46,425 bases of DNA from Candidatus Poseidoniaceae archaeon. GTDB lineage: Archaea > Thermoplasmatota > Poseidoniia > Poseidoniales > Poseidoniaceae. Position numbers and translations under genes: made by a program. The stretch spans positions 1-46,425 of the forward strand of contig CASIBX010000039.1 of NCBI GenBank assembly GCA_949373075.1. The letters are read 5' to 3'. Positions 1 through 46,425 of this stretch are shown in pieces (positions within the stretch are counted from its first letter, which is position 1; each line of letters starts with the position of its first letter). The notes beneath the pieces were generated by a model. The model was not told the origin of the DNA and made no database searches. It saw nothing but the letters and a program-made list of their open reading frames with translations.

Positions 1-407
1 CTCAGAATGGATCGCGCAGCCTTGCAATAGCTAAGCAAATGATACTGAAACTCGCTTCAAGTAACACAGCAGTAAAATGGCCACATCACGTGAGTTCAAT
101 TTTACAAGTAGGATCCACACGACTGCGTGAACCCAAGCCCTGAAAATTCCTTGCAAAAATGCCATTTCACGTGCAAAAGCCGTCGAGTCGGAAAAACGCA
201 ATGCCGATTGTTACTTTTACACTCCGCCAAAAGTTATGGAACGAACTGAGCCCTCGCCGCGCCGGATCGCGCAGATCCGCTCGATGATCCTGCGCGAATG
301 TTTTGCAGTTTTGGTGAATAAAATAAACGTCTGAGGAAGGATGAAATTCGTCATGTCAGTGTAATCTGAAATTGAAACTCGAATAAAATATTAGATCAAA
401 GACTCAC

Positions 408-587
408 TGCTTGTTCGTGCGGCCGATGGTGCGGTTCGTCTCCTGGATCGTGAACTGCCGCGCCTGCTCCATGTTCTTCTTGTTCGAGCCCGTCGAGTAC
501 GACCGCGGCGGCTCCATGTCCAAAGTACTCTTCGAATTACGAATAGTCTCTCTGTGTTTTTCGTACCCACGCTGCCACGCGCGCTGC
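408..587 (-). CDS. Single internal exon of a CFAP97/hemingway-like (KIAA1430 family) protein
   Basis: The 180-nt stretch begins after an AG acceptor (589-588) and ends before a consensus GTGAGT donor (407-402). It encodes about 60 residues, including RQRAWQRGYEKH, LDMEPPRSY and a Lys-Lys-x-Met-Glu then Asn-x-x-Ile pattern. In the CFAP97/KIAA1430 family the corresponding region has a basic helix, a 'PP-x-x-Y' element and a 'KK-(x)-E-E-R-(x)-I-(x)-N' helix; these proteins act in axoneme and cilium maintenance. Only this exon is seen; upstream and downstream exons were not found with confidence. The match is from recalled family features, not alignment. Confidence 0.55.
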
Positions 588-886
588 CTATTGGACACAA
601 ACATTGAAATTGGTGATGATGCAAATAATTTCGTGCAGACGAACCTCCTCGTGAAATCCGAATTTGTGCTTATGGAATGCGTCAGAGAAAGAGATTTTCA
701 TTGCGAAGAATGGTCATTACGATTCTGGGTAGTTTCACAAGTAACCCGACTGGTTAAAGCACTCAGTGCAGCCGGTCCCGGGAGTGCTCTTGACCGACCA
801 AAATCAGACCTCTTTCCACTAAGATTCCACTGCTTCCGTCGAGTGAGCTCCTGCCAGCCGCATAACATCATACTTCAACCCTAGTC

Positions 887-960
887 CTAGTGCGACGCGT
901 GCTCCGGCACCGGCATCCGGAACAGCGGCGGCGCCGGCACCGCGGGCCCCTTTTGGCTCA
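887..960 (-). CDS. Possible terminal exon of an unidentified eukaryotic gene
   Basis: An open stretch rich in Pro and Ala (ending PVPEHASH) finishes at a TAG stop complementary to 887-889. Its upstream boundary is uncertain: an AG lies near 960 and another about 15 nt further upstream. The GC-rich codon use contrasts with the AT-rich flanks, which is the main reason to call it coding. It could belong to the multi-exon gene upstream or to a separate gene. I do not recognise the protein. Confidence 0.3.
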
Positions 961-1072
961 TGTACTGCATTTTGCTTATAAAATTTTCTCTCTTCTTATC
1001 TTATGGTACAGTATACGTATCTCTTTCTCTATCTACTTCCCCCCGTCTATATCAGTCGAAACGTATCGATCA

Positions 1073-1152
1073 GGATCTGACGGATATAGCACAGACTGAT
1101 GGATAGCGATGCCTCTCTGGGTCCAGTTCCCGATAACGCTCACGTTCTTGTT
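1073..1152 (+). repeat. Dispersed direct repeat, copy 1 (eukaryotic segment)
   Basis: About 80 nt closely resemble 2810-2889: both contain ATAGCACAGAC followed by GATGGATAGCGATGCCTCTC, then TGGG(T/C)CCA, TTCCCGATA and ACGTTC. The copies differ by scattered substitutions and small indels. Such a repeat fits a dispersed element in a eukaryotic genome; no coding capacity or terminal repeats are visible. Confidence 0.75.
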
Positions 1153-1408
1153 CGCTGCGATGCATTCCACTCCCGCTCGACTGCATTGATCCCCATTCAT
1201 TCAGTCGACAACGCAGACGCTACGACGGCACGACAACACTGACGCTACAAACTACGGCTTGAGCTGAACAGTTTTAATTTAAGAGATAATGTCAATGGTC
1301 ACGGATCCATTTACGGGACACGTATAGCTGAGCAGTTTTGACTATACGCATACGGGAGGACAAAATCAACTACTACAAATACAAAATTGCAACTATTACA
1401 ATTACTAT

Positions 1409-2706
1409 TTAAGATTCGCCGTAGACGTAGACTATGTAATTGCACGGCGTTTCGAGCAGGTCCACGAAAGACGCAGGACCATCAGAGAATTGTGTGCCCC
1501 AGATCATATCCAATTCGTCTCAGAATCTAAGGCGTCTCAGAATCTCCACCTGAGCCAGGTCCGGACCATTACCACGTTCCCTAATGGTAAGGTCCGGGCC
1601 ATAATCGCGCTCAAATGGATCCAGGTCGGTATACTTACTCTTGCAGCACTGCCTTCAGGGCCGGGTTTCTCCTTTCTTGTGGTTGCATACGCAATTCGCG
1701 AGTCAGAAGTACAACGTATATACATCCGTCGCGTCTGAGCCAAGTCGCGTCTGAGCCAAGTCGTCCAGCTGGTGCTCGAACCATCTGACGAACTCCTCGA
1801 AGTCCTTCACGTTCTTCATCTTTCCCTTCGGGAAGACAGCTGTAAAAGCAACAAAATCCGAACCGAAACCAACTGAATGCTGGAGTCGAACTAACCTGCC
1901 ACCATCGGGGACTAAAAACTCCACCTGGTGCTGTTCGGCGTCGTACTCGTGGTCCGGCAGAGAGACTCACTCCCACTTGTAGTTGTAGAAGAGGTCCTTG
2001 CGCGCCTGCATAATTGCATTGAACAATGTCACGACGAGTAATGAAACGGTAGATTAAAATAGCAGTGCGTAAAAAAAAGTACAAACCAGACATAAACACG
2101 AACCACATAACGAAGGCTTACGATCTGCTCCTCGAACACGAGCTTGAGCTCCACCGTACTATCCTGCGGGCCCAGCTCAAAGACCGTGTAGAGCCGCTTA
2201 TCAGCGTCGTTGCGGATGTCACCGTCGGTCAGATGCTTCTCTACCGTGCCGTTGCCTTTGCTCTCGAGCAGCAAGTTGACAACATTGCCTGCAGGCACGG
2301 GCAGCGACACCAGGCAGCCCATCACCAACTCCTTCAGCTTCTTCGACACCTGGTAGTCCTTGTCCAGCACCAGCTCGCCGTTCACCTGCGAAACTTCGAG
2401 TTTAACAACCCCGGACTCGCGCCACTCGGCCACCGACTTGGGCTTCTCCAAATTTTTGTTCTCGGTCTTCTTGCCGCTGTTACCTTGAGTTTTGGTATGA
2501 AAAATTTATGTTTATACATGTAGCACTTTTCTGTGGCCATGTTGCATAGCGACAGTAAAGAAATAAATGAAAGTTCGTAAGTTACCAGAAAGTGACGCTC
2601 AGAATAAATTACCAGCTGGCGAACCAGGCTCCTCTGCAGCCGCCATCTCCTCCTCGATGTCAAAATCGATATCCTCGATCGCCGGCGCGTATCCACCGCT
2701 AGGCAT
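1409..2706 (-). CDS. Predicted multi-exon eukaryotic gene, product unknown
   Basis: A plausible gene model starts at ATG 2706. Exon 1 (2706-2613) encodes an acidic N-terminus with a Glu/Asp-rich stretch and stops at a GTAATT donor. Exon 2 (2483-2122, 120 codons in phase) is the longest coding block and ends at a GTAAGC donor. Exon 3 starts at 2005 (ARKDLFYNYKWE) but contains an in-frame TGA before the coding-like stretch PDHEYDAEQHQVEFLVPD. Exon 4 starts at 1839 (VFPKGKMKNVKDFEEF). A terminal block (about 1515-1409) ends in a TAA at 1411-1409. Exon phases of 1, 2 and 4 agree. I do not recognise the family; the in-frame stop could be a sequence error, a pseudogene mark or a wrong splice choice. 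Confidence 0.45.
1556..1602. repeat. Imperfect inverted repeat in the eukaryotic segment
   Basis: GGTCCGGACCATTACC on the left is nearly mirrored by GGTAAGGTCCGGGCC on the right, separated by about 15 nt. It could fold as a hairpin. It lies just upstream, on the minus strand, of the proposed terminal exon. A role is not known. Confidence 0.4.
1728..1765. repeat. Short tandem duplication (16-bp unit, two copies)
   Basis: The unit GTCGCGTCTGAGCCAA occurs twice in direct tandem, at the 3' side of the proposed exon 4 of the eukaryotic gene. On the minus strand it encodes a repeated Leu-Ala-Gln-Thr-Arg-like stretch only if read in two frames, so the second copy probably lies outside the exon. Confidence 0.55.
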
Positions 2707-2809
2707 TATGGCGTTTCTTTACGTTTGTTCTTCTTATCTGACTAAGTAGTAAATGCTAAAACTTATGCTATCCTTACGTCTATCATAGATATGCTGACCC
2801 GTTTTTCAG

Positions 2810-2889
2810 CGACCTGCCAATAATAGCACAGACGGATGGATAGCGATGCCTCTCTGGGCCCACTTCCCGATACTTACGTTCACATTCTA
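2810..2889 (+). repeat. Dispersed direct repeat, copy 2 (eukaryotic segment)
   Basis: Second copy of the roughly 80-nt repeat seen at 1073-1152, in the same orientation, with the same core GATGGATAGCGATGCCTCTC. It lies upstream of the proposed start of the multi-exon minus-strand gene, while copy 1 lies downstream of it. Confidence 0.75.
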
Positions 2890-3081
2890 TCACGACGAGG
2901 ACGAGGACGAGGACGACGCACCTTGTTTACTATAGATTGCATGGTACTTCAGATTCAAAAAATTCAGTCGACCAAATTCCTTCTACACAGTCTGAGTGAA
3001 GCATTTGCCTCTACTTCGCGATATCAATTCAGTATCTAACAATCCCTGTACAGTCTCGACGTTAGACTTAGATCCCACTAG

Positions 3082-3156
3082 TTACTTCCCGTCCTTCGCC
3101 GGGTTGTGCGTCTCGTCCGCGCCCTTCATGTAGAAGAAGCCGTCAACCGAGCCGGC
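3082..3156 (-). CDS. Possible terminal exon of a second eukaryotic gene
   Basis: Exactly 25 codons including the stop follow an AG acceptor (3158-3157) and end at TAA (3084-3082). The product ends VDGFFYMKGADETHNPAKDG-Lys. All-GC third positions set it apart from the AT-rich surroundings. The rest of the gene would lie toward the adapter junction, but no further exon is evident before 3350. I cannot name the family. Confidence 0.4.
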   Translation of the reverse strand, partial: AGSVDGFFYMKGADETHNPAKDGK

Positions 3157-3350
3157 CTAGTTAGCCACATTTTGGATCCAAGTTCGAGTTGCGTTAGATC
3201 CTCCTCGTAAGCACTTCGAAATGTGCCTTCAGATGTGCAAAACGTAGAACGAATCGTTGTATAAATCGCTAATTGAAACTTTGTACCAGAGCGGAGGTAA
3301 CGCCTAATTTTTAATCTCGCTGACTGCCGGTCTCTGCACATCAGACAAAC

Positions 3351-3402
3351 AGTACTCTGCGTTGATACCACTGCTTAAGCAGTGGTATCAACGCAGAGTA
3401 CT
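3351..3402. other. Back-to-back amplification adapters (artefactual palindrome)
   Basis: Positions 3377-3402 read as the 26-nt oligonucleotide that starts AAGCAGTGGTATCAACGC and ends GAGTACT; 3351-3376 is its exact reverse complement. From memory this is the ISPCR/SMART sequence, also used as the PCR adapter in PacBio ultra-low-input libraries. Two adapters tail to tail are what ligation of two adapter-ended amplicons would leave. The palindrome extends 4 bp further on both sides (AAAC...GTTT), perhaps by chance. Everything left of it differs in character from everything right of it. Confidence 0.95.
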
Positions 3403-3778
3403 GTTTTGAGCCATTAGATAGAGATCGACCCGCTTCAGACCCATCAACAGAGTCGCAAGCTAGTATGCCTGCAATATGTGTGCCATGTCTAAATTGCTGG
3501 TGTCCTTGATTATCCCAACCATCAACAGTATCGTTTAACAAGACAATTTTACGATGCGAAGGCCCGGGTATTCCAACTTCATCTGTTGAGTCTCTAAAAC
3601 ACGAGTGGTCCATGTCAATCCCGGTATCGGCTACCGCGATGATAACTCCACTTCCATCTAAAGCATATAATTCGTCATCTTGCGTATCAACTACCATTAC
3701 TTCCGAACCAGTAGAAGAGGTGTACTGCGGGGCCATTAGGGTGATTATAACAAGAGCAATCACGACCCGCATAACCAC
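3403..3778 (-). CDS. Subtilisin-like serine protease (S8), 3' end lost at the adapter junction
   Basis: About 125 residues survive. A hydrophobic N-terminus (VVIALVIITLMA) looks like a signal peptide for export. It is followed by the catalytic Asp motif VADTGIDMDHS and the catalytic His motif HGTHIAGIL, in the order and spacing of peptidase family S8. The Ser motif and the remainder are missing because the sequence runs into the adapter. The start is GTG 3778 or ATG 3772. The open frame continues through the adapter into eukaryotic sequence, but that part is not real protein. In an organism that degrades proteins in seawater this would be an extracellular or surface protease. Confidence 0.85.
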
Positions 3779-3832
3779 TGTGATAAACCCATCATGATTG
3801 AATCTTCAGGCTCATGGCTTCGCGCCAGCGCG

Positions 3833-3838
3833 TTTAAG
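3833..3838 (+). promoter_or_regulatory. TATA-like box for the eL20 operon
   Basis: TTTAAG inside GCGTTTAAGTT is centred 27 nt upstream of ATG 3863, the spacing expected if transcription starts at or just before that ATG. This supports the shorter eL20 start over an in-frame ATG at 3794. Confidence 0.5.
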
Positions 3839-3862
3839 TTACAATCACAGGTCGGCGGCTAC

Positions 3863-4135
3863 ATGCAAGCCTTCCGTGTATCCGGCACCGCTCCATTCGG
3901 CAGCCAACGACAGAAGTTCAATATTGACTTAGTCGCTGACTCAGCAGATGATGCAGAACACCGCTGTTATTCGATTATTGGTTCTCGACACAAAGCTAAC
4001 CGCCGCTCGATTACAATAGATTCAGTTTCTGAAATCGATCCTCGAACTTCTAGTGAACCTAGAATCCTTAACGCCTTCCGCGAACAGATAGAAGCTGCTG
4101 GTGGAAAAATAGCCCAAGAAGCTGAGGAAGAGTGA
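3863..4135 (+). CDS. rpl18a: 50S ribosomal protein eL20 (LX, L18a family)
   Basis: The product (90 residues) has MQAFRVSG near the start and SIIGSRHKANRRSI in the middle, matching the archaeal LX/L20A family, in which a short beta sheet is followed by the conserved 'IGSxHxxxRxxI' element. It binds 23S rRNA in the large subunit. I chose ATG 3863 because the family begins with this 'M-x-x-F-R-V-x-G' strand and because a TATA-like box lies 27 nt upstream; an in-frame ATG at 3794 would add 23 residues with no family counterpart. The C-terminus is acidic. It heads a co-directional run with prefoldin alpha and ftsY, an order also known from other archaea. Confidence 0.85.
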   Translation: MQAFRVSGTAPFGSQRQKFNIDLVADSADDAEHRCYSIIGSRHKANRRSITIDSVSEIDPRTSSEPRILNAFREQIEAAGGKIAQEAEEE

Positions 4136-4138
4136 ACT

Positions 4139-4152
4139 CCGACAATCGTCGG
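4139..4152 (+). promoter_or_regulatory. Small hairpin between eL20 and pfdA
   Basis: CCGAC and GTCGG form a perfect 5-bp stem around the tetraloop AATC just after the eL20 stop. No T-tract follows directly, so it is more likely a transcript-processing or attenuation element than a full terminator. Confidence 0.3.
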
Positions 4153-4190
4153 GTTCTTGATGGTGAGGCAACTCCCATTAGGTGAGGCCC

Positions 4191-4703
4191 ATGGTTGATT
4201 CAAGCGAACTTCAACGTATGGCGCGATTAGTCGATATGAATCGACAGCGCCTAGAAGAGATTCAAGTTCAGATCGAACGAATCGAAGCAGTGCAACTTGA
4301 GCATAACGACACAAAGCTAGCCCTCAATGCATTATCGAAGGGCAAAGGCGGGCACATCCCCCTTGGGGCCGGAGTTATGGTTCCTATTCCCAGTAACACA
4401 ACAACAATCGTAGATTTAGGTAGTGGGGTTTTTGGTGAAAGAACTCCAGAGAGTGCAGAAGAGTTAGTATCTAAGAGGTTTGAAGACCTGGTTGAGTTAA
4501 AGTCACAATTCGAAGCCGATGCAGCAACTCTTACTCAGAGGATAGAAGAATTAGCTTCAAACTTTGAAAGAGCCGCTAATAAAATTTCAAGCACCCAGAA
4601 AGAAATCGAAGAGCCAGAAATTAATTCTGAGCCAGAAACTAACCCAGCCCCCTCCAAGCGCCGCCGAAGAGGGATGGGCGGAAAACTAACTCTTGACGAT
4701 TAG
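4191..4703 (+). CDS. pfdA: Prefoldin subunit alpha
   Basis: Prefoldin alpha (170 residues) pairs with prefoldin beta in a hexameric holdase that passes unfolded proteins to the thermosome. The sequence shows the family plan: an N-terminal coiled-coil helix (about 1-45), a central beta hairpin region with the conserved VPIPSNTTTIVDLGSGVF type element (about 60-80), and a second coiled-coil helix (about 95-140). A Glu/Pro linker and a basic tail (KRRRRG) follow, longer than usual for the family. ATG 4191 is preferred over GTG 4182 because AGGTGAG lies just upstream. It is 9 nt upstream of ftsY and likely co-transcribed. Confidence 0.85.
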   Translation: MVDSSELQRMARLVDMNRQRLEEIQVQIERIEAVQLEHNDTKLALNALSKGKGGHIPLGAGVMVPIPSNTTTIVDLGSGVFGERTPESAEELVSKRFEDLVELKSQFEADAATLTQRIEELASNFERAANKISSTQKEIEEPEINSEPETNPAPSKRRRRGMGGKLTLDD

Positions 4704-4712
4704 GTGATTAAG

Positions 4713-6092
4713 ATGGGTCTTTTCGATAAATTCCGCAAAAAGGTGCAACATGCCGCTTCTGAGGCAGACACCGACTCTCTATCTGCCGAAGAAGGCACGG
4801 ACGAGGCCAAAGAGGCGCTTGACCAACACCAAGAACTCGAGACAAACACCCCCAGTGCTGAAGAGGAAGATTGGGAGGAAATAGATGAAAGTGAAGTCTT
4901 AGAATTACCTCCTGAAAATTCAGATGAATGGGATGAATGGGATGACGACGAAGAATATTCTCTTCCCACCAAACTAACTCGCAAAGAAAAGAAAGTTTTA
5001 GCAAAACACGCCAAGAGAGAAAGCAAACAACGCAAAGTTAACGCAAAAGAACTCAAAAAACGAGGCGGTAAAGAGGTCTCAAGACTGGCTGGTTCGAAAG
5101 TCGACTTACATATGATGAGAACGACTACTGGTAGACAATTGGTGGAAGTTAAATCTGCCCCCTCTGGCGGGATTGGTACCAAGGAAGAAGACGGAATAAA
5201 AATCGACCTTGGTGGCGGCGTAGTTGAATCGGGTGGCCGAGTAATCAAGAAAAGCGACGCCCTAACCGATTTGATGGAAGAATTAGAATGGATAATGCTC
5301 GAATCTGATATTTCATCCGACGCCGTATCTGCTGTAATGGGGGCTCTTAACAAAAACCTGGTTGGTCAAAGATTACGTAAGGGCGCAGATATATCCAAGG
5401 TGCTTGAAGCAAGCCTCAAAAGATCACTTCACAACATTTTACAAGCCGGATATTGGGACTTTTTCGAAAGCATTCAAAGTTTCATCGACAAAGGAGACAC
5501 CCCGGTTTCGATCATGTTTGTTGGAGTAAATGGAACTGGAAAAACCACAACAGTCGCTAAGATTGCTCATCTATTACAAAAACGCGGCCACTCAGTAATC
5601 GCCGCCGCAGGTGACACATTTAGAGCGGGAGCGATTGAGCAATTGGAAACACATTGCGAACGGTTGAATATCCGTTGCGTATCTTCACAAAGAGGCGGAG
5701 ATTCTGCTGCCATCGCTAGAGATGCTATCGATTCCGCAAAAGCAAAAGGTATCGATGTAGTTCTAGTGGACACCGCAGGAAGGATGCAAAACAAATCCAA
5801 TCTGATGGCCGAACTTGAAAAGGTCAGAAGGGTTGCTAATCCACACCTGACGCTATTTGTTGGAGACGCTTTAGCAGGAAATGATGCCGTCGACCAAGCT
5901 AAGATTTTCCAAGAGATGTTGAAGTTTGACGGGGCGGTTCTGACAAAACTAGACACGGATGCCAAAGGCGGCGCAGGGCTATCTATCGCACATGCAACAG
6001 GACGCCCAATCGTACTCTGTGGAACTGGTCAAGAGTACGATGATTTGATACAATTTGACCCTGATTGGTTATTGGAACAACTCTTCGAGTGA
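4713..6092 (+). CDS. ftsY: Signal recognition particle receptor FtsY
   Basis: FtsY docks ribosome-SRP complexes at the membrane and hydrolyses GTP together with Ffh/SRP54. The 459-residue product has a long, strongly acidic N-terminal A region (about 1-110, many Glu/Asp, then a Lys-rich stretch), an N domain, and an NG GTPase with P-loop GVNGTGKTTTVAKIA (about 270), DTFRAGAIEQLE, DTAGRMQ (G3), TKLDTDAKGGAG (G4 and closing loop) and a C-terminal helix near DDLIQFDP. All GTPase motifs are intact. Start ATG 4713 is chosen because it begins MGLFDKF, typical of FtsY, and GGTGAT lies 6-11 nt upstream. It follows pfdA by 9 nt and is followed at 9 nt by a DUF1844 gene. Confidence 0.93.
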   Translation: MGLFDKFRKKVQHAASEADTDSLSAEEGTDEAKEALDQHQELETNTPSAEEEDWEEIDESEVLELPPENSDEWDEWDDDEEYSLPTKLTRKEKKVLAKHAKRESKQRKVNAKELKKRGGKEVSRLAGSKVDLHMMRTTTGRQLVEVKSAPSGGIGTKEEDGIKIDLGGGVVESGGRVIKKSDALTDLMEELEWIMLESDISSDAVSAVMGALNKNLVGQRLRKGADISKVLEASLKRSLHNILQAGYWDFFESIQSFIDKGDTPVSIMFVGVNGTGKTTTVAKIAHLLQKRGHSVIAAAGDTFRAGAIEQLETHCERLNIRCVSSQRGGDSAAIARDAIDSAKAKGIDVVLVDTAGRMQNKSNLMAELEKVRRVANPHLTLFVGDALAGNDAVDQAKIFQEMLKFDGAVLTKLDTDAKGGAGLSIAHATGRPIVLCGTGQEYDDLIQFDPDWLLEQLFE

Positions 6093-6101
6093 GTGATTAA
6101 A

Positions 6102-6473
6102 ATGTCTGATGAGTTTTTCGATGATGAAACCAGCACCCACCTATTCCAATTGGTGCACATGTTACAACGCAGTGCAATGATGCATATGGGAATGCTACAA
6201 GATAGTGAAGGTAAAGTGCATTACAACTTAGGTGAAACCAAAGCAGCCATCGATACACTTTCTATGATGAAGGAGAAAATGCAAGGCAACCTTTCTCCTA
6301 AGGAAAGCACCATGCTTAACGGAATAGTTTCCGAGTTACAATTACAATTCACTAAGGCACCAGCGCGCCAAAGAGCCCTAGAGGACCAGGTTTCTGAATC
6401 AGAAGCGGTTCGAGAAACCTTCACAAATCCCCAAGATGGACCAGCGGAAATTATCACAGACGAGGAAGAATGA
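6102..6473 (+). CDS. DUF1844-like small protein
   Basis: The 123-residue product has an N-terminal helix with LFQLVHMLQRSAMMHMGML, then 'DTLSMMKEKMQGNLSPKE' and a helix ending in LQLQF. This matches the layout of DUF1844, in which a 'L-x-x-L-x-x-Q-A-L-x-x-L-G' helix is followed by 'D-x-L-x-x-L-x-x-K-T-K-G-N-L-T-x-x-E'. The biochemical role of the family is unknown. A GTGATTAA stretch precedes ATG 6102 in the same way as in ftsY. Its place 9 nt after ftsY suggests co-expression with protein targeting, but that is inference. The C-terminus is acidic and probably disordered. Confidence 0.65.
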   Translation: MSDEFFDDETSTHLFQLVHMLQRSAMMHMGMLQDSEGKVHYNLGETKAAIDTLSMMKEKMQGNLSPKESTMLNGIVSELQLQFTKAPARQRALEDQVSESEAVRETFTNPQDGPAEIITDEEE

Positions 6474-6503
6474 CTTCTAAATCTGATTTGAAGCGGTTAT
6501 TTC

Positions 6504-7178
6504 ATGAGTATGAAGCAACTCACAGGACTGTTAGCCATGGCGAGAGTAACCGATGTTGAAGACGAAGAGGCACCAACAGTGCTTATTGTCGATAACAACC
6601 AAATGTCATTACATAGGCTAACTGCAATATTCCGACAAAGAGAATTCAACGTTGTTACATGTGAGGACGGGGATAAAGCGGTTGACGAATATATTCGACT
6701 CGACCCCGAACTTGTAGTTATGTCACTAGACATACCATCTATGGATGGGCATTTAGCCGCATTAGAGATGAGGGAACACGGCAAAGAGTGCAGAATTTTA
6801 TTTTCAGCCCCAAAACGTCAAGCTCAACTTGCCAAGGATGCAACTCATTCAGCGGGGGCGATTGGGTGGGTGGAAAAGCCAATCACAGCAGGAGCAATAG
6901 AATCTATCTGGAGTTTAGTTCTGGGTCCAATTCCAGAGGCGCCAGGACTTGAGGACTTGGATTCAATACATCCGGTTGAAGAAATGATTGAGATTGAAGA
7001 AGACATTGCACCTCTTCCTATTCTTCCATTACCTGTACTGGAAATCAATCCAACCCTAGGTCAAAAAATGCCAAAGAAGCGCTCCGGTAAAGCAAAAAGG
7101 TTGCTCATCATATTGGTGATGTTCACAACTTTGGGGGCGGCTGGCTGGTATGCATGGTCGAGTGGACTGATTGGATAG
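6504..7178 (+). CDS. Degenerate response-regulator receiver domain with C-terminal membrane anchor
   Basis: Residues about 25-140 follow the CheY-like receiver fold: VLIVDNNQMS (first acidic patch), PELVVMSLDIPSMDG (beta3), RILFSAP (beta4) and WVEKPIT (conserved Lys). The phosphoacceptor Asp is replaced by Ser74, and the second acidic residue at the start is Asn31; Asp76 is two positions downstream. Phosphorylation in the usual way is therefore doubtful. A linker rich in Glu, Ile and Pro (about 150-195) leads to a basic segment (KKRSGKAKR) and one hydrophobic helix at the C-terminus, so the domain would sit on the cytosolic face. Its 3' end overlaps a convergent gene. No histidine kinase is in the window. 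Confidence 0.75.
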   Translation: MSMKQLTGLLAMARVTDVEDEEAPTVLIVDNNQMSLHRLTAIFRQREFNVVTCEDGDKAVDEYIRLDPELVVMSLDIPSMDGHLAALEMREHGKECRILFSAPKRQAQLAKDATHSAGAIGWVEKPITAGAIESIWSLVLGPIPEAPGLEDLDSIHPVEEMIEIEEDIAPLPILPLPVLEINPTLGQKMPKKRSGKAKRLLIILVMFTTLGAAGWYAWSSGLIG

Positions 7179-7473
7179 GCTGAGACATAGCCTTCACTGG
7201 AATCATAGCAACTCTACCATCTGGTAACCTTTGTTGAATGTAGCCAGTTGTGCCCGGTGGCAAAGTCTGGTTAGTAGATTTTTCAATACTACTACCTGCC
7301 GGCGCCTGCACAATTTCTGTTATTTTGTAAGATGAAGAGGATAATAGTTCCATATCACCAGTTGCAAGCCTTGCGTCTAACTTCCTGTTGTTGTCCCAGA
7401 TGCTCCAAATTAGCCAAGAAACCCCAATTGAAATAGGAATTACAACGAGCCACCCAACAATTGCAGAACTCAT
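7123..7473 (-). CDS. Small single-pass membrane protein, unknown function
   Basis: The 116-residue product starts with one long hydrophobic helix (about 4-26, IVGWLVVIPISIGVSWLIW) followed by a polar domain with PPGTTGYIQQRLPDGRVAMIP, which looks like a small beta-rich unit. No family is recognised. Its ATG overlaps the pyrF stop as TCAT on the plus strand (ATGA overlap), so the two are translationally coupled. The 3' end overlaps the convergent receiver gene by 56 nt, which leaves no room for a separate terminator and suggests the last residues are poorly conserved. Confidence 0.6.
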   Translation of the reverse strand: MSSAIVGWLVVIPISIGVSWLIWSIWDNNRKLDARLATGDMELLSSSSYKITEIVQAPAGSSIEKSTNQTLPPGTTGYIQQRLPDGRVAMIPVKAMSQPIQSVHSTMHTSQPPPKL

Positions 7474-8282
7474 AATTCTCTCTCAAGTAAAGCATTCCAC
7501 GAAGCATCCGCATATTCTTTAGCCGACCTAGTGGGGTTTTCTGATTTATGAATTCCACTACCTACGATGATACAATCTGAGCCAGCGAGAACAGCTTCTC
7601 TAGGATCACCATACCTCTGCCCCATCTCCCCGTCACCTACGGCTAAATTCACGCCCGGGGTCCAGATCATTTTTTCATTTCCAACTTTAGAACGTAATTC
7701 CGCCAACTCATTAGGCCTTGAACCATTACCAATAAACCCGAATACTCCTGGGTGCTTACATCCATTGGCAACAACTTCATCGGTGTAATTGGGGTTAAGC
7801 AGATTTCCCCGGCTGGACATTTGTGCTAGGAGTAAAACACCACCGCGTCGATTCACATCACTCCATCCAGATTGCAAACCATCTACAATGTCTGGGCCAC
7901 TTATCAGGTGAGCAGTGACCAAATCACTCCAACTTCGAATATCATAAATCCCGGCCATTTGATTCCGACTAATCTTCCCAATATCTGCAAATTTTCTATC
8001 TTCAAAAATCAGTAAGTCGGCGTCTTTTGCAGCAGAGCAGAATCTTGACCAACCCTCTTGAGTCCAATCATCAACTAGGTCGACGTGTGTTTTCAAAGCG
8101 GCTATGTGTGGGCCCACTGCTTCAATTAAATCGAATAGTCCGGCCATTGTATTCCTATCAGCAGCTAGACAGACCAGGCTTTGCTTTCTACAAGCAACTT
8201 CCATGTATTGGCGGGCGATTTCAGATGTTGAATTTGACCAACGTTCCCCCCACACATCGCTCGCCATCATATTGAGGCACAC
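7470..8282 (-). CDS. pyrF: Orotidine 5'-phosphate decarboxylase
   Basis: This enzyme makes UMP from OMP, the last step of de novo pyrimidine synthesis. The barrel shows LKTHVDLVDDW (substrate Lys and Asp), the catalytic 'D-x-K-x-x-D' site in LIFEDRKFADIG, and the phosphate-binding end near GSDCIIVGSGI. The FEDRKFADIG form and about 265 residues resemble the longer eukaryotic/bacterial class II enzymes more than the short archaeal ones (about 210-220). Possible starts are ATG 8282, 8270 and 8267; none has a clear Shine-Dalgarno, so the N-terminus is open. It lies 13 nt after the SDR gene and overlaps the next gene by 4 nt, consistent with one transcript. Confidence 0.88.
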   Translation of the reverse strand: MCLNMMASDVWGERWSNSTSEIARQYMEVACRKQSLVCLAADRNTMAGLFDLIEAVGPHIAALKTHVDLVDDWTQEGWSRFCSAAKDADLLIFEDRKFADIGKISRNQMAGIYDIRSWSDLVTAHLISGPDIVDGLQSGWSDVNRRGGVLLLAQMSSRGNLLNPNYTDEVVANGCKHPGVFGFIGNGSRPNELAELRSKVGNEKMIWTPGVNLAVGDGEMGQRYGDPREAVLAGSDCIIVGSGIHKSENPTRSAKEYADASWNALLEREL

Positions 8283-8295
8283 ATGGGGTTGCGTG

Positions 8296-9261
8296 TCAAT
8301 CTTGCGCTTGTAGGGATTTAATCGAGTCTACAAGGGTGTCAGTAATCTCATAATTTGGTAGAGAGAGGGCTGAGATAGAATCTCCAACATCGTATCCAAT
8401 ATGCTTTCCTAAAGTTCCTTTCAACCTACTGATGGACAGTTTTGGATGAAATAGCGCCATACCATAAGCCAAATAGCGCGGCAATATTCTAGTTGCGAAT
8501 TTACCCGGTAAAGCGGCACTCAATGCCTGGCCAATTTCCTTCAACCACAACCCGTCTTTATGGATGATATATCTAGACCGGTCAACGCCCATTTCCAGAG
8601 CATTAACATGCGCACACGCAACATCTCGGACATCGACGAAATTAACCTGAATGTCTAACACAAAAGGAGGCCCTTTCACGAAGTGTTCGAGGAACGCCAT
8701 CGATCCTTGAGTATGCCTCGGATGAACGATGGGGCCGAATACTATCGATGGGTGGATTGTTACCAATCGAATATCTCTATCTGTTGCCCATTCTCTCATT
8801 TTTCTTTCAGCCTCTGCTTTGGCAAACCCGTATGGGTTAGATGTTACCGAAGCATCGTTACACCAATCTTCATTATTGAAAATATGTCCGTTTTCGTATT
8901 TTGTAGAGCGTATAGCTGCTACTGAAGAAGTGTGAATAATCCGTTTAACATCTCCCATTACAGAACATAAATTTTCAACACCGGTTACTGAAGGCTTCAC
9001 CAAATCCTCTTCTATGTTTTTTACTCCAACGTAAAGAGCAGCAGCGCAATGAATCACATCATCGCACCCATTAACAGCCTCTCGTAGAGAATCAATATCA
9101 AATAAATCCGCTTTTACAACCTCTAAAAACTTGGATTCTGGGAACATTTCCGCTAATGAAACATCACGCATCATCGCTCTAACTGGAATATCTCTTTTCA
9201 ATAATTCAAGCACCACATGTGCTCCAATAAATCCGCTAGCCCCTGTTACCAGTACTGGCAT
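8296..9261 (-). CDS. NAD(P)-dependent extended SDR (epimerase/3-beta-HSD-like reductase)
   Basis: The 321-residue product begins with the Rossmann motif TGASGFIGAHVV, has the Asp for cofactor ribose near VKADLFDID, HCAA before the fourth strand, TSS, and the catalytic pair in NPYGFAKAE (Tyr-x-x-x-Lys). This is the extended short-chain dehydrogenase plan. Within it, the length and the C-terminal region resemble dihydroflavonol reductase/3-beta-hydroxysteroid dehydrogenase relatives more than nucleotide-sugar epimerases. Substrate cannot be told; sugar, polyketide or isoprenoid alcohols are possible. It is the first gene of the minus-strand group with pyrF, divergent from the secreted hydrolase. 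Confidence 0.8.
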   Translation of the reverse strand: MPVLVTGASGFIGAHVVLELLKRDIPVRAMMRDVSLAEMFPESKFLEVVKADLFDIDSLREAVNGCDDVIHCAAALYVGVKNIEEDLVKPSVTGVENLCSVMGDVKRIIHTSSVAAIRSTKYENGHIFNNEDWCNDASVTSNPYGFAKAEAERKMREWATDRDIRLVTIHPSIVFGPIVHPRHTQGSMAFLEHFVKGPPFVLDIQVNFVDVRDVACAHVNALEMGVDRSRYIIHKDGLWLKEIGQALSAALPGKFATRILPRYLAYGMALFHPKLSISRLKGTLGKHIGYDVGDSISALSLPNYEITDTLVDSIKSLQAQD

Positions 9262-9299
9262 AAATTATCCTAAACACAGCAGGGTCATGTTCTTGCCGC

Positions 9300-11112
9300 A
9301 TGGGCGCTACGCACCCAATGATGCGCACGGCGGTTTTGCTCAGTCTACTTATCCTCCTCGTCCCCCTATCGGGATGTTTTGGTAGTTCTGACGAAGACAA
9401 AACCCCGGAACCAGCGCTCTACTATCCTGACATTAACGATAGGCAATTTTTGGATTGGGAATGGAATGGATCTTACTCTATGGTCTTAGAGCAAGGACCG
9501 CATACCGTCTTGGAAGTTCAAGAAGCGACCTTTGAAGTTGACACATCAGATATTTGGGAAACGGGGCCACCTACCTCTAATGTACATCTTTCATATTGGC
9601 TTCCATCTAATACTGAAGCCGGCGAAAAGGTTCCTGTAATTGCAGTAGTCAGCCCGTACTTCTCTTTTGGCCAACCTGGTGATGAGTCTGGCGCTACGAA
9701 TGTAGTAGGTGGCGGGCGAGGCGAGTTCATTTACGACAATTATATTCCACACGGGTATGCATTTGCCCAAGTTTCGGTTTTTGGAACCGAGGAGTCGAGT
9801 GGCTGCTTTGACTATCGTGGTGCTGGTGAAGGGCTTGGAATCCACCATGCCGTCGAGTGGCTAGGGCAACAAAACTGGTCGAATGGAAACGTAGGGCTCT
9901 ACGGTAAATCCTACGAAGGGGCCACACAATGGGAAGCAGCAGCTCTCGGTAGCGAGCATCTCAAGACAATAGTTCCAATCTCTGGAACAACCGCCCTACA
10001 CCCTCTACTCTACAAGAACGGCAGTGCTGAAGCAAGAAGTCAAGTTATGCATATGAATTACTTTGGAAGCACTGTCGATTATAATGGCGATGATTTAGAC
10101 AACATCTGTCCAGATATAGTGGAAGGAATATTTGCAGGTCCTGCAACCTATGGGCTAGGCGAATTAGATCCGTATATGCAAAACTACTACGACGAGAGGA
10201 GCCATATCGACAAAGCGTTTCAAAATTGGAACGGGTCAATATACTGGGTCCAGGGAATGCAAGATTGGAACGTTGACCCCCACCAGGTTTTCGGCGGCCC
10301 CTCTGGGACAAATTGGTATCTTGATTACTCTGCAGCAGGGTATGACGTTAGGGGGATGCTAGGACAATGGGAGCACAACTATCCAGATCAATGGTCGAAA
10401 CATAACGCCCAAGATTCCGGATATGGCGGAGAAGCAATTCACAACATGACCCGGTGGGATTGGGGCCAAGACTTGTTTGAATGGTTTGAATACTATCTCA
10501 AGGGAATAGGCCCAAAGCCCGACAACCACGCGCAAATCCAGAGGAATGATGGCGAATGGCGAATTGAAGATTTGTGGCCCCCACAGGATGCGACTTGGGA
10601 ATCGATTGACCTTTCAAATTGCGACCAACAAGGAAGCAGCGTGGGGCGGAGCCTCTGTAGTAGGAGGCGGTCAACAAACCGTGACATTCATCTGTGAGGG
10701 ATTCACTCAAGACATGCATATTGCTGGCCTCCCAACTCTACACCTCGACGTATCCGCATCAATGGATGGGGGACAAATATTTGCAGAATTACAGGATGCT
10801 GAAACCGGTATGAGAATCGGGCATGCTACAATGGACATACGTTATCACGCTGGCGGATATGACCCTCAGACGGTATTCCCTGGCCAAAGTTTAGTGATGC
10901 TTATGGAATTCCAAGGGATAGACGCAATATTACCTGCTGGGCATGGGATAAAACTCGTATTAACTGAAACAGGAGAGGACTATTTGGCCCCAGCCTGCGG
11001 TAATTCCTGCCCAGTCTCAGTAGGGGGTGGGACCTTTTCCTTCCCTCAAATAGATCGTAATGGAGATACCGTTTTCATCACCCCGCAGAGTTCTGAAGCT
11101 GCAAATAATTGA
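9300..11112 (+). CDS. Secreted CocE/X-Pro dipeptidyl-peptidase-like hydrolase, lipoprotein, apparent frameshift
   Basis: The gene reads in two frames. The first (9300-10697) has a lipoprotein signal (LLILLVPLSGC, lipobox Cys), then an alpha/beta hydrolase with the nucleophile in GLYGKSYEGA, the acid near GMQDWNVDPHQ and the His in GQWEHNYPD. The second (to 11112) carries the C-terminal jelly-roll domain of the CocE/S15 group (LHLDVSASMDGG, AGHGIKLVL). Removing one G from GGGG at 10643-10646 joins them smoothly as SSVGGASVVGGG. Together about 600 residues, the usual family size. A sequencing error in a homopolymer is the simplest explanation; otherwise it is a young pseudogene. ATG 9318 is an alternative start just before the signal peptide. 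Likely role: surface hydrolysis of peptides or esters. Confidence 0.82.
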
Positions 11113-11127
11113 AACGGCCTCGATTGA

Positions 11128-11150
11128 ACAAATGCCCAAAACCACCCATT
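11128..11150 (+). terminator. Possible weak hairpin after the hydrolase gene
   Basis: ACCAC and GTGGT can pair around an ATTTTA-containing loop shortly after the stop at 11112. The following bases are AT-rich but lack a clear T-run. The rest of 11113-11309 is AT-rich promoter-like sequence. Confidence 0.25.
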
Positions 11151-11270
11151 TTAGTGGTGTATTTGAACAAAAATAAACACACCAACATCCAATATATATG
11201 TGTAAATGAATAATTTTTTTTAAAAAAGATGAGGATTTGCACGACTATTTGGCAGTAAAATTATTCGATT

Positions 11271-11280
11271 GTATAATATA
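11271..11280 (+). promoter_or_regulatory. TATA-like box for glutamine synthetase
   Basis: GTATAATATA is centred about 34 nt upstream of ATG 11310, so a start site near 11302 would leave a very short leader. It sits in an AT-rich intergenic stretch that also contains an unusual TTTTTTTTAAAAAA run at 11214-11227. Confidence 0.45.
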
Positions 11281-11309
11281 CCGTCTAGGCAGGGAGTCGG
11301 GTGATAACC

Positions 11310-12320
11310 ATGTACGATAAAGCGAAACTCGAATACATCTGGCTAGATGGATATGAGCCAACTCAAAATATGCGAAGTAAAACACTCGTAAAGAATGACT
11401 TTGAAGGCACCCTTGAAGAATGCCCGATATGGATGTTCGATGGTTCTTCCACTAAACAAGCCGTAGGTGGCGACTCCGACTGTCTTCTCAAGCCAGTTGC
11501 AATATTCCCTGACCCTCAGCGAATCAACGGTTTCCTAGTAATGTGTGAAGTCATGAATGCAGACGGAACTCCTCACCAAAGTAATGCCCGAGCAACAATT
11601 GATGATGACGATAACGATTTTTGGTTTGGATATGAGCAAGAGTATTTCATCATGGATGCAGAAACTCAGCTTCCAGTTGGCTTCCCAGTCGGAGGATATC
11701 CTGGACCACAAGGGCTGTACTACTGTTCAGTCGGTGGAAAGAATACACACGGTCGTGCATTTGTAGAAGAGCACGCCGATCTTTGTTTAGAAGCGGGAAT
11801 TAACTTCGAAGGAATCAATCAAGAAGTTGCTTGCGGCCAATGGGAGTTCCAAGTTTTCGCTAAGGGCGCAAAGCGTGCAGGTGACGAACTCTGGGTTTCA
11901 AGATACATACTAGACCGTCTAACTGAAAACTACGGTTACTACATTGAATACCATCCAAAACCAGTCAAGGGCGATTGGAATGGGTCGGGTATGCACGCCA
12001 ATTTCTCGAATGGCGCTATGCGTGATGTAGGTGGCAAGGAACTTTTCGATAGTATCTGTGAAGCGTTCGGTAGGAATATCAAGAAACACATGGATGTCTA
12101 TGGCGCATATAATGACGAGCGCCTGACTGGTCTCCATGAAACCCAATCAATCGACCAATTCTCTTACGGGGTTTCGGATCGTGGGGCCTCTATTAGAATT
12201 CCAGCATCAGTTCCAGCAGATGGCTGGATTGGTAGGCTTGAGGACCGCAGACCGGCATCTAATGGCGACCCTTACAAGATAGGCGCAGTAATCATTTCAA
12301 CAACAAAGTCTGCGAATTAA
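11310..12320 (+). CDS. glnA: Glutamine synthetase, type II (eukaryotic-like GSII)
   Basis: The enzyme makes glutamine from glutamate, ammonia and ATP in the cytosol. At 336 residues it is far shorter than the GSI enzymes (about 440-470) usual in archaea. Motifs are those of GSII: MFDGSSTKQA, FGYEQEYF (metal Glu), NFEGINQEVACGQWEFQV (metal Glu), NGSGMHANFS (glutamate-binding His) and RGASIRIP (ATP-side Arg). No adenylylation Tyr loop of GSI is present. ATG 11310 is preferred to GTG 11301. It stands alone between a convergent SemiSWEET gene and the hydrolase gene. GSII in an archaeon implies an old transfer from bacteria or eukaryotes; this is inference. Confidence 0.93.
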   Translation: MYDKAKLEYIWLDGYEPTQNMRSKTLVKNDFEGTLEECPIWMFDGSSTKQAVGGDSDCLLKPVAIFPDPQRINGFLVMCEVMNADGTPHQSNARATIDDDDNDFWFGYEQEYFIMDAETQLPVGFPVGGYPGPQGLYYCSVGGKNTHGRAFVEEHADLCLEAGINFEGINQEVACGQWEFQVFAKGAKRAGDELWVSRYILDRLTENYGYYIEYHPKPVKGDWNGSGMHANFSNGAMRDVGGKELFDSICEAFGRNIKKHMDVYGAYNDERLTGLHETQSIDQFSYGVSDRGASIRIPASVPADGWIGRLEDRRPASNGDPYKIGAVIISTTKSAN

Positions 12321-12577
12321 GGTTCACTTTTTCGAATCCTAATCACACCAATAATTACTGATAGAATCATAAGTAATGCAGCAACGTTGCTGAAGATTAT
12401 CGCAGGTGATGGCAGCATAATTCCATAGATCATCCAAAGTGTGAGTGCGAGTGCAACCACTGCGAATGTTGGTATTGAAACCCCATCGTGCTTTTTATCG
12501 ACCCACACGGTTTTGACTTGAGGGATCCATGCAACGATACCTAAGACGCCAGCTGCAAATCCAATTGATTCTAGCAT
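12317..12577 (-). CDS. SemiSWEET-type (PQ-loop) small transporter
   Basis: The 86-residue product has three hydrophobic helices and the PQ-loop signature IVAWIPQVKTVW followed by DGVSIPTF, as in bacterial SemiSWEET sugar transporters, which work as dimers of a three-helix bundle. Helix 2 starts near FAVVALALTLWMIYGI and helix 3 near IIFSNVAALLMILSVI. The ATG at 12577 shares one base with the stop of the upstream NERD gene (TAATG), so translation is probably coupled. Its stop overlaps the end of the convergent glutamine synthetase by 4 nt. The transported compound is unknown; sugars are the usual substrates of the family. Confidence 0.85.
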   Translation of the reverse strand: MLESIGFAAGVLGIVAWIPQVKTVWVDKKHDGVSIPTFAVVALALTLWMIYGIMLPSPAIIFSNVAALLMILSVIIGVIRIRKSEP

Positions 12578-13398
12578 TAGCCCCACTCCGCTCTAGGGTT
12601 ACTAAATTCAATTCTCGAGATATTGGCAAAGGGGATAATTCTCGAGCCGTCTTCTCCCACTACTGAGACATAAGGGCCTGATTGGTCGGAAACCACCTGC
12701 CCCGTAGAAAGTTTACTTTTAGGACCTATAATTAATCCAAATATCCCGGTATTGGCAACAGTACAATCTTTCTTTTCAAATGGATATTCTAGAATGTCTC
12801 CGTGTACAGTTTTACCACCATTTAGGTGTATTGTGTCCCAAGTTCCAAGGCCAGTTAAGGTTTCATGCAACACTTTTGATGGTGCTTCTTTTGTCATTTT
12901 TTCAACCATATCAATGAATCCCAATTCATCATATGCCTGTGCAGGAACATCTTCTGGTAACGGGTCCCATTCTAGGTTCTTGTTTGAGAAAACCAAGACA
13001 GTGCGGCTTGGAGGTGCAGATTTACCAACTCTACCCTCATGAAGTGCACAAAGGAGTTCCCCTTTACGTGCAGTCCACGCAACGATATCTTTGTGGAGTA
13101 GAGTTCCGCCATTTTTTCTTTTTTGGAAAAAGCGTCCTTCTTCGGTAATCGTGAATGAACCAGACCAATGCTTTTGTTCAACGAATAAGATTTCGTCCTT
13201 CGTAGCAATCACCATGTCGATTTCACGCCTTCCCCCTTCTTCGGGGTCCGGCAGTCTCAGTCCTTCCAATACCAAAGCGTCACCAGCAACCGCCCTCGTT
13301 AATTTCATCAAACGAAACTCTGCAAGACGCCCAGAGACAACATGCCCTTCAGGGTCAAAACGTTGCCTTCTGGAGATGAACTCACTAATTCTTCCCAC
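12577..13398 (-). CDS. NERD-domain (nuclease-related) protein
   Basis: Residues about 15-130 match the NERD domain, a restriction-endonuclease-like fold: GDALVLEGLRLP, REIDMVIATKDEILFVEQKHWSG (Asp and Glu-x-Lys catalytic-type residues, with the typical 'K-x-W-x-G' end). The C-terminal half contains a region (IHLNGGKTVHGDILEYPF) and SVVGEDGSRIIPFANI that look like a small beta-rich domain; I do not recognise it. NERD proteins are suspected DNA-processing enzymes but few have been tested. The start is GTG 13398 with GAGGTGA 6 nt upstream. It follows the HAD gene by 4 nt. Confidence 0.78.
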   Translation of the reverse strand: MGRISEFISRRQRFDPEGHVVSGRLAEFRLMKLTRAVAGDALVLEGLRLPDPEEGGRREIDMVIATKDEILFVEQKHWSGSFTITEEGRFFQKRKNGGTLLHKDIVAWTARKGELLCALHEGRVGKSAPPSRTVLVFSNKNLEWDPLPEDVPAQAYDELGFIDMVEKMTKEAPSKVLHETLTGLGTWDTIHLNGGKTVHGDILEYPFEKKDCTVANTGIFGLIIGPKSKLSTGQVVSDQSGPYVSVVGEDGSRIIPFANISRIEFSNPRAEWG

Positions 13399-13402
13399 AA
13401 AT

Positions 13403-14179
13403 TCACCTCAGTAAATCATTTACAGAATCAACAACAACACTAACCGGTTTCCCTGACTCCCTTAAATCTGAACGCGTGGCCTCTCCCGATAGCACTAGTA
13501 CCGAAACACAGTCTGCTTGAATTGCCATTTCCATATCGGTGTACAATCTATCACCAACCATGGCGCATTCTGAAGGCACGAGTCCCAATTCCTCTATTTT
13601 GTGCATAATCATTCCAGGATTTGGCTTCCCTGTAATATGAACGGGGTCTTGGCCTGTCGTAACTTTGAGCATAGCAAGATATGCGCCTACGTCAGGCAAT
13701 CCTCCATCAGGAGAAGGGCATACCATATCTGGGTGGCTAGCGACCAAAGGAACACCCTTGTGCATGTGAATCGAAGCAGTAGAAATTTTGTGGTAATTGA
13801 TTTCAGTATCATAACCTAGGACAACATACTGAGGATCATCATCGCGGGTGTTTATTCCAACATTTTCCATCATTTCGCACATGCCTTCAGTTCCAATTAC
13901 CCAAGTTCTGGTGACGCCTTCTTTGGCTAACCAAGACAATAAGTCATGAGTTGAAAGTAACACGTCTTCTGGAGAACACGGAATTCCCATTTCTTCTAAT
14001 TTAGCAACATATTGATCTACAGATTTAGAAGAGTTATTGGAAAGAAAATAGCGCTGCACCCCTTGTTCTTCACAGCGTTCTAAAAATTCAAGCGCACCTT
14101 GAATTAAATTACCTCCAAGGTAAATCGTCCCATCTAAATCTAGGAAAACCGCTTTGACGCCAGTTAATTTTGAATCCAT
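13403..14179 (-). CDS. HAD-superfamily phosphatase, NagD/phosphoglycolate-phosphatase-like (subclass IIA)
   Basis: The 258-residue product has all HAD motifs: FLDLDGTIYLGG (motif I, nucleophile and acid Asp), SNNSSKS (motif II), the Lys in HITGKPNPGM (motif III) and MVGDRLYTDMEMA (motif IV). The long insert between motifs II and III, with VLGYDTEINY, is the C2a cap of NagD, p-nitrophenyl phosphatase and eukaryotic phosphoglycolate phosphatase. Substrate is open: phosphoglycolate, a nucleotide or a sugar phosphate. ATG 14179 has GGTGAT upstream, preferred to the longer frame starting at 14221. It lies 11 nt after the geranylgeranyl reductase gene. Confidence 0.87.
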   Translation of the reverse strand: MDSKLTGVKAVFLDLDGTIYLGGNLIQGALEFLERCEEQGVQRYFLSNNSSKSVDQYVAKLEEMGIPCSPEDVLLSTHDLLSWLAKEGVTRTWVIGTEGMCEMMENVGINTRDDDPQYVVLGYDTEINYHKISTASIHMHKGVPLVASHPDMVCPSPDGGLPDVGAYLAMLKVTTGQDPVHITGKPNPGMIMHKIEELGLVPSECAMVGDRLYTDMEMAIQADCVSVLVLSGEATRSDLRESGKPVSVVVDSVNDLLR

Positions 14180-14190
14180 TATATCACCGA

Positions 14191-15513
14191 TTAGAATAGG
14201 AGAGTTTTGACTAAGAACCATTTGGAATGAAGATTCTCTTGAGCTTCTTTACTCGCAATCATTTCAGTCATCATCTCTTGAATAACAGGCTTCCTGCCTG
14301 CCTTTCCGACAAACCAGTTTAGAAGCCACTTCCTTCTACTCATTTTTTGCATTTTGAATGAGTTTGTTAACTCAGGTCCAAGGGCAGCCCAGAGCTCTTC
14401 TTGGTAAGCCGCACCACCAATATTTTCGATAACATGTCTGGCGGCCATTTCACCACTCACCAGCGCATTTCCAACACCCTCGCCTGAAAATGGGTCTACT
14501 AAACTAGCAGAATCTCCAATCAATAGTGCACCCGGCGCATACGCCTTTCTTGGTTGATTTTTCTCGCCTTTACGGGGACTGCCAAACGGTAATTGCCATC
14601 CTTTCCCAGTGCCTTTGACCATCTCGGCATCAGCAAATCTTTCTTTGAAGAGGGGGTGATTTGCGATAACATCGGCTTGTAGTGGTCGAAGTTTCTTCTT
14701 TTGCTTATCCATCAATCCTAGAACCATTCCAATTCCAACGTTGACCTTTCCTCCTCCTAAAGGGAATAACCAAAAATAACCAGGGATAATGCTGTCAACA
14801 AAATGAATCTCAATATTTCCCGCATCACCTTCGCATCCTTTGACACCGGTCCAATATTCGCGATATCCTCCGCAATAATGCATACGGTCAACCAATTCTT
14901 CTTTTTCTAATTCTCGAATAATTTTCTTAGCGACAGGGCAGAGGTATCCTCCAGCCCCAATGGTCCAAGGTGCTGAATAATCTCGTAGCTCGCCTTTCTT
15001 ACCGCCGATGCCGACTTCAACTCCAGTAATCACCCCATCCGTGTCGTAAACATTGGTTACCATGCCACCTTGGATTACAGAGCCGCCGTTTTCTAGGACC
15101 AGTTCAGTAGCCCGCTCAAACAGCAGCCAGTCGAACTGTTGGCGAGGTAATGAGTATCCAGCCTGCAGCCTCTCAACGTCTTCTTCGGGGAGAGGAACGG
15201 TCACTTCGTTCCCGTTTGGGGATGAAAATACGATTCCCGTGACTTTAAAGTGAGGTGAAGATTCTAATTTTGCTTTGACGCCCAAGGCATTCACATGGCT
15301 CAATGATTTACCACCAACAGCATCTCCGCAAACCTTGTCACGCGGCCACACCCCTCGCTCAACTAACAGCACCTTCTTTCCATCCATCGCTAGATACGAT
15401 GCGGCGGCGGCGCCTCCTGGCCCGCCACCTACTACGATGCAATCAAATTCTGATTTTGAAGGCGGAATTTCTCCGGTATCGATGGGCATATCCCAAAACT
15501 GCCCACTCGCCAT
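14191..15513 (-). CDS. Geranylgeranyl reductase family flavoprotein
   Basis: Archaeal members saturate the isoprenoid chains of membrane lipids, using FAD at the membrane. The 440-residue product has the FAD dinucleotide motif VVGGGPGGAAAASYLA near residue 28, CGDAVGG at the position of the redox Cys, the 'Y-x-W-x-F-P' substrate motif as GYFWLFPLGGGKVNVGIG, and the second FAD motif IGDSASLVDPFSGEGVGNA. A basic C-terminal segment (MSRRKWLLNWFVGKAGRK) may bind the membrane. ATG 15513 gives a product starting MASGQFWD. It heads the run GGR-HAD-NERD-SemiSWEET, spaced by 11, 4 and -1 nt. A different isoprenoid, such as a quinone side chain, is an alternative substrate. Confidence 0.87.
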   Translation of the reverse strand: MASGQFWDMPIDTGEIPPSKSEFDCIVVGGGPGGAAAASYLAMDGKKVLLVERGVWPRDKVCGDAVGGKSLSHVNALGVKAKLESSPHFKVTGIVFSSPNGNEVTVPLPEEDVERLQAGYSLPRQQFDWLLFERATELVLENGGSVIQGGMVTNVYDTDGVITGVEVGIGGKKGELRDYSAPWTIGAGGYLCPVAKKIIRELEKEELVDRMHYCGGYREYWTGVKGCEGDAGNIEIHFVDSIIPGYFWLFPLGGGKVNVGIGMVLGLMDKQKKKLRPLQADVIANHPLFKERFADAEMVKGTGKGWQLPFGSPRKGEKNQPRKAYAPGALLIGDSASLVDPFSGEGVGNALVSGEMAARHVIENIGGAAYQEELWAALGPELTNSFKMQKMSRRKWLLNWFVGKAGRKPVIQEMMTEMIASKEAQENLHSKWFLVKTLLF

Positions 15514-15584
15514 AATTACCACACAACGCATAAGGCACAAGAGGGTTAGTGCGAAAGGAGCATAATTTCATCGCATTCTTTCCG

Positions 15585-15597
15585 ATAAAAAGTAAAT
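15585..15597 (+). promoter_or_regulatory. TATA-like box for the EamA transporter
   Basis: GATAAAAAGTAAA lies about 28 nt upstream of ATG 15619, the distance expected for an almost leaderless transcript. This supports 15619 over the in-frame ATG at 15643. Confidence 0.45.
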
Positions 15598-15618
15598 GAA
15601 ATCTACCGCCATTATCAA

Positions 15619-16578
15619 ATGCAATCAAAATTGGCCGTATACATGGCAACTAGGCGCCAAGCGGTAATTGGCCTCTTTTTCGTCACATTACTTTGGGGCG
15701 GAACATTCGTTTGGATGAAACAAGCCATGAATTCTTTAGAAGTAGAATTAGATGAGTATTCTAAAGCTGGAGTAGTAGGGGTAATAGTTGCTACGAGATT
15801 TCTAATAGCGTTTGTAGCACTGTTGCCATTTTCAAGCCGTGCTAGAGCGGCATTAACTTCCAAAGAAGATTGGAAAGGCGGATTGATACTTGGTAGTTTG
15901 ATGCTAGCGGGCTTTGTACTGCAAATGATAGGAATAGAATCAGTAACGCCTTCAGTATCTGCATTTTTGACATCACTTTATGTCGTATTTACAGCGGTAC
16001 TTTCGGTCAAGATCAGTGATAGAAAGCCCACTCGTATGATGATAGCGGGAGTATTACTGGCAACCCTTGGGGCTGGCTTCATAGACGGACCGCCTCACAT
16101 TGTTTGGGGAACCGGGGAGATACTCACAGTAATGTGTGCGTTCTTCTTTGCATTACACATCATCTATACCGATTCGATAACCAAAAAACTCGACCCCCTT
16201 GCCGTGACATCTACATCATTCGCAGTATTGGTTATCGGGGCCTCAATTTTCGCATTAATCGCTTCAGGCGATCCTATGGTGGTCGAGGTGGCTTGGCAGG
16301 ACGGAGTTGTGCTTCCTCTACTGTGCCTCGGGTTATTTGGCTCCTTAGCTTGTATATTGATGCTCAACGCCTTCCAGAAGTATCTCAATCCAACACATGC
16401 CGCAATAATCTATTCTTTTGAACCCGTATGGGCGACTTTTTACGGGTGGTATGAGGGAATGATAGATGTATCAATATGGCTTACTATGGGCTTGTTACTC
16501 CTCATTGGAAATATAATTGTAGAGTTAGACGAGTCGGGGGATGAGCCTCATCTGAGTGAAGATGCCGGGCCGGAGTAG
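15619..16578 (+). CDS. EamA/DMT-family transporter
   Basis: The 319-residue product has ten hydrophobic helices in two repeats of five. The first starts with LFFVTLLWGGTFVWMKQA, the classic EamA opening ('W-G-x-x-F'), and ALNAF/SFEPVWATFYGW near the end is the second-repeat signature ('E-P-V-x-A'). DMT transporters move metabolites or amino acids across the cytoplasmic membrane, often as exporters. The substrate cannot be told. The neighbouring Lrp-type regulator and cystathionine gamma-synthase make an amino acid plausible, but that is inference. Its 3' end overlaps the convergent Lrp gene by 31 nt. The C-terminus is acidic. Confidence 0.88.
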   Translation: MQSKLAVYMATRRQAVIGLFFVTLLWGGTFVWMKQAMNSLEVELDEYSKAGVVGVIVATRFLIAFVALLPFSSRARAALTSKEDWKGGLILGSLMLAGFVLQMIGIESVTPSVSAFLTSLYVVFTAVLSVKISDRKPTRMMIAGVLLATLGAGFIDGPPHIVWGTGEILTVMCAFFFALHIIYTDSITKKLDPLAVTSTSFAVLVIGASIFALIASGDPMVVEVAWQDGVVLPLLCLGLFGSLACILMLNAFQKYLNPTHAAIIYSFEPVWATFYGWYEGMIDVSIWLTMGLLLLIGNIIVELDESGDEPHLSEDAGPE

Positions 16579-17003
16579 TCAAAGAACGAAACCATAGTCT
16601 GAGTACTTGCAATTCCTCCTACCTTCGACAATCCATCTAAAATCGAATCTCCTAGTGAATCCATTGAAGGGCTCACTACTTCGATTAACAAATCCCAATC
16701 TCCTGCAACAACATTACACCTTACTACGTATGGTAGATTACACAACTTTTGGGCAACTTCTCTTCTGTCTACATTTCCGCTATCACATCTTGCAAAAATG
16801 AACGCGCGTAGATCGTAACCCAAGGCCTTTGCATCGATATCAACAGTATATCGCCGAATAATCCCTTCACGCTGTAACTTAACCATCCTATCATGCGTAG
16901 TTACCCTTGCAATGCCCATCGACTCTGCAAGAGATGTTACTGAGGCGCGAGAATCCTGCTTCAACAATTCAATTAGTTTCAAATCGTTAGCATTGAGTTT
17001 CAT
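16548..17003 (-). CDS. Lrp/AsnC-family transcriptional regulator
   Basis: The 151-residue product has an N-terminal winged helix (MKLNANDLKLIELLKQDSRA, then LAESMGIARVTTHDRM as the recognition helix and EGIIRRYTVDID as the wing) and a C-terminal RAM domain (VVAGDWDLLIEV). These regulators sense amino acids and bind palindromic DNA as octamers. The ATG at 17003 fits the family N-terminus; a TATA-like CATAATG lies about 25 nt upstream. It is divergent from cystathionine gamma-synthase, and the space between holds an inverted repeat, so it probably controls that gene and itself. Confidence 0.9.
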   Translation of the reverse strand: MKLNANDLKLIELLKQDSRASVTSLAESMGIARVTTHDRMVKLQREGIIRRYTVDIDAKALGYDLRAFIFARCDSGNVDRREVAQKLCNLPYVVRCNVVAGDWDLLIEVVSPSMDSLGDSILDGLSKVGGIASTQTMVSFFDYSGPASSLR

Positions 17004-17046
17004 ATCTAAAACGAATAGCCCCCACATTATGAAAGATTCCGTCATA

Positions 17047-17087
17047 TTGTCGGAAATTATGGCAAAAGGGATGGTATTTTCCGACAA
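17047..17087. promoter_or_regulatory. Candidate Lrp operator: 10-bp inverted repeat between divergent genes
   Basis: TTGTCGGAAA (17047-17056) and its exact reverse complement TTTCCGACAA (17078-17087) are 31 bp apart centre to centre, about three helical turns, so both would face the same side of DNA. It lies between the Lrp-type regulator and cystathionine gamma-synthase, just upstream of the likely regulator promoter. Confidence 0.6.
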
Positions 17088-17151
17088 CCGTTTGTTTTTT
17101 GAGGCGAACTGTTGATGTGCACTAGGCCCGAACATTAGTTTGGAGAAGCCT

Positions 17152-18321
17152 ATGTCCGACAAAAGGAAATTTTCAACAAACGCAGTCCATGCGGGCACGA
17201 AGCACATCGAAGGAGCTGTAAATACTCCAATTTTCCAATCTTCGACTTATCAACTAACAGATGAGAGATACGCGGGCTGGGCAGCAGGTGCTCAACACAC
17301 ACTCCTTTATGCTCGCCTTTCTAGTGTAAATTCGGCAGCAGTTGTTGAGAAGCTTTGTGCGCTTGAAGGGGCGGAAGACGGCGAATTATTCTCTAGTGGG
17401 ATGGCGGCAATATCCACTACTCTGATGGGTTTACTTTCCCAGGGTGACCACATAGTGGCTAGCTCTGACGTATATGGTGGGACATACGGTTTAATGACCG
17501 AAGAATTGCCAAGATTTGGGATTTCAACAACAATGGCCGACATGCAGGACCCAGCATCCTATGAGGCTGCAATTCAGGAAAACACCAAGATATTGTACAT
17601 TGAAACAATCACTAATCCCGTAATCAAAATCTGTGATATTGAAGCAATGTCTAAGATTGCTAAGAAGCATGACTTGTTACTGGTAATCGACAACACATTT
17701 GCATCGCCTTGGGGCTGCCAGCCAATTACAATGGGCGCGGATTTAGTAATTCACTCTACGACTAAATACCTCGGCGGACACTCGGATATTATTGGTGGAG
17801 CAGTAGTCGGAAAGGCGGATTTAATCGCTGCAATGTTCATCAAGAAAGTACACTTTGGTGGTTCACCAGACCCTCATAATTGTTACCTTTTAGAAAGAGG
17901 AATTCGAACCCTAGCCGCAAGAATGCCCATCCACTGTTCGAATGCTGCAGAGATCGCAAAGCGATTAGAAGCGCACGATTTAGTCGAACTAGTACATCAC
18001 CCATCATTAGAGTCTCACAAGGATTACGAATTGGCAAAGAGAATCATTCCAGATGGTACCGGAATGATAGCATTTACAGTAAAGGGCGGCGATCCGGCTG
18101 CTTTGAAATTTATGAGAGGACTCGAAATTATATTTGAAGCAACAAGCCTTGGTGGAGTTGAAAGCCTGATTGAATGCCCATTCAATTCCAGTCACATGTT
18201 CATCCCTGAAGACGTTAGGATTGCAGCAGGGCTGGGTCCTGGGTTTGTAAGAATATCAGTTGGAATTGAAGATATTGAGGACCTATGGAGCGACATTTCG
18301 AATGCGCTTACTAGTGTTTGA
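17152..18321 (+). CDS. Cystathionine gamma-synthase/lyase-family PLP enzyme
   Basis: The 389-residue product belongs to the Cys/Met metabolism PLP family. Visible are YARLSSVNSAAVVEKL (substrate/PLP phosphate loop from the partner subunit; usual form 'Y-x-R-x-x-N-P'), SSGMAAI, VYGGTYGL, the PLP Asp in VIDNTFASP, and the Schiff-base Lys in HSTTKYLGGHSD. The change from Asn-Pro to Ser-Val after Arg is unusual. Synthase, beta/gamma-lyase and O-acetylhomoserine sulfhydrylase cannot be separated by motif alone. ATG 17152 is preferred to TTG 17140. Likely regulated by the divergent Lrp-type gene. Role: methionine or cysteine interconversion in the cytosol. Confidence 0.88.
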   Translation: MSDKRKFSTNAVHAGTKHIEGAVNTPIFQSSTYQLTDERYAGWAAGAQHTLLYARLSSVNSAAVVEKLCALEGAEDGELFSSGMAAISTTLMGLLSQGDHIVASSDVYGGTYGLMTEELPRFGISTTMADMQDPASYEAAIQENTKILYIETITNPVIKICDIEAMSKIAKKHDLLLVIDNTFASPWGCQPITMGADLVIHSTTKYLGGHSDIIGGAVVGKADLIAAMFIKKVHFGGSPDPHNCYLLERGIRTLAARMPIHCSNAAEIAKRLEAHDLVELVHHPSLESHKDYELAKRIIPDGTGMIAFTVKGGDPAALKFMRGLEIIFEATSLGGVESLIECPFNSSHMFIPEDVRIAAGLGPGFVRISVGIEDIEDLWSDISNALTSV

Positions 18322-20001
18322 TTAAGGCAATTCCTCTATCTGGCCACAGGCTTTGCGTAATAGTTCTAGAGAGGCTTTGTAGTCAACATCTTCGCCATCG
18401 ACCATTGCTTTACCTACATTCCAAACCTCGGTAGCCGCATTACTCCAGGCTCCACCCCTTTCTCTCGCATCAGAGGAGAATTGCCATTCCTGGCCATTCG
18501 ATTTGCCGGAGGCGACTAACCAAGCCCACGACGACGCCTCAGAATCAATATCATCCTTTTTGGAGAGCGCTTCTTTCTCAGCCTTTCCAACACCGTCTAC
18601 TAATCCCATGATGATTAGATCGTTAATCATTCCAACTGGTCCGGAAACCTTTCCTCTTCTGTATGGGAATTTTTGAATTATATCAGCTTTGGACCTTTGT
18701 GACTCAATGTCTTTCAAAAACTTACCAAAAGCTCGTTTCTTGTTACATTGTGCAGACCACAAATCGTGTGCTTCATCTTCACTAATCCCAATACCGACAA
18801 GACCAGTGAGGCCGTGGTCTTCCCACAAAGCGGCAAGTACATCGTTACACGAGTTAGCTGCAATTTCCAGCGCAGTACCTTCTCTTTCATGCACTTCTCC
18901 TCTGTTTGATATTTTAATTCCCGAACCGTCTGCCTCAATCATTAGTCTTAGGGCAAGGTCTTTTTCTGCCGGAGAGCCATTCAATTCTTTCACCGCTTCT
19001 TCAGCAGTATCAAACCATTTCTCTCCAACCACAAAGCCATCGTTCAGGTGATGTAATACAGCGGCCTTAACGCGCTTAGAAATAGACCCCTCATTCAAAG
19101 TAAGACCCATCCATGCATCGAGAATCCTATCCAGGGCATCTCTAGCGCCTTCTCTCGAGCCTCCTTCTGGGTACCATACAGCATCTGGAGTCATGACAGT
19201 CGACAGATTAGGGGGTAGCATAGATAATGCGAGATCATGGATGAAGGAGGTTTTCCCCTTCACAGTTTCAAGTTTATCAAAACCAATTGCAACCTTACTA
19301 CCGTCTATGAAATTGAGTAATAGATAACCAGTTCCCGACATTTCATTTTCAGATATATTTTTCAAATCCAATCCGCCAGTCGCCCAAATATTACCTTCGT
19401 TTACGAATTTAAATCTTGACCGTTCAAGCACGTCCCCCAGCCAACCCTCGGGAATCTTTGCAACCGGTCCGCTACAGACAAATCCGCCATGCCATGAGAA
19501 GAAATGGTATCCCTTTCTTGCATGGTCTTCCCAAGGAAGCATGCGCAGAGTGGGCATGTGGTGATTCTGTATTCCTGCTTGGTAAGCAACCTTTCCGTCC
19601 CCTCTGCGGACGTAGGATGCCTTTCCAAACGACTGGTGACTGTAGTTGCCCACCAAGGAAATATCTTCATCATGTGCAGCCACTAATGACCCTGCTAATG
19701 CCTTACCAACAGCGTCTCCACGTTTAGCCATCATTCGCTTAGCCAACCATTTCTTATCGTTGCGCTTATCGAGAATTTTTCTCAGTTGTAGTAATGTTCT
19801 GGTAACAGGGTCTGTTCTGCCCCATTTTAGTTTTCCAGTCCAACTCATAGCAGGTAACAGCATCTCACCTTCTTCTAACAAACGATCAAGGTTTTTTCGA
19901 AGACGTTTCTGAGTGTCTAGGTTAGCCTGTTTCGTGCCACGCATACGCATACGTTGACGTTTTTTTCCAGGGAATTCCACCTGAGCAGGACCTGCCATCA
20001 A
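18322..20001 (-). CDS. Large unknown protein (559 residues)
   Basis: I do not recognise this protein. It starts with a very basic segment (GKKRQRMRMRGTKQANLD), has no signal peptide and no membrane helix, and so is probably cytosolic. A middle region (about 120-260) is rich in aromatic and Gly residues (YHFFSWHGGFVCSGP, GYLLLNFIDGSKVAIGF) and looks like a beta domain; the C-terminal half is helical with a repeated Trp/Ala-rich end. The basic N-terminus suggests nucleic-acid or ribosome contact, which is only a guess. It is co-directional with diphthine synthase 24 nt upstream, so it may be co-transcribed with it. Confidence 0.7.
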   Translation of the reverse strand: MMAGPAQVEFPGKKRQRMRMRGTKQANLDTQKRLRKNLDRLLEEGEMLLPAMSWTGKLKWGRTDPVTRTLLQLRKILDKRNDKKWLAKRMMAKRGDAVGKALAGSLVAAHDEDISLVGNYSHQSFGKASYVRRGDGKVAYQAGIQNHHMPTLRMLPWEDHARKGYHFFSWHGGFVCSGPVAKIPEGWLGDVLERSRFKFVNEGNIWATGGLDLKNISENEMSGTGYLLLNFIDGSKVAIGFDKLETVKGKTSFIHDLALSMLPPNLSTVMTPDAVWYPEGGSREGARDALDRILDAWMGLTLNEGSISKRVKAAVLHHLNDGFVVGEKWFDTAEEAVKELNGSPAEKDLALRLMIEADGSGIKISNRGEVHEREGTALEIAANSCNDVLAALWEDHGLTGLVGIGISEDEAHDLWSAQCNKKRAFGKFLKDIESQRSKADIIQKFPYRRGKVSGPVGMINDLIIMGLVDGVGKAEKEALSKKDDIDSEASSWAWLVASGKSNGQEWQFSSDARERGGAWSNAATEVWNVGKAMVDGEDVDYKASLELLRKACGQIEELP

Positions 20002-20025
20002 TTCACCGGAGACGGCGTCCCCTGT

Positions 20026-20874
20026 TCACTTCTTCGACCAGCGAGACAACGCAGATAATTCTACATCACTAGGTTCTGATGGAATAATAATGCAATGGAG
20101 GCGCCCATTTTCTGCATGCGCCAAATCTTCAATCGAAAGATACACAATCGATTGTTCAGGTGTGCCCATGTCACTGCATAACACCACCATAAGTTCCGAA
20201 AAATCCTTGATTATTTTACTACAAGCCTCCCTTTTTAGTAAATCAAAGTTCGAGTCCTCTGGCAAATCATCCAAGTTTTCTGATAATTTCAATGCCATAC
20301 GGGTCATAGCATCAGCGGCATCTTTCGGTTGCATCGGTTTTTGTCCACCAACACCTTCTCCGGTTGGGTCTAAATCTAACAGGGCCAAAGTATGCAAGCC
20401 CTGAATTCTATTCACAGCAATAACCTCCAAGGGAGACGTAGCAACCCATCCGCCGTAAGGGTAAGTCAGAGTAGTCTGTCTTCCAAATCGATAATTTGAG
20501 AGCCCTGCTGCACCAGTAACTAAGCCAGTTATTGCGACGCCGTGTATTACAGTACATTCTACTCCGGATTCGATAGCCTGCAGTTGTAAATCCACATGAG
20601 TGGTGGCCTGCAAAGGGTCGCCTACCACAAGTAGAGCCACACAGTGAGTTTTGGCTAAGCTCAATAATTCGACAGGGTCCTCAACTTCTGGACGCATAAC
20701 CTTTTGAATTTCGCCAATTTCGTTTTCAAGAATCTCTAAATCAGATTGACTCCACAGAGCAGTGTAGGCTTCATACCTTCTAAAGTCGGCATTTTTTGCA
20801 GCGGAAATAGCATCACGAGTCATGCCACCAATACCACCGGGGCCCATCCCGATAAGAACCAACCCAGCCGCCAT
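20026..20874 (-). CDS. dphB: Diphthine synthase (Dph5)
   Basis: This methyltransferase trimethylates the intermediate on the EF-2 histidine during diphthamide synthesis. The 282-residue product shows the tetrapyrrole-methylase-type fold: LVLIGMGPGGIGGMT at the start, VVGDPLQATTH (SAM-binding), VIHGVAITGLVTGAAGLSNYRFG with the typical 'G-L-x-x-Y-x-F-G' element, and ALLDLDP. ATG 20874 fits the family N-terminus; the frame stays open upstream but has no similarity there. It is divergent from Trm5, with 25 nt between start codons, so their promoters must overlap. Dph2-type enzymes are not in the window. Confidence 0.9.
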   Translation of the reverse strand: MAAGLVLIGMGPGGIGGMTRDAISAAKNADFRRYEAYTALWSQSDLEILENEIGEIQKVMRPEVEDPVELLSLAKTHCVALLVVGDPLQATTHVDLQLQAIESGVECTVIHGVAITGLVTGAAGLSNYRFGRQTTLTYPYGGWVATSPLEVIAVNRIQGLHTLALLDLDPTGEGVGGQKPMQPKDAADAMTRMALKLSENLDDLPEDSNFDLLKREACSKIIKDFSELMVVLCSDMGTPEQSIVYLSIEDLAHAENGRLHCIIIPSEPSDVELSALSRWSKK

Positions 20875-20899
20875 GCTCAAACCACTTGCTCCTCTGGGC

Positions 20900-21940
20900 A
20901 TGGCGAAGACCATGCGCCATTTGAGCGTGCCGAGCAAGGAAACCTCCCTTTGGAGAGAGAAATTAGCCAGTGAAGGCTGGCTTGCAGAAGGCTGTGGAAT
21001 CCATAATTTAGGCGAAATGCGTGGCCTAGCTCTCAACTCAAAAGCGCCAATAAGAATTGCAGATTTCGAAATAATGGAGTTGGACCCAATTCTATCCGGG
21101 CCCAAACATTGGACTGAGCATCTTAATCCAGACTTGTTTTTACTTCATGAAAATGAATGGCCTATGAGCCATGACCAAATCGGGGATGTAATAATTGTAA
21201 AAGTGCCAGAAGTACTAATCAATTATCATACCGAGATAGGAGCTGCAATGCTCCAACAACATTCCAATGCCAGAGTTGTATGCGCGGATAATGGTGTTAA
21301 AGGCGAATTCCGCGTCAGAGATTTGACCATTATTTCACACAACCATTCTGCCACCACCAGAACCAAAGTCAAGGAGAGCGGGAGCACGTTTTGGGTTGAT
21401 CCAGGACAAGCTTACTATTCGCCAAGGCTAGCGAATGAAAGGATAGGAACAGTAGAATGTGCCAAAAACCTCTCCTCAAAACTCGGAAGGAAAATCTCTG
21501 TTTGTGACCCTTATGCTGGAGTCGGCCCTGCCCTAATGGCACTGAATGGTTTACAAGATTCGATAAAAGAAATATTTGCAAGCGATCTTAATCCGAAAGC
21601 TGCGGAATTACTATCGCTAAATTTGCCAGATCATTGGACTGCGTGCCGAGACGCAAGAAACCTCGCAAACGAATTTCCCGAATGTTGCGATTTATTACTA
21701 GTTAATCTCCCACACAATAGCATAAGCCACCTACCAGATTTACTAGGCCTATTGAGAAAAGGACACGAGGTGGTAATAAGAGGGTGGGCCATATTGGCAT
21801 TAGATTCACTTAGTCAAGCAGAAATCGAAATTCGAGCCATATTATCTGAATGTGAGATACTGTCTTTGACAATTGAAGCGAACCGTTCCTATTCCCCCAA
21901 CGACACGTATGCTTGTATCGAAGCGCACATTGTCAGATGA
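20900..21940 (+). CDS. trm5: tRNA (guanine37-N1)-methyltransferase Trm5
   Basis: Trm5 methylates G37 next to the anticodon, preventing +1 frameshifts. The 346-residue product has an N-terminal substrate-recognition part, then GEFRVRDLTII, the family motif DPGQAYYSPRLANERIG (usual form 'x-x-Y-Y-S-P-R-L-x-x-E-R'), the SAM motif DPYAGVGPALM and the catalytic-loop motif NLPHNS ('N-L/P-P-x-x-S'). All key elements are intact. ATG 20900 is used; ATG 20912 is an alternative. It is divergent from dphB and followed, with a slight gap, by a tiny zinc-ribbon gene on the same strand. Confidence 0.88.
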   Translation: MAKTMRHLSVPSKETSLWREKLASEGWLAEGCGIHNLGEMRGLALNSKAPIRIADFEIMELDPILSGPKHWTEHLNPDLFLLHENEWPMSHDQIGDVIIVKVPEVLINYHTEIGAAMLQQHSNARVVCADNGVKGEFRVRDLTIISHNHSATTRTKVKESGSTFWVDPGQAYYSPRLANERIGTVECAKNLSSKLGRKISVCDPYAGVGPALMALNGLQDSIKEIFASDLNPKAAELLSLNLPDHWTACRDARNLANEFPECCDLLLVNLPHNSISHLPDLLGLLRKGHEVVIRGWAILALDSLSQAEIEIRAILSECEILSLTIEANRSYSPNDTYACIEAHIVR

Positions 21941-21983
21941 AATCTCCGCTTATTTCATCAATGAGCGCCTTCTGCCCATTCTC

Positions 21984-22109
21984 ATGCAGACCAAAGTCAA
22001 GTGCCAATGCGGAGCAGAAAGCGACGTATCAGGGGCCAATCCGAGAATAACTGGTGTTGACGTATATTGTACGGTTTGTGGCACTGTGACCAATCACGAC
22101 ATTGTCTGA
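21984..22109 (+). CDS. Tiny zinc-ribbon protein (41 residues)
   Basis: The product MQTKVKCQCGAESDV... carries Cys-x-Cys near residue 7 and Cys-x-x-Cys (VYCTVCGTV) near residue 28, the spacing of a single zinc ribbon. It is too short for an enzyme and likely acts as a nucleic-acid or protein adaptor. ATG 21984 is the last in-frame start before the first Cys pair; the frame remains open upstream into the Trm5 3' end. It is separated from Trm5 by 43 nt and could be co-transcribed with it, which would suggest a translation-related role. Confidence 0.6.
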   Translation: MQTKVKCQCGAESDVSGANPRITGVDVYCTVCGTVTNHDIV

Positions 22110-22202
22110 AACACCCGCCTAGTCCTTTTTTACAGGTGTAACACTCTTATACTCGACAAATTAAAATCCATTTGAGACAGTAGTCTCGGGAATGTGAAAA
22201 TA

Positions 22203-22817
22203 ATGGATGGAAAGATGAAAGGAATGATTATGGCAGGCATGATGGCTCTAAGCCTAGTGCTCGGTGGAATGGCAATTTTCAGCAACGCATGGTTGGAAGA
22301 AGTCGATGATGGAACAACAAGTTCTGTTGGATTATCTAACATGGAATTATCCGGTGATATGGGCGACGACTGTGAAATGATGGCAGAAATGATGGATGCA
22401 ATGATGGACGGAGCTGAATCAACATGTGACGGGGATGAACTAACAACCGTTGTCGCAATAAGTGATTATTGCGCCATGATGGAAGGCACCGATGCTGACG
22501 ATTGTGATAAAACAGCAAGCGCCGGTACTATGGGCTCAATCGGAATGTGGGGAGGCGTTGTATTCGCACTACTTGCAACTCTGATGATGGTTCTACCAAT
22601 GGCTGGAGTCGATGCAATGGATGCAATTCCAGAAATGGGTCAGAAAGTAATCTCTTGGGGAGCTGGAGGACTAATGCTACTAGGTATGGTTCTTTGGTAC
22701 TTCATGCTACCAGATGGCGACTCAACAATAAGTACAGGTCTTTGGATGGCAGGAGCTGCTATGTCAATTGCACTTGGATCAACATTGATTGGTCAGTTTA
22801 TACCTTCAGACGAGTGA
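22203..22817 (+). CDS. Met-rich four-helix membrane protein with a four-Cys acidic loop
   Basis: No family is recognised. The 204-residue product has helix 1 near residues 8-30, a long acidic loop (about 32-105) with four Cys and three Met-Met pairs (CEMMAEMMDAMMDG), and three further helices (MWGGVVFALLATLMMVLP, WGAGGLMLLGMVLWYFML, GLWMAGAAMSIALGSTLIG). About 14 percent of residues are Met. The topology (one helix, large outside loop with two possible disulfides, three helices) is like claudin/PMP22 proteins, but the sequence is not. Met/Asp clusters could bind copper or another metal. ATG 22203 or GTG 22194 may be the start. It ends just before tandem T-tract terminators. Confidence 0.65.
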   Translation: MDGKMKGMIMAGMMALSLVLGGMAIFSNAWLEEVDDGTTSSVGLSNMELSGDMGDDCEMMAEMMDAMMDGAESTCDGDELTTVVAISDYCAMMEGTDADDCDKTASAGTMGSIGMWGGVVFALLATLMMVLPMAGVDAMDAIPEMGQKVISWGAGGLMLLGMVLWYFMLPDGDSTISTGLWMAGAAMSIALGSTLIGQFIPSDE

Positions 22818-22840
22818 AATTCACTTTATTTGAATGATAC

Positions 22841-22856
22841 GCCCTAACGGGTTTTT
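22841..22856 (+). terminator. T-tract terminator 1
   Basis: GCCC and GGGT flank a TAAC loop and are followed directly by TTTTT. The short stem plus T-run just after the Met-rich gene fits an archaeal T-tract-dependent terminator. Confidence 0.5.
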
Positions 22857-22895
22857 GCCCTCATCAGGAGTTTGCTCCTGGTGGGGGCTTTTTTT
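22857..22895 (+). terminator. T-tract terminator 2 with a 14-bp stem
   Basis: GCCCTCATCAGGAG pairs with CTCCTGGTGGGGGC (two G-U wobbles) around the loop TTTG and is followed by seven T residues. It lies between the convergent Met-rich gene and M24 peptidase gene, whose stop overlaps the T-run. This is the strongest terminator in the window. Confidence 0.8.
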
Positions 22896-23949
22896 AATTT
22901 ACAAAACTAGGCGTTTCTACGTTATCCTCGCCCAGTTCATCTAACTCATCTCGCCTAACTGCGGCAATGATAGAAACGAGCACAACCAATTCCACAATTC
23001 CTACTGGGTACGGAAGGAACGACGAGTTGTCATCATCACCTTCGACTTCTGTTACTGATTCCTCAGTGTAGTCTTCAAGGGTAATCATTGCCCAATCAAG
23101 ATCTCTTGGTAAATCGGCAGTTAGGAACTCGTGGCCGTCTGCATTGACTAAGAAATCATCTTCTATTCGAATACCAAACCACCCATCGTGGTATATTCCC
23201 GGCTCGATAGTAATGGCGTCATACACCATCAAAGGCTGTTCGTTGTAGCTCAAGCCAAACAAAGGGTCTGATGAGCCACTAGATAGCAAAGGGGGCTCAT
23301 GCACACATACTCCAAATCCATGACCAAGGCTGTGAATGAACAAATCCCCATACCCTTGCTCTGTAATATGAGTCCTAGCAATATCATCAGGAACCCACGC
23401 CGGAGTTCCCGCCTCAATCACCGGGAATGTTAGATTCTGGGCATCATAGACTGCCATGTAGGATGAGATGATTGTTTCATTAGTTGTTCCTCCAATGATG
23501 TAGGTTCGAGTAACGTCACTTACCCAATCATTGACACGAGCCCCAAGATCTACAACTACCACGTCTCCAACTTCAACAATCTTTGGACCAGCCCCTCGGT
23601 TATCGGGGTCGCCATGTGGAATTGCCCCATTGGACCCAGAAGCCACAATGGTGTCGAACGAAGGCCAATTGGGGTTAGACCCATTTTCAATCATAGCCCT
23701 ATTTATTTCGTCAGCAATCTGCCTTTCAGATAACTCGGCACCATCGAGGACGCGCCAGAATTGAAAGCGAGCAACATCTTGACCAATAGACGCAATCCTG
23801 GTGGCTTCACGAATCGACTCGTCTTTGTCTGGAGAAATGCCTGTGGGGGAGGGGAACCATCCATTCAGTGCCCTTTCAACCTCAGTTTCACACGCTATTG
23901 CCATCGGACTCAATAGAATGAGCACGAATATGTAAGCAATAGAGCGCAT
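22894..23949 (-). CDS. Secreted M24-family metallopeptidase (Xaa-Pro aminopeptidase-like), membrane-anchored
   Basis: The 351-residue product begins with a signal peptide (MRSIAYIFVLILLSPMAIA). The pita-bread domain has all five metal ligands: two Asp in VVVVDLGARVNDWVSDVTRTY-like strands (D in VDLG, D in SDVTR), His in HSLGHGFG, Glu in ITIEPGIY and Glu in IRIEDDFL. This is the M24B pattern. Near the C-terminus one helix (GIVELVVLVSIIAAV) precedes RRDELDEL, so the enzyme would face outward on a C-terminal anchor. It lacks the N-terminal creatinase domain. ATG 23949 directly precedes the signal peptide; the longer open frame runs into the tRNA. Role: trimming of Pro-containing peptides outside the cell. 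Confidence 0.87.
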   Translation of the reverse strand: MRSIAYIFVLILLSPMAIACETEVERALNGWFPSPTGISPDKDESIREATRIASIGQDVARFQFWRVLDGAELSERQIADEINRAMIENGSNPNWPSFDTIVASGSNGAIPHGDPDNRGAGPKIVEVGDVVVVDLGARVNDWVSDVTRTYIIGGTTNETIISSYMAVYDAQNLTFPVIEAGTPAWVPDDIARTHITEQGYGDLFIHSLGHGFGVCVHEPPLLSSGSSDPLFGLSYNEQPLMVYDAITIEPGIYHDGWFGIRIEDDFLVNADGHEFLTADLPRDLDWAMITLEDYTEESVTEVEGDDDNSSFLPYPVGIVELVVLVSIIAAVRRDELDELGEDNVETPSFVN

Positions 23950-23990
23950 GTTTACCCGTCTTCTCTCTACTTGAAGAATGATTCGATGGG

Positions 23991-23997
23991 TTAAATA
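23991..23997 (-). promoter_or_regulatory. TATA-like box for the M24 peptidase
   Basis: On the minus strand TATTTAA within GGTTATTTAACC is about 45 nt upstream of ATG 23949, leaving a leader of about 20 nt. It lies between the peptidase gene and the end of the tRNA-Asp gene. Confidence 0.4.
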
Positions 23998-24019
23998 ACC
24001 ACTCAGTAACACATTTAGG

Positions 24020-24091
24020 CGCCCGTGCCGGGAATCGAACCCGGGTCGAGGCATCGACAACGCCTCATGATAACCGCTACACCACACGGGC
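24020..24091 (-). tRNA. tRNA-Asp (anticodon GUC)
   Basis: The 72-nt transcript folds as a full cloverleaf: acceptor GCCCGTG pairs with CACGGGC with discriminator G; D-arm with GCGGTTAT in the loop; anticodon stem AGGCG/TGCCT with loop TTGTCGA giving GUC; T-arm CCGGG-TTCGATT-CCCGG. CCA is not encoded (CCT follows). No intron is seen. It is co-directional with the M24 gene downstream. Confidence 0.95.
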
Positions 24092-24114
24092 AGCAAGTCG
24101 CCGAGTGACAACCG

Positions 24115-24123
24115 CTATTTAAG
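24115..24123 (-). promoter_or_regulatory. TATA box for tRNA-Asp
   Basis: CTTAAATAG on the minus strand is centred 28 nt upstream of the tRNA 5' end, exactly the archaeal TATA position. Confidence 0.7.
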
Positions 24124-24154
24124 ACGCGCTCCGTGGCCCTAACGGGGAGATAAC

Positions 24155-25564
<1,410 letters not shown>

Positions 25565-25706
25565 ATAATTGAATTCACCCAGGCTTCAGCTTGTCCGAGT
25601 AACCCACTAGTGGCTAAAATTATTCATTTTTATCAATTAAAATAACATTAGAAAAAAACATCATATTATTAGGGGTGTTGTCCGGTTTTGAATTAAGTGA
25701 GAACTT
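25565..25706. promoter_or_regulatory. AT-rich intergenic promoter region
   Basis: The stretch is very AT-rich (TAAAATTATTCATTTTTATC, then ATTAGAAAAAAACATC) and ends in TCATATTATTAGG, which could serve as a TATA element for the small membrane gene at 25707. It contains no further open frame of note. Confidence 0.35.
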
Positions 25707-25883
25707 ATGAGTGGACAAATAGCAAAAATTGGATTAGTAGCAAGCATGTTATCGGTATTAGGGTCACTGTACCTGTACAATATCGCTGACGACAAGATGT
25801 TAGGGATATTTGTGGGGCTTTGGGCTCCAACACTGATCTTGGCTACAAAGGAAATCGAAGAGTGGATGAACAGCGAGTCCTGA
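25707..25883 (+). CDS. Small two-helix membrane protein (58 residues)
   Basis: The product MSGQIAKIGLVASMLS... has two hydrophobic helices (IGLVASMLSVLGSLYLYNI and MLGIFVGLWAPTLILAT) joined by a short polar turn with ADDK, then an acidic amphipathic tail (KEIEEWMNSES). Both ends would face the cytosol or both the outside. No family is recognised. Codon use and length are consistent with a real gene, and its own AT-rich promoter region lies upstream. Small two-helix proteins of this type are common regulators of larger membrane complexes, but no partner can be named. Confidence 0.55.
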   Translation: MSGQIAKIGLVASMLSVLGSLYLYNIADDKMLGIFVGLWAPTLILATKEIEEWMNSES

Positions 25884-25891
25884 ACGGACAA

Positions 25892-25912
25892 CTAAGGCGG
25901 ATTTAGCCGCTT
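25892..25912 (+). terminator. Possible hairpin after the small membrane gene
   Basis: AAGGCGG and CCGCTT flank ATTTAG and could form a short stem soon after the stop at 25883. No T-run follows, so this is weak. The rest of 25884-25976 shows nothing. Confidence 0.3.
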
Positions 25913-25976
25913 AAGTTACAGGAGCGCAACCCCTACCCGGTTCGCATGCAGCCCAATGCATTATGCCTAAATGTAA

Positions 25977-26564
25977 TTATTTAGCAGATTTTTTACACAC
26001 TTCTACGAAGTTAGCGAACATTTCTTTCCCAAATTCAGAGTCATTGACCTCTGGGTGGAATTGAAGGCCAAAACGATCTCCTGCATCGTTTTCCATACCT
26101 TGGATATTGCATGATTCGCTAGAAGCAGTGATGAAAAACCCGTTTGGTAATACGTGTACTTCGTCGTTGTGGCTTTCCCAAACTGTCTGAGCATCGGCTG
26201 TGTTTTCAAAAATAGCTCCCCCTCCATTGACTAAATTTATGCTCATGGCTCCAAACTCTGGCTGAGGAGACTCCCTAGCGTCTCCGCCGTAATGCCTGGC
26301 CATGAATTGGTGACCAGCACATATTCCCAAAATTGGTATTTTCAATTCTAAAAACTCGGCACAGTTCCCCAACTCTCCAGAAAGGCCGATTCTTGCAGCC
26401 CCTCCAGACAATATGAGTCCATCCAATTTACGAAGTTCACTCACGGGAGTTGAATTTTCGATGATCTTGGTGTCCACGCCTAGGTATCTTAGCATACGCC
26501 ACTCGCGGTGTGTCCATTGGCCACCATTATCGACAACATCGATGACGAGTTTGCTCTCTGCCAT
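25977..26564 (-). CDS. guaAa: GMP synthase glutaminase (subunit A)
   Basis: In archaea GMP synthase is often split; this subunit makes ammonia from glutamine for XMP amination by a separate ATP-pyrophosphatase subunit. The 195-residue product is a class I glutamine amidotransferase: VVDNGGQWTHREWRMLRYLG (allosteric/ATP side), GLILSGGAARIG, the Cys nucleophile in GICAGHQFMARHYGG and the His/Glu pair in LQFHPEVNDSE. The length fits the stand-alone subunit. ATG 26564 is chosen; upstream codons to 26609 have no family similarity. It is divergent from Rpo12. The synthetase subunit is not in the window. Confidence 0.9.
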   Translation of the reverse strand: MAESKLVIDVVDNGGQWTHREWRMLRYLGVDTKIIENSTPVSELRKLDGLILSGGAARIGLSGELGNCAEFLELKIPILGICAGHQFMARHYGGDARESPQPEFGAMSINLVNGGGAIFENTADAQTVWESHNDEVHVLPNGFFITASSESCNIQGMENDAGDRFGLQFHPEVNDSEFGKEMFANFVEVCKKSAK

Positions 26565-26659
26565 GCTATTGCCCCGTCGCGCGCCACCCATGAACATTCC
26601 TTGTGTCAAAGGACACCTTCAAAGAGGGGAGGCCAGTCGCGCAGATGAGCGTGAACGAC

Positions 26660-26827
26660 ATGGCTGACCTCACTGTAGATTACAAGTGCGCCAATTGTGG
26701 AACCATCCAGAGTTTTACTCGTGACAGAGAAGGCAAGTGGCAACCCGCTATGACTTGCAAGGTATGCGGTACTCGTATATTCGTTAAATTGCGAAGAACA
26801 GGACATAAGATCCTCGACGCAGAGTGA
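26660..26827 (+). CDS. rpo12: RNA polymerase subunit Rpo12 (RpoP, Rpb12-like)
   Basis: The product (55 residues) has one zinc ribbon, YKCANCGTI and MTCKVCGTRIF, followed by a basic tail VKLRRTGHKILDAE. This matches archaeal Rpo12, where a zinc ribbon is followed by 'R-I-x-x-K-x-R-x-x-x-x-K-x-x-x-A'. It helps assemble the Rpo3/Rpo10/Rpo11 platform. ATG 26660 gives the usual length; ATG 26645 would add five residues. It is followed 56 nt later by the clamp-loader-like gene on the same strand. Confidence 0.75.
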   Translation: MADLTVDYKCANCGTIQSFTRDREGKWQPAMTCKVCGTRIFVKLRRTGHKILDAE

Positions 26828-26883
26828 ATAGACACTGAAGCAAACCGAGGGGTTGAAAGACCTACTCCGCCCAATCATTGATA

Positions 26884-28020
26884 ATGGCATCTTGGCTTGA
26901 GTCTCATTCGCCTCGTCTTTTCGACGAATTGGCAATGAATGAAACCATCCGTACGAATCTCCGTAAGGTGTCAGTACAAGCCAATCCGCCTCATCTGATT
27001 TTAGCAGGCCCTCCTGGTGTAGGTAAGACTGCAGCATGGCGACTTATTGCGCGTCAAATCCTCGGCCCCTCTTGGCATTCGACGACTCACGTTCTACAAG
27101 CCAGAGATTTAGCTAGAAGTGCAGGGGCGATGAAAACCTTCGAAGATTTTTTGCGTCCCGGAGGGTCCTCTTCAAAAGATACTCTCGCTGGACGCTCCTC
27201 CCTAGACTCATTCGATTCCAATATCACTAATGCAGTAGCAGGTGACACCCCGCCTGCTGGAATCGAAAACCACACATCAGCAGACCAACCTTCTAGTAAA
27301 GTATCCCGCTTGATTATCATTGAAGATGCTGACCATTTGGGCCCAACAAGGCAGCCATATCTCAGGCGAATGATGGAATCAACATCCTCTAATTCCCGCT
27401 TCATTTTTACTGCGCGCTCGCCCTCTAGGCTAATCGATGCTTTGCGTTCTCGCTCCAAGCAAATCAGAATACCAACTACCAGTAAAGAAATAATCACAAA
27501 GAGACTAGAAGAAATCACGAAAAAAGAGAATTTAGAGCCAGTCCGAGGAATACTAGGTGATATTGCACACGTTGCAAATGGAAACTTGAGACGGGCAGTA
27601 TTTTTGTTAGAACTTTTAGCTAGGAGGAAAAGCCTCAATGAAAGGAAGAATTTGCAAAAAGTAGTCTCGGCCACAACGTTAGTGGGGATTCAACAAGTCT
27701 TGGAGGAAGCAATTCGTGGGCGTATTCATGATTGGAAGTGGGAGAAACAAGGAGGGAGGAATAAGCGAGTCCTCAAAGGCGCACTGGGATCTCTAGATCA
27801 GGTGATGAATGAGCATGCCCTTGAGGCCGACGATGTTGTTCATCACATGCATCGCCTTCTCACAACCGGTCGTTTGTTATTGGACGAAGCAATGCTTTGT
27901 GACTTACTTAATGCGTTAGCGGATTGCGATGTTAAACTGCAAAGGTCAATGCATGGGCGAGTCCAATTAGAAGAGTTTCTCCACAACGTGAAAGAAATAT
28001 CTCGGTCTCAAACTGTATAG
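26884..28020 (+). CDS. Clamp-loader (RFC small subunit) paralogue with altered catalytic motifs
   Basis: The 378-residue product follows the RFC small-subunit plan: Walker A AGPPGVGKTAAW (near 42), Walker B-like IIIEDADHLG, LRRMMEST, sensor 1 region FIFTARSPSRL, and sensor 2 GNLRRAVFLLE, then a helical collar domain. Several key residues differ: Glu-Asp replaces the Asp-Glu of Walker B, the sensor 1 Asn is lacking, and the arginine-finger 'S-R-C' is Ser-Arg-Ser. A Ser-rich insert (about 85-140) sits between Walker A and B. This recalls non-canonical subunits such as eukaryotic RFC5/RFC3. It probably assembles with a canonical RfcS elsewhere. ATG 26884 is used. Confidence 0.75.
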   Translation: MASWLESHSPRLFDELAMNETIRTNLRKVSVQANPPHLILAGPPGVGKTAAWRLIARQILGPSWHSTTHVLQARDLARSAGAMKTFEDFLRPGGSSSKDTLAGRSSLDSFDSNITNAVAGDTPPAGIENHTSADQPSSKVSRLIIIEDADHLGPTRQPYLRRMMESTSSNSRFIFTARSPSRLIDALRSRSKQIRIPTTSKEIITKRLEEITKKENLEPVRGILGDIAHVANGNLRRAVFLLELLARRKSLNERKNLQKVVSATTLVGIQQVLEEAIRGRIHDWKWEKQGGRNKRVLKGALGSLDQVMNEHALEADDVVHHMHRLLTTGRLLLDEAMLCDLLNALADCDVKLQRSMHGRVQLEEFLHNVKEISRSQTV

Positions 28021-28029
28021 GTTTAGTGG

Positions 28030-28103
28030 CGGACACGGCAGGATTTGAACCCGCGATCTGCGGCTTAGGAGGCCGCCGCCTTATCCAGCTGGGCCACGTG
28101 TCC
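28030..28103 (-). tRNA. tRNA-Arg (anticodon CCU)
   Basis: The 74-nt transcript folds as a cloverleaf: acceptor GGACACG with CGTGTCC and discriminator G; D-stem GCC/GGC; anticodon stem GCGGC/GCCGC with loop CTCCTAA giving CCU; T-arm GCGGG-TTCAAAT-CCTGC. No CCA is encoded and no intron is seen. It lies between the clamp-loader-like gene and a divergent membrane-protein gene. Confidence 0.95.
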
Positions 28104-28133
28104 AACCCTTCGGTGAGGCCCCCCTTTCAACAA

Positions 28134-28145
28134 CCTATCGATAGG
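28134..28145. promoter_or_regulatory. 12-bp perfect palindrome between tRNA-Arg and a membrane-protein gene
   Basis: CCTATCGATAGG reads the same on both strands. It is 31-42 nt upstream of the tRNA-Arg 5' end and 36-47 nt upstream of the divergent ATG 28181, so it could act as a shared promoter or operator element. No obvious TATA box is present at -26 of the tRNA. Confidence 0.35.
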
Positions 28146-28180
28146 CATGCTCTACCCAAAGTGACATACCTTCGCAACAT

Positions 28181-29743
28181 ATGGACCACTACATGAGTAG
28201 CGACTCATTAGCAAAAAGAGTCGTTCCCGGAACGGGGGCTGGCTTACCTAATCCTTACAGCAAGGATTTCGATAGAAGCGAAGACTCGATTTCTACCACA
28301 ATGGCAGATTACGAATCTGCAGAAAATCACCGTATAAAATATGGAAGATTTGCTTGTAAGCCGATAGTTTTGCTGATGCGTAGGGCAGTCGGGCTTCTGA
28401 TGGCAATAACAGCCCTTGCAGGAGTGGTTGCGCCAAACCACCCTCTAACTAAACCAACATCGATGATATTGCTCTGGATTCCAATGTTGCTAATTTCAAT
28501 AGCGCCCGCATTTATTGCAGCCGAGAGGGCGATGACATCATTGGTTCTTCGTTCATCTTTGTGGAAAGAAGAAGCGATATGCAAGGGCGTGAAAAGGGAT
28601 ATGATGTCTGAACCTGGAATGGACAGAATCAAAGCGGGGTTGAACGATATCAGGATCCATAACGCCACAGCCTCAATTTTAGCAGGAGTCTCTCTATTCC
28701 TACTTATTCTGGCCGCGGGCTTAGAGCCAAACGGACTAGCATACAATTTGATTCTATTAATCACTCTAACTTCGAGCCTAGCTTTGTCATTCCATGCCAT
28801 ATTTACAACCGATGAAATCCGGCGTTTGGGGGACGAATTGCCCTACCTTGTCCTCCATTCTCCAACCCACCATCCAATGCAATTAGATACAATTCTAGGA
28901 GACTTGGTGTATGCCCATCTAGACCCCGACCATTCTTTGCTTTGGAATATATGGGAGAAGAAACTTTCACAATCAATTCTTCAGGGCGTAGATGATAGGC
29001 AGGCGCGCGAACGAATACTGTATTTGTTGCACCTCAATAGCAGGGGGAACTTAAGCCATGAAGAGACTCTTAACGAACTAAAGGAGTTTATCAAACCGGT
29101 TTCTATCGAGGGACTATTATTGAATGAAAACACCCAGTTCAACTGGGTAAAATTACAGAGACTAATAGCACATGCAAGGGCTTGGCAATCGGAAGTATTT
29201 GACCTATTAGACCGCCTTCAAAACGACTTACTTTCAGGTTCCGCTACTATTACTAAAGACGATTGGAGGATGGATTTAGCCCTTGCTTCAAAATGCGATA
29301 ATGGTACTGGACACCTATTTATTGCTCTAAACAATCAAACAGTCAAGGATAGGCATCTCCGTGTCGAAGTAATAGTTCCTGGTGGAATGCCCGAAAGCCA
29401 GAACCACCGTTTTGAATTGAGTTCTTGCCCTGGTCCAACAGGTGCGGTTAAAATCACAGATCCACTTATCGAAGATGCCTTGGACTGGATGCCAAAATAT
29501 CTAGAGAAAGGCGTTATCCTGTGGATTGGTGTGGCGTGGAAAGAAGGAATCAAGGGTCACCGGAATGTACAGGTGATATTACGTGATGACGACAATATAA
29601 TCCTCGGCTCCCGCATTATCCGTACACAGGTTCTAACCGGTGATAGCAGCATCTCCAAACAGCGCCTAAAGCGAATGCTGAAGGCCCGAGTCAAAGGCGA
29701 ATCCCAACTGCCAACACTGGACGTTATCACAACCTCGTCGTGA
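28181..29743 (+). CDS. Unknown membrane protein with four helices and a large cytosolic part
   Basis: I do not recognise this 520-residue protein. Two helix pairs are seen: about 65-115 (VGLLMAITALAGVV, SMILLWIPMLLISIAPAFI) and about 168-215 (ATASILAGVSLFLLILAAG, YNLILLITLTSSLALSFHAIF). The N-terminal 60 residues and the remaining 300 are soluble. The soluble C-terminal half is helical (about 220-360), then a beta-rich part with DRHLRVEVIVPGG and GVILWIGVAWKEG, which could be an immunoglobulin-like or similar sandwich. The layout resembles a membrane-tethered sensor or assembly factor. ATG 28193 is an alternative start. It is followed, after 61 nt, by a flavoprotein gene. Confidence 0.65.
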   Translation: MDHYMSSDSLAKRVVPGTGAGLPNPYSKDFDRSEDSISTTMADYESAENHRIKYGRFACKPIVLLMRRAVGLLMAITALAGVVAPNHPLTKPTSMILLWIPMLLISIAPAFIAAERAMTSLVLRSSLWKEEAICKGVKRDMMSEPGMDRIKAGLNDIRIHNATASILAGVSLFLLILAAGLEPNGLAYNLILLITLTSSLALSFHAIFTTDEIRRLGDELPYLVLHSPTHHPMQLDTILGDLVYAHLDPDHSLLWNIWEKKLSQSILQGVDDRQARERILYLLHLNSRGNLSHEETLNELKEFIKPVSIEGLLLNENTQFNWVKLQRLIAHARAWQSEVFDLLDRLQNDLLSGSATITKDDWRMDLALASKCDNGTGHLFIALNNQTVKDRHLRVEVIVPGGMPESQNHRFELSSCPGPTGAVKITDPLIEDALDWMPKYLEKGVILWIGVAWKEGIKGHRNVQVILRDDDNIILGSRIIRTQVLTGDSSISKQRLKRMLKARVKGESQLPTLDVITTSS

Positions 29744-29804
29744 GACATTAGGCGCGTTGCTTATGACATACAATCTCTTCGCCTGAAACACTGAGGTGAG
29801 TTAT

Positions 29805-31433
29805 GTGGAGGCATGGGACATCATCGTTATCGGAGACGGCCCCGCAGCACTCCGTGCAGCAGCCAGCGGCGCAAAAGCCGGAGCCACAACTCTGATGATG
29901 TCTGCAGACAGCCTCGGCTCAGGTAGTCTAACAGCGCACGACGGCATCGCAGCTCCACTGAAAGAAAGCTCAACGAAGTCTCATCGTGACGATACAATCC
30001 GTGCAGGGGCATTCCTTTGCGACCAAGATATTGTTTCAAACCGTATTTCACAAGCAGCCCGACAAGTAGACCTTTTGGAAAGGTGGGGCGTAATTTTCAG
30101 GCGAGACTCAGACGGCATACCTCTCGTTAGAAGGGCAGCCGGTCACAGCCTCCCTCGTTTAGCAGGTGCAGGCGATTCAATGTCTCGAGAAACTCAACAA
30201 GTTCTAGAAGAGCAATGTATGAAACATGGAGTTTCACGCAGAGGCGACCAACTTCCTTTACATTTGGTTCACACCGATGAAGAAGTTCATGGCTTAATCG
30301 CATTAGATATGACTACGGGTTCGCTAAATGCGCTCCAAGCAAAATGCATCATTATGGCCGATGGTGGCTATGAGGGTGTTTGGAGCGGGTCTTCTGTTGG
30401 ATTAGGAGTCGATCTAGCTATGAGGGCAGGCCTAGCAATACGCGATTTAGAATTTATATCATGGACGCCATTAGCAATCGATGGCACAAATGTTGTACTG
30501 CCGATTGGAATGCTTGCCGATGGGGCTACACTGCATCACACAAACGGCGACCCTCTCGACGTTGCTGACTTTGCCGATGCAGCATCTATTGTAAATGCCA
30601 TGGGAAAGGAAAGCGTCGTATTAGATGCTAGGAACCTGGGCGCTTCTAGCGTATGGTGGGCCCAGACCTCTGAACTACTTTTAACGCGCTTAGGAATCAA
30701 CATGTCTAAGCAAACCATTCCAGTAAGTGCTCAGGTATCTACTACCTTGGGAGGAATTACCACCGACGAGTTCGGACGAGCAATCTCAGGAAAATGGTCA
30801 CGCTGGTTCACCGGATTATATGCTGCTGGCGAATCCGCAAGCTCAGGTGTCCACGGCGCGGGGATGGTCGCTGGAAATCGCCTTCTAGACGCTTTAGCAG
30901 GCGGAGGAGCAGCGGGAGAGCACGCCGCTAAACACGCATCCGGGGCATCATATACGGGCCGCTCAAAACTAGAAACCTTCCTCGGAGTAGCCGAGGCGGA
31001 TCTTGATTTCGAAATGGCCGGAGCCGAAGAAGGCCCAGTTCAACGCTCTGGGGCATTATTCGCTAAACTTTCTGAAATTATGAATTCTAAAGCCGGCGTT
31101 TCTCGCGATGAATCTGGATTGTTAATGGCAATGCAGGAATTGGAGGGCCTGAGTATCGACGCTGAGAAATTACATCTTGACGACAGCAGTAGGCTATTCA
31201 ATACAAATTTACTTGAGTCTCTGAGATTGAAGGCGGGAGTTAGACTTGCCAAAGCAACCGTTCAAAGCGCAATATCACGCAAAGAAAGCCGTGGTACCCA
31301 TCAAAGGTCCGACTTCGAAGAATCTGACTCCGAGCAGATTCACCACACACTTGTTGACATCGACGGCAACATTTCGACATTAGCAATCCGTAAGGGTAGC
31401 GCAAGAAATTGGATACTCGCACCCGATGCTTGA
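29805..31433 (+). CDS. Succinate dehydrogenase/fumarate reductase-type flavoprotein (SdhA/NadB superfamily)
   Basis: The 542-residue product has the N-terminal FAD motif IIVIGDGPAALRAA (Gly-Asp-Gly instead of Gly-Gly-Gly), the second-half signatures TTLGGITTDEFGR and GLYAAGESASSGVHGAG then NRLLDALA, and the C-terminal capping-domain active-site motif SRGTHQRSDF. These are the marks of the SdhA/FrdA/L-aspartate oxidase superfamily. No SdhB, C or D subunit is adjacent, and the middle region is divergent, so succinate dehydrogenase function is not certain; an aspartate oxidase or fumarate-like reductase is an alternative. GTG 29805 is chosen because GAGGTGA lies 5 nt upstream; the in-frame GTG at 29796 is part of that Shine-Dalgarno. 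Confidence 0.8.
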   Translation: MEAWDIIVIGDGPAALRAAASGAKAGATTLMMSADSLGSGSLTAHDGIAAPLKESSTKSHRDDTIRAGAFLCDQDIVSNRISQAARQVDLLERWGVIFRRDSDGIPLVRRAAGHSLPRLAGAGDSMSRETQQVLEEQCMKHGVSRRGDQLPLHLVHTDEEVHGLIALDMTTGSLNALQAKCIIMADGGYEGVWSGSSVGLGVDLAMRAGLAIRDLEFISWTPLAIDGTNVVLPIGMLADGATLHHTNGDPLDVADFADAASIVNAMGKESVVLDARNLGASSVWWAQTSELLLTRLGINMSKQTIPVSAQVSTTLGGITTDEFGRAISGKWSRWFTGLYAAGESASSGVHGAGMVAGNRLLDALAGGGAAGEHAAKHASGASYTGRSKLETFLGVAEADLDFEMAGAEEGPVQRSGALFAKLSEIMNSKAGVSRDESGLLMAMQELEGLSIDAEKLHLDDSSRLFNTNLLESLRLKAGVRLAKATVQSAISRKESRGTHQRSDFEESDSEQIHHTLVDIDGNISTLAIRKGSARNWILAPDA

Positions 31434-31483
31434 GTGCAAAAACCACCCTCAATACTTTGAGGGGTATGCTGCCTGCTAGGTCT

Positions 31484-31921
31484 ATGGCAGAGTCAACACT
31501 GTTCCAAAAAATACTATCTGGAGACATTCCAGGTAATTTTGTGGGCCGGGGTGAAAATTGGGGCGCTTTTCTAGACGTATTCCCTCGCTTAGAGGGGCAC
31601 ACATTAGTGGTTCCAAAAAACCCTGCACAAAGGCTCAGCGATTTATCGAAGTCAGAATTAACAGATTTATTCGATGGTGTAAAGCAGACACAAACCGTAC
31701 TCTCCAGATATTTCCGAACTAACGATTTCACAGTAGTAATTCATGACGGGCCTTTAGCTGGTCAAGAAATTCCACACTTGCATGTCCACGTGATACCTCG
31801 TATGGAAGGGGATGGTGGGGCTGCTTTACCTGCAATGTTTCCTCAAGCAAACCCTCCAAATCCGCCCGATTTTGAGAGTTTGTCTGAATTGTGTCAAAAG
31901 ATAAAGGAGGCTTCACTATGA
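31484..31921 (+). CDS. HIT-family hydrolase
   Basis: The 145-residue product is a histidine-triad protein: STLFQKILSGDIP at the start, FLDVFPRLEGHTLVVPK, and the triad HLHVHVIPR. HIT enzymes of this branch hydrolyse nucleotide phosphoramidates or dinucleotides such as Ap4A and AMP-lysine. ATG 31484 is in the family position; the open frame reaches back to 31409. Its stop overlaps the start of the acyltransferase gene as ATGA, so translation is coupled. The C-terminal Pro-rich tail is longer than usual. Confidence 0.87.
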   Translation: MAESTLFQKILSGDIPGNFVGRGENWGAFLDVFPRLEGHTLVVPKNPAQRLSDLSKSELTDLFDGVKQTQTVLSRYFRTNDFTVVIHDGPLAGQEIPHLHVHVIPRMEGDGGAALPAMFPQANPPNPPDFESLSELCQKIKEASL

Positions 31922-33468
31922 AAGGCGGCGAAGACGGTGCGAGAGACCATAATGGAGAATTACTACCTGTGTTGTCAGCATCTGCAACAAACATGAATTA
32001 TGAAAAATTAGTAAATACCCCGTTGCCAAAATTCACCAAAAATTACCCGGGTTCACCGTTTTTTATGGAAGTAGGGTATTTTTGTCTTAGAAGAACTTGG
32101 AAAAATCAATTCCGAACTTTAGAAGTCACGGGCATTGAAAAAGTCCCATCTGACCGAGGGACAATGTGTTCCGCATGGCACACTAACGGTCTGATAGACC
32201 CCGCTTCGATTTTTCTTACACATCCTAAAAAATTCGTAGTTGGTGGAAGGCACGACTTAGTAACCCGGCCAATTTTAGGTTTCTGGGCGCGCAAATTTGC
32301 CGTGCAACCCGTTGTGCGTAAAGCCGAATTATTACGCGGCGGATGCTCTGAAGAGGAGGCTAATTACCTCAACGGGCGCTCCCTACTGAACCTAGCAACC
32401 GGCATCTCTCACGGTTTTGGATGCGCTCTTTTCCCTGAAGGAACTAGCCACTCAGAAAGCCATTTGATTAGAATAAAAACCGGCCCGTTTAGAACCGTGT
32501 TGGCAGCAGCAGCTCATGCAAAGGCCACAGGGGCAAATCCCCCCGTGCTGATTCCGATGGGATTACATTTCAGAACCCGCCATTTGTTTAGAACAGACTG
32601 TTGGGTTGAATATGGCGACCCAATACAAGTTTCAAACGACAACCTACCTGATGACCTAGTCCAAGCGATAAAGAACGGCGAATGGATGGAGCCTCCTTCA
32701 GATATAGTTGTGAAATTAAGAGATGCCCTCGAAGAAAAACTTTCGCCAATGACTCCTAACCGAGACACATTTAGCGAAGTGCATCGCGACGGAATAATCG
32801 CTCATGCTGAACGAAAAATAAGTGGTGGGCCCGAACTGACCTGGCGCGAGGAAGTTCTTGCGCTTAGAGAACTGAAAAATCATCCAAAATCAGCCGAAGT
32901 TCAAGAGATAGCCACAAAGGTGGGAGATACTCTAGACGGTGTTCGATTAGATGGGCGGGATATCAATTCTAAAGTGGATGGCCTAAGGGGCATATCTGCA
33001 AAAGGATTCCTCGCTAACTTGGTAAAAGTCATCCCACTGTTGGCTCTACTTCCAACAATTATCCTAGGGCTGGGCCTTCAGATATTTGGGGCTAGGTTAT
33101 TGGGCGATGATTCCGATGAAGGTCTTGATGCCAGAACCTCATACCACCTCTTGTTTGGTATGTTTGGCTCCTTGTTTTTGTGGCCAACTCTGGCAACAAT
33201 ATTCACGATTATTTCCGTAGTTTTCAATAAAGAATTAGATTCGGCGCTCGGATTTGATTGGACAGTAATTATCGGAACAGAAATGTGGCAAGAAGCGTTT
33301 GCAATGATTTCTCTTTGGCTTTCTCTGATAATTTTGTTCTGGCTTTCAGCCGTCTCTTTTGCTATCGGCTGGGATTCAATTTCGGACTCTACAAAGTGGT
33401 TTAGAAGGCGTAAAATAAATTCAAAAGTTAGCTCAGATTTAGTCAAACTTCGTGAACTACTAAAGTGA
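31918..33468 (+). CDS. PlsC/LPLAT-family acyltransferase, GPT2/Gat1-like, membrane-bound
   Basis: The 516-residue product has an acyltransferase domain: SAWHTNGLIDPASIF, where His and Asp are separated by five residues as in the 'H-A-N-Q-F-x-D-P' motif of eukaryotic GPT2/Gat1 glycerol-3-phosphate acyltransferases, and LFPEGTSHSESHL ('F-P-E-G-x-S-H'), then IPMGLHF. Two or three hydrophobic stretches follow in the C-terminal half (IPLLALLPTIILGLGLQIF, FGMFGSLFLWPTLATIF, AMISLWLSLIILFW). Archaeal lipids are ether-linked, so the acyl acceptor is unclear; fatty-acid esters, storage lipid or a modified polar head are possibilities. A strong AAAGGAGG sits 7 nt before ATG 31918. Confidence 0.82.
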   Translation: MKGGEDGARDHNGELLPVLSASATNMNYEKLVNTPLPKFTKNYPGSPFFMEVGYFCLRRTWKNQFRTLEVTGIEKVPSDRGTMCSAWHTNGLIDPASIFLTHPKKFVVGGRHDLVTRPILGFWARKFAVQPVVRKAELLRGGCSEEEANYLNGRSLLNLATGISHGFGCALFPEGTSHSESHLIRIKTGPFRTVLAAAAHAKATGANPPVLIPMGLHFRTRHLFRTDCWVEYGDPIQVSNDNLPDDLVQAIKNGEWMEPPSDIVVKLRDALEEKLSPMTPNRDTFSEVHRDGIIAHAERKISGGPELTWREEVLALRELKNHPKSAEVQEIATKVGDTLDGVRLDGRDINSKVDGLRGISAKGFLANLVKVIPLLALLPTIILGLGLQIFGARLLGDDSDEGLDARTSYHLLFGMFGSLFLWPTLATIFTIISVVFNKELDSALGFDWTVIIGTEMWQEAFAMISLWLSLIILFWLSAVSFAIGWDSISDSTKWFRRRKINSKVSSDLVKLRELLK

Positions 33469-33502
33469 ACGGTTCAAGTTACTTGACTGTCTCGGATGAA
33501 CT

Positions 33503-34135
33503 ATGTCGCCCGTAGAAGCAGAGGAGTTAGTCCGTTCTTGGCTTGCCAGTGAAAGGATAGAGGCTAGAGAGCAAGACGATGCGCGCGCTCACCTACACCT
33601 ACTAGTCAAATACCCACTCGGGAAGAGTGGGCACATGTTCGCAATCATCATTCCAAAAGAAAGAGACTTGTTAGCAATATCTTCCATGACTCGTGTCGAT
33701 GAAGGCCAACAGGCCGCAATGAAAGATATGATGAAGTCGGACCCGGAAGACTGGAAGTCTTGGATGCACGAGTGCAGGATGCAACTAATTGCATCTGGCG
33801 TTGATTGGGGCATACATCTAGGTCACTCAGGTGGTGAGAGGACAGGCCCCCTCCAGGCATTCAACGTAAGCGAGCCAGTTTGGTTTGATGGTTTGTCAAA
33901 AAATGAAATGATGCAGAACCTTCGCCGATTATGGTTGGCAAAGCTAGGCATAATCCATGAAATCAAATACACATTTGGCGCGGGTTCAGGTAAATCCGGC
34001 CCTGTCGATGATTGGCAAGGAAAGGCGGACGGCAAAGCACGTGTAGGCCGATCAAGCCCGGCTCAGCCAAAGGAAGTTCACACCGACGAATCCATGTCAT
34101 TTGGCGAAGATTTCGACCCTTCGGATTGGATTTAA
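33503..34135 (+). CDS. Uncharacterised archaeal protein (DUF2299-like)
   Basis: The 210-residue product has an N-terminal helix (VEAEELVRSWLASERIEAREQ), a beta strand region HLHLLVKYPLGKSGHMFAIIIP, then DLLAISSMTRVD and a helix containing MHECRMQLIASGVDW. This order resembles the small archaeal DUF2299 family, but I am not sure. The last 60 residues are polar, probably flexible, ending in acidic EDFDPSDWI. No signal peptide or membrane helix. It stands 34 nt after the acyltransferase gene and may share its transcript. Confidence 0.55.
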   Translation: MSPVEAEELVRSWLASERIEAREQDDARAHLHLLVKYPLGKSGHMFAIIIPKERDLLAISSMTRVDEGQQAAMKDMMKSDPEDWKSWMHECRMQLIASGVDWGIHLGHSGGERTGPLQAFNVSEPVWFDGLSKNEMMQNLRRLWLAKLGIIHEIKYTFGAGSGKSGPVDDWQGKADGKARVGRSSPAQPKEVHTDESMSFGEDFDPSDWI

Positions 34136-34164
34136 GCAGGCTATATTTCGATACATCAATCTAT

Positions 34165-34178
34165 GACCCGAAAGGGTC
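34165..34178 (+). terminator. GAAA-tetraloop hairpin downstream of the small cytosolic gene
   Basis: GACCC and GGGTC form a perfect stem closed by the stable tetraloop GAAA. It lies 30 nt after the stop at 34135 and before the promoter of the large surface protein; no T-run follows. It may be a 3' RNA-stabilising or processing element. Confidence 0.4.
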
Positions 34179-34180
34179 GC

Positions 34181-34190
34181 GGTTAAGTAG
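34181..34190 (+). promoter_or_regulatory. TATA-like box for the large surface protein
   Basis: GGTTAAGTAG lies about 46 nt before ATG 34231; a start site near 34210 leaves a leader carrying GGAAGGT 5-11 nt before the ATG. Confidence 0.4.
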
Positions 34191-34230
34191 GAGTAATGTA
34201 GCGTTGAATTGTCGTTAGGAAGGTACTCAT

Positions 34231-37200
34231 ATGGGACAAAAAATGAAGTCGGTCAGCCTTGCAGCAATAATGCTGCTATCAACATTATCTGCATTACTAA
34301 TCGCAGCGCCAGCTGCAGCAACTCAAGTTGTAATCACAGAAGCAATACAAGTCGTCGATGGCGGCGGGTCTTCTGACCGCATGTCTTCAGTCGCTTCAGA
34401 TTCCGAAGGAAACGTGCATGTAGTCTGGAGTAGGTCGAATCAACATCTTTACTATTCGATGATTTCACCACGTGGCGATACCCTAATCGATGCCACACAA
34501 GTTACAGGTTCCGGACTTCACAAAATTTACCATCCCGACATGGTAATTGACGAAAACGACATCGTTCACGTGACCTGGGCTGACCATTCTGGTCAACACA
34601 AAATCATGTATACGGCCCTACATCCATTCAACACAGCAATGGACGGGACAGTTTCCGATGATGGTTCACTTACTGCGATTGATGATTACATTGTCGCCCA
34701 GCACATCAACAACCGCGACTGGCCGGCAATCGATGTTGACAGTCAAGGCAACATCCACATCGTATGGCAAGACAACTACGATACTCTGGATATGTTCTTC
34801 CAGCAACCCCAGATTTACTACAAGATGTTACAACCAGATTACAGCGTTCAAAACGTAATCGTATTGTTCGATGACACTCTACTAACTCCTATCATTGGTC
34901 ACAAAGGCCACCCCGATATTGTAGTCGACGCTGACGACTATGTGCAAATCGCATGGGACGATACCCGTGGAGGAAAGGTAGAGTTGGTATTCGTAGTCGA
35001 CACATCTGGTTCAATGTACTCAGAGTGGGCAGACGTATGTACTGTAATTTACGGCGGTAACTTCCAATCTGGAGGAAACTTCCAAGGAATCAAGCCTATG
35101 CTTGAAGAAGGAAACATGACTGTTTACGAGACCATTTACGGGCTTGGAGGTACACTACCTGGGGCTGCTAGCCAAGGTAACTGCGCCGCTTACAACAAGA
35201 ACTCGGGACCTCGAAATACAGCTCTAGGACTACAAGTCAACGATGACTCAGGAGGTCTTCGAACCCTACCAGGTACAGTTTACAATGGTGCAACATACTC
35301 TGGATATTCTGGTGAAGACTGGGGGCCTGGTTCTAATTGGGCATGCCTATCTTGGAAAGACTCAGTTGGTAACGTTCCAGGAAACCCTCCAACTTCTTCG
35401 GACCACAAATGGAATCCAAACGCAACAAAAATCGTATTACCAATCTCTGACGAAGGGCCAAAGGACGGAGATCCTTCTCAGCAAGCAGACGATACAACTT
35501 CAATCAACGAAGCGCACGATAACTGCTTGAATGCAGGCGTAATTCCAGTAGGGCTATACGGCCAGTCCTATGGAGGCGCAGGTAACATCGAATCTCACAT
35601 GAGAGATTTAGCACAGTGTCCTAACGGCGTAGTATCTACCGCTACCCGTAACTGCCCTGGGAATTCAGTCCGCTCTACTGATGCTGGTGGCCAAACCTAC
35701 GAGTTCCCATCGGGAACTGGTGGAGCTAGCCAGATGCAACTTCTAGTCGAAGCAATGGTTTACATCTCAACCAACAACTCTCGTGAAATCTTCATGACAG
35801 TCTTAGATCCATATGGTAAGATGACGAATGACCCACAATGGGTGCCTGGCAATTCAGGCCACAGCACTTCTGGAAATGGCTATGTTGAAGATACAGGCCG
35901 TGGAAGCGAAGGTCACCTAGTCGTCGTTAACGACACCCGTGTCACAATAGACGACGCGTTCTCTTTCCACCCATCTATCGGAGTCGACATGCAAGGAAAC
36001 ACACACATTGCATGGATGGACGGCCGAGACTATGGATTTGAGAAGAACGTTCCATACGAAATCTACTACACCAAACTGCGCCTACAGGGTGCGGGCGAAT
36101 GGGACGGAGTTCCTGACGGACTTTCCACATACGCAATCAAGAGAATCGATGATACTCCAATCTCTGAAGTCGAAGGCACTCAACAAATGCCTCAAGGAAG
36201 CAGCCAGAACTCTGCATACCCTGCCCTTCTAACAGATCCGCAAAACAATGTGCACATTGCGTGGCTAGATTTCGCAAATGCTAGTGCGGGCGAAGAGATT
36301 CGTTACACAAGACTCAATTCTACAGAGAATACAGGACCCGGCGAAACAGCTTTGGATACGTGGAATTCCACAGCAGTAACGTCCTGGTCTTCATTCAAAT
36401 TAGGACCTAGCCAATTATCTAAACCATCACTTGGCCAACCTCCTGCGTTCTCTAATGACCTTGGAAGCGGAGCCCATATCGCATGGTCTGATACCAACAA
36501 GTGTTCTGAAGAAAGTAATGGAGGGCCTTGGACCATCTGTTATTCTCACGTATTAACTGGACAAGTCGACGTCGAATTCGATGAAGGCGAGACCTACTAC
36601 CACGTAATTGAGCCTGGAGAGCAGACAATTTACAACCTTACAATCAATAATACAACACCTGGACCTAAAGATCTAGTTGCAGATACTTACAATCTAAATT
36701 TATCGGGGATGCCTGAAAATTGGACTGCTAACTTGTACTTCTCTAACAACCATACAGCCATCTTCCCAGAGACGCCTATCTTCCTAGAGGGTGGCGAAAT
36801 GGCCCGAATGTATCTGAGAGTTCGTGCGCCTTCAATTTATCAAGCGAACGAAGACCAGTTAGCCGAAATTGTTGTTTCAGCGATATCACTGAAAGATCCG
36901 GCAATTCGTTCGGAAAGGCTAACCTTGACTCTAATGGATGTAGTTCACGGAATCGATTTGGATACTAGCCACCGTATGGCGGATGTTGAACAAGGCCAAA
37001 CTGCGATATTTTCGATTACTATAACCAATACAGGAAATGTATACGATTCCTATGCTTTCTATGACCCTAACAGTCTCGAAGGTCAACAAGAGTGGCTTCT
37101 GCCATTCGGATGGCAGGTAGCATTCCCAATGCAAGTGTCACTAGACCCTGGACAGTCGGTTACTAAGAATCTCGAGATTTCAGTACCAACTAGCCAAGAC

Positions 37201-39240
37201 CCGGGAACATTCGTGATATATGTCAAGGGTTGGTCAGAAGGCGAACCATTGAAGTCGTTGGAGAAGGGGACTTATGATGTTCTTGAACTATGGATAAACG
37301 TATCAATCCGTTCGATAGGCAATATCGTTTTCGAGATTTATGACACTAGTGAAATGATACTTCCATCTCCAAGTTCTGGCGCACCATCTTGTGCTGAGTA
37401 CGATATCAACGTAATCAAGAATTACGAAGCAGGATATCTAGTGTTCACCACCCCAGGCGCTCCTGAAGCTAAGCCTGATGAAATCGATATCAATACTTGG
37501 AGACAAGACCATTGGACAGTAGAACTTGATTTCTCTAATGCACCAGGGCCTCGGGATCCATCGGACCCGTATAGTCCAAGACTTTGGCCAATAGAGACGA
37601 CTTACACGGTGGGGGTATCAGTTTGTGCCCCTGTTAATGCCAATGCTGGATTAGGGCCTGCAGTTACTGTGAAAGCCCATCTTGAAGGATATCCGCGTGT
37701 TGCAGACTCAGTAATTTTGTCTACCAACATAATCCACGTATTCTCCTTGGACGCTACTGCGGAGACTACTGATTTCTCAGCCAACCCTGGTGAGACATGG
37801 ATTATTCCAACAACTGTAACCAATACTGGTAACGGCCCGGATAGATATGACCTACGCCTCGGTAGGGTCTTTGACTCTGAAGGAATCGATGTATTGTGGG
37901 ACATAGACGTGCCTCGTAGTATTCTGACCGAATTATCTCGTGACACTTCACAGACCGTTGATTTGACAATAAATGTACCATATCAGGTGCCAGCTGGAGA
38001 TTACACTGTAGTAATCCAAGCATTCAGTGAAGAAGACTACCCTGATGAATTAGGACACAGGACGCGCCTACGCGACGAGGTAATGTTCCAAATTACTGTG
38101 AATGAATTCTATGATATGCAAATATCAATGGATCCAAGCGTTGACAACGACGTTAAGACAAGCGCCCCTGGCAGAATAGTTGAATTCGTAGTTAACATAA
38201 CCAATGCAGGTAACGTTCTAGATACGCCATCTCTACACAACCACACCTCATCCAAGGATGGTTCAACTGGCAATGTGATCTGGAATACGCTACCTGGCAT
38301 GGGTGCCCTTTCAGATTGGAGAGTCGATTGGAAGATGGTCAATTACGTGGGTAGTGATTTGATAGTTGAAACAGAGTGTATTGAGACAACATCAATGGCT
38401 AATGAATATCCAGATGACGTCTGCGTATACATGACTGACATCGATGAGTGGAAGTTACCAGAAATGGCTCCTTACAGCACACACACAATGATTGCTACGG
38501 TTCACATCGCTACAGGTGCAAAACTGGATACACGATATATCGGATTGAAGGTCACTAGCATGGCTGGCGATATGGAGAATGATGGAGATCACGACGACAG
38601 CCCAGAATGGTCTGGTGATTTATTGGATAGCAACGAATTCATTCTTACATTACGCCTTAGAGCTCCGAACTTGGTAATCTCCGAGGTCTCTGTTTCAGAA
38701 ACTAGTAACGAAGTCGATAAGACGATTCCAGTAAGAGTAGTTCTACAGAATACGGGAAATGTTCATGCAACTAACATTGAAGTCGTTCTATGTGAATTTA
38801 GTGATGCAGACGATGAAGTTCTCAAGGACATCCGCAAGAACGGTTGCCCTGAAGATTCAATTGTAATGCGCCAGACTATCGGGGCATTACTCGCTCCTGA
38901 TGCTAGTGAAGATGCTGAGAAAATCGAGTTGTACCTGCTTTACCCTGTTTCTGCTGGTTCACACGACATCGTAGTCGTGGTTGACCCGTCAAATACAATC
39001 GTAGAAGTCAGTGAATCAGACAACATCCGTGTTCTTGGAGATGAATTGAGCAGCGACTCGCCGTTCCTCGATGTAGCGGGCGAAATCATTAGCGATTGGG
39101 CATTACCATTTGGCGTACTGATTCTAACCTTCTCGCTGTTCGGAGTTCTCTACTTAGTAGGACGAGGACGCCGTGCTGATGTCAAGAACCGCTTAGCAGA
39201 GCAAAGCAGTTTGATTTCAGTACTCGAAGACGAAAGTTGA
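34231..39240 (+). CDS. 1669-residue secreted, C-terminally anchored surface protein with VWA domain
   Basis: A signal peptide (about 1-31, ending APAAA) is followed by repeated Asp-box-like units of the form D-x-x-x-N-x-H-x-x-W (SEGNVHVVWS, SQGNIHIVWQDN, MQGNTHIAWMDGRD, PQNNVHIAWLD), which suggest a beta propeller. A von Willebrand A domain interrupts it at about 253-525; its MIDAS motif is VFVVDTSGSMYSE. After residue 780 come several sandwich domains with ITNTGN/VTNTGN/ITNAGN/LQNTGN strands (CARDB/NPCBM-type adhesion repeats). One helix (WALPFGVLILTFSLFGVLYLV) and a basic tail end the protein. Ca or Mg binding and adhesion to particles, prey protein or other cells are likely. No sortase-like motif. 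Confidence 0.85.
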   Translation: MGQKMKSVSLAAIMLLSTLSALLIAAPAAATQVVITEAIQVVDGGGSSDRMSSVASDSEGNVHVVWSRSNQHLYYSMISPRGDTLIDATQVTGSGLHKIYHPDMVIDENDIVHVTWADHSGQHKIMYTALHPFNTAMDGTVSDDGSLTAIDDYIVAQHINNRDWPAIDVDSQGNIHIVWQDNYDTLDMFFQQPQIYYKMLQPDYSVQNVIVLFDDTLLTPIIGHKGHPDIVVDADDYVQIAWDDTRGGKVELVFVVDTSGSMYSEWADVCTVIYGGNFQSGGNFQGIKPMLEEGNMTVYETIYGLGGTLPGAASQGNCAAYNKNSGPRNTALGLQVNDDSGGLRTLPGTVYNGATYSGYSGEDWGPGSNWACLSWKDSVGNVPGNPPTSSDHKWNPNATKIVLPISDEGPKDGDPSQQADDTTSINEAHDNCLNAGVIPVGLYGQSYGGAGNIESHMRDLAQCPNGVVSTATRNCPGNSVRSTDAGGQTYEFPSGTGGASQMQLLVEAMVYISTNNSREIFMTVLDPYGKMTNDPQWVPGNSGHSTSGNGYVEDTGRGSEGHLVVVNDTRVTIDDAFSFHPSIGVDMQGNTHIAWMDGRDYGFEKNVPYEIYYTKLRLQGAGEWDGVPDGLSTYAIKRIDDTPISEVEGTQQMPQGSSQNSAYPALLTDPQNNVHIAWLDFANASAGEEIRYTRLNSTENTGPGETALDTWNSTAVTSWSSFKLGPSQLSKPSLGQPPAFSNDLGSGAHIAWSDTNKCSEESNGGPWTICYSHVLTGQVDVEFDEGETYYHVIEPGEQTIYNLTINNTTPGPKDLVADTYNLNLSGMPENWTANLYFSNNHTAIFPETPIFLEGGEMARMYLRVRAPSIYQANEDQLAEIVVSAISLKDPAIRSERLTLTLMDVVHGIDLDTSHRMADVEQGQTAIFSITITNTGNVYDSYAFYDPNSLEGQQEWLLPFGWQVAFPMQVSLDPGQSVTKNLEISVPTSQDPGTFVIYVKGWSEGEPLKSLEKGTYDVLELWINVSIRSIGNIVFEIYDTSEMILPSPSSGAPSCAEYDINVIKNYEAGYLVFTTPGAPEAKPDEIDINTWRQDHWTVELDFSNAPGPRDPSDPYSPRLWPIETTYTVGVSVCAPVNANAGLGPAVTVKAHLEGYPRVADSVILSTNIIHVFSLDATAETTDFSANPGETWIIPTTVTNTGNGPDRYDLRLGRVFDSEGIDVLWDIDVPRSILTELSRDTSQTVDLTINVPYQVPAGDYTVVIQAFSEEDYPDELGHRTRLRDEVMFQITVNEFYDMQISMDPSVDNDVKTSAPGRIVEFVVNITNAGNVLDTPSLHNHTSSKDGSTGNVIWNTLPGMGALSDWRVDWKMVNYVGSDLIVETECIETTSMANEYPDDVCVYMTDIDEWKLPEMAPYSTHTMIATVHIATGAKLDTRYIGLKVTSMAGDMENDGDHDDSPEWSGDLLDSNEFILTLRLRAPNLVISEVSVSETSNEVDKTIPVRVVLQNTGNVHATNIEVVLCEFSDADDEVLKDIRKNGCPEDSIVMRQTIGALLAPDASEDAEKIELYLLYPVSAGSHDIVVVVDPSNTIVEVSESDNIRVLGDELSSDSPFLDVAGEIISDWALPFGVLILTFSLFGVLYLVGRGRRADVKNRLAEQSSLISVLEDES

Positions 39241-39270
39241 ATCGGCTTGCAAGCAAGTGAAGGCATTGGC

Positions 39271-40032
39271 CTACCTGTTTTCCAGGGGGTCGATGCCTAA
39301 TGCTGCCCACCATGGCAACTCGATAGTTTGTGATGCTGAGATAAATTGACCCGACCTATCTGCTAATTGGCGGACCATTCGGGTTCTGACCTCGTCCATC
39401 AAACGTTCACTTGCTTCAGCCCCAAGTTGTAACTCTCTAGCAAACTCTTTGAAATTAAATTGTGAACTAGGTGATTCAAGGATATTGTGAACCATCAGCC
39501 TTTGCTCGTAAGAATCGAAGTCTGAGTCTACGGTTGTTGAAACCCTCTGTTTGATCTGCTGATGTAGGGCAATGAGGGCATCTCGCTCAGCGTCCAGGCG
39601 CTCAATAGTCTCAGAAATCATCGATAAGTGATGCGCTCCTTCGCCGACTCCGATTTTTTTCCTTCCACTAACCATTTCAGCTACTTGGACAATATCTCCA
39701 TTTAGTTTAGTTGAGAGTTTTAGAGGACCGCCCGCAGGTAGAACACGCTGGTTACATTGGAAGAGGTCAGGACCAAGGTCAATGCGAATTGAAATGGCTT
39801 GCTGTACTGAATAAATATTCTTAGGCGGACCACCCTTATTGCTCGCAGCCCTCATCTTAACAACAAATCCAGCGCCCTCAAGTAGTTTGAGATGTTTCAT
39901 TACAGCCTGTTGTGAAATACCTATTTGTTCAGACAATTGTAGCGGGTAATGTGGCTCTCGAACCAACCGTTCAAGAATGGCTCTACGAGCCTTATTTTGT
40001 AGAATAGCGAGGGCCTCATCGAGGTTAGCCAT
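39271..40032 (-). CDS. Winged-helix transcriptional regulator, ArsR-type with C-terminal extension
   Basis: The N-terminal 75 residues are an ArsR-like wHTH: ARRAILERLVREPHYPLQLSEQIGISQQAVMKHLKLLEGAGFV, with the recognition helix around QQAVMKHL. The rest (about 100-253) has a strand region (YSVQQAISIRIDLGPDLF), a coiled-coil helix (about 140-170) and a terminal helical part. This arrangement is seen in archaeal regulators of surface structures and motility, but no direct link is shown. Immediately upstream are two copies of GGTTACCTA and a palindrome AACCATTGGTT, so it may control its own expression. It is convergent with the surface protein gene and 30 nt from its stop. Confidence 0.8.
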   Translation of the reverse strand: MANLDEALAILQNKARRAILERLVREPHYPLQLSEQIGISQQAVMKHLKLLEGAGFVVKMRAASNKGGPPKNIYSVQQAISIRIDLGPDLFQCNQRVLPAGGPLKLSTKLNGDIVQVAEMVSGRKKIGVGEGAHHLSMISETIERLDAERDALIALHQQIKQRVSTTVDSDFDSYEQRLMVHNILESPSSQFNFKEFARELQLGAEASERLMDEVRTRMVRQLADRSGQFISASQTIELPWWAALGIDPLENR

Positions 40033-40040
40033 AACTTCAC

Positions 40041-40070
40041 AACCATTGGTTACCTACCGTCGGTTACCTA
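40041..40070. promoter_or_regulatory. Candidate operator: AACCATTGGTT palindrome and two GGTTACCTA direct repeats
   Basis: The 11-bp palindrome AACCATTGGTT (40041-40051) overlaps the first GGTTACCTA (40048-40056); the second copy is 40062-40070, 14 bp on. They lie 9-38 nt upstream of the regulator start at 40032, the expected place for an autoregulatory operator. Confidence 0.5.
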
Positions 40071-40089
40071 TGAACTCGTCGGAATAGTG

Positions 40090-40941
40090 CTAAGCGTCAT
40101 CCCAGTTCTTCCACGAATCATCAGTTGGCGGGTTTTCAGGAGTGAAGGTGCTTGCTTTATTGATTGAACCACCCTCTTTAGAAGGAGCCGGTTTTTGCAC
40201 TCTAGTGTCCACGTTAGCGAATGGGCTTGGTACATTGCTAACCTGTTCTTTCGCTTCAGGAACTTCTCCTCTTACCAATTTGTATAATTGGTCTGTAGTG
40301 AGTATTTCATTTTCAGGCTGAGCCTTATTTTCCAGAGGTTGCATAGCACCTACAATTTGATTTTGTGAAATATGAACTTTATTTGCATGGCCCCTGTTGA
40401 TTGAAATTAATAACCAACCCAATGGAACAAAAATGAATCCAACGCAACACAAACCTGCAGTGATTAACAACCCAGGGTCTGTTATCATGTTTCCAATTAC
40501 GGCGTCTCCATTAGTGAACAGTACTGGGTTTTCACACCCCTCGTCAGATTCACAAGAGATCTTAACTAGGACTTTTGATTTTTCTTTAATGTCCAATTCA
40601 GTAACGGTGGCAAAATCAACATCTGCAGTTTGTGCTTGGAAATCAGTTTTACAACCTTCATCTACCTCTCCAGCTTCCTCGCCGTTTTCGATTAATTGGT
40701 ATGTAATTGTGTAATCCTTAGCACTATCTTCAATATTTACAACCCAGCACCCCGAAGATAATTCAATTGGCCCGTTCGTATCTCCGATTTCAACAGAGTG
40801 TTCTGAAGTCTCACGAGGGTCATAGTAATCTCCCAAACTACTCATAATCATTGTTAGGGAGATCAAGCCAATTAATGCCAGAGCAATCCCGGTGATTAGT
40901 ATCCGCTTAGGCCAAGCGGATGTGGCGGGTGCGGGTTGCAT
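40090..40941 (-). CDS. Two-helix membrane protein with extracellular domain, unknown function
   Basis: The 283-residue product has helix 1 at about 15-36 (LITGIALALIGLISLTMIM), a Cys-containing domain outside (about 40-160, four Cys: SGCWVVNI, EGCKTD, SCESDEGCEN), helix 2 at about 168-190 (LLITAGLCCVGFIFVPLGWLLI), and a Pro-rich, polar cytosolic tail of about 90 residues. The tail contains Trp-rich DDSWKNWDD at the end. No family is recognised. ATG 40941 with GGGTGA 6 nt upstream is chosen over 40971. It sits 39 nt downstream of top6A in the same direction. Such proteins with short disordered tails are frequent in this lineage; this is from memory. Confidence 0.6.
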   Translation of the reverse strand: MQPAPATSAWPKRILITGIALALIGLISLTMIMSSLGDYYDPRETSEHSVEIGDTNGPIELSSGCWVVNIEDSAKDYTITYQLIENGEEAGEVDEGCKTDFQAQTADVDFATVTELDIKEKSKVLVKISCESDEGCENPVLFTNGDAVIGNMITDPGLLITAGLCCVGFIFVPLGWLLISINRGHANKVHISQNQIVGAMQPLENKAQPENEILTTDQLYKLVRGEVPEAKEQVSNVPSPFANVDTRVQKPAPSKEGGSINKASTFTPENPPTDDSWKNWDDA

Positions 40942-40980
40942 ATTTTCACCCAGAAGGGCATGCTCCTTCAATCAAGCGGC

Positions 40981-42078
40981 TTAAGCCAGACCCATCTCTT
41001 CTAATTTCTCAGGCAGATATGTGTCCGTTACGAAATCAAGACCGTATTTTGCAAGAGATTGCTGTTCAGCTTTCTGGCCAATTTCAAGCATCATATTGAT
41101 TTGGTCCTGCCACCAACCGTCGGCAAACCTCGGGTCGGTTAATTCTGCATTCAATGCTTCAATGTCTTTCTTCGAAAGTTCGTCAGAAGGTAAGTCGTAT
41201 GCAAGTATGTCGTCGGAGGTAATGCCCAGGTAAGACGCCGAAGGTGTAGCTAGATATTCCGAAATATGGGCGGTCTTAATCGCTCCGTAAGCGATAGACG
41301 CGAAGATACGGAAAGACCAGGGGTCTCCGTCGAGGAATACTACTACCGGTACGTCCCACTCCTCGTTCATCCGCTTCATAATTCGCCGAGTAGACCTTGC
41401 AGGTTGCCCCTTCAGGTGAATGAGTCCACAATTATATTCTTCATCAAAGCCGTTTTCTACCAGCCTGTCAAACATACCACCGGTCTCAATCGCCATCAAG
41501 AATTTAACATCATGCTCTTTCAATTGAATTTTCTCAATTTCGACATTGTAAGGCAATCCATATCCTGAATCTCCAACATCATCTCTTGCATTAATTGTCA
41601 TCCATTGGCCCTTTCTATTCAGTTCCATGAGAGTGACATTTCCAATCATCCTAGCACCATCTTCTTCCGGTCGTAATTTGAAATCCTCTCTTAGACAAGA
41701 AGTGACAACTTCGAGGTCTTCAGCCAGATTGTTAGATTCGTTTTGGCTTCCGAACTTTCCTAATCCCCATGCCTCGGAAATATAGTACATTTCTCTCAAG
41801 GTTGATGATTTACCTGCCTCTATCATTTCTTCAATAAATTCAACAACATGCAATGCGCGAAGAAGGTTCTTCGCAGAGCCGAGGCTTGTCGCATCACGAG
41901 TTGAGCGTTTCTTTCCATACTTGTACACTCCAAGTTTTTTATCGAATCCAATATTGTTTTTTGTTCGAACAGGCAACGTCATTGTTGGAGGCTCACCCTT
42001 TACAATTCGGTCATACATCTCTTCAACGACCAAGTGCAGCCTCTGTTTTGTCAATTCAGGATCATTTACTCGTGCCAT
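40981..42078 (-). CDS. top6A: DNA topoisomerase VI subunit A (Spo11-like)
   Basis: Subunit A cuts both DNA strands in the type IIB topoisomerase. The 365-residue product has the catalytic Tyr in [11 protein letters not shown] (winged-helix domain), and the Toprim residues Glu in [10 protein letters not shown] and Asp-x-Asp in [11 protein letters not shown]. All are intact. The start at ATG 42078 overlaps the top6B stop by one base (TGATG), with GGAGGTGA 7 nt upstream; an ATG at 42081 is too close to that site. Coupled translation with subunit B is expected. Role: relaxation of positive supercoils and decatenation. Confidence 0.95.
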
Positions 42079-44144
42079 CATACATCACCTCCAAATAGTG
42101 TAGTTTGACCAGTGTCGCCTTCGACCACACCTGTATCAAAAGTAGGCTGTGCTTCTTCTTTATCCGCAGGCATTTCCTTATCTGCCTCGACTAGAATCTG
42201 TTCTTGCCTTCGGATTTCTTCCAGCATTTTCTCATCAAGTTTTGATGCACCTATGACATCTTGACTACCTCTAAAGAAAACATCGGTTTCAGTCCAGTCC
42301 CCTTTCTCTAAATTAGAAAGTGAATATTGAATGTGCGCCTTTTCTCCCGGTTCAAGAGTCTCAACCTTCCAACCCCAAATTCCCATGGCTTCCTTTCTTC
42401 CGCCGCGTTCATTTCCAACCATCTCACCATCTGACCTTTCAGGCCAATTTACAAGAATTGAGTAACTTCTAGCCCTAGAGGTATAATTGAATAGAGTAAT
42501 AGAAACATCAGTTTGTTTTGTCTCCTTATTCCAAGTAGTTGTTTCGTTACAGATTACAGCACTCATAATCTTTGTAATCGAGCCTGCCAAATCCGGAACC
42601 GGTCTTTCAAGAATAGCTGCGGATTTTTCTGCGATTGCCGGCAATATGTCGTTAATCAGTTCGAACTTTTCGCGGGTTTTAGCCATCTTCTTCTTTTTCT
42701 CAAGATGCTTTCTCAACCCACGCCCCATCTCTAGCATTGCTTTACGGGTTTCTTCGAAAACGACCTCGTTATCTGACAATGCTTCTTTGGCTTCAGAAGT
42801 AAATTGTACGTTTGTACTGGCAAGGTGCACCAGAATTGCAGCAGGTCCCTTAGGGACGCCTCTCCCGCCAGCCTGGTCCAGCCCATACTGCCTCCAATCA
42901 ACACTCTCAATCGATTTGGTCAACAAACATCCACCTTGTTGATACATCAAAGGAACACGATTTGCGAATCTTAAGACTTCAACAGGCTTGTCTGCAGCCA
43001 TTCCATCGCCAAATATCAGGCCAACTTCTACTTGGAAAGGGTTGCCGTGGCTAACAGTAGGCGCTCTAGTCATGGTAGAGATGAACTTTGAATCGATGGT
43101 TTTGGAAAGCCCTTTCTTGATCAACATCTCTTCAATAGGAGAGAGACAGTTTGTTGGAGGACTAAGCAATTTTACAACTTTACCCCCAACATCGCGCTCT
43201 CCCTGAAACGCTTCTAACATGGCCCTAATATCATCTGGCTTCATCGACTTTGGCTTAGTAGAAACATCCAATTCCGCAGCTTCACACAATTCTTTTGCAG
43301 CACGCATAGAAACTCCGGAGAAATTTTGTCGCAAGAATACTGACAATCTAGAATCGCTAGTTTCTCTACACATTCGCTGTAATTGGCCGAGCTCTATTCC
43401 GTGAGGATGTGGCTTAATCGCATCGACCTTTCTTGGTAATTTCTCAGTGACTCTCGGCCAATGATAAATCTCTCCATCAGGGTCGACAAATGTGATTTCA
43501 GCATGAGGATTAACGATGCTAGTCATTCGGAGATATTGGAATACTGATTGGCGGCCACGCTGATACTTACCTTTCATTTTGGTTGTTACGCGTACTCCAT
43601 GTTCCTTCATTGTTAAATCGTCATTTTCCCAAATAATTCGAGTCTGTTCGCTTTTTACGGCTTTGTTCTTTCTAGTATCAAGGCCGATTTTTACACTTAC
43701 CGCAGTTGGCTCACTTGCAATTTTCGATAATACATGAGTCGGTTTGCCAGTGGTTAACTGTGAATACATTACAACTCCCGTAATACCAATTCCTTGCTGT
43801 CCACGACTCTGTCTAATCGCATGGAACCTTGAACCGAATAATAACTGGCCAAACACTTTCTCAATACTCTTCTGTGGTATACCAGGTCCGTTATCTTCAG
43901 TTGTCAATTCCAAAATGTCCTTTTTTAGATCGGCTTTTGTAATCTGAACCTTGATGTCAGGGAGGATTCTTGCTTCTTCGCAAGCATCGAGGGAATTGTC
44001 TACGGATTCTTTGACCGCCGTTATTATTGAACGGGGCAGTGAGTCGAAACCAAGGAAGTGTTTGTTCTTTTCAAAAAACTCAGAAATTGCTATTTGTTTC
44101 TGATTGCTTGCCATCTTTTCTGCAATGCCTGCCACGTGTCTCAC
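42078..44144 (-). CDS. top6B: DNA topoisomerase VI subunit B
   Basis: Subunit B is the GHKL ATPase partner. About 688 residues show: ISEFFEKNKHFLGF, the Bergerat N box VKESVDNSLDACEEA, the G1 box EDNGPGIP, GSRFHAIRQSRGQQGIGI (G2 and lid), a helix-two-turn-helix and transducer domain, and the C-terminal beta sandwich (about 560-680). The C-terminal acidic tail (EMPADKEEAQPTFDTG) is longer than common. Start is uncertain: GTG 44144 has AAGGAGG 11 nt upstream; ATG 44114 (MASNQKQIAIS) lacks a strong site; an ATG at 44231 gives a longer product. It precedes top6A in the typical B-A order. Confidence 0.93.
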   Translation of the reverse strand: MRHVAGIAEKMASNQKQIAISEFFEKNKHFLGFDSLPRSIITAVKESVDNSLDACEEARILPDIKVQITKADLKKDILELTTEDNGPGIPQKSIEKVFGQLLFGSRFHAIRQSRGQQGIGITGVVMYSQLTTGKPTHVLSKIASEPTAVSVKIGLDTRKNKAVKSEQTRIIWENDDLTMKEHGVRVTTKMKGKYQRGRQSVFQYLRMTSIVNPHAEITFVDPDGEIYHWPRVTEKLPRKVDAIKPHPHGIELGQLQRMCRETSDSRLSVFLRQNFSGVSMRAAKELCEAAELDVSTKPKSMKPDDIRAMLEAFQGERDVGGKVVKLLSPPTNCLSPIEEMLIKKGLSKTIDSKFISTMTRAPTVSHGNPFQVEVGLIFGDGMAADKPVEVLRFANRVPLMYQQGGCLLTKSIESVDWRQYGLDQAGGRGVPKGPAAILVHLASTNVQFTSEAKEALSDNEVVFEETRKAMLEMGRGLRKHLEKKKKMAKTREKFELINDILPAIAEKSAAILERPVPDLAGSITKIMSAVICNETTTWNKETKQTDVSITLFNYTSRARSYSILVNWPERSDGEMVGNERGGRKEAMGIWGWKVETLEPGEKAHIQYSLSNLEKGDWTETDVFFRGSQDVIGASKLDEKMLEEIRRQEQILVEADKEMPADKEEAQPTFDTGVVEGDTGQTTLFGGDV

Positions 44145-44227
44145 TCCACCAAGGTCCTCCTTCGTCCTAATGACGTCGGGCCTCAAGCGACCTAAGCCCA
44201 TCGCCCAAGGTTCTTGAATGATAGCGT

Positions 44228-44917
44228 TCATTCTGAAGTTTCAAGCGCAATATGGGCAAGAGTTATTCTACGCAGATACACAATAATCCATATTGTCAGG
44301 ATTATTGAAGCAATAACAGCCGTCCAATATGTCCAATCCCTTCCTTCATTCACAGCCACAGAAAGGTCTGCTGCTTTTGAGCCCCAATACGCGTATAGCG
44401 CCCCCGGAACAATCATTCCTGTATTGCCGAGGAGGTAGTCCTTCCAAGTCACGTCCGTAAGGCCGTAGCCATAATTTAGAACAGGATAGGGAATTACTAG
44501 GCTAATGCGTGTAAGGAAGACGCACCTCAACCCATCTTCTCCAACCGCTTGTTTTAGAGCATTCAGCGTTGGTTTTTTACTCATCTTTTGTCCAACCCAG
44601 CCATACAGGTATTTTTTTGTCAGCCAAAACGGCAGGATTGCGCCTAGGCATGCGCCAACAAAGGCAACCGCCCATCCACCCCAGAACCCAAATAAGACTC
44701 CTGAAATGAACTTATGAAAACTCGCAGGAGCCACTAATAGTGCTAAAACGATGTACAGTAGTAACCAACACCCGATACCAAATATTCCATTATCGGGAAA
44801 CCATTGTGCTTTCTCAATTAGAGGAGATAGTAATGTCTGTGTCAAATATATGGTTAGGGCAATACCGCCGACTACTCCGCCTACGCTTAAACTAGCAATA
44901 ACACGATTAGATGCCAT
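44228..44917 (-). CDS. TVP38/TMEM64 (SNARE-associated/DedA-superfamily) membrane protein
   Basis: The 229-residue product has five or six hydrophobic segments. The family core is present: LALLVAPASFHKFISGVLFGFWGGW ('P-x-x-x-x-x-x-x-G-x-x-F-G' region), AVAFVGACLGAILPFWLTKKYL and the later Arg-Ile-Ser-x-x-I-P-Y-P-V-L-N-Y motif (TRISLVIPYPVLNYGYG). DedA/TVP38-type proteins are thought to flip or move lipids between membrane leaflets. ATG 44917 is preferred over TTG 44926. It follows the dehydratase stop by 5 nt, so it is probably in the same transcript. Confidence 0.85.
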   Translation of the reverse strand: MASNRVIASLSVGGVVGGIALTIYLTQTLLSPLIEKAQWFPDNGIFGIGCWLLLYIVLALLVAPASFHKFISGVLFGFWGGWAVAFVGACLGAILPFWLTKKYLYGWVGQKMSKKPTLNALKQAVGEDGLRCVFLTRISLVIPYPVLNYGYGLTDVTWKDYLLGNTGMIVPGALYAYWGSKAADLSVAVNEGRDWTYWTAVIASIILTIWIIVYLRRITLAHIALETSE

Positions 44918-44922
44918 GACAC

Positions 44923-46425
44923 TCAATCAAAGAAACCTTTTTTCCATGCAGAGATATGTCCCGTAAAAGCACTAGTGGCTACAGTTAGAGGGCTTGCTAA
45001 ATACAATTTACCTGGGCCTGAACGGCCTTGGAAATTCCTATTGATTGCTGAAACAGTAACTTGGTCAGGCTCTATTGATACTCCGGGGCCAGCCCCAATA
45101 CAAGCTCCGCAACCAGGGTCAATCAATTTGACACCAACTCGGTGGAATAAATCGTGCCATCCTTTACGAACAGCCAAGTCTTTCACAAGACCGCTTCCAT
45201 ATTGAATAAAGAACTCAACGTTTTCATTTACTTTCAGTCCCATTTTTTCAGCTGCTTCGCAAACCATCGCATAGTATGCAATGTCGTCTTCTTTACCCGC
45301 AGTGCAAGAGCCACCGTATGCTATATCGATACTAACTTCTCCGATATCAGATATATTTGCACCATTTGTCGGATCTGAAGGAACTCCTTTGTCAGGGTCG
45401 CCTGGATGGGCGACCATTGGGACAATTTCCGAGAGGCTGATTACGTGTATTCCGCCATCGTATTTTGCACCTTTATCTGGTACAACTGCCATTTCTTCCA
45501 TAAGAGTTCGACTGATACCTTGCGCTTTCTCCATCCAATCATACAGGGCACTATCTGGCTCACATATCCCCGTGCGGCCACTACATTCTGTGGCCATATT
45601 ACAGAGAGTGGCCCTTTCATCAATCGATAATGAGGTTAGGCCAGGTCCACCAAATTCCATTGACCGGTTTAGAGTAAGTTCCTCTCGTGCATGGTCGGAT
45701 AAGATGTACAAAATTACATCTTTAGCCGTGCAACCATCATTCAATGAACCAATTAGTTCGAATCTTATAGATTCAGGAACCTTCACGAAAGTAAATCCTG
45801 AATAAACTAAACTAGAATATTCTGTTGCCCCCACTCCATAGGTTAGAGCATTCGACGCCCCTCCCATGCAGGTGTGTGAATCTGTTGCTTGAATGAAGTC
45901 TCCAACTTCAATAAATTCCTCGCGAGCAACCTGATGGCAAATTCCCGGCGACACGCCATCTTTAGCAGAATAGTCTCTTACACCTGTGTGCTTTTGGAAT
46001 TCCACCTGCAGATCTCTTAGTGTCTGAACTTTATCCATGTGGGGTACAAATTTCGGGTTGTGTGCCGCATACAGTAAATGGTCTTCGAAAACAGCAAATT
46101 TACTTGGGTTAGGGAGTGTGTAATCTGCACCATACTCTTCACTCAAAAAAGTGTGGACTTGAGCGGTTGTAAATTCGTGACTATAGCCGCCTTGTACTTG
46201 GGCAATTACGGGGTCATGAGGCTTTACGCATTGGCCTTCACTCTGGCCTACTAGGTTGCGAGCAATGATTTTCTCAGCCATCGTCATTGGACAATCTGGA
46301 GTGTCCAAAGGAGGGAGAACGATTTCTTTGCTTTGTAATTTCGAAGCGAATGGAAACAACCCACCGTTTTCGATTATGAGTTTGGTGACGGGGTCATACT
46401 GTGAAGTAAATTCTTCTAACCCAAC
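44923..46425 (-). CDS. Aconitase/isopropylmalate isomerase-family hydro-lyase, large subunit (5' end outside window)
   Basis: The frame stays open to the window edge. Visible are DKVQTLRDLQ, TDSHTCMGGASNALTYGVGATEY (first cluster Cys), VSIDIAYGGSCTAGKEDDI and DPGCGACIGAGPG (the Cys-x-x-Cys ligands), then NRNFQGRSGPGKLYLASPLTVATSAFTG (substrate loop and terminal). These are the three Cys ligands of the 4Fe-4S cluster of the LeuC/aconitase superfamily. The usual GSCTN(G/S) is Gly-Ser-Cys-Thr-Ala-Gly-Lys, so it is a divergent branch; isopropylmalate, citrate or homocitrate are all possible substrates. The start codon lies beyond 46425. The small subunit is not in the window. Confidence 0.85.
   Translation of the reverse strand, partial: VGLEEFTSQYDPVTKLIIENGGLFPFASKLQSKEIVLPPLDTPDCPMTMAEKIIARNLVGQSEGQCVKPHDPVIAQVQGGYSHEFTTAQVHTFLSEEYGADYTLPNPSKFAVFEDHLLYAAHNPKFVPHMDKVQTLRDLQVEFQKHTGVRDYSAKDGVSPGICHQVAREEFIEVGDFIQATDSHTCMGGASNALTYGVGATEYSSLVYSGFTFVKVPESIRFELIGSLNDGCTAKDVILYILSDHAREELTLNRSMEFGGPGLTSLSIDERATLCNMATECSGRTGICEPDSALYDWMEKAQGISRTLMEEMAVVPDKGAKYDGGIHVISLSEIVPMVAHPGDPDKGVPSDPTNGANISDIGEVSIDIAYGGSCTAGKEDDIAYYAMVCEAAEKMGLKVNENVEFFIQYGSGLVKDLAVRKGWHDLFHRVGVKLIDPGCGACIGAGPGVSIEPDQVTVSAINRNFQGRSGPGKLYLASPLTVATSAFTGHISAWKKGFFD

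Follow-up and report, generated by a model that had tools for sequence, protein, structure and literature searches.

Is the 52-nt palindrome at positions 3351-3402 of the window (the whole stretch of DNA analysed, 46,425 nt) a natural part of an archaeal chromosome, or does it mark an artificial join between DNA of two origins? The window is the entire contig C39 of an assembly of 1.62 Mb in 43 contigs, 60% complete. The original prediction read the palindrome as two amplification adapters placed head to head, with animal-like DNA on the left and archaeal DNA on the right.

Two adapter copies placed back to back

An 18-mer is found exactly at 3359-3376 (minus strand) and 3377-3394 (plus strand), with no third copy at up to 3 mismatches in the window; shuffled versions of the window gave a mean of 0.00 copies (100 shuffles). 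The two copies lie within a perfect inverted repeat with a spacer of 0 and arms of 30 nt each (3347-3376 and 3377-3406), in which 26 of the 30 nt per arm are the oligo AAGCAGTGGTATCAACGCAGAGTACT, arranged 5' end to 5' end and complete with its 3' T in both arms. The predicted pair of exact head-to-head copies is thus confirmed, the perfect repeat being slightly longer than had been claimed.

3351..3376, minus strand: 26-nt PCR adapter, copy 1, an exact match to the 26-mer printed in a passage of PMC12613986
3377..3402, plus strand: 26-nt PCR adapter, copy 2, also an exact match, its 5' end abutting that of copy 1

The passage in question, from a genome announcement, gives exactly these 26 letters as adapter contamination of PacBio HiFi reads, removed with lima. 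Duplicates were marked there by pbmarkdup, and the passage does not use the word "ultra-low" (PMC12613986). According to passages of two other papers, which do not print the letters, lima and pbmarkdup serve to clear ultra-low libraries of their PCR adapters and duplicates (PMC11809032, PMC12424358). Across the 1.62-Mb assembly, the first 23 nt of the adapter occur at a single site, the 3351-3402 pair (up to 2 mismatches).

The extension of the repeat by 4 bp on each side (AAAC/GTTT) is most likely a coincidence, of about 1 in 256, and we take these bases as insert, because the right-hand GTTT is also present in a relative (L005) and because the arms are 25-27 nt long at the nine other junctions where both were measured. 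A genuine longer palindrome with 30-nt arms was rejected for the same reasons.

Homology to relatives begins at the adapter edge

3403..46425, no strand assigned: archaeal part of the contig, with Pfam matches to L18Ae, an FtsY-like SRP54 GTPase, Topo VI-B and the aconitase family
3403..3778, minus strand: archaeal subtilase (S8), cut at the adapter after 125 residues, matching positions 1-69 of 288 of Pfam PF00082

From 3403 to its end at 46425 the contig is, as we take it from the gene content, archaeal. A search with the L18Ae protein found a match in 35 of 40 relatives. Of these 35, 19 yielded loci, every one from the window's own genus. Each of the 19 aligns to stretches within 3403-5654; the alignments start between 3403 and 3456 and run rightward, and none extends to the left. 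In the two closest relatives (82-83% identical) the alignment starts at 3406 and 3403, the closest one thereby starting at the first base after the adapter. The left 3376 bases gave no alignment better than E 2.2 to the same 19 relatives.

The subtilase gene also ends at the adapter. In the relatives, stop-to-stop subtilase frames span 685-816 aa (6/6 of those for which a longer region was taken), and a search of the assembly for the continuation returned only matches at 32% and 38% identity. The assembly is incomplete, and the missing remainder therefore proves little by itself. Together with alignments that start only from 3403 onward, the cut subtilase bears out the warning that co-linearity across 3376 is not to be trusted.

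Two other places on the archaeal side may be recorded. Within 9300-11112, an S15 peptidase frame (9300-10697, plus strand) overlaps a frame with the PepX C-terminal domain (10546-11112), which looks like a frameshift, whether from sequencing or real. Further along, 24155-25564 (plus strand) encodes a class II aldolase/adducin-like protein whose long low-complexity N-terminal part consists of Gly-Pro-Pro-Ser repeats followed by Glu-Pro repeats, and the gene falls where GC peaks at 57% (24-25 kb).

A eukaryote-like stub left of the adapter

1..3350, no strand assigned: eukaryote-like genomic DNA stub, outside the archaeal genome, on the basis of missing alignment to relatives, CFAP97-like exons and 4-mers
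220..577, minus strand: CFAP97/Hemingway-like coding piece of two exons (Pfam PF13879) interrupted by a putative intron, 290-407 (GTGAGT...GCAG)

The stub differs from the rest of the contig in 4-mer composition, with a distance of 0.293 against a maximum of 0.265 among 40 overlapping archaeal windows. Its GC content does not differ from that of the archaeal part (contrast 0.014), and no second copy of it was found in the assembly.

The coding piece says more about its source. The unspliced minus-strand frame ending at 408 scores 21.2 bits (longer form) or 23.0 bits (shorter form) against the Hmw_CFAP97 profile, PF13879. Removal of the predicted intron at 290-407 raises the score to 31.3 bits, above the cut-off of 25.6, and lets the match cover profile positions 1-59 instead of 1-47, while ten alternative AG acceptors give 20.1-22.4 bits; the acceptor itself had been picked by eye before this control. 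CFAP97 is presumably a ciliary, eukaryotic family. We call the stub eukaryote-like because of this pair of CFAP97-like exons with a spliceosomal-type intron, and a retained intron indicates genomic DNA rather than cDNA. The splice-site prediction thus supports an origin of the stub in the genomic DNA of a eukaryote. Of the prediction that animal-like DNA meets archaeal DNA here, the foreign, eukaryote-like character of the left side and the break at 3403 stand, and an animal is one possible source of the stub, a protist being another.

A search for CFAP97 in the 27 genomes of the genus returned no match; the same search detected 0/14 controls and missed the stub's own unspliced piece, and its result therefore proves nothing. 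A second gene-like part, at about 1600-2711 (minus strand), has no Pfam match and reaches only E 0.75 and 0.91 against PDB sequences. The stub also holds a 50-nt direct repeat (1086-1135 and 2823-2872, 94% identical), which may belong to a eukaryotic repeat element.

The same junction in Fram Strait MAGs

Among the 84,980 species genomes of genome_contigs, the 25-mer of the adapter is present in 11 stretches, a count from which the window's own record was possibly excluded, and 11/11 are titled as FRAM (Fram Strait) MAGs. These stretches come from 9 genomes, mostly bacteria of several groups plus one Poseidoniales archaeon, and searches of the nine whole genomes gave one or two junctions each. 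The oligo is the same throughout and the organisms flanking it are different. Within the phylum, 389 sampled genomes yielded a single carrier of the exact 25-mer, the window's own genome; of 27 genomes in the genus, the 26 besides this one lack the 23-mer at up to 1 mismatch.

In arrangement, too, the FRAM contigs (L029-L039) resemble the window. Back-to-back pairs are found in 10/11, the exception being a single copy in L038, or in 11/12 when the window is included, with spacers of 0 except for +1 in L031 and -1 in L039. None of the 12 junctions, on contigs 23.6 to 863 kb long, is more than 11.4 kb away from a contig end (the farthest at 11,323 bases, three of them at 10.4-11.3 kb, and that of the window at 3376 bases). 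Such proximity to the ends would arise by chance with a probability of about 1e-5 when relative distances are summed, or 1e-7 when the maximum is used, the latter a post-hoc measure. At 6 of the 9 testable junctions the GC contrast is above the 95% level of the controls, and in the window, L034 and L039 it is not; flanks were too short for the test in L031, L036 and L037. At about 3574 of L038, itself a Poseidoniales FRAM contig, GC steps from 0.33 to 0.54 over 1500 bases at the single adapter, and this end is likely another foreign stub.

Passages of three Fram Strait papers describe PacBio ultra-low libraries, with metaFlye assembly in two of them (PMC8254474, PMC10504371, PMC10710508). HiFi reads averaged 8.6-9.6 kb in one of these studies, and the N50 was 6.8 kb in another (PMC8254474, PMC10504371). 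One of the three studies had Illumina libraries made as well (PMC8254474). From the pattern of the junction we infer that the window's MAG belongs to the FRAM set.

Outside the cellular genomes, the adapter occurs in 116 IMG/VR viral stretches, at the very end in 113/116, as would untrimmed adapters at read ends; the contigs trace to eight IMG metagenome numbers (list read by eye). The base after the 25-mer is T in 116/118 of these occurrences, and in 20/22 of those from the 11 FRAM loci and the window together. One IMG/VR contig (L066) carries tandem head-to-tail copies in its last 80 or so bases, unlike the back-to-back form.

Proposed origin of the join

We conclude that 3351-3402 is almost certainly an adapter-bridged library artefact and not biology, a conclusion supported by the exact oligo, the breakpoint at 3403, the cut gene, the recurrence in FRAM MAGs and the FRAM library method. 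These five also uphold the earlier judgement that the join is artificial and a natural origin not credible. As to the particular step, ligation of amplicons after PCR is the probable one.

In ultra-low-input adapter chemistry, amplicons start with AAGCAGTGGTATCAACGCAGAGTACT at both 5' ends. Genomic fragments would receive the 26-nt adapter ending in T, as for PacBio ultra-low-input HiFi libraries. They would then pass through long-range PCR, a step of the ultra-low protocol that is described in a passage of PMC8254474. During SMRTbell construction, a eukaryotic and an archaeal amplicon may then have been ligated end to end, giving a product in the order insert, reversed adapter, adapter, insert, with the 52-nt palindrome at its centre. 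If the internal adapter was left untrimmed and unsplit in the HiFi read, the assembler could have retained the chimeric read as a left overhang of the archaeal contig, the stub thus probably stemming from a single read. Spacers that vary by one base fit end joining.

Several observations count against this explanation. GC is flat at the window's junction (contrast 0.014), and one of the 12 junctions holds a single adapter copy. A one-read overhang is uncertain for the three junctions at 10.4-11.3 kb, because these distances exceed the mean and N50 read lengths given in the FRAM studies. Additionally, a passage of PMC11809032 puts chimeric reads from ultra-low-input PCR at 0.81% or less, no more than in unamplified libraries, a low rate at which deep data could nevertheless contain some.

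The same 52-nt junction would also be obtained if the adapter-bearing ends of fragments were ligated together before PCR and the chimera amplified afterwards, and the spacers of 0, +1 and -1 suit any end joining. However, an internal hairpin of 52 nt that has primer sites at its centre would be expected to amplify poorly by comparison with the separate halves, by which reasoning joining before PCR is improbable. Doubtful to a still greater degree is an assembler error in which unrelated reads were merged through their common adapter ends with no chimeric molecule involved. Contigs that end in the adapter are indeed known elsewhere (113/116 viral stretches), but both copies in the window are complete, where merging through a shared 26-nt end would give one copy, and 26 nt is far under the overlap thresholds that assemblers usually apply. 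Both possibilities are less likely than ligation of amplicons after PCR. Real biology, whether eukaryotic and archaeal DNA met by horizontal transfer or at a natural palindrome, has as its sole support the presence of both DNAs on one contig and is vanishingly improbable, given an oligo that is exact and synthetic, a homology break at the adapter's edge, the same junction between different flanks in FRAM MAGs of other groups, and the absence of the oligo from the 26 other genus genomes at up to 1 mismatch.

Consequences for the use of such contigs

The importance of an adapter-bridged artefact lies in data hygiene, and it has none as biology. Bases 1-3402 should be cut from the contig, and the join cannot be used for biological claims: the short subtilase does not reflect loss of a gene, nor does the CFAP97-like one show that an archaeon carries a eukaryotic gene. 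The 25-mer search also flags 11 more junctions in 9 public FRAM MAGs. Very probably, adapter-bridged foreign stubs near contig ends form a systematic class among those ultra-low-input HiFi MAGs used as species representatives. If so, such stubs bring in foreign genes, here eukaryotic, that can be mistaken for horizontal transfer, and the two-copy 52-mer provides a simple screen for further cases. Among the papers listed in a literature search, no title dealt with adapter-bridged artefacts in MAGs.

Comparison with known oligonucleotides

Two families of oligonucleotides bear comparison with the arms of the palindrome. The SMART/Smart-seq template-switch and ISPCR oligos of cDNA work share, as we take it, their first 23-25 nt with the window's oligo. 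The 26-mer occurs in 196 papers and, among the matches listed, these are mostly transcriptome-like as judged by title or the start of the abstract. A SMART cDNA oligo would be expected to be followed by GGG or an oligo-dT run, whereas in the window the oligo is followed by GTTTTGAG, with no GGG, poly(A) or oligo-dT. Furthermore, the stub retains a supported intron, and the DNA on the opposite side of the join is archaeal and genomic. These observations speak against a SMART cDNA artefact.

The other candidate, the PCR adapter of PacBio ultra-low-input (SMRTbell gDNA amplification) libraries, is what we take the 26-mer to be. Attribution to the ultra-low-input kit fits the FRAM library papers and PMC12424358, and the oligo is most likely this genomic adapter rather than a cDNA oligo. 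In ordinary use the adapter is expected to be trimmed, whereas the window holds two copies back to back inside a contig; letter for letter, over all 26 positions, the adapter and the arms of the window are the same.
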